Position numbers and translations under genes: made by a program. The notes under the pieces are model-generated. The model was not told the DNA's origin. It worked only from the letters and a program-made list of their open reading frames with translations, and made no database searches. Positions 1 to 40,472 of a DNA stretch of 40,472 nucleotides are shown piece after piece (the first letter of the stretch is position 1; every line of letters begins with the position of its first letter). The stretch covers positions 1 through 40,472 of the forward strand of contig LBCX01000003.1 in NCBI GenBank assembly GCA_001657575.1, read 5' to 3'. Source of the stretch: Bacteroidales bacterium Barb4. Its GTDB lineage: Bacteria > Bacteroidota > Bacteroidia > Bacteroidales > Tannerellaceae.

Positions 1-580
1 CAGGTTGCATTGTAAATATGGTTTGTATTTGTATCATCCTTTCAGGATTTCATTAGGTCGCCCTTTCCGTAACCCCACATTCCGCTGTGCTTCATGTGGG
101 GCTGAAATCGGGCGTCCTTGCAGGGCAAGGTTACAGGAACGACCCCGTCAGGGGTATCCTGAAAGGATACAGGATTTCAGCCCCACATGGAGCGGAGCGG
201 AATGTGGGGTTAATGGGATGGCAGCGACAAGGGAGTTCTGAAAGGACGCCCGAATATGTATTGCATTGTGAACCATCATTTGCAATTTATATCGTCCTTG
301 CAGGACTCCACCGTGTCGCTCTTTCCGTAACCCCACATTCCGCTGCGCTCCATGTGGGGCTGAAATCGGGCGTCCTTGCAGGACTCCATTGCCAGGTATT
401 GTCCTTATAACCCCACATTCCGCTGCGCTGCATGTGGGGCTGAAATCTCTTGCCCTTTCAGGGCAGGGTTACAGGAACGACCCCGTTCAGGGGTATCCTG
501 AAAGGATACAGGATTTCAGCCCCACATGCAGCGCAGCGGAATGTGGGGTCATAAGAACGACACAGGCAAGGGAGTTCTGA
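1..580. repeat. Array of five REP-like hairpins
   Basis: Five near-identical palindromic units lie at about 71-109, 173-213, 329-367, 409-447 and 512-549, in alternating orientations. Each has a stem CCCCACAT / ATGTGGGG around a loop of the type GCAGCGCAGCGGA, followed by GGCTGAAATC. Small accessory hairpins such as TATCCTGAAAGGATA and GCCCTTTCAGGGC lie between them. No credible gene is present: the open frames crossing this stretch simply translate the palindromes. The same units recur at 9.8, 13.3, 14.8 and 39.8 kb, so this is a dispersed family. The units probably spread with a transposase encoded elsewhere; none is visible here. Confidence 0.85.
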
Positions 581-684
581 AAGAACGACTGAATAATTTA
601 TACGGCAAATCGTTTTCAACAGGATTATGTTTCTCCAAGAGGAGACAGCCTGTCTGTAACAAGCTGTGGCGAACTGTAACATCC

Positions 685-712
685 GGCAGTGCTGTTACGC
701 AGATGCCTGAAA
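685..712. repeat. Remnant of MITE-like terminal repeat
   Basis: The segment contains TGTTACGCAGATGCC, matching the terminal repeat of the complete MITE-like elements at 9813, 13279 and 14815, followed by a decayed accessory hairpin. It lies just downstream of the first beta-helix gene. The rest of 581-739 shows no gene and no clear terminator. Confidence 0.5.
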
Positions 713-739
713 TCTTCCGTCCCCTCGGACTTGTTACTA

Positions 740-3700
740 TTAATGAATTGCTATTTTCCTCGCTTCCGTTCCTGCTTTCACGATGTATATTCCGGCAGGC
801 AGGGTGATGCTTTCCGTGCCGGTTACTTTCCGCTGTGCCTTGATGCGACCGGTAAGAGTGCAGACCGTTACGGGTGTTTCTCCGGCAGGGGACTCGATGA
901 CGAGGAGTCTGCCGCCCCGGCTGTATATCTTCACCGCATTGCCGGAAAGAAGAGGGGAAGATGTGTCTGACCAGGGCAGAATCCGTATTTCGATGTTTTG
1001 CAGGATGTTCGACAGGACGGCGGTGTGCCATCCTCCGTTTCCGACAGAATAGAGGTTCAACAGGTCGCCGTTGACAGTCACTGACGGGGCATCGGCGGGC
1101 TGCCTGTTCGACTTCAGCATGAAAGAAAAGTCGCTGCCGGGGAGTACACTGTATTTGCCGGAGTTGATGTTTATGCTGACCTGACTGGCCGGGTGTATCG
1201 TCACCTCATAGTGCAAAGCGGGGATAAGGGTCATGTCTTTTGTCACGTCGGACACTATCACCGTGTATGTTTCGTCATCACTCTTAACAGGATACAGCAA
1301 GCCTCTGTCGGTCGTCACCGTCAGGCTGGCAGCGTGGAAGATTTCGTCCGGACGGAGTGTGAATATGAAGTTGCCGCCGTCAGGCACAATATAGTCTCCC
1401 GCTTGAAGGGAAGCAGAGATACTTCTCGGCAGGTTGGAAAGCGTAACGGTATGATAGTTTGCGCTAATTTGAACAAGCACGTGATCGTATGTCGGCGGCA
1501 GTGTGTATGTAAAAACGTTGTCTTCCCTGTCAGACGGAAGCAAGACGTCGTTGTTTGCACTGACTGACGGGGATACGCTACTGAATTTGCCTCCCATTGT
1601 CAGGGTAAACTCAAACGGACTGCCGACGGGAAGAAAGTAGTTGCCCGGTTGGGGGCTGACGGAAACGCCTTCCGACATCCGTTCGGGCAGTGTGACCATG
1701 TGGAAGTTTTGATTGAACTGTATCGCCGTACTCTCCGTTATTTCACGCGAATACCGGTAAACGCCGTTTTCGCTGTCGGGCAACGGTTGCAAGACATCAC
1801 CGTTTGCCGTGAGAACCGAATTCGCGAATTCGTGTATGTTATACGTATCGTCCGATGCTGTCAGAACGAGGTCAAACGTAGTGCCGAAGGGAACATAATA
1901 GCTGCCCGGCAGAGGATTGACGGAAATACCTTCCGGCGGGTTGGGAATCGTGACGGTATGGTAATCAAACCCGATCACCTGCACGATTGCATCCTCTACC
2001 ACTCTAATCGAATAGTAGAACATACCGTCCCCGCCCGTCTGGGTTACAGTATTACCGCCCGTTGTAACGATCGGCACGATGTTTTTGAACTTGTCCTCCG
2101 TTTTCAAAGCGAAGTCAAACCGGCTGTCGGCGGTAACAATATATTCTCCCGGCGGGGGCAGCATGGAAACAATGCCTTTCGGCGGGTCGGCGAGCGTAAT
2201 GGTACAGCTGCTCATCCGTATCTGAATGTCCGTGTTGTAATTTATCACAAGCGAATACTGATAGGTATTATCGTCCGTGTCCGTTTCGACCGGATACAGA
2301 ATGTTGTCGTTTGCTATGACAACCAGCAAGGAGTTTTTGTACGAGTTCTCAATTTTCAGGGTGAAGCGGAATGTGCTGCCGACAGCTACAAAGTATTTTC
2401 CCGGCTGACCTGTTGTCATTGAGACACCCTGTGGCAGAGCGGACAGTGTGACGGAGCGTTCATTAAAATGGATCTGCACAGTCGCATTGCCGGTTATCAG
2501 CAGTGAATACCGGTAAATGCCCATACTATCGTCGATGAAGGTCGCGATTGCATCCCTGTCGCCCGATGTGACGGTCGGCTGTACCTTTTTGAGGTGTTCC
2601 TCCGGCGTCAGGGTTAAGGTGAAAGTATTTCCGATCTTGAACAGATGAGACCCTGCTCCCCGATTGGAGGTGACATGGTCGGCATCGAAAAGAACAACGA
2701 TACAGTATGCTGCATCGTCATAGTCATTCGGATTATAGATGTGATCTACCGCCTCTTCTATGCGGGAACCGGTATTGCCGATGTTGTCTTTTATAACGTT
2801 CTCCGAATCATCCCAATCCAACATTCCTTTCTCGTTATATATTCCGCCGCAACCTCCCGAAGCGATACTGGAGCGGTTGTTAATCCCTATATTCCCGTCT
2901 ATGTGGACACCTGAAAGGTGCATCAATCCGTCATCATTCATTATTCCGCCGCCGACGCCTTCTCCTGTCCCGACGGTGGCTGAGTTATCTTTTATGACGG
3001 TCCCGGCATTCAGCATGACAAATCCTTGACGACCGTTGAGCAAACCGCCTCCATAACCGGCTTCGGGGTTTCTCGGATTACTGACGGCTTTATTCGATTG
3101 GATGAAGCTGTTGTCCACATTCAAAACAGATTCCGCGCTATTGTATATTCCGCCGCCGTAGCCGGCACCCGTTCCTTTGGAAGCATTGTTGTTTTGTATG
3201 ACAGAGTTGCCGGTTATTGTAAGAGTAGCCGCGGCGTTGAATATTCCGCCGCCGTAGCCGTTGTCAGAGTTGTCGGAAGCCCAGTTGTTTGAAATGATGA
3301 CATTCCGCAATACCGTTTCGGCGTGATAATTAAACAGGCCTCCCCCGCAACCGCCGGCTTTAACCGCACCGGCAATAATAGTCGGTCGGTCTTTGTACCC
3401 GTTTCCATCTGTCATTGTCAGGTTTTCAATGGTGACAGAGACGGGGTGATCCTCTGAGCCGGCAATATTCATGACACGCTTGTTTGCTCCATCGGTGTTC
3501 GCTGTTGTCCGTCCGTGCAAAACAGTAGAAGCGTTTCCGTGCAGATTATCCTGCACAGAAAAGCTTCCATCGTAACCGCCGATGATTGTCAGGCTTTTGG
3601 TAACCTCCCATGAACCGCGGTCGGCATTCACATAATAATGCCCTTGGGCTATGCAGATGGTGTCTCCGTCTTCGGCTTTGGACAAGGCAGCGTACAATGT

Positions 3701-3823
3701 GACGGGCAACCCCTGATATATACCGGAGTTGTGGTCATTCCCGTTCAGACTTACATAATAAATGGTTTGAGCCGTGCCCGACAGGCTGAAGCAGAGGGCG
3801 GAAAGTGCCAATAAATGTCTCAT
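740..3823 (-). CDS. Secreted beta-helix protein with T9SS sorting tail (paralogue 1)
   Basis: This is a probable cell-surface or secreted protein exported by the type IX system; its ligand or substrate is unknown. I chose the ATG at 3821-3823 (1027 aa) because it starts a clean signal peptide (MRHLLALSALCFSLSGTAQ); a longer frame to 3859 adds only residues from a REP remnant. Residues of roughly 20-360 form a polymorphic-outer-membrane-type right-handed beta-helix with repeated turns YGGGIFN, YGGGIYN and YGGGLLN. Seven degenerate modules of about 75-85 residues follow, each starting like HTVTLxxPPxGVS and containing PGxYxVPxGSxFxFTL. The last 70 residues (KIYSRGGRLLVIESPAGE, then LPAGIYIVKAGTE) fit the T9SS type A sorting domain. 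A close paralogue lies at 4393-7362, which has one module fewer. Confidence 0.85.
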   Translation of the reverse strand: MRHLLALSALCFSLSGTAQTIYYVSLNGNDHNSGIYQGLPVTLYAALSKAEDGDTICIAQGHYYVNADRGSWEVTKSLTIIGGYDGSFSVQDNLHGNASTVLHGRTTANTDGANKRVMNIAGSEDHPVSVTIENLTMTDGNGYKDRPTIIAGAVKAGGCGGGLFNYHAETVLRNVIISNNWASDNSDNGYGGGIFNAAATLTITGNSVIQNNNASKGTGAGYGGGIYNSAESVLNVDNSFIQSNKAVSNPRNPEAGYGGGLLNGRQGFVMLNAGTVIKDNSATVGTGEGVGGGIMNDDGLMHLSGVHIDGNIGINNRSSIASGGCGGIYNEKGMLDWDDSENVIKDNIGNTGSRIEEAVDHIYNPNDYDDAAYCIVVLFDADHVTSNRGAGSHLFKIGNTFTLTLTPEEHLKKVQPTVTSGDRDAIATFIDDSMGIYRYSLLITGNATVQIHFNERSVTLSALPQGVSMTTGQPGKYFVAVGSTFRFTLKIENSYKNSLLVVIANDNILYPVETDTDDNTYQYSLVINYNTDIQIRMSSCTITLADPPKGIVSMLPPPGEYIVTADSRFDFALKTEDKFKNIVPIVTTGGNTVTQTGGDGMFYYSIRVVEDAIVQVIGFDYHTVTIPNPPEGISVNPLPGSYYVPFGTTFDLVLTASDDTYNIHEFANSVLTANGDVLQPLPDSENGVYRYSREITESTAIQFNQNFHMVTLPERMSEGVSVSPQPGNYFLPVGSPFEFTLTMGGKFSSVSPSVSANNDVLLPSDREDNVFTYTLPPTYDHVLVQISANYHTVTLSNLPRSISASLQAGDYIVPDGGNFIFTLRPDEIFHAASLTVTTDRGLLYPVKSDDETYTVIVSDVTKDMTLIPALHYEVTIHPASQVSININSGKYSVLPGSDFSFMLKSNRQPADAPSVTVNGDLLNLYSVGNGGWHTAVLSNILQNIEIRILPWSDTSSPLLSGNAVKIYSRGGRLLVIESPAGETPVTVCTLTGRIKAQRKVTGTESITLPAGIYIVKAGTEARKIAIH

Positions 3824-3854
3824 AATAACGATTAAGTAGTGAGCCGCGCTGTAC

Positions 3855-3913
3855 TCCACATGCAGCGAAGCGGAATAGTTTACCCCTGACAGGGTTTGAA
3901 ACCCTGTTAGGGG
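3855..3913. repeat. REP remnant plus 31-bp palindrome (copy 1)
   Basis: A half-decayed REP unit (CCACATGCAGCGAAGCGGAA) is followed at 3883-3913 by the palindrome CCCCTGACAGGGTTT-G-AAACCCTGTTAGGGG. The palindrome differs from a perfect inverted repeat at one position that still forms a G-U pair. A perfect second copy lies at 4307-4337, bracketing the spacer between the two beta-helix genes. Confidence 0.8.
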
Positions 3914-3964
3914 TTCTGTAAAGTTAGATATAGTCGCCTTTTTTTATTCTTTAGAGACGAGATG

Positions 3965-4192
3965 CTCAGGCTTTTCTCCCAAGCCTCCATAATTAGAGAC
4001 GAAGCTCTGAGGAGATAAGACGAAGCTCTGAGGAGATAAGCCTAAGCTCTTAGTCTCTTCAGAACGGTCAAAAGGACCTTCTCCGACCCCCCTGTCCTTA
4101 CCTCCAAACCCCCCTTTTAAGAGCCTAAACGCTTAGGCTTATCTCCCAGGCGCTTCGTCTCTAATTATGGAGGCTTGGGAGAAAAGGCTGAG
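3965..4192. repeat. Large inverted repeat with 41-bp arms
   Basis: The arm at 3965-4005 is the reverse complement of 4152-4192 with one mismatch (core TCTCCCAAGCCTCCATAATT and its complement). The loop of about 146 bases contains a 21-bp tandem duplication (3998-4018 and 4019-4039) and more short inverted segments. Beyond the right arm, degenerate repeats of about 20-21 bp run to 4306. The whole 3914-4392 spacer has no supported gene. A minus-strand open frame there translates to a 7-residue periodic sequence (SRQEKIRSHQEKRRRHQEE) but has no other sign of being a gene. Confidence 0.8.
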
Positions 4193-4306
4193 AGCTTGGG
4201 AGAAAAGACTCAGAGCTTAGTCTCTTCAGACGGGCACCTCGTACCTCTTCCTGATGCCTTCGTCTCTTTTCCTGATGGCTTCGTATCTTCTCCTGACGGC
4301 TACGTA

Positions 4307-4337
4307 CCCCTAACAGGGTTTGAAACCCTGTTAGGGG
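4307..4337. repeat. 31-bp perfect palindrome (copy 2)
   Basis: CCCCTAACAGGGTTT-G-AAACCCTGTTAGGGG is a perfect inverted repeat around one central base. It sits about 55 bp downstream of the stop of the second beta-helix gene and could act as a terminator for that gene. It has no following T-run on either strand, so it is more likely a dispersed hairpin repeat. Confidence 0.75.
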
Positions 4338-4392
4338 TTTGTTACTGATTGCTGACCCCGCAACAGTGGGATTGCCTTGTGTCATATTCTTA

Positions 4393-7362
4393 TCAGTGAT
4401 TAACCGCTATCTTCCGTATTTCTGTTCCTGCTTTCACGATGTATATGCCTGCGGGCAGGGCGATGCTTTCCGTTCCGGTTACCGCCCGCTCTGCCTTGAT
4501 GCGGCCTGTAAGGGTACAGACGGTTACGGGCACTTCCCCTGCCGGGGATTCGATGACAAGGCTGCCGGCACCGCTGTATATCTTCACTGCCTTTTCGGGG
4601 ATGAAAGAGGCATCTGTTAAATATACCTTGATTTGCAGCTCGGTGTTTTCCCTGACGCTTGGCAGGGTCACGGTGTACCTTCGCTTGCTTTCGGCTGAAA
4701 TGGTAGATAGCGTATGGCTGTTGGCAAGGACAACCGGGGTGTAGTCTCTGTATTCATCATGCAGGAGGAGTGCAAAAACAAAACCACTGTCGGCAGGAAC
4801 AACATATTCACCGGGTTGAATGTCCGTTTCGACATAATCGGAAACCATGAGGGTTACTCTGTAAGACCATAAGAGGGTTACGGAAATATCTTTCGTGGTA
4901 TTGGGTATAATCACTGTGAACACTCCGTTGTTGAGCCTGACGGAACCCAGCGTGTCGCTATCGGCAACGACTGTCAGTCCGGCTCCGGCGGAACGCTCGT
5001 TCGGCACAAGCGTAAGAACCAAATCCCTGTCGGAAGGAACATAATTGAGTCCCGCGCTATACGGTGTCGGATAAGAAATCTCTTCCGGCAGAGCAGAAAG
5101 TGTGACGGCATGATAGTCGGCAATCCCGATAACTGCATGGTCGGTCTCCATTGCAGCCTTCGTCAGGGAATACAGGCAGGTTTTTTCGTCTATCCTGTCG
5201 GACGGGAGCAGGACATGACCGTTTACCGTGACGCCCGGTGCCATATTCTTATACTTGTCATCGGTTGTCAGCTTGAAGTCAAACGTGCCGGATTCCGGCA
5301 CATGGTATGTCCCCGGCCGGTGTGACCGAAGGAAAATGTCTTGCGGCGGTTCGGGAAGGGTGACGGTATAGAAGTCGAATTTGATTTGAACCGAATCTTC
5401 CGTTTCCCTGAGAGCATACCGGTAAACGGTTTGGTTTTCGCTGTCAATCGGAGATAGGGTTCTGCCGTTTGCCGTAACGACCGGTGTGATGCTTTTGTAT
5501 TCATCATCTACCGTCAAGGTGAAAGCGAACAGGCTGTCGCTCGGCACATGGCATACGCCCGCCTGATACGTTTCGAGGGTAACGCCTGTCGCCGGCAGGT
5601 CGGCAAACGTGACGGCACGGCTGTATAATTTGGCGCGGACAGTCTTATTACTCGTTCCCGTCAGTAAATACCGATACGTTTTTTCGTCTGTCTTGCCTGT
5701 CATGGGCACAGTATCTTCGTTCGCCGTGACAACCGGTGTCGCATAGATATTATCATCTGTTTTCAGCAGGAGGTTATACTCCTTGCCGACGAAAACATGA
5801 TCTTCTCCCGATTGAAGTGTCGGAAAGGAGACACCCTGCGGCGGTTCGGCAAACGTGACGGTATAGTGTTCTGTGTTAATGCCAACGGTTGAATAGCCGG
5901 AAGGCAGTATGGAGAACGGATACGTCAGGTCGTTTTCAATGTCGGCAGCCTGCAGGCTGCCGACACTTGCCGTGACAATCGGAACAACTCTTTTATATTC
6001 GTCTTCCATCGTCAGGGAAAAATGGAATGTACTCCCTTTCTTAACCGCATAGGTACCGGCTCCACGAGGGCTGACGGTATATTCTTTGCCGGCAGGAATC
6101 TCGACTGTGTGGGCAATTTCCGGATAAATGTTTTCTCCTATCCGGCTGTTGCTGCACGCTATATTGCTTTTGATAACAGCCGTCTCAGTCCAGCTGAATA
6201 AGTCCAATCCTTCAAAATAAATCCCGCCGCCGAAAGAAGCAGAAGAGCCTGACGGGTTAGACATGGCGATATTGGATTCTATGAATACGCCGCTTACCTG
6301 CAAATAGCCGGAATTGCTGTTGGATATTCCGCCGCCATAACCACTTGCCAAACTGTTAGAGGCTGTGTTGTTTTTTATGACCGTTTCCGCATGTATATCT
6401 GCACGGGCGTACCGGTCATTCGCAATGCCGCCTCCATATCCGGACAAAGAAGAGGAGAAGGGGTTATCCAATGCTGTGTTGCCGATGATTGTACCGCTTT
6501 TTACGACAAGTCGCGTTCCGGCGTCTCCGCCGCTGTATATTCCGCCGCCGTAACCGCTGCCGGACTTGCTGACGGAACTAAGGTAAGAGGCTGTATTGTT
6601 TTCTATTCGTGTGTTTTCGTCGATAGTGAGGGTTCCGTTCAGGTTGCAAATCCCGCCGCCAAATCCGTACCGTGTTCCCTTTGAGCCGGCTCTGTTATCT
6701 TTTATGATTGAGTTGCCGGTTATGGTAAGGTCGGCTTTAAGGTTGAATATTCCGCCGCCGTAGCTCGTATAATCATCGACATCCCTGTCGTTACCGGAAG
6801 TCATATTATCTTTAATGATAACATCCCGCAATACCGTCACCGCAAAGCAATTAAGCAACCCGCCTCCGCCGTCGGCATTCTCCAATCGGGCATCATCAAT
6901 AAAGCCCGGCCAGTCGTTATCCCCGTTTCCGCCGGTCATTGTCAGATTATTAACAGTCACACGTACAGGCTCGTTTTCCTTGCCGATAATGATCATTACA
7001 CGCCTGTTTGCACGCTTTTCATCCGCTGCTCTTCGACCGTAGAGAATAGTAGTCGAAGCGTCTCCGCTCGGTTCCTCCTGCGTTGACTGTCCTCTTTTAT
7101 AGCCGCCGACAAGTGTCAGGCTTTTGGTTACCGGAAAAGCAGCGCCGTTGGAAGGGGTACGATACCAGCCTTGCGCCAGACGGAGCGTGTCCCCGCTTTT
7201 TGCTTTTAACAGGGCAAAGTTCAAAGAAACGGAGGTCTCCCAAGAGGCACCGGTATTGACAACGAGATCTTCACTGTATTCGGTTACGTAAATATTATCC
7301 TGTGCCGTACCCGACAGACTGAAGCAAAGGATGGCAAGCGGCAATAAAAGTGTTGCTCTCAT
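4393..7362 (-). CDS. Secreted beta-helix protein with T9SS sorting tail (paralogue 2)
   Basis: This 989-aa paralogue of the 740-3823 protein has the same architecture. A signal peptide (MRATLLLPLAILCFSLSGTAQ minus its last residue) ends in the same CFSLSGTAQ as its neighbour. A right-handed beta-helix follows to about residue 410, with turns YGGGIFN, FGGGICN and YGGGIYS. Six modules of about 75-85 residues come next (TVTLPEPPQD, then YKNMAPGVTVNGHVL). The T9SS type A sorting tail ends the protein (AVKIYSGAGSLVIESPAGE, then LPAGIYIVKAGTEIRK). Its ATG overlaps the stop of the upstream M20 peptidase by four bases (ATGA), so the two are translationally coupled. The function of the modules is unknown; surface adhesion or glycan binding is a guess. 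Export probably depends on SprA, which is encoded in this window. Confidence 0.87.
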   Translation of the reverse strand: MRATLLLPLAILCFSLSGTAQDNIYVTEYSEDLVVNTGASWETSVSLNFALLKAKSGDTLRLAQGWYRTPSNGAAFPVTKSLTLVGGYKRGQSTQEEPSGDASTTILYGRRAADEKRANRRVMIIIGKENEPVRVTVNNLTMTGGNGDNDWPGFIDDARLENADGGGGLLNCFAVTVLRDVIIKDNMTSGNDRDVDDYTSYGGGIFNLKADLTITGNSIIKDNRAGSKGTRYGFGGGICNLNGTLTIDENTRIENNTASYLSSVSKSGSGYGGGIYSGGDAGTRLVVKSGTIIGNTALDNPFSSSLSGYGGGIANDRYARADIHAETVIKNNTASNSLASGYGGGISNSNSGYLQVSGVFIESNIAMSNPSGSSASFGGGIYFEGLDLFSWTETAVIKSNIACSNSRIGENIYPEIAHTVEIPAGKEYTVSPRGAGTYAVKKGSTFHFSLTMEDEYKRVVPIVTASVGSLQAADIENDLTYPFSILPSGYSTVGINTEHYTVTFAEPPQGVSFPTLQSGEDHVFVGKEYNLLLKTDDNIYATPVVTANEDTVPMTGKTDEKTYRYLLTGTSNKTVRAKLYSRAVTFADLPATGVTLETYQAGVCHVPSDSLFAFTLTVDDEYKSITPVVTANGRTLSPIDSENQTVYRYALRETEDSVQIKFDFYTVTLPEPPQDIFLRSHRPGTYHVPESGTFDFKLTTDDKYKNMAPGVTVNGHVLLPSDRIDEKTCLYSLTKAAMETDHAVIGIADYHAVTLSALPEEISYPTPYSAGLNYVPSDRDLVLTLVPNERSAGAGLTVVADSDTLGSVRLNNGVFTVIIPNTTKDISVTLLWSYRVTLMVSDYVETDIQPGEYVVPADSGFVFALLLHDEYRDYTPVVLANSHTLSTISAESKRRYTVTLPSVRENTELQIKVYLTDASFIPEKAVKIYSGAGSLVIESPAGEVPVTVCTLTGRIKAERAVTGTESIALPAGIYIVKAGTEIRKIAVNH

Positions 7363-8729
7363 ATTCTGTGTACTGTTGTATATTCCCTGTAAAACTCCGC
7401 CACAGCCTCTATTCCCTTATAGAAGTAGTCAAGGCGGAAGCTCTCGTTGGGCGAATGGATGGCATTTTGTTCCAGCCCGAAGCCCATCAGGATGGTTTTG
7501 ATGCCCAATATCCGTTCAAAGGTGGAGATAATAGGGATACTGCCGCCGCGGCGGACGGCAAGCGGTTTGGCACCGAAGGCAATGCCGAAGGCTCTTTCCG
7601 CCGTTTGGTAAGCCGGCAGGTCAATGGGGCAGACGTAGCCCTGTCCGCCGTGCGCGGCTCTTACCTTGACGGTCACACAATCGGGAGCCGTGCGGAGGAT
7701 ATAGTCTTCAAACAGGCGGGATATTTTCGTATGGTCTTGGGCAGGCACCAGACGGCAGGATACTTTGGCGTATGCCTTGGAAGGGAGTACGGTTTTGCAG
7801 CCTTCCCCCGTATAGCCGCCCCAAATGCCGCAGATGTCGAAAGAAGGGCGGCAACTGTTGCGCTCCAGCGTGGAATATCCTTCTTCGCCGGACAATGCCT
7901 TTACATCAATGGCGGCTTTGTATTTCTCCTCATCGAAAGGGACGCGGGCAATCATGTCCCGCTCGGCAGGGGAGAGTTCCTCCACATCATCGTAAAAGCC
8001 GGGAATGGCAATGCGCCCGTCTGCGCCGGTTATGCCGCCCAACAGGTTGCACAATACATTGACGGGATTGGCTACGGCTCCGCCGAAATGACCGGAATGC
8101 AGGTCGCGGTTTGGTCCCGTTACTTCCAGCTCCCAATACGCCAGTCCGCGCAGTCCGGTGGTAAGCGAAGGCGTGTCGGCACCCACCATGCTCGTGTCGG
8201 ACACCAATATAATATCGGCTTTCAGCAAATCCTTATGTTCCGTGCAAAAGGCATCCAAGCTGTGCGACCCAATCTCTTCTTCGCCTTCAAGGATAAACTT
8301 CACATTGCAGGCAAGCAGTCCCTCCTTCAAAGCCGTTTCAAAGCCTTTCACCTGTATCATAGCCTGCCCCTTATCGTCGTCAATGCCGCGAGCCTGCATA
8401 CGCCCGTCGCGGATGACGGGTTCAAAAGGATCGCTGTTCCACAGTTCCAGCGGTTCCGGCGGCATCACGTCATAATGGGCATAGACAAGCACCGTCGGCG
8501 CATCCGGCGAAACAATCCGTTCGCCGTACACCACAGGATTCCCCTTTGTCGGCATGACCGCCGCCCTGTCCGCTCCCGACGAAAGCAGAATTTCCGCACA
8601 GCGGCGGGCGCAAGCCTCCATATCCGGCTTGTGCTCCTGTTTGGCACTGACAGAGGGAATACGCACCAGCGAAAACAGCTCATCCAAAAAACGTTCCCTA
8701 TTTGATTCGATATACGACTTGACAGACAT
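7359..8729 (-). CDS. M20-family metallopeptidase (dipeptidase-like)
   Basis: This 456-aa protein is a cytoplasmic-type M20 di-/tripeptidase homologue with no signal peptide. The expected metal ligands and catalytic residues are in order: H85 and D87 in YAHYDVMPPEP, the bridging D118 in RGIDDDKG, E151-E152 in EGEEEIGS, D178 in VSDTS, and a late histidine in IHSPNES. The dimerisation lid begins near H211 (LHSGHFGG). The family hydrolyses short peptides using two zinc or manganese ions; the exact substrate cannot be told from sequence. A Bacteroides-type -7 element lies 31 bp upstream. The stop codon overlaps the start of the downstream beta-helix gene, so they form one operon, although a cytoplasmic peptidase and a secreted protein have no obvious shared task. 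Confidence 0.92.
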   Translation of the reverse strand: MSVKSYIESNRERFLDELFSLVRIPSVSAKQEHKPDMEACARRCAEILLSSGADRAAVMPTKGNPVVYGERIVSPDAPTVLVYAHYDVMPPEPLELWNSDPFEPVIRDGRMQARGIDDDKGQAMIQVKGFETALKEGLLACNVKFILEGEEEIGSHSLDAFCTEHKDLLKADIILVSDTSMVGADTPSLTTGLRGLAYWELEVTGPNRDLHSGHFGGAVANPVNVLCNLLGGITGADGRIAIPGFYDDVEELSPAERDMIARVPFDEEKYKAAIDVKALSGEEGYSTLERNSCRPSFDICGIWGGYTGEGCKTVLPSKAYAKVSCRLVPAQDHTKISRLFEDYILRTAPDCVTVKVRAAHGGQGYVCPIDLPAYQTAERAFGIAFGAKPLAVRRGGSIPIISTFERILGIKTILMGFGLEQNAIHSPNESFRLDYFYKGIEAVAEFYREYTTVHRI

Positions 8730-8759
8730 TGCCTATTCTATTTTGTTCAAAATTCGCCG

Positions 8760-8767
8760 CAAATATA
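8760..8767 (-). promoter_or_regulatory. Bacteroides -7 promoter element for the M20 operon
   Basis: On the minus strand this reads TATATTTG, matching the Bacteroides consensus TAnnTTTG, about 31 bp before the M20 start. A TTTG at a -33-like position lies 24 bp further up, slightly more than the usual 19-21 bp. Confidence 0.5.
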
Positions 8768-8832
8768 GGTTAAATATTCATTTGAGGTTGGCAAAACAGG
8801 GCAAACACATTAAGGTATATATATCCCTTTGA

Positions 8833-9120
8833 TTATTGATTGTACATATCCCTGTTGTAGAAGTTCAGGATGTCAATCAGCATATTATAGGCCTGTTGGG
8901 CAGGACTGTCGGGATTTAATTCCATTGCACGCAGATAGCTGTTGAGTGCCTGCCGCGTGTCGCCCTGCTTGCGGCAGGCATTCCCGCGCAAATACCAGAC
9001 GGTGTCGGAGGCTTCGCCTTTCTCAATGAAGGCATCCGACAGGTGGACAGCCTCTTCCGTCTTTCCTTCGTTGATCAGTTGTTTGATTGTGTCCGTATGG
9101 TGCATTGATTTACCCTGCAT
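8833..9120 (-). CDS. Small TPR-repeat protein
   Basis: This is a 95-aa protein with no signal peptide, consisting of two to three helix-turn-helix tetratricopeptide units. A unit at about residues 10-40 (IKQLINEGKTEEAVHLSDAF) is followed by a clear TPR (DTVWYLRGNACRKQGDTRQA, then LNSYLRAMELNPDSP). TPRs mediate protein-protein contacts; the partner is unknown. An alternative start at 9105 (MHHTDT) has an AGGG-like ribosome binding site and would shorten the protein by five residues. It is transcribed away from the HAD phosphatase gene, with under 50 bp between the starts, so the two probably share a bidirectional regulatory region. Confidence 0.75.
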   Translation of the reverse strand: MQGKSMHHTDTIKQLINEGKTEEAVHLSDAFIEKGEASDTVWYLRGNACRKQGDTRQALNSYLRAMELNPDSPAQQAYNMLIDILNFYNRDMYNQ

Positions 9121-9137
9121 GTTATGATTATTTCATT

Positions 9138-9145
9138 TATTTTTG
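9138..9145 (+). promoter_or_regulatory. Bacteroides -7 element for the HAD phosphatase gene
   Basis: TATTTTTG matches TAnnTTTG and is 22 bp before the ATG at 9168, implying a very short leader. No clear -33 TTTG is seen at the right spacing. Confidence 0.45.
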
Positions 9146-9167
9146 CCGCATCCAAACTAAAAACAGC

Positions 9168-9815
9168 ATGATAAAGTTAGCCATCTTTGATATGGACGGA
9201 ACGATTTTGAATACAATCGCCGATTTGGCAGACAGCACCAACTACGCTCTGTGTCAAAACGGTTTTCCCGTCCATCCGGCAGAAGCCTACCGCTTCTTCG
9301 TCGGCAACGGCATCAATAAACTATTTGAAAGGGCACTTCCCGAAGGGGAAAGGACGGAAGCGAACATTCTCCGCATTCGCCAGTCTTTCCTGCCTTATTA
9401 CAAGGAACACGACACTGACCACACGGCTCCCTACCCCGGCATCTTTGACCTGTTGTGGCAGTTGCAGAAATGGGGTATCCTCCTTGCCGTTGCTTCCAAC
9501 AAATACCATGTGGCAACCTGTAAACTGACCGACTTTTACTTCCCCGAAATATCTTTTGTCAGCGTATTGGGGCAACGGGAAGACGTCGCCCCGAAGCCCG
9601 ATCCGGCAATCGTTTACGACATCCTTTTAGCCGCCGCCGTTCAGAAGGAAGAAACGCTATACATAGGTGATTCCGGCGTGGACATGCAAACGGCAATTAA
9701 CAGCGGAGTTGTCTCCTGCGGCGTTACCTGGGGCTTTCGCCCCCGTGCCGAACTGGAAGCCTTCCACCCTGATTACATTGTAAGCAAGCCGGTAGAAATC
9801 CTTGCGCTTGTTTAA
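9168..9815 (+). CDS. HAD-family phosphatase (phosphoglycolate phosphatase-like)
   Basis: This 215-aa soluble HAD hydrolase starts at the ATG of MIKLAIFDMDGT; a longer upstream frame lacks family similarity. Motif I has nucleophile D8 and acid/base D10 (FDMDGT). Motif II is the serine in AVASNKY, motif III the lysine in APKPDPAIV, and motif IV the acidic pair in YIGDSGVDMQTA. A helical C1 cap lies between motifs I and II (ADLADSTNYALCQNG onward). This pattern fits the Gph/PGP branch, which dephosphorylates phosphoglycolate and related small phosphoesters. Substrate specificity in HAD enzymes is poorly predicted by sequence. The TAA stop coincides with the first bases of the MITE-like element beginning at 9813. 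Confidence 0.9.
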   Translation: MIKLAIFDMDGTILNTIADLADSTNYALCQNGFPVHPAEAYRFFVGNGINKLFERALPEGERTEANILRIRQSFLPYYKEHDTDHTAPYPGIFDLLWQLQKWGILLAVASNKYHVATCKLTDFYFPEISFVSVLGQREDVAPKPDPAIVYDILLAAAVQKEETLYIGDSGVDMQTAINSGVVSCGVTWGFRPRAELEAFHPDYIVSKPVEILALV

Positions 9816-10054
9816 TGTTACGCTAATTCCGAAGGAATGCCGGATTTCAGCCCAACGTAAAGCGAAGCGGCACGTTGGGTTAAGGTAAATACATACCGAT
9901 AAAGTCCTGACAGGACGATATAAAATACAAACGATGATTATATAATGTGTCGCACAAGCTATTCTGTCGTCCTTTTATTAACCCCACATTCCGCTTCCGC
10001 TGCATGTGGGGCTGAAATCCTCGTCCTTTCAGGACTTTTGCGTAACATCTAATC
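9813..10054. repeat. MITE-like element made of two inverted REP hairpins
   Basis: The left terminus TAATGTTACGC and the right terminus TGCGTAACATC (10039-10049) are inverted repeats. Inside the left end are a small hairpin (ATTCCGAAGGAAT) and a REP variant with stem CCCAACGT / ACGTTGGG. Inside the right end are the standard REP with stem CCCCACAT / ATGTGGGG and the hairpin GTCCTTTCAGGAC. The central part (AAAGTCCTGACAGGACGATA, then AAACGATGATTATAT) also occurs, inverted, in the element at 14815. The left end holds the HAD stop codon. The right end holds the last codons and stop of asd. Confidence 0.8.
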
Positions 10055-11054
10055 CATTAACCGTTAGCAAGTATTCTGCTATTTGCACCGCATTCAATGC
10101 TGCCCCTTTCTTGATTTGGTCGCTTACCGTCCAAAAAGTCAAGCCATTCGGATTGGCGAGGTCTTTACGGATGCGACCTACATATACGGGGTCTTTGCCG
10201 GCAACAAACAGGGGCATGGGGTAGTCCTTTGCGGCGGGATTGTCTTGCAGGATGACGCCTTCGGCGGCAGAGAAGGCCTGGCGGGCTTCTTCTACACTGA
10301 CGGGGCGTTCGGTTTCTACCCAAGTGGTTTCGCTGTGGGCACGCATTACGGGGACACGGATGCAGGTGGCACTGACTTCGATGTCGGAGTGCATGATTTT
10401 GCGCGTCTCGTGATACATCTTCATTTCTTCTTTGGTGTAGCCGTTTTCGGTGAAAACATCCACCTGCGGGATGAGGTTGTAGGCTAATTGCCAGGCGAAC
10501 TTCTCGATTGTCGGGGCTTCGCCTTTCAGCAGTTGCTCGTATTGCTTTGTCAATTCAGCCATCGCACTGGCTCCCGCCCCGCTTGCCGCCTGATAGGTAG
10601 ATACGTGGACACGCTTGATGTGCGATACCTTTTCAATGGCTTTCAGGGCTACTACCATTTGGATGGTGGTACAGTTGGGATTGGCAATGATGCCGCGAGG
10701 ACGGTTTAAGGCGTCTTCCGCATTGACTTCGGGCACGACCAAAGGCACATCATCGTACATGCGGAAGGCACTGGAATTATCAATCATCACGGTGCCGTGC
10801 TTCGTAATCGTTTCGGCAAATTCGAGGGACGTACCTGCACCGGCTGATACGAAAGCTATGTCAATACCCTTAAAGTCATCGTTATGTTTCAGTTCCTTAA
10901 CGGTGTATTGCTTATCGCGGAAGGTATAAACACGTCCTGCGCTGCGGGCTGACCCGAAAAGCACTAACTCATCCACAGGAAAATTTCTCTCGCCGAGCAC
11001 ACGCAGGAACTCCTGTCCCACTGCTCCGCTTACTCCGACAATTGCTGCTTTCAT
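10029..11054 (-). CDS. asd: Aspartate-semialdehyde dehydrogenase
   Basis: Asd makes L-aspartate-4-semialdehyde from aspartyl phosphate with NADPH, at the branch point to lysine/diaminopimelate, threonine and methionine. The 341-aa protein starts at [16 protein letters not shown]; nine extra upstream residues in a longer frame are unlikely. It shows the N-terminal dinucleotide-binding loop (G7-G13), the substrate-binding SSAFR, the nucleophile C128 in NPNCTT, the glycine-rich SGAGASAM and the catalytic H240 in [10 protein letters not shown]. The final residues DVTQKS and the stop codon are encoded by the terminal inverted repeat of the adjacent MITE-like element, so the natural C-terminus appears to have been replaced or extended. 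A -7 promoter motif TACTTTTG lies at 11165-11172. Confidence 0.95.
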
Positions 11055-11099
11055 TTTAGCACGAATTAATTGTAACGACAATATAATAATGTATTTGTA

Positions 11100-11172
11100 T
11101 ATATTTGCACCCCGATTTAATCAAGTCACGGCTTAACGACCTGATCCTTGGTTTTATCGGGGTGCAAAAGTA
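11100..11172. promoter_or_regulatory. Face-to-face promoters inside an inverted repeat
   Basis: The arms TTTGCACCCCGAT (11104-11116) and its perfect complement (11156-11168) flank about 39 bases that can extend the stem further. Each arm overlaps a Bacteroides -7 motif: TATATTTG on the plus strand at 11100-11107, and TACTTTTG on the minus strand at 11165-11172. The plus-strand promoter would serve the lamin-tail gene at 11200 and the minus-strand promoter would serve asd. The two transcripts would overlap at their 5' ends and both could begin with the hairpin. It is not a tRNA: there is no T-arm. Confidence 0.5.
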
Positions 11173-11199
11173 ATATTTTACCAACAAAACACTTTAATT

Positions 11200-13281
11200 A
11201 TGAAACAAATCGTGTGGCTACTCGCGTGTGCGTTGTTTCCCCTCTGTGTATCGGCACAGCTGGCGGAAACGTTTGCCGGTTCCGGCGTTACCTCCGCTTA
11301 TCCTTGGGAAGGGGATACGGAGAAGTTTACAATCAATGAAAAAGGGGAATTGCAGTTGAATGCGCCGTCTGCTAAGGGCGAGGCGTTGCTCTATCTGTCT
11401 GCCGTCCCTCTGTTGGACAATGAATGGCGGTTTACCATCCGGAATGATTATCAGGGAACGACTTCCAACTATTTCCGTATCTACCTTTGGAGTCTGCAAC
11501 CTGATACGAAGAATCCGGAAGAGGCGGTATTTATCCGCTTGGGCTATTCTAAAAAGAATATCGCCCTGTGCCGCCAGACGGGAAACAAGAAGGCGGAGGT
11601 CTTACTGGACGGGCGTACCCTTTTTGAGAATCCGCAAGAGGCAGAAGTGAAGGTGACAACGGATAAAAGCGGGCTGTGCACGGTTTACAGCAAATGCCTT
11701 TCCGACCAAGACTTTTACAAGGAAGGGGAGGCTATGCTTAAATCACCGAGTGACAACAGGGAAGGCTGTTTTATGATTGCCGTCAATTTCAGTGCCCAGC
11801 ACAACACGGATAAATATGCGGACAATATCCATATCAACCGCTTTACCCTTGAAGACGAGACACCCGTTGAACCGGAGAAGCCTGTCGAGCCGTCCGAACC
11901 CGAAATCCCCGAAGAGCCGGAACCGATTCCCGAACCTGTCGAACCCGAAAATCCAGACCCTATCGGAAAAGGATACATCCTTATCAATGAAGTAATGGCA
12001 GACCCGAACGGAGCAGGCGGCTTGCCAGAAACAGAATATGTAGAATTATACAATGCTTCACAACAAACCCTCTCTCTGCAAGGCTGTTCATTCGGATACG
12101 GTACCGCCGCACCGATCATGCTCAAAGATTATCCCTTTGCAAGCGGTACTTATTTGGTATTATACAGAGAAGGAAAAGATATAGAAGCGGGTGCGGGAAT
12201 CGCCATGCCGTTAGCCAAATTTCCCGTCTTGGCTAACACGGGAAAAGAATTATCGCTTTACGATGCAACGGGAGCTGTCATAGATCAGGTTATTTACAAG
12301 AAAGCATCCGCCGGAGTTTCTTGGGAAAGGCAGGGCGAAAGCTGGCAGCTATCGTCCGATTATCGCGGCGGTACACCCGGAGCTTCCAATTCATCTCTGC
12401 CTGAAAAGCCTGCCGAACCCGAACCCCCCGAAGTCCCTGCTACCCCTGCTGCTGTCCAACCGAATGATATTATATTCAACGAGATACTGCCTAACCCTTA
12501 TCCTGACGGCAGCGAATACATCGAACTGTACAACCGTTCCGGCAAGGAACTTCCATTGTCCGGTTTATCCATTGCCACACGAAAGACTGACGGGAGTTTA
12601 AGCACACGCTATCCGCTGTCAAGTATCTCTGCTCTGTTGCCAGCGGATGAATATGCCGTATTGACAAAGGATGCAAAAGGTGTAACCGACTTCTATCATA
12701 TCCCCCGCCCTGAGAATATCCACACGTTGAAACTTCCCGTACTGGCTAATACCAACGCGACCCTTGTACTTTTCCGAACAACTGACGGCGTGGTGATTGA
12801 CGAACTGTCGTATTCTTCCAAATGGCACACCTCTCTCATTAAAGAAGAGAAGGGGGTCTCCTTGGAACGCATCGACCCGGAAGCAGCCACGCAAGATGCC
12901 TCCAACTGGACATCAGCTTCCTCTCCGTCAGGCTATGGTACTCCGGGCAGCCGAAACTCGCAATACGGGAAAACATCCGGCGAACAACAGCCTACCCGAA
13001 TAAGCAAACCGCAGTATTCCCATGAAACAGGCTTATACGCTATCCTTTATCTCCTCGACCAATCGGGATACAGCTGCCGCGCCTCCATTTACGACTTATC
13101 GGGCCGCCGCGTTGCCGACATCTCCGACAATGAACTGACAGGCACAAGTGGCAAACTCCTCTGGAACGGCACAAGCTCAAACGGAAGCAAACTCACCTCC
13201 GGTCTCTACATATTATATATAGAACTGTATCACGACAGCGGGAAAACAAGAAGACACAAGGAAGTATTTTTAGTGCATTGA
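11200..13281 (+). CDS. Secreted protein with two lamin-tail domains
   Basis: This 693-aa exported protein has a signal peptide (MKQIVWLLACALFPLCVSAQ). An N-terminal jelly-roll-like region of about 200 residues is followed by an acidic proline linker (residues 220-256, PVEPEKPVEPSEPEIPEEP). The first lamin-tail domain is at about 258-400 (ILINEVMADPNGAGG and YVELYNAS). A second P/E linker precedes the second lamin-tail domain at about 423-580 (IIFNEILPNPYPDGSEYIEL). The last 80 residues resemble a FlgD-type Ig / T9SS sorting tail (YDLSGRRVADI, then LLWNGTSSNGSKLTSGLYIL). Bacterial lamin-tail domains occur in secreted nucleases, phosphatases and surface proteins; no catalytic domain is seen here. 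Export through the T9SS is inferred. The TGA stop lies at the left edge of a MITE-like element. Confidence 0.85.
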   Translation: MKQIVWLLACALFPLCVSAQLAETFAGSGVTSAYPWEGDTEKFTINEKGELQLNAPSAKGEALLYLSAVPLLDNEWRFTIRNDYQGTTSNYFRIYLWSLQPDTKNPEEAVFIRLGYSKKNIALCRQTGNKKAEVLLDGRTLFENPQEAEVKVTTDKSGLCTVYSKCLSDQDFYKEGEAMLKSPSDNREGCFMIAVNFSAQHNTDKYADNIHINRFTLEDETPVEPEKPVEPSEPEIPEEPEPIPEPVEPENPDPIGKGYILINEVMADPNGAGGLPETEYVELYNASQQTLSLQGCSFGYGTAAPIMLKDYPFASGTYLVLYREGKDIEAGAGIAMPLAKFPVLANTGKELSLYDATGAVIDQVIYKKASAGVSWERQGESWQLSSDYRGGTPGASNSSLPEKPAEPEPPEVPATPAAVQPNDIIFNEILPNPYPDGSEYIELYNRSGKELPLSGLSIATRKTDGSLSTRYPLSSISALLPADEYAVLTKDAKGVTDFYHIPRPENIHTLKLPVLANTNATLVLFRTTDGVVIDELSYSSKWHTSLIKEEKGVSLERIDPEAATQDASNWTSASSPSGYGTPGSRNSQYGKTSGEQQPTRISKPQYSHETGLYAILYLLDQSGYSCRASIYDLSGRRVADISDNELTGTSGKLLWNGTSSNGSKLTSGLYILYIELYHDSGKTRRHKEVFLVH

Positions 13282-13502
13282 TTTCGCAAATTCCGAGATG
13301 CCCCGAAGGGGCAAAAGATTTCAGCCCCACATGCAGCGTAGCGGAATGTGGGGTTATAAGACAAGTGCATATCAATAAAGTCCTAAAGAACGATACAAAT
13401 CAGGACTTCTTTACCGGTATCACCATTAACCCCACATTCCGCTACGCTGCATGTGGGGCTGAAATCTTTTGCCCCTTCGGGGCATCTGCGTAACATCTGT
13501 TA
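13279..13502. repeat. MITE-like REP-pair element
   Basis: A left end TGATTTCGCA (degenerate) and a right end TGCGTAACATCTGTTA enclose two oppositely oriented REP hairpins (13318-13357 and 13428-13466), each next to a TGCCCCGAAGGGGCA-type hairpin. The centre is shorter than in the elements at 9813 and 14815 but keeps ATATCAATAAAGTCCT and GAACGATACAAATCAGG. There is no gene inside. Confidence 0.75.
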
Positions 13503-13505
13503 TCA

Positions 13506-13546
13506 GAAAAAAATGGAAAGAACCGGTCACAATTTGTGACCAGTTC
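13506..13546 (-). terminator. Rho-independent terminator of the C11 peptidase gene
   Basis: On the minus strand, downstream of the peptidase stop, GAACTGGTCACAA and TTGTGACCGGTTC form a 13-bp stem with one G-U pair around a single central base (13520-13546). A T-rich tract TTTCCATTTTTTT follows. The tight loop would open by a few pairs in RNA. Confidence 0.6.
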
Positions 13547-13623
13547 CCTTTGAACCTGAAACACAGTTATATTAACCCTATGGTTTTTACCAGACAAGGA
13601 TACCGGGTGCCTGACAATTAACA

Positions 13624-14781
13624 TCAATCATGCAAATCACTATCCGTATGCCATAACCCGTACCATTCCAACCCCTCGTACCATTCATTCAACAGCCCGA
13701 ACGCCTGTTGAGGAACATATACGGACATCCCGCAAAAGCGATGAATATCAAGAACCGCCGCATTAAGCATATAAGTAGCTTGCGGCGTTGTTCTTTTATA
13801 CGTTACCACCTCCGATAGGGCTTTTTGAAAGGCGCGGTATTGTTCGGGAGAAGCCAGCCGGCTCATCACATCATCGAAGTCATAGAGAAAATGCCGGTTG
13901 CCGTCTACATAATCCAGCAGTTGCAGTTGGTCAAGTGGGAGAGAGGAAATATCATTATCCCTGCCTTGCAGGATTGCGCGGGATATATCCGCGAGATTGT
14001 CCAATAGTTCTGTGTTAATGATCGCCACGGTTGCCGAACGGTTGAATCCCGTTTGATTATTATAATAGTCGAAAAACTTTCGGCAGACCTCTTCCAAATC
14101 TGCCGTCTTTCTAAATAAAGGCTCAATGATTTGCCCGTAAGGGAAACCGTTTCCCATCACTTCTGTGGCAGAGGCTATGATATGACGTGCTTTATGGCGA
14201 AGCGCATACGCCGTTTCCACATTCGCCATATAGCAAGCATCGAAAAGAATAAAATCAAACCTGTCATCCGGCAAGGCGGCAGCAAGTTCATTGATTTCCA
14301 TCCAATGCGAACCGTCCTGCCCGAACGAACGCAGCCTGTCCCGCCAATCATACGGCAACCAAGCCGTACCGTGACTCCACAGGACAAGCCCGTAGCTGTC
14401 GGCTTGAAATCGCGTATCGTTTATCACATCGTCAATCACCCCGTGCATCACCTCAACCGAAGCGGAATTTTGTTCGGGATAATCCTTTACGGCAAACTTC
14501 TCAACAACACCCCTTGCCCCTTTCCTTATCTGAATCAGGCGGGGCGTATCATTTGCCGGATCAAAATAAACCAGCAGATTGCCCTTCAGCCTGTCGCTGC
14601 CCGCCCCTGCCATCATGCTGTCGATATTGGAATATCCGAAGGAACTCAGACTATTGTCCGCCGCCATATACACCAACACCGTGCGGGAAACCTCCGGCTC
14701 TGCAACTGCCGGCAAATCATGGCAACAACTTACTGTCCCGACCGTCAGAACAAACAACAGTAGTATATTCTTTATCTGCAT
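13624..14781 (-). CDS. Clostripain-family (C11) cysteine peptidase, lipoprotein
   Basis: This 385-aa protein has a lipoprotein-type signal (LLLFVLTVGTVSCC, lipid attachment at C19 or C20), so it is probably anchored to a cell-envelope membrane. The fold start is RTVLVYMAADNSLSSFGYSN, typical of the C11 family, with the catalytic histidine H137 in LVLWSHGTAW and the nucleophile C183 in ILFDACYMANVE. The family cleaves after arginine or lysine, usually needs calcium and self-processes; those properties are known for clostripain and only inferred here. Many gut Bacteroidales encode such lipoproteins. It stands alone, with its own terminator (13520-13546) and a possible -7 element TAATTTTG at 14805-14812, and is flanked on both sides by MITE-like elements. 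Confidence 0.9.
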   Translation of the reverse strand: MQIKNILLLFVLTVGTVSCCHDLPAVAEPEVSRTVLVYMAADNSLSSFGYSNIDSMMAGAGSDRLKGNLLVYFDPANDTPRLIQIRKGARGVVEKFAVKDYPEQNSASVEVMHGVIDDVINDTRFQADSYGLVLWSHGTAWLPYDWRDRLRSFGQDGSHWMEINELAAALPDDRFDFILFDACYMANVETAYALRHKARHIIASATEVMGNGFPYGQIIEPLFRKTADLEEVCRKFFDYYNNQTGFNRSATVAIINTELLDNLADISRAILQGRDNDISSLPLDQLQLLDYVDGNRHFLYDFDDVMSRLASPEQYRAFQKALSEVVTYKRTTPQATYMLNAAVLDIHRFCGMSVYVPQQAFGLLNEWYEGLEWYGLWHTDSDLHD

Positions 14782-14804
14782 ACCCTTTATATCAATGGTT
14801 CATT

Positions 14805-14812
14805 CAAAATTA
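14805..14812 (-). promoter_or_regulatory. Possible -7 element of the C11 peptidase gene
   Basis: On the minus strand this reads TAATTTTG (consensus TAnnTTTG), 24 bp before the ATG. The only TTTG upstream belongs to the MITE terminus and is about 14 bp away, too close for a normal -33 box. Confidence 0.35.
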
Positions 14813-14814
14813 TC

Positions 14815-15051
14815 ACCGACGTTACGCAAATGCCCCGAAGGGGCAAAAGATTTCAGCCCCACATGCAGCGAAGCGGAATGTGGGGGAAAGGACGACCGAA
14901 TAATTTATGCGGCATATAATCATCGTTTGAAATTTGTATCGTCCTGTCAGGACTTTATTGATATGTATTTATCTCAAACCCAACGTGCCGCTTCGCTTTA
15001 CGTTGGGCTGAAATCTTTTACCCCTTTGGGGCATCTGCATAACATCAGTTA
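14815..15051. repeat. MITE-like REP-pair element
   Basis: The termini GACGTTACGCA and TGCATAACATCAGTTA (15036-15051) enclose the hairpin TGCCCCGAAGGGGCA, a REP of the CCCCACAT type, and a centre that matches the 9813 element in reverse orientation (AAACGATGATTATAT, then TCGTCCTGTCAGGACTTTAT). A REP variant with stem CCCAACGT / ACGTTGGG follows, then a second small hairpin. No gene is inside. The element accounts for most of the spacer between the C11 gene and the alpha-glucuronidase. Confidence 0.8.
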
Positions 15052-15133
15052 GGATATAATTAAGCGGTTGAATTATCGAACCTGTCAAAAAATCAGACAA
15101 AAGTAGTGATACATTTAGAAACAAATAAAATTG

Positions 15134-15141
15134 TACTTTCG
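15134..15141 (+). promoter_or_regulatory. Possible -7 element of the alpha-glucuronidase gene
   Basis: TACTTTCG is one base from the TAnnTTTG consensus and sits 17 bp before the ATG at 15158. A good -33 box is not seen. Confidence 0.4.
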
Positions 15142-15157
15142 CCCGAATTATTTACAC

Positions 15158-17188
15158 ATGAAAAAACTACTCCCCCTTATCCTACTCCCCCTCTTTGCCT
15201 TTCAAGTACAGGCGGAGGACGGTAGCCGCCTCTGGCTGCGGGCGAAAGCCGATGCCAATGCACAGGTCGTTTACGATGCGGAGAAAAGCCCGACAATTGA
15301 TATTGTCGTGAATGAACTGCAAACACAGTGGACAGGCGCGCCTGTCCATTTGGTTATTGCCCAGTCAAAGGATATTCGCGCGTTAAAGGACGGCTATTTG
15401 ATTGCAGGCAACCGGACAACGGGTGTCACCATTACCTCTGCCACAGAACAAGGCTTGCTTTACGGAGCTTATCACCTGTTGCGCTTGCAGGAAACGGGAA
15501 AGGCAGAGGGTACGCTGAATATAAGGGAGTCGCCGCTGTACGACATCCGAATACTGAACCATTGGGACAATCTGGACGGCTCGGTGGAGCGCGGCTATGC
15601 CGGGCAGTCTATTTGGAAATGGGACGAGTTGCCGGGGCGACTGTCCCCGCGATACAAGGCGTATGCCCGCGCGAACGCTTCGATTGGCATCAATGCCACC
15701 GTCTTGAACAATGTAAATGCCTCGCCCAAAATACTGACCGCCGAAATGCTGAACAAGGTGAAAGTCATTGCCGATGAATTGCAACCGTATCATATAAAGG
15801 TGTACCTGTCCATTAACTTCTCATCGCCGGCGCAACTGGGCGGACTCCCGACTTCCGACCCCTTGAACGCCGATGTGCGCAAATGGTGGAAGGATAAAAT
15901 AAACGAAATATACCGCATCATCCCCAATTTCGGCGGCTTGCTGGTGAAAGCCAATTCCGAGGGCTTGCCCGGCCCGCAGGATTTCGGTCGCACTCATGCC
16001 GACGGTGCCAATATGCTTGCCGAAGCCTTGAAGCCTCACGGCGGGATTGTGATGTGGCGCGCCTTTGTTTACAGTCCCTCGAATGAAGACCGTGCCAAGC
16101 AGGCGGGGCTGGAGTTTCTGCCGTTGGACGGGCAGTTTGCGGATAATGTGATTGTGCAGGTGAAGAACGGGCCTATCGACTTTCAGCCGCGCGAACCGTT
16201 CAGTCCGCTGTTCGGAGCGATGAAGAAAACCCCGCTGATGGCGGAATTTCAAATCACGCAGGAATATTTGGGCTTTTCCAATCATCTGGTCTTTCTGGCA
16301 CCGCTGTGGAAGGAGTTTTTTGACAGTGACACCTATTGCAACGGCAAAGGTTCGACCACAGCCGCCGTGACGGACGGCACGCTTTTCCCCCAGCCGCTGA
16401 CTGCCGTGTCCGGCGTTGCCAATATCGGAGAGGATACCAACTGGTGCGGGCATCATTTTGCGCAAGCCAACTGGTACGCCTTCGGACGGCTGGCATGGAA
16501 TCACCGGCTGACGGCGGACGAGATTGCGGACGAATGGCTTCGGCAGACGTTTTCGCAAGACCCTGCCTTTCTCGAACCGGTCAAAAGCATGATGCTGACC
16601 TCCCGCGAGACAGCCGTCGATTATATGATGCCGCTGGGATTGCATCATATTTTCGCATGGAGTCATCATTACGGGCCGGAACCTTGGACGGATATTCCGG
16701 GTGCGCGTCCCGACTGGCTTCCCTCGTACTATCATCAGGCGGAGGCACGCGGTATCGGTTTCGACCGGACGGACAAGGGGAGCAATGCCATTTCACAATA
16801 TTTTTCACCGCTGAGGGAAGAGCTGAGCAATGTCAAAACCTGTCCCGAAAAGTTCCTGCTGTGGTTTCATCATGTGCCTTGGAATTATAAGATGAAAAGC
16901 GGGCGGCAGTTTTGGGATGAGCTGTGTTACAAGTATGATTCCGGCGTGCAGCAGGTGCGCGAGTATCAGAAGACGTGGGACAAGGCGGTGCAATACGTTG
17001 ATGAAGAGCGGTTCGGGCATGTGCAGTCCCGTTTGAAGATACAGGCGCAGGATGCCGTGTGGTGGAAGGATGCCTGCCTGCTTTATTTTCAGACGTTTTC
17101 CAAATTGCCTGTCCCTTATGATATTGAGCGACCGGTGCATGAGTTGGACGAGCTGATGCAGTCAAGCAAGGAGCAAAAGAATAAGTAA
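15158..17188 (+). CDS. Alpha-glucuronidase, GH67
   Basis: This enzyme removes 4-O-methyl-glucuronic acid from the non-reducing end of xylo-oligosaccharides. The 676-aa protein begins at MKKLLPLILLPLFAFQVQA, a signal peptide, so it is exported, probably to the periplasm. An N-terminal alpha/beta domain leads into the (beta/alpha)8 barrel and a helical C-terminal domain. The catalytic acid E268 lies in VKANSEGLPGP, and the paired bases D341 (KNGPIDFQPREP) and E369 (FQITQEYLG) follow. The spacings of 73 and 28 residues equal those of the characterised Cellvibrio enzyme (E292, D365, E393), as I recall them. No xylanase or xylosidase is next to it, so it may act on oligosaccharides made elsewhere. 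Confidence 0.95.
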   Translation: MKKLLPLILLPLFAFQVQAEDGSRLWLRAKADANAQVVYDAEKSPTIDIVVNELQTQWTGAPVHLVIAQSKDIRALKDGYLIAGNRTTGVTITSATEQGLLYGAYHLLRLQETGKAEGTLNIRESPLYDIRILNHWDNLDGSVERGYAGQSIWKWDELPGRLSPRYKAYARANASIGINATVLNNVNASPKILTAEMLNKVKVIADELQPYHIKVYLSINFSSPAQLGGLPTSDPLNADVRKWWKDKINEIYRIIPNFGGLLVKANSEGLPGPQDFGRTHADGANMLAEALKPHGGIVMWRAFVYSPSNEDRAKQAGLEFLPLDGQFADNVIVQVKNGPIDFQPREPFSPLFGAMKKTPLMAEFQITQEYLGFSNHLVFLAPLWKEFFDSDTYCNGKGSTTAAVTDGTLFPQPLTAVSGVANIGEDTNWCGHHFAQANWYAFGRLAWNHRLTADEIADEWLRQTFSQDPAFLEPVKSMMLTSRETAVDYMMPLGLHHIFAWSHHYGPEPWTDIPGARPDWLPSYYHQAEARGIGFDRTDKGSNAISQYFSPLREELSNVKTCPEKFLLWFHHVPWNYKMKSGRQFWDELCYKYDSGVQQVREYQKTWDKAVQYVDEERFGHVQSRLKIQAQDAVWWKDACLLYFQTFSKLPVPYDIERPVHELDELMQSSKEQKNK

Positions 17189-17228
17189 GATTTTCAGATA
17201 TATTATATATTCTTCCTTCGTAATTTAT

Positions 17229-17414
17229 CCTTTCCCACCTGTGGGAAGTTGTTTCCCACCTGCGGCTAATCCTTTCCCACCTGTGGGAGGTTGTTTCCCA
17301 CCTGCGGCTAATCCTTTCCCACCTGTGGGAGGTTGTTTCCCACCTGCGGCTAATCCCTTCCCACCTGTGGGAGGTTGTTTCCCACAGGTGGCTAATCCTT
17401 TCCCACCTGTGGGA
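17229..17414. repeat. 42-bp tandem repeat (4.4 copies)
   Basis: Units start at 17229, 17271, 17313, 17355 and 17397 (partial). Each contains TTTCCCACCTGTGGGA and TTTCCCACCTGCGGCTAAT, i.e. two 21-bp halves. The CCCAC / GTGGG arms can form short hairpins. Because 42 is divisible by three, both strands stay open: the minus strand reads as a 7/14-residue periodic peptide (SHRWERISRRWETT) and the plus strand as NPFPPVGGCFPPAA. No ribosome binding site or family similarity supports translation. Positions 17415-17740, after the repeat, show no gene. Confidence 0.85.
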
Positions 17415-17740
17415 ATTGATTTCGCCCAACGTTTTAACCATTAATTCGGAGGCTTTAAGTGTATGATACATAGACTTTGCGTCAAAAAAAGCGGGAATAG
17501 CTGCCATTTCGTCTCAACTTTTCGTCATCTCTCTGCGATAAAATATAAAAAACGCCGGTGCACAGGCACGGAAAACACGAAGTATGAAAAGTAATTGTCA
17601 GATAAGACCATTCATATCTACAATGAAATTAAAAAAGTAAAGTAATCCTCTGGCACTTTTATGTAAAATCAGTAAGTAATAACAGGTTATTATGGAAAAG
17701 ACATGGCGACGGGTTTTGGAAAAAAGACAGGATTGGGGGA

Positions 17741-17873
17741 TTACTGTGTGAGGGAAAAGCAGAGGCTGATGCCGTAGTTGGCGTTGGAGGTGGGGAAAGC
17801 GGAGCTGGAGATGAGGGGTTCGTTGATTTGCCAGTCGAGGAAGGCGCGCAGGGTAAGGGTGCGGCTCAGTCCG
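17741..17873 (-). pseudogene. sprA 3'-end fragment (copy A)
   Basis: The minus strand encodes the last 43 or so residues of SprA and its stop (LSRTLTLRAFLDWQINEPLI onward, ending FSLTQ). It is nearly identical to the true sprA end at 31592 and to copy B at 23526. It shares several base differences with copy B against the true gene (for example CTGATGCCG instead of CTGACCCCG). The match stops abruptly at about 17873, where a truncated susD on the opposite strand begins. Confidence 0.88.
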
Positions 17874-17877
17874 TCGC

Positions 17878-18230
17878 ACACAGCAAGACCAGTTCTTCTC
17901 CTACGCAATCACTTATGAGAAAGACAGTGAAGTAATCACCACCGACATCGTATCTTCCCTGACAAGCCTGTCGAAAGAAGCCTTTATACAGGAAGTATGG
18001 CAGGAGCGTATGCGTGAACTCGTCTATGACCTCCGTTATGGGACGACATCCAGCGCACACGCATGTATCCGGTGACGACGGCGACCGCTCCGGGCAAGGC
18101 TGCGTTTGTAAACGTAATCGGTGCTGCCAACCCTTGGGGGCAGACGTTTCAGGAAAAGCATCTCCTGTGGCCTGTCTCAGCCAATGAGATGCAGCGTAAT
18201 CCGTCATTGAAGCAGAATCAGGGGTATTAG
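17878..18230 (+). pseudogene. Frameshifted C-terminal remnant of a susD gene
   Basis: The plus strand encodes a typical RagB/SusD C-terminus in two frames. The first is QFFSYAITYEKDSEV, then EVWQERMRELVYDLRYG up to about 18040. After a one-base shift the frame continues WDDIQRTRMYPVT, then NPWGQTFQEKHLLWPVSANE and MQRNPSLKQNQGY with a TAG at 18228-18230. The N-terminal three quarters are missing and are replaced by the sprA copy A fragment, with a sharp junction near 17873-17878. It is a different susD from the intact gene at 21924. It is the last trace of an earlier susC/susD locus, cut by recombination and then frameshifted. Confidence 0.85.
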
Positions 18231-18289
18231 GACGCAGCTTTTAGCATTTAACATTCTTTGATTGGTATACCTATCCGCGCCGGATGCAG

Positions 18290-18326
18290 TCAAGTCCTGA
18301 AAGGTAGAATTGCGTAACATCAGTTA
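18290..18326. repeat. MITE-like right-end remnant
   Basis: AAGTCCTGAAAGGTAGAATT precedes TGCGTAACATCAGTTA, the conserved right terminus of the MITE-like elements. The rest of the element is absent. It lies between the susD remnant and the susC promoter. Confidence 0.65.
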
Positions 18327-18407
18327 AAAACAAGAATCATATAAGTATGATTTATAACGAATTAATTTTTCACGAATAATTTTAATGCGTTGACCTTGCC
18401 GGTATAA

Positions 18408-18438
18408 TTTGCCGCTTTCAGATTTATATATATTTTTG
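18408..18438 (+). promoter_or_regulatory. Bacteroides-type promoter of susC
   Basis: TTTG at 18408-18411 and TATTTTTG at 18431-18438 match the -33 (TTTG) and -7 (TAnnTTTG) boxes with a 19-bp spacer. Transcription would begin near 18445, giving a 5' leader of about 270 bases before the susC ATG. Confidence 0.6.
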
Positions 18439-18444
18439 CATCCG

Positions 18445-18690
18445 TTTAGAATACAGACTATATTATAAACAAAGTGTAGTATGATTAGCGGAATATGTAG
18501 CTTGATTGTTAAAACGGCAGATATGTTTGGCATAGCGGGATATTATGCTAACACACACATTCGCGCGTAATTTAGGTAATATCTCCAAGCGGTCTGATAG
18601 AGACTGTGTTCTGTCTCCTTATTATTCCTGAAAATCTGACACTTCCTGCGTACAAGGCAATAGCCTTCTGTGCGGGAAGTGTTTTTTTAT
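18445..18690 (+). ncRNA. Structured susC leader ending in a strong terminator (attenuator or small RNA)
   Basis: The leader holds at least three stems: GCATA / TATGC near 18530, GAGAC / GTCTC near 18600, and a long terminal hairpin at 18639-18682. In the last, ACACTTCCTGCGTA pairs with TGTGCGGGAAGTGT (with G-U pairs) and AAGGC with GCCTT inside, followed by seven T residues. The terminal hairpin has the form of an intrinsic terminator 26 bases before susC. The leader could be an attenuator, an independent small RNA, or both. No known riboswitch was recognised. Confidence 0.5.
18639..18688 (+). terminator. Intrinsic terminator / attenuator before susC
   Basis: An extended hairpin of about 19 pairs (ACACTTCC / GGAAGTGT at its base, loop AATA) is followed by TTTTTTT. 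It lies upstream of, not after, a gene on the same strand, so it must be read through or regulated for susC to be expressed from the promoter at 18408. Confidence 0.75.
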
Positions 18691-18713
18691 TAATGTTTTA
18701 AATCAAGAGAAGT

Positions 18714-21700
18714 ATGAAAGAAAATCGAAAGAGTATGAAACGAATGCTTGTTGCGTTCGTAGTGTCTTTGTTGAGTTTTACGGCGAGTACAGTCGTTCAT
18801 GCGGTGGGGAGTATGGATGCTCCTTCTTCCGTACAGCAAAGGAGGGCGGTAACGGGTACCGTTATTGACGCCCAGAGTGAGCCGGTTATCGGTGCGAATG
18901 TTATTGTGGAAGGGGAGCATACGGGTACGGTGACGGATGCTAACGGTGCGTTTTCTTTGGACATTCCCGCCAATGCCACCCTGCGTATTTCCTATATCGG
19001 ATACCTCGAACAAACGGTGACGGTCGGCAACAGGAGCAATCTCGTCATTACATTAAAGGAAGATTGGCAGGCGTTGGACGAAGTGGTCGTAGTTGGCTAT
19101 GGCACGATGAAGAAAAGAGATTTAACGGGAGCTGTTTCTTCCGTCAAGATGTCAGACTCGCCGGTGGCTACCGTTTCTACCATCAGCCATGCGTTGGCGG
19201 GAAAGGCTGCCGGTCTTCAGGTGAATACAATCAGTGCGCAACCGGGTGGGGAAGCTCAGTTCCGTATCCGTGGAGCGGCTTCTACGGGAGCGGGCAATGA
19301 TCCGTTGATTATCGTGGACGGCTTTCCGGTCAGTGCCTCCGGCAATTTGGGCGGAGGGAAATATGAAAATGGGAACACCGATAATATTTTGGCATCAATC
19401 AACCCGAACGACATTGAGTCCATTGAGGTGTTGAAGGATGCAAGCTCAACGGCTATCTACGGTGCCCGTGCCGGCAATGGTGTAATCATCATTACCACAA
19501 AGAAAGGGAGCAACGGCGCACCGAAGGTACAGTATTCGGGAACTGCTTCCGTTCAACGCATTGCCCGCAAGTATGATATGCTGAGTGCTTCCGACTTTAT
19601 GACACAGACCAACCGTTATACGAAGGAAGACTGGATGCGTGTAAACAAAGCCGATGTATATGGTGATGCAACGGTTGCTTTTCCGGAAGAGAATTACCTT
19701 TATTCAGCTGCGCAGATAGCCAATCCGGCAAACAGCACCGATTGGTTTGATGAAGTAACCCGCGCCGGTTTTCAGACACAGCACAATGTTTCTATCAACG
19801 GAGGAAATGAACATACGAAATATCTCGTTTCCGGCAACTTCTTCAATCAGGAAGGTGTTTTGAAAAACAACTCCCTGCAACGTTATACGGGACGTGTCAA
19901 TCTGGAACAGAAGTTGAGCAAATATGTCAAGACAGGCATCAACCTCACCCTTTCCCGGAACAAGTATGACAATGTGCCTTTGGGTTCGTCGCAGAATGAG
20001 AATGCACCCGTCATGGTTGCCGCTGCCCAGTTCAGCCCTATCCTTGCCGTGAAAGACGGGGAAGGCAATTACAACCTGAATACGCAAGCCGCCTTCCTGC
20101 CCAATCCCGTTTCCTTGTTGGACATAACCGACAATACAACGCGGGAAAGGGTATTGGCTACCGCTTACCTTGAAATAGAACCGATCAAAGACTTGAAGCT
20201 GAAAGGAAACTTCGGTATCGACCGCAACTATCAGAAGCGGGGCGTATATATGCCTAAAACCACTCTGTACGGACAAAAGGAAGGTGGGCGGGCGGACATC
20301 AACCAGTCCGACAAGTCCGACTACCTGATGGAACTGACCGCAGCCTATGTGAAGCAGATAAACGACCACAGTTTCAGCGTTGTCGGCGGCTACTCCTTTC
20401 AATCCTTCAACTACGAAAGACTCAATGCTGGAAACAACCAATTCCTCATCGACGGCTTTCTCTACAACAATATCGGCGCAGGCGGTGCCGCCAAACCTTG
20501 GGTAGGTTCCACAAAGACAAAAGACGAAATGGCTTCCTTCTTCGGGCGTATCAATTATACGTTCAAAGACCGTTACTTGCTGACTGCCACCTTCCGTGCG
20601 GACGGTGCGTCCAACTTTGCGGAGAATAACCGCTGGGGTTACTTCCCGTCCGTTGCTTTGGGATGGCGTTTTTTGGATGAAGCGTTTGCCGAATCGCTGA
20701 AGACCGTTCTTTCCAACGGTAAGTTACGCGCAAGCTATGGCGAAACGGGTAACTCCAATATCGGCAACCGTGCCATCAGCTACTATCAGGTGGGCAACAA
20801 CAACGAATTTGGAGATACGGAATCCAAAGGTGTTTACCTCAGTCAAATGGGCAATCCCGACATCAAATGGGAAACAACCAAAGAATGGAACTTCGGGATG
20901 GATTTGGGCTTTTTCAACAGCCGCCTCAATGTAACCGCCGAATACTTTGACAGGGTGGTGTCTGGACAGTTAGCCAGCCGCAGCCTCTTATCCTATCACG
21001 AACTAAGCAGTATTGCAGCAAATATCGGCGACACTCAGAGTCGCGGCTTTGAATTGACCCTCAATACAGTGAATGTAGAAACCTCTGATTTCAGCTGGAA
21101 TACCGACTTTACCTTCTCTTTCTATCGTGACAAATGGAAAAAGCGCGACGCGACATGGAAGCCGGCTGCTTATTCCATCTACAATGCACCACTCAGGGGT
21201 AGCTACGGTTATCTGTCCGACGGTTTGGTGCAAGCCGGTGAAACCGTTTCCCATATGCCCGGTGCACTTCCCGGACAGGTGAAGATTAAGGATATTGACG
21301 GTTTCCAAACCAATGCGGACGGCTCTATTGCGGTGGACGAAAACGGCAGGCAATTGAAAACGGGCGTGCCGGATGGCAAATTGAACGATGCCGACAGAGT
21401 GTTCTACGGAAGCGATGATCCCGGTTATCTGGTCGGTTTGAACAACACGCTGCGTTGGAAGAACTTCGACTTCAACTTTTACCTTTACGGTCAGTTGGAT
21501 AAATCAAATGCAGGTTCTTATCTGGATTTGTGGCTGACAAACCCCGGCGATATTGTCAATTTGTACAGAGGTTACAATATGCCCGTATCTGCCAAAGATG
21601 TATGGACACACGACAATCCCAATGCCCCCCGTCCGGGTTATTTCCAATCCAAAAGCACGTATGGCATTGCCGACTTCTATAGGGAAAACATCTGGTTTGT

Positions 21701-21902
21701 TCGTTGCCGGAACATCACGCTGGGATACACCGTTCCGTCTGCCAAAATTCACAAGATATTCTCCAATTTGCGCGTGTATGCGGATATAACCAACCCGTTT
21801 GTCCTCACCCCTTACAAAGGGCTTGATCCGGAAACGGACAACTCCGCATGGGCTTATCCTAACGTAAGAAGTTATAACTTGGGACTGGAAATCACATTCT
21901 AA
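18714..21902 (+). CDS. SusC/RagA-family TonB-dependent outer-membrane transporter
   Basis: This 1062-aa SusC-type beta-barrel imports oligosaccharides or peptides bound by its SusD lid, powered by TonB-ExbBD. Domains: signal peptide (about residues 8-31, MLVAFVVSLLSFTASTVVHA); a CarboxypepD_reg-like extension (about 44-120, VTGTVIDAQSEPVIGANVIV); the SusC signature LDEVVVVGYGTMKKRDLTGA; a plug domain to about 265 with IESIEVLKDASSTAIYGARA; and a long barrel ending YNLGLEITF, with the usual terminal aromatic residue. Starts at 18714 and 18735 are both possible; the first has AGAGAAGT before it. The susD gene follows after 21 bp. It lies downstream of a terminator-like leader. Its substrate is unknown because no hydrolase, regulator or sigma/anti-sigma gene adjoins it. 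Confidence 0.95.
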   Translation: MKENRKSMKRMLVAFVVSLLSFTASTVVHAVGSMDAPSSVQQRRAVTGTVIDAQSEPVIGANVIVEGEHTGTVTDANGAFSLDIPANATLRISYIGYLEQTVTVGNRSNLVITLKEDWQALDEVVVVGYGTMKKRDLTGAVSSVKMSDSPVATVSTISHALAGKAAGLQVNTISAQPGGEAQFRIRGAASTGAGNDPLIIVDGFPVSASGNLGGGKYENGNTDNILASINPNDIESIEVLKDASSTAIYGARAGNGVIIITTKKGSNGAPKVQYSGTASVQRIARKYDMLSASDFMTQTNRYTKEDWMRVNKADVYGDATVAFPEENYLYSAAQIANPANSTDWFDEVTRAGFQTQHNVSINGGNEHTKYLVSGNFFNQEGVLKNNSLQRYTGRVNLEQKLSKYVKTGINLTLSRNKYDNVPLGSSQNENAPVMVAAAQFSPILAVKDGEGNYNLNTQAAFLPNPVSLLDITDNTTRERVLATAYLEIEPIKDLKLKGNFGIDRNYQKRGVYMPKTTLYGQKEGGRADINQSDKSDYLMELTAAYVKQINDHSFSVVGGYSFQSFNYERLNAGNNQFLIDGFLYNNIGAGGAAKPWVGSTKTKDEMASFFGRINYTFKDRYLLTATFRADGASNFAENNRWGYFPSVALGWRFLDEAFAESLKTVLSNGKLRASYGETGNSNIGNRAISYYQVGNNNEFGDTESKGVYLSQMGNPDIKWETTKEWNFGMDLGFFNSRLNVTAEYFDRVVSGQLASRSLLSYHELSSIAANIGDTQSRGFELTLNTVNVETSDFSWNTDFTFSFYRDKWKKRDATWKPAAYSIYNAPLRGSYGYLSDGLVQAGETVSHMPGALPGQVKIKDIDGFQTNADGSIAVDENGRQLKTGVPDGKLNDADRVFYGSDDPGYLVGLNNTLRWKNFDFNFYLYGQLDKSNAGSYLDLWLTNPGDIVNLYRGYNMPVSAKDVWTHDNPNAPRPGYFQSKSTYGIADFYRENIWFVRCRNITLGYTVPSAKIHKIFSNLRVYADITNPFVLTPYKGLDPETDNSAWAYPNVRSYNLGLEITF

Positions 21903-21923
21903 ACAACTTAATTGAATAACAAC

Positions 21924-23408
21924 ATGAAAAAGCTAGTATATACCGTTCTTGCAGCGGCACTTGTGTTCTCCTCCTGCACGAATTTGGAGTCGGAGATGTA
22001 TGACGTGATTAATCCGGGTATTTTCCCGAAAAATGAAAAGGACGTGGAAGCCATTGTTACGTCTGCCGCTTACGCCCCATTCCGTTCAAGCGGCTACAGC
22101 GGTATCTTCACCGTCGCCTCGGGCGGGATACAAATCATTACTGAAATGTCCACCGACTTGGGCGAATGCCAGTGGAACGATGCCATTTGGCCGGATGTCC
22201 TCTACCAGAACTTTACGCCTAATTCAACGGGGGTAATAAAGTTCTACCGCGATCACCTGCGCGATATAAGTAAAATGACGCTGGCACTTGACCGCATAGC
22301 TCCCGTAGATATACAGGAAAGTGCCAAAGCCCGTCTGGCAGCCGAATTGCATTGCGGACGGGGCTGGCTGGCTTATTTGCTGTACGATTTATACGGTCCG
22401 GTGCCTGTCGCCACGCTCCAACAACTGCTCAATCCGGGACAGGAAGAGCTGTTGGAACGCCCGACAAAGGAGTGGATGGTTTCCTATATAGAAACGGAAT
22501 TGCAGGAAGCCGTTAAGGGGCTGCCCGCCAATTACAAGTCTTCCGATGCCAACTATGGACGCTTTACCGGAGGATTGGCTTATACCGTTTTGATGAAGTT
22601 GTATATGCACGAAGGGAATTGGGCGGAAGCAGAAAAGTGCGCCCGCGAATTGATGAAACTGGAATACAGCTATGCCTTGGTGCCGGAATACAAAGACATC
22701 TTCACGCTTGAAAACGAGAAGAACGCCGAAATCATCTGGGCAGCCCAATGTAGCCGGGGCGTAAACCAGCAACTTTGGCTGGCACACGTCCTTCCGAGCC
22801 AATACCCGACAAAGAACCCTAATATCCAGAAATGGAGCGGCTACCGCGTACCTTGGGCTTTTTACAACACCTTCGACCCGAAGGACAAGCGGCTGGAAAC
22901 ATTGGTCGGCGACTTTGCGGGAACAGACGGCGAAACCTACAACGAGCAGAATAAAGGTGTCGTATTGGCAAAAGGTGCCTTGCCCGTCAAATACGGCGAA
23001 GACCCCGTGGCAACTGGCGAAGAAAGCCAAGTTGACTGGATTGTCTACCGCTATGCCGACATACTGACGTCTCTCTCCGAAATTATTGTGCGCAGGAACA
23101 ACGCTGTTACACAGGAAGCTGTCGATTTGCTGAACACCGTCCGCAACCGTGCAGGCATTACTCCCTACACATTGAGCAGCTTTGCCAATACAGAAGACTT
23201 TTTGGATAAAGTACTGCTTAATCGCGGACAGGAGTTCTGGTTTGAAGGGCTTCGCCGAACCGACCTTATCCGCCACGGGAAGTACATCGAATATGCCCGG
23301 ACATGCAAAGGCTCCGTAACCACCAAAGATGAATTCGTGCTGATGCCGCTTCCGCAAGCTGCCATTAACGAAGGGAAAGGGATAGTGATACAGAACCCCG
23401 GATATTAA
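21924..23408 (+). CDS. SusD/RagB-family outer-membrane lipoprotein
   Basis: This 494-aa surface lipoprotein is the substrate-binding partner of the SusC transporter just upstream. I chose the ATG at 21924 (MKKLVYTVLAAALVFSSC), which gives a lipobox with the lipidated cysteine C18; the frame upstream uses TTG. The TPR-like SusD fold is seen in the middle (GRGWLAYLLYDLYGPVPVAT). The conserved C-terminal segment LLNTVRNRAGI, then NRGQEFWFEGLRRTDLIRHG, identifies the RagB/SusD family. It ends PLPQAAINEGKGIVIQNPGY. A strong terminator follows at 23429. The ligand cannot be inferred from sequence. Confidence 0.95.
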   Translation: MKKLVYTVLAAALVFSSCTNLESEMYDVINPGIFPKNEKDVEAIVTSAAYAPFRSSGYSGIFTVASGGIQIITEMSTDLGECQWNDAIWPDVLYQNFTPNSTGVIKFYRDHLRDISKMTLALDRIAPVDIQESAKARLAAELHCGRGWLAYLLYDLYGPVPVATLQQLLNPGQEELLERPTKEWMVSYIETELQEAVKGLPANYKSSDANYGRFTGGLAYTVLMKLYMHEGNWAEAEKCARELMKLEYSYALVPEYKDIFTLENEKNAEIIWAAQCSRGVNQQLWLAHVLPSQYPTKNPNIQKWSGYRVPWAFYNTFDPKDKRLETLVGDFAGTDGETYNEQNKGVVLAKGALPVKYGEDPVATGEESQVDWIVYRYADILTSLSEIIVRRNNAVTQEAVDLLNTVRNRAGITPYTLSSFANTEDFLDKVLLNRGQEFWFEGLRRTDLIRHGKYIEYARTCKGSVTTKDEFVLMPLPQAAINEGKGIVIQNPGY

Positions 23409-23428
23409 AAGTTGCAACACGCAATAAG

Positions 23429-23466
23429 GACAGGTGTCTCTAATATAGAGACATCTGTCTTTGTTT
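23429..23466 (+). terminator. Terminator of susC-susD
   Basis: GACAGGTGTCTCTA (23429-23442) and TAGAGACATCTGTC (23446-23459) form a 14-bp stem with one G-U pair and a three-base loop, followed by TTTGTTTT. It lies 21 bp after the susD stop. Confidence 0.8.
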
Positions 23467-23471
23467 TAAGA

Positions 23472-23500
23472 ACAGGTGTCCTTGTTGCAGGGACACTTGT
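23472..23500 (-). terminator. Terminator at the end of sprA copy B
   Basis: On the minus strand ACAAGTGTCC and GGACACCTGT form a 10-bp stem (one G-U) followed by TCTTAAAAC. It sits about 25 bp beyond the copy B stop codon. A degenerate version (GTGTC / GACAC) lies at the same distance beyond the true sprA stop, so this hairpin was probably the ancestral sprA terminator and would now end the res transcript. Confidence 0.55.
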
Positions 23501-23525
23501 CCCTCTTTCACATTGGGCCGGGAAA

Positions 23526-23771
23526 TTACTGTGTAAGGGAAAAGCGGAGGCTGATGCCGTAGTTGGCGTTGGAGGTGGGGAAAGCGGAGCTGGAGATGAG
23601 GGGTTCGTTGATTTGCCAGTCGAGGAAGGCGCGCAGGGTGAGGGTGCGGCTCAGTCCGTAGTCGGCGGAGAACATGACGGTCTTGGCGATGTTGCCTGCG
23701 GTGGCTTGGGTCTGGCTGGTGTCAATCTTGCGGATGAGGGACTGCATTTTGCGGTAGGAGAAGATGTTGAG
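23526..23771 (-). pseudogene. sprA 3'-end fragment (copy B)
   Basis: The minus strand encodes the last 80 or so residues of SprA (FSYRKMQSLIRKIDTSQTQ, then SNANYGISLRFSLTQ and stop) with very few changes from the true gene. In-frame reading upstream meets a TAA at 23772-23774. The first codons (LNI then FSYRK) match two sprA places 135 bp apart, as if the copy had suffered an internal deletion at the short repeat GGTAGGAG. Similarity continues about 50 bp past the stop into the terminator. The internal ATG could make a 73-residue frame, but this is a gene fragment, not a gene. Confidence 0.88.
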
Positions 23772-23839
23772 TTAACAATACCTTCTTAGATTCTGTTTGA
23801 ACAATCAATTTAATATATGAGCAAGATATTTTTTTCCAT

Positions 23840-26800
23840 TCAACTCACTATTTTGAGCAACTCCTCATACGAATTAACAACGTCATATTTTACTTTATCA
23901 CAACTAATGGCGGCAAAATGTTTCCGGGCACAAGATATTTTAGCACTTTCCACTTCCCGTAACTGAAGAGAAGACATATCTCCCTTGGTTTCTGCCACAA
24001 AGTAGATGTGTTTGACTGCACCCTCATTGAAAGCAATCGCCCAATCGGGATTATACTTTCCCACGGGTGTATTGATATAGAAGCCACGGGGGAGCTTCAC
24101 GTAAACAGCGACTTCATCCCGTTTTTCCAATTCTTCGGCAAAAGGACGTTCTGTGTGCGGGGAATCATACACAACGTAGTCGTATAAATGCTTTTCAACT
24201 TTCATGGCATTTACGTCTTTCTGCCCTTTAATCGTTGGGTCAGTAAACAGTGATGAATCATAACATACGTCTAATTTATTGTAAGCGATGTGCTGCACGA
24301 TAACTGTTGCCTTTTGTTCATTAATTAATTCAGCAGCTTTCATTATAAATTCTTCGGGATTATCCTTGAATTTATCAAAAACCGACTTTTCAATTCCATT
24401 GAGGATATCAACTACCGTTTTGCGAGTCAAGCCGGTATCTTCTGTAATTTTGCCTACAAGGTCATATTTTACAGCGTTATTGGATGTTAGCTCTAATTGT
24501 GCGGATTTAGTTTTATTGGCATCAAAGGCTTGACCTGCTTGCAAAACATCTTTTGATTTGATGCTGTTCATCACTCCTTCGGTAATTTTGACGTATATCT
24601 TGGATACGTGCAATTTGCTGTTAAGTGCTGCAATAGCTTTTTTTACCAATTCTTCGCCTTCAAATTTTACCATATAAGCTGATTTGGGACGAATCAACTT
24701 CCACAATGCCTGAAATTCTTTACGCTCGAAATTATCCTTTCTGAAATGTAGTTCCACATTATTTTTACGAGCATTTTCAGGAGCTAATTGCTTTGTATCA
24801 TATACCGAATCCAAAATATTTACGATAGACTCTTTATAATCAGCAATTTCATCATCAAAACATAAAAAGCCAGTTTTTTTATCATCGTAATACTTATCGG
24901 TAATCTCGCCTTTTTTTACATATCCGTTTTCAAGCAGGGAGTCATAAATAGTTTGTGCTATATCTTTTGTGACGACTATTGCTTCTCCGTCTGCAGTGTT
25001 TATGATTTTTTCATTAAATAGTTGTATGTCAACTTTAAGCGGCCGATCTGAAATAATCTCTGCCAATTCTGTTTGCAAGCCTTTTGCAAACGATTCATAC
25101 GATTCGCTTGCGATAACTGTAAGCACATTCACATCATGGACTTCCTCGCCTAAAGCAGAAACATCCATCCGCTCACCTTGTGCATTTACACAAAGACGTA
25201 AGCCGCGCCCCACTTCCTGACGTTTGCGAACTTCAGCACTGCTTTGTTTGAGGGTGCATATCTGAAAAACGTTCGGATTATCCCAACCTTCGCGAAGGGC
25301 AGAATGGGAAAAGATAAACCGAACCGGTTCTTTCCTGTCAAGCAAACGTTCTTTGTTGCGCATAATCAAATCGTAAGCATCCACATCGCCCGATTCTTTT
25401 GTTCTGCGTTCTTCTTTGCTGTCAACCATTTTACCTTTCTTGTCTTTGGAAAAATATCCGGCATGTGCTTTTTCAGCAACCGTATTTTTCAGGAAATCAA
25501 GGTACTTTTCTTGGTCAAAAAGAGCAGAGGGCAGATTGTTTATAATGTCTGCATATTCTTCTTCAAATATATTGGCGTATTCGCCATTTTGTTCGGGGTC
25601 GTATAACCTGTATTTTGCTACTTCATCAATAAAAAAGAGAGATAATACTTTTATGCCGCGATGAAACAATTCACGTTCTTTTTCTATATGAGAAAGGATT
25701 GTTTCACGGATTTGGATTCGCCTTAATTGGCTTTCATTCACTATCCCCTCCACATCTCCGATATACAGTTTTTTACCGTTCTGAAAGGTTACGGTATTTT
25801 CTCTTCCATCAATATCCGTAATGATATACCCGTTGCGATATTCTTCCAAGCCTCCTGATTTGGCATAAAGATTATCGCCTATACTCAACACATGGATTAC
25901 TTGACGGACGGATTTAGCTACTTTTTTATCAAAACCAATATGGGCTGTCGGATTTTTGTCTCTATATAAATTGATATTTTGCAGGTAGATATAGCCATCC
26001 GTTGCTGTTGTACCGCTTACCGAAATGCCTTTTACTGCAATTTTCTTTACTAATCGCTTATTGTATGCTTCCATTGCATCCAAGCGGTAAATCATGTTAT
26101 AGATGCTGTCTTTACGGTGGGTAGCCGAATAGCGCAAAGTGAGCAAAGCGTTGAACCTTTTCAGACCTTTTTTGGTTGCAACTCCTTCTACAGATTGAGG
26201 TTCATCAATAATTAAAATAGGGTTGGTTTTAGCAATCACATCAATGGGGCTGCGGCTTTTGAAAGCATCTTGCTTCCTGTAAATACGATTACCTTCTGTT
26301 TTCTTTAATTTATTGTTTTTGTCATATTGGGGAGCATTAAAGGCTTGTGAATTGATAATCATTACATTGATGGCACTATCGCTTGCAAAATGCTCTATAT
26401 CAGTCAAGTTTTTGGAATTATAAATAAAGAATCGGATTTTTTTACCGTAATCTTCTGCAAAATGCTCCTGTGTAATCTCAAAACTTTTGTGTACACCTTC
26501 GCGGATAGCCACACTTGGTACGACCACAATAAACTTCGTCCAACCATATTGTTTATTCAACTCAAACATGGTTTTAATGTAAGTGTATGTTTTTCCAACA
26601 CCTGTTTCCATCTCAATGGTCAGATTATAACCAAATTGATTTTCCTTTTCCAATTTGTTTGATGGCTTGATATGCTGAGCGCGTTGTATTTCTTTAATAT
26701 GTTTCAGCACAACATCATCGGTAAGTTCAATGGTATGATTTTTAACCCCGGTATAATAATCGGCACTATATTGGATCTGACCTTCAATCGTTCCCAGGTC

Positions 26801-26902
26801 AATGGCATAATTTGCCATTTTATAAGGTTGACCGGCAAAAACATCGCATACTGCTTTTGCAGCATCTGCCTGAAAACGTTGATATTTGAATTTTAATTTC
26901 AT
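23840..26902 (-). CDS. res: Type III restriction enzyme, Res subunit
   Basis: Res is the ATP-dependent translocase/endonuclease of a type III restriction-modification system and acts with Mod. The 1020-aa protein carries a superfamily 2 helicase core: Walker A METGVGKT (98-105), motif II DEPQ (233-236), motif III SATH (259-262), and motifs V/VI FSHSALREGWDNPN and QEVGRGLRL in the middle. The C-terminal nuclease domain has a PD-(D/E)xK site (P952-D953, then E971-T-K973 in VAETKGD). Length and domain order fit intact type III Res proteins. It is the last gene of the mod-AAA-res operon, 14 bp after the AAA gene. Its stop lies 69 bp from the sprA copy B repeat. Confidence 0.95.
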   Translation of the reverse strand: MKLKFKYQRFQADAAKAVCDVFAGQPYKMANYAIDLGTIEGQIQYSADYYTGVKNHTIELTDDVVLKHIKEIQRAQHIKPSNKLEKENQFGYNLTIEMETGVGKTYTYIKTMFELNKQYGWTKFIVVVPSVAIREGVHKSFEITQEHFAEDYGKKIRFFIYNSKNLTDIEHFASDSAINVMIINSQAFNAPQYDKNNKLKKTEGNRIYRKQDAFKSRSPIDVIAKTNPILIIDEPQSVEGVATKKGLKRFNALLTLRYSATHRKDSIYNMIYRLDAMEAYNKRLVKKIAVKGISVSGTTATDGYIYLQNINLYRDKNPTAHIGFDKKVAKSVRQVIHVLSIGDNLYAKSGGLEEYRNGYIITDIDGRENTVTFQNGKKLYIGDVEGIVNESQLRRIQIRETILSHIEKERELFHRGIKVLSLFFIDEVAKYRLYDPEQNGEYANIFEEEYADIINNLPSALFDQEKYLDFLKNTVAEKAHAGYFSKDKKGKMVDSKEERRTKESGDVDAYDLIMRNKERLLDRKEPVRFIFSHSALREGWDNPNVFQICTLKQSSAEVRKRQEVGRGLRLCVNAQGERMDVSALGEEVHDVNVLTVIASESYESFAKGLQTELAEIISDRPLKVDIQLFNEKIINTADGEAIVVTKDIAQTIYDSLLENGYVKKGEITDKYYDDKKTGFLCFDDEIADYKESIVNILDSVYDTKQLAPENARKNNVELHFRKDNFERKEFQALWKLIRPKSAYMVKFEGEELVKKAIAALNSKLHVSKIYVKITEGVMNSIKSKDVLQAGQAFDANKTKSAQLELTSNNAVKYDLVGKITEDTGLTRKTVVDILNGIEKSVFDKFKDNPEEFIMKAAELINEQKATVIVQHIAYNKLDVCYDSSLFTDPTIKGQKDVNAMKVEKHLYDYVVYDSPHTERPFAEELEKRDEVAVYVKLPRGFYINTPVGKYNPDWAIAFNEGAVKHIYFVAETKGDMSSLQLREVESAKISCARKHFAAISCDKVKYDVVNSYEELLKIVS

Positions 26903-26916
26903 CTATTCATCTTTGA

Positions 26917-29475
26917 TTATTGTTTTAGAAAAGCAGCTCTAATTGTTTTAAAATCTCCAAAATCTACCTTAAGCCCGGTGATTGAAGGTTCATTATAAAT
27001 TTCTATTGGATTACTATGCCCCTTTATATAACCGCAACACCTTTCAAATATTTCGTTCAATTTATCTTTATGTGTATCCACTGAACTTCCATCAACTTTA
27101 ACAAACTGTGTTAATGCAATATTTTTTTGATAACGTTTTACTGTACTTTGAAAAATTTCATGCTCTACAAGTAATTCAATGGCAGAACGCAAGTAGCCAT
27201 AGCCATCTTCGGCTACTTCTGCTTCTGGTCTGTCCTTCGGAGTATTATTAACTATTATATTGATTTTAGAAATATAGTCTTTTAAAGTGTTAATTTCTTC
27301 AGCGTTACAAATAATACCCGTTTGTTCATACTCATTTTTGGAGTTGTAAAAAGCACAATTAATTCCACTAAATGACGGCTGTTTGTTAAAATATAGAAAA
27401 CTATTAAAGAGTAAAATACTATGAGTAAAAACGACAACCTGACGTTCAGTGGATAATTGCAATAGCCGTCTTGCAAGATCGTCAATAATATTGTGGTCAA
27501 GGCTATTAACAGGGTCATCGAAAATTACTGAAGCTTTTATGCTGTCAAGTTGTAATTCCGTTAAAAATTCAGATAATGCAATAGCTTTCTGTTCCCCTTC
27601 GCTTAAGATATCCAAAAGAGAATATGTATTAATTTTATGCGAAACTTTTGAGTGTCCCTGATTCGTTCCGAAGTTTAAATCTATTTTAATTTGACTCTTT
27701 CTTAAATATTTTAATTCACTATTAAATATAGTCTCAAAATTTGATTTAACCAAAGCATCTCTTGCTTCTGTTGTTTTTCTACTAATAGGGGTTGTGCTAA
27801 AAGCACTTACATTATTGCTTAATACCGATGTTATATTATGGTTTTTCATAGCTGTTTTTATTTCTTCTATTTTTAACGAAATAAATTTTCGGTCAGTTAA
27901 TTCAGCTACTTTGTTTTTTAATTCGGTCTCCTTTGATGATAAATTGTCTAATAACATTTTTTTCTGAGTAAGAGTAGATTTTATCAGTTGTTGCTTTTCT
28001 AATAGAAACTTTATAATTGCATCATAATCAATCGCATGTAAAGACAAATCAAAAATAAGGTCTGAAATAAACTCATTTTTAAATGTACGAAGATTATTTT
28101 TAAAATCCACAAGTTCTTTGGGTTGGATAGGCTTTTGATTTTCGTTGGTTCCAAAAGTTGGTTGATGGAGGACAATGTTTTCATTAATTGATTTAACTTT
28201 ATCAATCAGATTATTTTTTTGTTTTCTTATATCCAATAAACTCTCTTGTGTTTTATCATTAAGAAGTATACGATAACTGTTTAATAATTCTTTTGCCGAG
28301 GGTTGCAAGGGTTGCAAACAATAAATGCATATATCTTGCTGTTCAGGATAGTGTGGTTTTCCCAAGATTTTTATGTAATCTTCTGCTGATTTTATAAAAG
28401 ATTGGAATTGATCTGTTTCATAAAAAGAGATTCCATTAGATTCAGCAATTTCCTTTATTCCTTTTTGAGTATTTTTTTTTAATTCAGTTATTTTATTATT
28501 GAATTCAATTAGTGTCTGAGCAGTTGTCGTATTCAGAATTGTCTTGGCCGTTTGGATTATACTTATTATTTCATTAAGTTCTAAAACAGAAGCACTATAA
28601 TTTTGCATTTCTGTTTGGATTAACGCTTTATTCAAACAAGATAATTCTACTTGTTTATTTTTTAATTCTTCTTCATTTCCAGAAGTAAAATTTGATAATT
28701 CGGTTAACTTTTGTTCCGTCGATATAGAAGATAGCTTTGAAATAAAATCTTTTTGAGGAGTTCCGTCTGTTAAGGATTCAACCCATCCAAGTTGAGTTGG
28801 ATATTGTTGAATTGTTGAACCCAATAGATTAGCTAATTCATTTAATTCAGAAGTAACTAAACTAAACAAATGAAATCCAATAGGAGATACTATCAGTTGT
28901 CTGTCCGACAATGAGATTTGCACACAATTATTATTAAAAACAGAAATATTTTCGAGTTCTGCATTTCTATTTGTCCCATTCCAAATAAATGGATCTTCTT
29001 CTACTCCATTTAAATTATATTTTATTGTGGCTACTTTAGGTGTGCTGCTTTCAAAAATATTGGATAATATTCTATTATTAGTATCATAGCTGAAACCAAG
29101 TGATTTTAATATCCGAGCATATCCGGTTTTTCCAGTTCCATTTTCGCCAAACACTACTGTCAGATTTTTACTAAATACAATAGTTTGGTTTGGAGCTAAA
29201 CGATTTACCCCAGTAATTTCTGATAGAGATGTCAACTCTATTTTCTTGCTTGTTGGAGTATATGTTGGTTTTTGAATGTTCAAAGTGGGCAACCCTGAAC
29301 GTAACCGAACTGACTGCAAAAAATAATTAAATATTTCTTTTCTGTTGGTTGATGACAATTCATTTTCTGAAGTCACTACTTTATCTATTAGTAACTTACC
29401 CCAATCGCCTTTAGTTTCTGCCCATTCCCAAAGGAAATCAATAATTTCTTTTTTTGTTGTTGTCGTTGAACTCAT
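26917..29475 (-). CDS. AAA ATPase of PrrC/RloC type, possible HEPN RNase effector
   Basis: This 852-aa protein has an ABC/SMC-type ATPase split around a coiled coil. Walker A is GENGTGKT (110-117). A long coiled-coil region (about 265-545) carries CIYC (C383, C386) at its midpoint, like a zinc hook. The signature is ILSEGEQKAIAL (623-634), Walker B is IFDDPVNSLDH (651-661), and the H-loop is VVFTHS (681-686). The N-terminal 60 residues are extra. This head matches the PrrC/RloC (AAA_13) group, in which ATPase and C-terminal anticodon-nuclease domains are fused. The last 90 residues are helical and contain R763-SAI-E767 and R812-(7)-H820, reminiscent of the R/E/H nuclease residues of PrrC-type HEPN domains, but the spacing is not standard. 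It sits between mod (13 bp) and res (14 bp), as prrC sits inside a type I hsd operon. An alternative is an SMC-like nuclease helper without RNase activity. Confidence 0.72.
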   Translation of the reverse strand: MSSTTTTKKEIIDFLWEWAETKGDWGKLLIDKVVTSENELSSTNRKEIFNYFLQSVRLRSGLPTLNIQKPTYTPTSKKIELTSLSEITGVNRLAPNQTIVFSKNLTVVFGENGTGKTGYARILKSLGFSYDTNNRILSNIFESSTPKVATIKYNLNGVEEDPFIWNGTNRNAELENISVFNNNCVQISLSDRQLIVSPIGFHLFSLVTSELNELANLLGSTIQQYPTQLGWVESLTDGTPQKDFISKLSSISTEQKLTELSNFTSGNEEELKNKQVELSCLNKALIQTEMQNYSASVLELNEIISIIQTAKTILNTTTAQTLIEFNNKITELKKNTQKGIKEIAESNGISFYETDQFQSFIKSAEDYIKILGKPHYPEQQDICIYCLQPLQPSAKELLNSYRILLNDKTQESLLDIRKQKNNLIDKVKSINENIVLHQPTFGTNENQKPIQPKELVDFKNNLRTFKNEFISDLIFDLSLHAIDYDAIIKFLLEKQQLIKSTLTQKKMLLDNLSSKETELKNKVAELTDRKFISLKIEEIKTAMKNHNITSVLSNNVSAFSTTPISRKTTEARDALVKSNFETIFNSELKYLRKSQIKIDLNFGTNQGHSKVSHKINTYSLLDILSEGEQKAIALSEFLTELQLDSIKASVIFDDPVNSLDHNIIDDLARRLLQLSTERQVVVFTHSILLFNSFLYFNKQPSFSGINCAFYNSKNEYEQTGIICNAEEINTLKDYISKINIIVNNTPKDRPEAEVAEDGYGYLRSAIELLVEHEIFQSTVKRYQKNIALTQFVKVDGSSVDTHKDKLNEIFERCCGYIKGHSNPIEIYNEPSITGLKVDFGDFKTIRAAFLKQ

Positions 29476-29488
29476 ATTTGAAGTAGTA

Positions 29489-31498
29489 TTAAATAACTTT
29501 TATCGTTGTCTCTGGGGATATCGCTTTGAATATCTCCGTCACATTTATCTTATCCGCGCTGTCTTTGAACGAAACATCTCGAAAAACAACTCGTGAAGGT
29601 CTGTGCTTGGCAATAGTACGAATGGTGTCTTCCGATATCTTTTCATCAAAACAGGCAATTAGGTCTGTCTCATTCACGAAATGAACAGTTTGCCCGTTTA
29701 TCTTTTCCTGTTTATGGGGTAACGATAGCGGAACTCCCCAGTCAATCAAGCAACTGTAGAGTAAATCTATGTCGTTACGGTCTTCTTTGATATTGCTTAT
29801 TAAATCCAACAAATCTTTCTGTTGGTATTCTCCAGCACTGTAATAAACATCTTTCATATTGGTTGAGTCAAGTTTGAAAACACGGAAGCCGGTATCCAAC
29901 TTTTGACTTTCTTCGGAAGGCAATCCGCTGTTTTTTGCTGATTGTTGTTCTTCTAATTTTGCTCCTGCGCGCCGGATACGTTCTTTGCCAATTTCGCAAA
30001 TGTTTTTGTAACCAGCTTTATAGGCTTCGCTGTCTTTTGCACATTCTTCGGGAAGTTGCACCATGATAAACTTACGATTACCACCGTTTTCGACATTTAG
30101 CTGCATCACAGCATGGGCGGTTGTGGCTGATCCAGAGAAGAAGTCGAGGACTATGGCGTCATCACAATTACTGGCTTTTAGCATTCTTTCAATAAGGAGT
30201 AGTGGTTTCTTTCCGTTAGGAAATATTATGCCTCCTTCTTGTGCTACACCTCCATCATTGGAAATATCAATCCAATTATCAGAAAGAAAAACCGAAGAGT
30301 TAGCTTCAGCTTGTACTAACTCAATTCGTGGGTCTCTCGCCTCTTTGTTATAATCAGATCTAAAAAATCTTTTATTACCATCATTATTAGTATAGCAAAC
30401 TATTTGTTGTGAATAAGATTTATTATTGATTCGTTTTGCTAAAGAAGTATTAGATTTTGTGCCAAATATCCTATAAGCATTATGCCACTTCCATTCTTCA
30501 GAAAGCTCAATCTCACTATCCTTAGCATAATCTACTAAGCTAATTAGATGCATTTTACTTAATAGGTTATTCACGACTTTGTCTGACATCTCATCAAAAG
30601 AAACAAATTGATTTTTCATCAATTCTGGAATTATTAAATTATACTCTTTATCCCATTTTTCTTTATTTTTTTTCCCAATATAGAGAGAATGTTGTTTGAC
30701 TCCTTTTTTATAAAGTAATAAAAACTCTTTCTGTGCTGGAAATCTTTTACCAGTTATAGCATGAGTCATTTTTACACCTGAAAGACTATTCATGTTTACT
30801 ACTATAGCATTGATAAAGTTGTCCTCTCCAAACACTTCATCACAGATCTTCTTCAATTGTGCCACTTCATTATCATCAATCGAAATAAAAATCACCCCAT
30901 CATCCGTCAACAGATTTCGAGCCAACATAAGTCGAGGATAAATCATAGAACACCAATCAGAGTGGAAACGTCCATTGGTTTCGGTGTTTTTGAAAAGTCG
31001 GTTTCCTTCTTCATCAAATACACCCAATTCATTTTCATATTCATCTTTTGTTTGAGAGAAGTCGTCGCGATAAATAAAGTCGTTACCTGTGTTATAAGGA
31101 GGGTCAATATAAATCATCTTCACTTTTCCCAAATAACTTTCCTGCAAAAGCTTCAGCACTTCGAGATTGTCACCCTCTATGTAGATATTCTCGGTAGTAT
31201 CCCAATTTTTGCTTTCCTTCACACAAGGACGAAGTGTTTTGCGGATAGGCGTAGCGGAATCAGCAATGGCTTGACGTTTTCCAACCCATGTAAAATCGTA
31301 ACGTTCAGTTTCATCGTCGATAACCAACATTTCATTTGGATTGGTCGAAAGCATCAACTTTAGTTTTTCAAAATCAATGGCTTTATGTAACACTCCGTTT
31401 TCGTCTTTAGCTTCCGTAACAACGCTTGGAAAAAGAGCGGCAATTTTTTCTATGTTACTTCCTGTAATATCTACCGATTGCATTTTTAATTTATCCAT
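29489..31498 (-). CDS. mod: Type III DNA methyltransferase, Mod subunit
   Basis: Mod is the N6-adenine methyltransferase and specificity subunit of the type III system; it protects host DNA and directs Res. The 669-aa protein has motif IV DPPY (132-135, YIDPPYNTGND) before the SAM-binding motif I DFFSGSATTAHA (452-463), the beta-class order expected for Mod. The segment between (about 235-410) is the likely target-recognition region. A C-terminal Res-contact region follows. No simple-sequence repeat suitable for phase variation is visible in the reading frame. It starts only 94 bp below the sprA stop, on the same strand, with no clear promoter of its own and a weakened terminator between. Confidence 0.95.
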   Translation of the reverse strand: MDKLKMQSVDITGSNIEKIAALFPSVVTEAKDENGVLHKAIDFEKLKLMLSTNPNEMLVIDDETERYDFTWVGKRQAIADSATPIRKTLRPCVKESKNWDTTENIYIEGDNLEVLKLLQESYLGKVKMIYIDPPYNTGNDFIYRDDFSQTKDEYENELGVFDEEGNRLFKNTETNGRFHSDWCSMIYPRLMLARNLLTDDGVIFISIDDNEVAQLKKICDEVFGEDNFINAIVVNMNSLSGVKMTHAITGKRFPAQKEFLLLYKKGVKQHSLYIGKKNKEKWDKEYNLIIPELMKNQFVSFDEMSDKVVNNLLSKMHLISLVDYAKDSEIELSEEWKWHNAYRIFGTKSNTSLAKRINNKSYSQQIVCYTNNDGNKRFFRSDYNKEARDPRIELVQAEANSSVFLSDNWIDISNDGGVAQEGGIIFPNGKKPLLLIERMLKASNCDDAIVLDFFSGSATTAHAVMQLNVENGGNRKFIMVQLPEECAKDSEAYKAGYKNICEIGKERIRRAGAKLEEQQSAKNSGLPSEESQKLDTGFRVFKLDSTNMKDVYYSAGEYQQKDLLDLISNIKEDRNDIDLLYSCLIDWGVPLSLPHKQEKINGQTVHFVNETDLIACFDEKISEDTIRTIAKHRPSRVVFRDVSFKDSADKINVTEIFKAISPETTIKVI

Positions 31499-31591
31499 AT
31501 ATGCTTTGTTTTAATTTCTTTTTATTATGGTTAGTAATGCCGTGTCTTGTTTTAGGGACACCTGCCTCTCTTTTATATTGCGACAGAGAAA

Positions 31592-34500
31592 TTACTGTGT
31601 AAGGGAAAAGCGGAGGCTGACCCCGTAGTTGGCGTTGGAGGTGGGGAAGGCGGAGCTGGAGATGAGGGGTTCGTTGATTTGCCAGTCGAGGAAGGCACGC
31701 AGGGTGAGGGTGCGGCTCAGTCCGTAGTCGGCGGAGAACATGACGGTCTTGGCGATGTTGCCTGCGGTGGCTTGGGTCTGGCTGGTGTCAATCTTGCGGA
31801 TGAGGGACTGCATTTTGCGGTAGGAGAAGTCCAGCATGAGGTTCAGGTCGTTGCTGAAGTTTTGCGAGGCTTTGCGGCGGAGCACCTTGTTAAATTCGGT
31901 GATGCGGTAGCCGACGCCGACGATGATTTCGTTGTTTATGCCTTCCACGATTTGGTAGGAGGAGATGTTGAGGTTGAGCGTGTGGGAGGTGTTGAATTGC
32001 AGTTTGCCGGTCATGTCGTTCAGCAGGGTGGCGTTGGCAGCGAGCAGGGGGGCGAAGCCTTCGACGATGTTTACCGATGCGATGTCGTAGGTGGAGGCAG
32101 GGATGGGGTTGCCCTGCTGGATGCCGCGGATGTAGCCCAAGCCGTCTTCGCCGGCACTGACCCAGTTGGAGTAGGAGGCGAAAGAGCCGACGGCGTAGGT
32201 GCTGCGGTATTGATGGTTGAGCGAGAAGCTCTTGAAGTATCTTTTGAAAAGGGGGATTTGGAGGAGACCGTCGTAGGTGACTGTCCAGTTGGGCATGAGG
32301 CTTGACAAGCCGGGAAAGGCGGTGAGACCGATGCTCTTGGGACTCTTGCCGGTGTATGCGGCGAGGAAAGCGGGAATCAGCACGTCGGCGGAGTTCGGGC
32401 TGACGGCACCCTGCTGCGGGTCGTAGGGTTTGCCGGCAAGGCTGCTGCCTTCCATAAAGCCGCCGGAGGGGTAGGTCGTGCCGGCGTAACGCTTTTCGAG
32501 ACGGGCGGCGATGACGCTGCGGTTTTCGAGGAAGCGGTCAAAGGCTTTCGAGGCGTAGTTGCTGGCGGCGTCGCCGGTGCTTTGGAAGGCGGTTTTGAGG
32601 GAGAGGATGGACATGCTGTAATTGCCGCCCACAAGTTCGGGCATACCGGGGTACATGTATTGAATGGTGGTGCTGCGCGTATCCATGCGGTTGGCGGTCA
32701 GGTCGATTTTCAAGCCGGGGGCAGGCTCCAGATTGGCGCGAAGCATGAGGTTGGTCGTGCCGTTCATCATGGCGGGGCTTGTGTTGTTGTCGTTCATCAC
32801 CAGCCAGCCCTTGTCGGCAGCCTCATTGATATAGCTCCTGCGGACGTCGCCGAAGGCGAAGCCGAGACCGGGCACCAAAGTGCCGTAATCCTTCTGCCCG
32901 AACATGCTCCCTATTTCAGGGCGGAAGCCGGGGAGCATCATGCCGTCGGTCACCGTATATTGCACCGAGAGGCGGCGCACCATCATCAGCAGACGGCTCG
33001 AATATTCGGCGGAGGTTTTCAGCGAGCCTGCCAGCGTGTGACGGCTGTCGGGGACGATTACGAGCTTCAACGCCACCGAGTCCTTGGTTGTAATCCGCAC
33101 TTTGTCAAAGTTGAGGGACTTGTATTTAATGGGATATGCCCGCCCGTTGTCGGCTCTGCGTGCCGTGATGCGCACCTGTTTGCTGAGCAGTTTGTGCTCC
33201 ACGACGGTTCCGCTGTCAGTGTTCAGTGTTACTTCCGTTTCGAGGCGGGTCGGCTTTTTGGGTTCCCGCTTGTGGGTGGCGGTGCCGGCGTTGGCTTTGG
33301 GGCGGGTGGAGGCAGGTTGGGGACTGAATTTCTGGTTTATTTCCTTGAGAAACTTGCTTTTGTTGTAGAGGCTTTGGAAGTTGAAGTTGCCGTCGAGGGT
33401 GATTTGGCGTTGGTTCTTGATGACGTTGCCTATCTCCAGCTCGGTGTTGGCGGTTGCTGCTCCACGATCCCAGTTGTAGGAAGAGGTGTAGTTTACGGTG
33501 GCGGTTGTCCAGTCCAGCACAGGGATAAACTGCAAGGGGAGAGTAAGGTTTACTTGCAGGCTCTGGTCGTAGTTCATCGGCGTGCCCAGCTCGCGGATGC
33601 TTTGCATGACGGAGTCTTTCCACATCTGATACTTGTCGGGGTTCAGCTGTTTGTTCACCTGCACGTAAGGCTCTTCGATGCGGGCGTTGGTGCCGGACTT
33701 GAAGGAGGCGTTCAGATTGTTGGTGAAGTTCCAGCGGATGCTGAAAGCACGATCCCAGAGGAAGTTCTGACTGAAAGAGACGGGGATATTGTTTGTTGCA
33801 CCTCCTCCTCCTCCACTGCTCATCAGGTCTCTCAACTGCATTTCGTAGTAGTTGCGCATCATGGAGGTCTGGAAGGCGATGTTGGCAGGCAGGTAATTAA
33901 CGCCAAACTGCTTGATGTATTTGGTGTATCCGTTATCCTTCTGCCACTTGGCGAAGGGCTGGACGGGTTTAACGTAGGGCGTGTAGGAGTAGGCAAAGTT
34001 TCCGCGATAGTCTTTGGTCGTTTCGTACTCGGTTTCGGGATTGAAGCGGTTGTTTTCGCTGAAAGAATAGCCGACGGAGAAGTTCGACGGGTCGTAAGGC
34101 ATGGGGTTCTTGCTGTGGATGTCCACTTTCATGCCGTTTACGGAAAGGCTTTTGGTGATGGTCTTGTTTTGTGCAAGGCTGCGGATGGAGTCCTTTTCGG
34201 CTGCCGAGCCGGCGATGTCCACAGCTTCCGACAGCTTGATGTCCTGATCAAGGGGGTTGTATTTCGGCGAAATGGTTTCTTTGGAATAGGCGTAGTAGAA
34301 GGGGATGTTCACCTTTGCCTTTTCGGGAAAGAGCTTGCCCAGCTGTACGTTGGCGGAAAGGCTGTACTGCGAATAATCATCCAGCCGGCGTTCCATGAGC
34401 GACTGGTCGAGACCGCCGAAACCGGCTGTTTCGATGCGCCCTGCCATGTTCACCGTGCCCAAGTCCGATAGGGCAACGTTGAGGGAGGCATTGGCAGCCC

Positions 34501-37500
34501 AGCCGCCCGATTCGTTGAAGTCCGACAGGCGCAACTCGTTCACCCATATCTCCCCGCTCTTTGCCTCTTTCGAATTGTTGCGCACGCCAATCATAATGGT
34601 CTTGACTTCCGAAAGGGAAGGATTACCTACAACACTGATCCGGTTGCGCGGGGTTTCCGGATCATATTCCGAGTAAACGGACTGGAAACTTGCGCCGTCG
34701 CGCCCTTCGCGCTTCGCCTTGTTGCGGTTCAGCTTGAGGTCGGTCAGGGCTTCGAGGTTTATGTTCAGCAGGTTGCTTGCAGGCCATACCGTCTGTTGAT
34801 CGGCATGGCTACGACTGCTGTATTCCCCGTGAGGGGTAAGGGTAAGAGGCACTTCGTATTCGTAGTAGTTTCCCTTATAATCCGAACCGAGACGGAGGAA
34901 AACGGAAATCTCCCCGTTTTGCAGGGTTGTGGTAGGCTCTTCGATGAAACGTTCGGCATGAGTGAACAACTGCATCCGCTTGTACTGCCGCAGGTCATAA
35001 TTGACATTCTGATATATTGCCTTGGCTTCCTTCGGGGCAAGGTTGCTTATCTTCATGGAGAGAGCCTGCTCGTTCTCCTGACGGAGTTGCGACTGGCTGG
35101 GGTCGAGCATACGGGTAATGCCCGGAGGAAGCACGTAATTCACCGGACGGCGGTCGCCGTTCTCCTCAATATTGATAGAGGAAACCTCAATCGTTCCCTG
35201 ACTCAGTCCCTCCGACAAATCCTGCTTATAGGTGCGCCAGTTGCCCCGCACCAGCTCCAGCGTGCCGAAACGCAGGACTGCCGGCTCGCGGAAGTCCGTC
35301 ATGTACATGCGGATGAAGCGGATGGTCTTGAAATCGCTGATGGAACCTACCTTGCGGTCGTGCTTCCCGATGGGTATCTTGAAGAGATACCATTTCACCG
35401 GCTCGCGCGTGCCGTTGGCAAGCAGCGGGGTCGTTTCGCGTATGTCCGCAATGTGGTTGATGCCTATCTGCAAATCCTTGGGGCGGAGGGAAACCTTGTA
35501 TTCGTAGTATTTCTCCGTTTCGTTCAGCGTATTGTCCTGATTGAGGTCTTCCACGTCGGGCACATTCTTCGAGGAAGTTTCATAACGTCCGCTCGTGGCG
35601 GCTTGCGAATTGCCTTCCGTGCCGTTGAAATGCTTGTAGCGTTCGAGGATGCTCAGTTCCTGCGCATCATAATCATCTCCTCGATAGAAATGGAACTTGT
35701 CGGTGGCAGGGTCGTTCAGAGGGGAGAAAGGGTCGTCCGTCATCTTGGCAAGTGCTTCGGGCGACAGACGCATGGTCAGCTTATTCAGGAAGTCCTTATA
35801 GGCGGGAAACTCCTTTTCCTCTTCCGAGGAGAGACCGTTTAGCCCCACGTCCTGCTTCTCGCGGGCACCGGCGGTATTGTCGAACGCATAGACCGTGCTT
35901 TGCTGACGGGGGATGCGCCCCCATACGGTGGTGTCCGTCTTTGCAGGGTCGCCGTCTATGGGCAGCCCGTTCTCAAAGAACTTCTTCTCGTCTCTGAGAA
36001 TATCTTCCGATATTTCACCAAGATTGATATAGAGGTCGCCCCCCTGCGCCGTCGGATTATAAATGAAAGGGTCAAGCATCCAGAACTCAACATACTCGAT
36101 GTTTGTTGATTCAAAGTCGCTCTGCTCGATTTTCCGCATCATACCCCCCCAGCGTTTCTCCGGCTGGGCAAGCGTACCGTCGGGATTGACGTTGTCGGCA
36201 TCGAGGTTATAAGGTCCGCGCTCATTCGGATAATACGCCACATTCAGTATCCGCAGCGTGGAAGCATCGCTTATGATTTGCTCCTTGTTCGGGAAAAGCT
36301 CCTGCACTTCGATGGCACGCACATAGTGGTTCGACTGGTCGTTTTTGGTGATATGGCGGGGAATGGTGTTGGAGTTTTTGCGCGTAAAGATACCGTCTAT
36401 GCTGTACCAAGCCGTCAGGGCGCGGTTCTTGCCATAGTCAATGTTGTTGGTAAGTCCGGCTTCGGGGAAGCGGGGAGAGGCAAAGTTGTCGTAAGGCGTG
36501 GAAGAGATTTGCCATGCGTAGGGGTCTTGCAGGCTGGTGTTGATTTGCGAGCCTTCAAAATCATCAAGGTAGGAATACCCACCTGTGTACTTGCTCTTGT
36601 AATGCCCTGCAACCAGATTGGCAAACTCCGCCTTAAAGGCTATCTGGCTCGGACGGGTCAGCGACAACAGCGGCAATTTGTCGAGCAGGTTGGTCAGCTG
36701 CTGGCTCTCCGTCTTGTAGGATGTGTTCAGTCCCCACAGCAAATTATCAATAGACTCGTCCCCTATGGTAGTCTTCACCGTCATCGGCATCTCCAACATG
36801 TGCATCATGGTGCCGCCCAGCGTGAAATCCTTATTGAACTGATAATTCATATCCACGCCGAGCATCGTCTTGCGCTGCATACTGAACATGGACTGGTTTT
36901 CCAGCGAAACACTGACCGGCGTATTGCTTGCCACAATGCTCTCGTTGAGGATTGTAACCGTCCCCATGATATAATCCACCGAATAATCCGTATTCTCGGT
37001 AAGCTGTGCACCGCCGGCTGTCACCCGCACCGACCCGCGAGCCACATTCGTTGCTCCCAGCTGAATCTCCGCGCTTGATGATGACTTATATTCCCCGCGA
37101 AGGATAAACTTGTTCTTCTCCGCCGTCTGCCGCGCAACGGTCAGTGTCGAATCATACAGCTCATGGTAGGTATATTTGTCGGCAAGCGCATTGTTCCCGA
37201 TTTTGGCACGCAAATGCGACCCGAAAGGCTCGACAACGGGGAAGATGATGCGACCCGTTTCCGGTATCACCGTAAAGCCGGGCACGAAGTCGAAGAAGCC
37301 GTCCGCATGAGTCTCATTGCGCCCGTCGAGGCGGTCAAGGTTCATCACGCGCAAGAGCAGTTCGTTCTGTGTACTCCCTTCCGGCAGGTAATTGACATAC
37401 GTCCCCGTCGTATCGCTCTGGTAGAGAACGTCCAGCCGGAACTTCTCCTTCTGCACCGAATACGCATCCAGCGCGTACACATTCTTCATCATCAGCTTCC

Positions 37501-39040
37501 AGCAAGGCATTGACGGCGAATTGGTCGTCCCTTTCAGCAGCTTCACATAAAGGCAGGCAGAGGCATTGTCCGCATTATCCGTTGAGAACTCCCCCACCTG
37601 ATAGACCGTTCCGCCGTACTGATACTCATACGCTACCGCCAGCACTTCATCCGGCTGTAACTGTGTGCGGAGCGAAATATACCCCAACTGCTTGTTCAAC
37701 GTATAATCCCGTTCTTCCACGCGGCGGGCACTTTCAATCTTCTCAAAGTCCTTTCCGCCTTCCGCCACACCGCTCAGCACCTGCGTTACCTGACTGATAT
37801 TGCGCGCCCCCGCATACTTCGAAACCATCTGCGCATACAAGTTGTTCGTTTCGTTATACGGAATGCTCAGACTGCCCGCCGGCTGTACAAATTGCGTATT
37901 GCCGATGCTGTTATGCTCTGCAAGGTCGGAGAAAGCCACGATGTTACGCGCCTGATCGAAAGTCCCCCGCTTGTTGGTAATCCACACCTCCACGCGGTTA
38001 ATCGTCACCTTCGATGAAATCGCCGGCAGAAATGCCATCGCCTCGTCATACGTGTCATGGAAATAATGCCCCAGAAAGAAATGCCTGTTCTCGTCATACT
38101 TGTCAGCCTTTATCTCAAAAGGCTGTGTCTGCACGCCGCCCTTTGAAGCAACCGTCTTCGACTCGGACTCCTGCTGTGCAAAAAGCGTATTCACGCGCAA
38201 CTTCCCGAACTGCATATCTGCCTTGACACCGAAAAGAGCCGCTCCCCCGTTGACTAACGAATTGGAAGTGGTCATGCTCACATTCCCCGCCTCAATATTC
38301 TTGATAATCTCGTCTTCCTCCCCCTGATAAGCCAGCTTGAGCTTCTTGGAATCAAAGTCAAAAGAGGTCTTGGTGCCATAGTTCATATCAAAATTGACCT
38401 TGCTCCCCACCGATGCCTGCATATTCAACTCTACATTCTCGTCAAAGTTGAAGAACGTCCGGCTGCGTGCCCGTTCGGGAAGCGAAGGGTCTTTTGTCGT
38501 GTTGCTCTTCATGCCCAGCGTAATTTCGGCAGAGCCTTGCGTCTTCACACGCACCCCGCCCGGCCCGAAGACCTTCTCTGCCGCCCCTATGTCAAACTGC
38601 ATATCGGCAATATTGAACGCCTTGCCTGCCTCCCGTTGAAACTCCTCCTCGTTCTTTTGGCGGAAATAAGACCGCAGCGACTGCTGCATGCTGTAATCCT
38701 GATACTCCTCCGGCGTAAGCATGACCGGCGTTGAAATCTCCATCTCGCCGATGCGGGTGCGAACCACATACACACCCGTCCGCAGGTCATACTCCACCGT
38801 TGTCTTTACATTCTCCGGACTGCGCAAGTCTGCCGCCGGCTGTCTGACAAGGTCTTGATACTCCTCCGGCACGGTCTTCGCCACCGGATAGCGGGGAACG
38901 GTATCCGGCGGTACAACGGGCAATTCCTGCGGAAGCAACGCCTCCCCGCCCAAATACCCGCCGGTCATCGCATACATGCCTGCGGCACATGCAATCAAGC
39001 ACACCCCCAGCGCACGTATCCCGACCTTCTTCCCTGTCAT
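31592..39040 (-). CDS. sprA: SprA, T9SS outer-membrane translocon
   Basis: SprA (Sov in Porphyromonas) forms the giant outer-membrane channel through which folded T9SS cargo leaves the cell and is needed for gliding where that exists. The 2482-aa length is in the family range. A signal-like N-terminus (VGIRALGVCLIACAAGMYAM) is followed by SprA hallmark segments: FNIADMQFDIGAAEKVFGPG, VRVKTQGSAEITLGMKSNTT, SFDFDSKKLKLAYQGEEDEI and LVNGGAALFGVKADMQFGKL. Many amphipathic strands follow to the final SLRFSLTQ. It lies 24 bp after ruvA on the same strand, a pairing kept in many Bacteroidetes. Its 3' end occurs twice more in the window (17741, 23526), so its end is a recombination site. Cargo with T9SS tails is encoded at 740-7362. 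Confidence 0.97.
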   Translation of the reverse strand: MTGKKVGIRALGVCLIACAAGMYAMTGGYLGGEALLPQELPVVPPDTVPRYPVAKTVPEEYQDLVRQPAADLRSPENVKTTVEYDLRTGVYVVRTRIGEMEISTPVMLTPEEYQDYSMQQSLRSYFRQKNEEEFQREAGKAFNIADMQFDIGAAEKVFGPGGVRVKTQGSAEITLGMKSNTTKDPSLPERARSRTFFNFDENVELNMQASVGSKVNFDMNYGTKTSFDFDSKKLKLAYQGEEDEIIKNIEAGNVSMTTSNSLVNGGAALFGVKADMQFGKLRVNTLFAQQESESKTVASKGGVQTQPFEIKADKYDENRHFFLGHYFHDTYDEAMAFLPAISSKVTINRVEVWITNKRGTFDQARNIVAFSDLAEHNSIGNTQFVQPAGSLSIPYNETNNLYAQMVSKYAGARNISQVTQVLSGVAEGGKDFEKIESARRVEERDYTLNKQLGYISLRTQLQPDEVLAVAYEYQYGGTVYQVGEFSTDNADNASACLYVKLLKGTTNSPSMPCWKLMMKNVYALDAYSVQKEKFRLDVLYQSDTTGTYVNYLPEGSTQNELLLRVMNLDRLDGRNETHADGFFDFVPGFTVIPETGRIIFPVVEPFGSHLRAKIGNNALADKYTYHELYDSTLTVARQTAEKNKFILRGEYKSSSSAEIQLGATNVARGSVRVTAGGAQLTENTDYSVDYIMGTVTILNESIVASNTPVSVSLENQSMFSMQRKTMLGVDMNYQFNKDFTLGGTMMHMLEMPMTVKTTIGDESIDNLLWGLNTSYKTESQQLTNLLDKLPLLSLTRPSQIAFKAEFANLVAGHYKSKYTGGYSYLDDFEGSQINTSLQDPYAWQISSTPYDNFASPRFPEAGLTNNIDYGKNRALTAWYSIDGIFTRKNSNTIPRHITKNDQSNHYVRAIEVQELFPNKEQIISDASTLRILNVAYYPNERGPYNLDADNVNPDGTLAQPEKRWGGMMRKIEQSDFESTNIEYVEFWMLDPFIYNPTAQGGDLYINLGEISEDILRDEKKFFENGLPIDGDPAKTDTTVWGRIPRQQSTVYAFDNTAGAREKQDVGLNGLSSEEEKEFPAYKDFLNKLTMRLSPEALAKMTDDPFSPLNDPATDKFHFYRGDDYDAQELSILERYKHFNGTEGNSQAATSGRYETSSKNVPDVEDLNQDNTLNETEKYYEYKVSLRPKDLQIGINHIADIRETTPLLANGTREPVKWYLFKIPIGKHDRKVGSISDFKTIRFIRMYMTDFREPAVLRFGTLELVRGNWRTYKQDLSEGLSQGTIEVSSINIEENGDRRPVNYVLPPGITRMLDPSQSQLRQENEQALSMKISNLAPKEAKAIYQNVNYDLRQYKRMQLFTHAERFIEEPTTTLQNGEISVFLRLGSDYKGNYYEYEVPLTLTPHGEYSSRSHADQQTVWPASNLLNINLEALTDLKLNRNKAKREGRDGASFQSVYSEYDPETPRNRISVVGNPSLSEVKTIMIGVRNNSKEAKSGEIWVNELRLSDFNESGGWAANASLNVALSDLGTVNMAGRIETAGFGGLDQSLMERRLDDYSQYSLSANVQLGKLFPEKAKVNIPFYYAYSKETISPKYNPLDQDIKLSEAVDIAGSAAEKDSIRSLAQNKTITKSLSVNGMKVDIHSKNPMPYDPSNFSVGYSFSENNRFNPETEYETTKDYRGNFAYSYTPYVKPVQPFAKWQKDNGYTKYIKQFGVNYLPANIAFQTSMMRNYYEMQLRDLMSSGGGGGATNNIPVSFSQNFLWDRAFSIRWNFTNNLNASFKSGTNARIEEPYVQVNKQLNPDKYQMWKDSVMQSIRELGTPMNYDQSLQVNLTLPLQFIPVLDWTTATVNYTSSYNWDRGAATANTELEIGNVIKNQRQITLDGNFNFQSLYNKSKFLKEINQKFSPQPASTRPKANAGTATHKREPKKPTRLETEVTLNTDSGTVVEHKLLSKQVRITARRADNGRAYPIKYKSLNFDKVRITTKDSVALKLVIVPDSRHTLAGSLKTSAEYSSRLLMMVRRLSVQYTVTDGMMLPGFRPEIGSMFGQKDYGTLVPGLGFAFGDVRRSYINEAADKGWLVMNDNNTSPAMMNGTTNLMLRANLEPAPGLKIDLTANRMDTRSTTIQYMYPGMPELVGGNYSMSILSLKTAFQSTGDAASNYASKAFDRFLENRSVIAARLEKRYAGTTYPSGGFMEGSSLAGKPYDPQQGAVSPNSADVLIPAFLAAYTGKSPKSIGLTAFPGLSSLMPNWTVTYDGLLQIPLFKRYFKSFSLNHQYRSTYAVGSFASYSNWVSAGEDGLGYIRGIQQGNPIPASTYDIASVNIVEGFAPLLAANATLLNDMTGKLQFNTSHTLNLNISSYQIVEGINNEIIVGVGYRITEFNKVLRRKASQNFSNDLNLMLDFSYRKMQSLIRKIDTSQTQATAGNIAKTVMFSADYGLSRTLTLRAFLDWQINEPLISSSAFPTSNANYGVSLRFSLTQ

Positions 39041-39064
39041 CCCGTTCTCCGTTTTCTCTTTGTT

Positions 39065-39655
39065 TCAGAGCATCCGCAAAGCCGTCTTTATCACCTGCTC
39101 CACAGCCGTGCCCGGCGACTCTTTCAGTATTGTCGTCACCGCCTTCTGCGCCGCCGCCTTCTGAAAGCCCAGCATGACAAGGGCGGAAACAGCCTCTTCC
39201 GCCGTCACCCCCCCGCCGATACCGCTGACGGCTTCCGCACCGACAGTGCCTTCCGTCAGCTTCACCTTGTTCTTCAAATCCACCAGAATCCGCTGCGCCG
39301 TCTTCAGCCCGATGCCCTTGACCGCCTTCAAAGCCTGTTCATTCTGTGCGGCAATCACCTGTATAAGTTCACTTGGAGCCAGCGAAGAAAGAATCATCCT
39401 CGCCGTATTTGCGCCCACGCCAGACACGGAAGTAAGTTGCACGAACAGCTCCCGCTCCACCTTGTCGCCAAAGCCAAACAGCAGATGCGCATCTTCCCGT
39501 ATCACCTCCGCGATAAACACCTTCCCGCTTTCCTTCCCGTTGTAAATCCCGTAAGTATTCAGCGAAATATGAATTTCATAACCAATCCCCTCGCACTCCA
39601 TGACCATCCGCGCAGGCGTCAGCTCCGCAATCTCCCCTTTCAAATATTCAATCAT
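39065..39655 (-). CDS. ruvA: Holliday junction branch-migration protein RuvA
   Basis: RuvA binds four-way DNA junctions as a tetramer and loads the RuvB motor for branch migration in recombination repair. The 196-aa protein has the N-terminal OB domain ([20 protein letters not shown] to about 64), two helix-hairpin-helix motifs ([13 protein letters not shown] and [13 protein letters not shown]), a flexible linker ([12 protein letters not shown]) and the C-terminal three-helix RuvB-binding domain ([19 protein letters not shown]). The size is standard. It is the first gene of the ruvA-sprA unit; no strong promoter could be placed in the 39656-39812 spacer, where nothing else is seen. Confidence 0.97.
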
Positions 39656-39812
39656 CTGCCGTTAATTGAAAAGCATATTCTAAACGTAGAAGGTATAACG
39701 CAGAATAAGGGCAAAGCGTATGTATGGGGGGAATTTTTTGCAAAGGCACAGACGCTCTGCCTTCGGATAAAAGAAAGTGAGACACAACCGTGCCTCCGTA
39801 GTTAAGAATAAA

Positions 39813-40047
39813 TAACTAATGTTGCGCAGATGCCCTGAAAGGGCAAAAGATTTCAGCCCCACATGGAGCCCCGCGGAATGTGGGGTTTACAGAAAGGGCG
39901 ACCCTGTGGAGTGCTGAAAGAACGACCGAATATTACAGGTTGCATTTTGTATTGTTCTCTCAGAACTCCCTTGTCGGCATTGATTTTAACCCCACATTCC
40001 GCTACGCTGCATGTAGGGCTAAAATCCGGTATCCTTTCAGATATTAT
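39813..40047. repeat. MITE-like REP-pair element with damaged right end
   Basis: The left terminus TAACTAATGTTGCGCA (39813-39828), the hairpin TGCCCTGAAAGGGCA and a REP (39850-39886) are intact. A centre with GAACGACCGAATATTACAGG and the second, inverted REP (39989-40025, one stem mismatch) follow. The expected right terminus (TGCGTAACATC) is missing and the sequence passes into the IS110 3' flank, as if cut there. Confidence 0.7.
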
Positions 40048-40091
40048 GATTGCCTCCAAATAAAATTTGTTAAAAGTATCTCTGATACGGA

Positions 40092-40472
40092 TTAATCCAT
40101 ACTTTTGTCCCCATTCAGTGAAGACCGTAATCCGTGCGCTGTACGGCAGGGTCTATCAAGTGCGGGACACGCTGTGTCCCGCTTTCTTTTATCCGCAGAC
40201 GGTGCTTCCTCCCGCCGGTCAGCTTCCGTCCGTACCTTGCCGGCATCCTTGCCCCAGAGGTAATTTTCATCATATTCCTCCTCCTTTTTCCATAACACAA
40301 AGACAAGTGTCAGCAGCTTGCGCATGCAGGCAACAATTGCCTTTCGTTTGGCCTGCGGATTCTTTTCGACAATCCTCGCGTAAAAAGCCTGCATGTTCTT
40401 ATTGTGGTTCGCTGCCGACAAGGCCGGCATGAACAGGCATTGCCGGATGGCGGCATTCCCCTTTTTGGAGAT
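40092..40472 (-). CDS. IS110-family transposase, C-terminal part (truncated by the window edge)
   Basis: The frame is open from the right edge of the window, giving 126 residues to the TAA at 40092. It begins ISKKGNAAIRQCLFMPALSA and continues NMQAFYARIVEKNPQAKRKA, then LLTLVFVLWKKEEEYDENY, the conserved C-terminal Transposase_20 segment of the IS116/IS110/IS902 family. The DEDD catalytic N-terminus is outside the window. After DENY there is a long basic tail ending in SLNGDKSMD, longer than I would expect, so the true end of the protein may have been altered. IS110 elements lack inverted repeats and use a structured bridge RNA; none can be judged here. Confidence 0.85.
   Translation of the reverse strand: MSKKGNAAIRQCLFMPALSAANHNKNMQAFYARIVEKNPQAKRKAIVACMRKLLTLVFVLWKKEEEYDENYLWGKDAGKVRTEADRREEAPSADKRKRDTACPALDRPCRTAHGLRSSLNGDKSMD

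Follow-up and report, generated by a model that had tools for sequence, protein, structure and literature searches.

A 134-nucleotide copy of the sprA 3' end within a rearrangement junction of a Tannerellaceae genome, close to a type III restriction-modification cassette flanked by long direct repeats

Accretion of integrative elements of the CIME/ICE kind at the 3' end of a gene leaves repeated gene ends around cargo. In double illegitimate recombination, unrelated DNA is joined at one or a few matching bases, and the join can take up copies of short stretches from elsewhere in the cell's genome. Restriction-modification (R-M) systems can insert with long, variable target duplications, on the order of 100 bp (PMC3874152, PMC3031569), a pattern that these reviews trace to Nobusato et al. 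(2000) and Furuta et al. (2010). Homology-facilitated and double illegitimate recombination are cited for Acinetobacter baylyi transformation in PMC8116780; a literature search on short-patch double illegitimate recombination yielded nothing useful.

The window, the whole 40,472-nucleotide stretch analysed here, is the entire contig C319 of a Tannerellaceae genome (G000) of 3.33 Mb in 553 contigs. The relatives compared are other members of the same family, none of them from the same genus. The sprA gene, a secretion gene, adjoins ruvA, as it does in the compared relatives. An earlier note on this DNA had reported three sprA 3' ends, and all three are present: copy A (17741-17874), copy B (23526-23763) and the live end of the gene, denoted R (from 31592). 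The region is laid out as follows.

15131-17188, plus strand: intact GH67 alpha-glucuronidase gene (Pfam GH67 M and C domains, E = 3e-146 and 4e-93), the left edge of the rearranged region.
17227-17414, no strand: tandem array of 42-nt units (TTTCCCACCTGTGGG...), a dispersed repeat also present on at least five other contigs of the genome.
17639-17734, plus strand: uxuA', 45 nt of upstream DNA and the first ~42 nt of the mannonate dehydratase gene, with small indels; 87% identical to C327:108-203 of the same genome.
17741-17874, minus strand: copy A, the terminal 134 nt of sprA with its stop codon; 98% identical to B and 95% to the live end.
17875-18230, plus strand: susD', a 3' part truncated on its 5' side, with a 219-nt internal deletion and one frameshift relative to the intact susD on contig C311.
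18384-18559, plus strand: susC upstream/leader DNA, 90% identical to C254:5743-5917 of the same genome.
18714-21902, plus strand: intact susC (TIGR04056, 897 bits).
21912-23408, plus strand: intact susD (PF07980), convergent with copy B.
23526-23771, minus strand: copy B, the terminal 238 nt of sprA with 8 nt of more upstream sequence.
23840-26902, minus strand: type III restriction subunit, Res (PADLOC REase_III, 960 bits).
26917-29475, minus strand: AAA-type ATPase between Mod and Res (PADLOC candidate PDC-S06, 1281 bits; PF13166, E = 7e-12).
29489-31498, minus strand: type III methyltransferase, Mod (PADLOC MTase_III, 692 bits).
31592-39040, minus strand: intact sprA with the live 3' end R (TIGR04189, 2938 bits).

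The tandem array at 17227-17414 contains TTTCCCACCTGTGGG palindromes. A palindromic intergenic repeat (AACCCCACATTCCGCT...CATGTGGGGCTGAAATC) occurs in many copies and in both orientations (71-595, 9980-10054, 13287-13502, 14812-15051 and 39812-40062). An Rfam search of 17190-24000 gave no match.

On its left, copy A borders a uxuA 5' fragment (17639-17734) that the earlier note had missed. The intact uxuA lies on contig C327 and matches TIGR00695 with 415 bits, and C327:108-203 is the start of that gene. In nine loci of relatives the gene immediately after GH67, on the same strand, is uxuA; as the GH67 gene of the window ends at 17188, the fragment is the stump of its expected neighbour. The downstream DNA of sprA itself does not follow copy A, and homology of A past the stop codon into the B-type flank was not significant (shuffle p 0.2). 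On the right, the abrupt join to susD that had been described was borne out: the match of A to sprA breaks off at 17874/17875, and the C-terminal part of susD begins within a base or two. The full-length susD that matches this remnant was found in the same genome on C311, a 5.25-kb contig carrying complete susC and susD, with 98% identity over 17940-18229 and 85% over 17868-17948 (E = 7e-140 against the intact gene). The remnant had been regarded as intact to its stop except for one frameshift; the frameshift (one base missing near 18037) and the stop codon (18228-18230) are there, but 219 nt are missing at about 17941-17948 relative to the intact homologue. With uxuA' on the left and susD' on the right, copy A is thus the middle of a uxuA'-sprA'-susD' junction. 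Examined as a filler, it lies between two truncated genes and is 98% identical to B, 5.8 kb away. The matching bases at its joins, ATTAC at uxuA/sprA and about one base at sprA/susD, are short and prove nothing.

Upstream of the live susC lies DNA of its own, which over 176 nt is 90% identical to a second site in the genome; the susD' stump may thus be of no consequence for this gene. The other copy of this leader, on contig C254, is at a contig end beside a different susC-susD pair and points away from that pair. We saw no orthologues of the window's susC-susD pair beside sprA in the relatives.

Copies A and B align far above chance (E = 2e-62). Across the 134 nt shared by all three ends, there are 3 differences between A and B, 4 between B and R, and 7 between A and R. 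No base is found in B alone; A alone carries the divergent base at each of the three A-B differences, and at the four other sites that distinguish A from R it agrees with B, indicating that A probably derived from a B-type sprA end. The earlier proposal that A and B are closest to each other therefore holds for A, which is nearer to B than to R, but B is central, only four bases from R, and beyond this central place of B the three ends do not resolve into a tree. One private change of A puts Cys in place of an Arg that 54 of 58 relative loci have at this position (the 58 retrieved sprA loci include some genomes twice), and the four differences of R are three synonymous changes and one Ile/Val. 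This pattern of private changes fits a decaying A and a selected R.

Copy B extends deeper into sprA than copy A and is identical to R over the next 105 nt beyond the shared 134. Its 8 extra nucleotides derive from a point 135 nt deeper in sprA and are attached at an imperfect repeat of 11 nt, that is, a 135-nt deletion between GGTAGGAG(A/G)AG repeats; across this join, window positions 23753-23771 match 31954-31972 at 18 of 19 bases. Allowing for such a secondary deletion, B probably once reached 381 nt into sprA, so that the depths are 134 nt for A and 238 nt, or 381 nt, for B. The sequence beside B at 23476-23525 also matches the downstream DNA of the live end. We found no second sprA end among 124 other genomes of the family and no duplicated end in the 58 retrieved loci, again counting some genomes twice; the relatives with a match, all from other genera, carry a single sprA end.

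Between B and R lies a cassette encoding Mod, the AAA-type ATPase (PDC-S06) and Res. It is surrounded by a direct repeat of 289 columns, 273 of them identical, that flanks 23764-31541, and its GC content is 29-40% (24000-31000) against 51-61% in sprA. These repeats and this GC contrast give good support to one insertion, that of the R-M cassette between B and R. No integrase or recombinase was found among the genes of either the susC-susD or the R-M segment (susC, susD, res, AAA ATPase, mod). Type III relatives of the cassette occur in other family members away from the sprA 3' end, and in none of them did we find this R-M type adjoining that end. Downstream of sprA we found no conserved or defence-rich neighbourhood; the genes there vary between genera and are partly conserved within some. 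In one relative (genome G024, contig C2, locus L066) a similar type III R-M system is separated from the sprA 3' end by 16-20 kb and sits on the side of ruvA, a proximity that is probably coincidental. The closest solved relative of the ATPase (26917-29475) by sequence is the AriA ATPase (E 2e-5), and the protein matches Pfam AAA_13, to which RloC/PrrC-like proteins belong. Its gene is perhaps an additional defence gene within the type III R-M cassette.

From the fragments, their intact homologues, the junctions and the repeat lengths observed here, we infer mechanisms and an order of events. The account that we favour, at somewhat better than even confidence, is that the A junction is a non-functional scar in which a deletion between uxuA and susD was joined through the 134-nt copy of the sprA end, the R-M insertion being a separate event. 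A GH67-uxuA pair would have kept no more of uxuA than its first ~14 codons, a susC-susD pair would have kept only the final part of its susD, and the broken ends would have been joined through a copy of the nearby sprA 3' end. That copy could be templated filler from break repair, or the remainder of a tandem duplication running from susD to sprA and followed by deletion. The scraps would later have decayed by point changes and an internal deletion. Separately, the type III R-M cassette would have entered the sprA 3' end, leaving the ~289-nt direct repeat of B and R and a live end slightly unlike A and B. We favour this account because uxuA 5' DNA lies to the left of A, where uxuA is expected after GH67, and susD to the right; because intact uxuA (C327) and susC-susD (C311) exist elsewhere in the genome; because A and B reach different depths into sprA, with no integrase and a single sprA end elsewhere in the family; and because A shares the bases of B and has its private Arg to Cys change at a near-invariant site. 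The earlier note had read the order of the segments as two or more insertions at the same spot. One such insertion, that of the R-M cassette, stands, but a second is not required for A, given the differing depths and a flank that is uxuA and not the DNA downstream of sprA; compared with a further insertion there, A appears better explained by a deletion that fused uxuA to susD with a piece of sprA, duplicated or templated, at the join.

Successive insertions at the sprA 3' end are the next explanation to weigh, and we regard them as doubtful. On this reading sprA formerly ended at A beside uxuA, a susD-susC-susD block bringing its own sprA end from a related strain displaced A, and the R-M cassette later displaced B; each join would be homologous on the sprA side and illegitimate on the other. 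The order A, susC-susD, B, R-M, R agrees with it, and its R-M step has a clear repeat and foreign GC. The four coding differences between B and R all fall in the 106 nt nearer the stop, beside an identical run of 132 nt, and 12 further differing columns (10 mismatches, 2 gaps) lie in the ~49 nt downstream of the stop, a distribution that a crossover inside the repeat would give, the coding contrast being weak (Fisher p 0.04). The same reading needs an extra deletion to bring uxuA codon 14 to the sprA stop, however, and it predicts allele differences between A and B, whereas all three A-B differences are private to A; neither GH67-uxuA nor this susC-susD pair lies beside sprA in any retrieved relative. 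A broader version, in which incoming blocks (first nutrient-uptake genes, later R-M) repeatedly land at the sprA 3' end in this lineage, each replacing the gene end, and the direct repeats left behind allow amplification or loss of susC-susD or R-M, we consider improbable.

Equally improbable, in our estimate, is an assembly artefact, with repeats collapsed or misjoined in the 553-contig genome. The exact runs of 132 nt shared by B and R and of 93 nt shared by A and B could allow another resolution of the graph with short k-mers or reads, and the susC-susD or R-M unit could be a circle or a tandem array. Against this, A and B have bases absent from R, and both flanks, uxuA' and susD', carry differences of their own from the intact homologues; shared k-mers at the junctions therefore do not account for the joins. 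In addition, the distance from the two junctions of A to its private bases is 10 and 20 nt, too short for any shared k-mer of at least 21 to join A wrongly to its flanks, and a misjoin there is unlikely. That site-specific elements (ICE/IME/CIME-like) accumulated at an att site near the end of sprA, as gene-end duplications flanking two cargo segments might suggest, is largely refuted and very improbable, since the genes of both segments include no integrase or recombinase, the duplications do not begin at the same point in sprA (134 nt in one case, 238 or 381 nt in the other), and 0 of 124 other family genomes have a repeated sprA end.

The A junction is a genuine, ordinary genome-rearrangement scar. 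It offers a well-resolved case of gene scraps accumulating beside a conserved gene in Bacteroidales, with sprA intact and the understanding of sprA unchanged. The neighbouring cassette offers a case of type III R-M insertion with a long target duplication, a pattern known mainly from Helicobacter comparisons.

Compared with the known systems, this locus resembles CIME/ICE accretion in that repeated gene ends surround cargo, and differs in the absence of an integrase and of common endpoints (134 nt for A, 238 nt or beyond for B). For B, the cassette and R, the closest known pattern, and one that fits, is R-M insertion with a long target duplication: the cassette sits between direct target repeats (289 nt of sprA end and downstream DNA) with no transposase or integrase. 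Unlike that pattern, the two copies of the repeat are not identical, with 16 of 289 columns differing and most of these lying past the stop, and 289 nt compares with ~100 bp in published cases; no empty site was seen in the relatives compared, none of them congeneric. The R-M model covers B and R but not the A junction. The A junction resembles double illegitimate recombination, as described for Acinetobacter baylyi, in that unrelated DNA is joined at one or a few bases with a short genomic piece at the join, and differs in that the 134-nt piece could equally stem from duplication and deletion.
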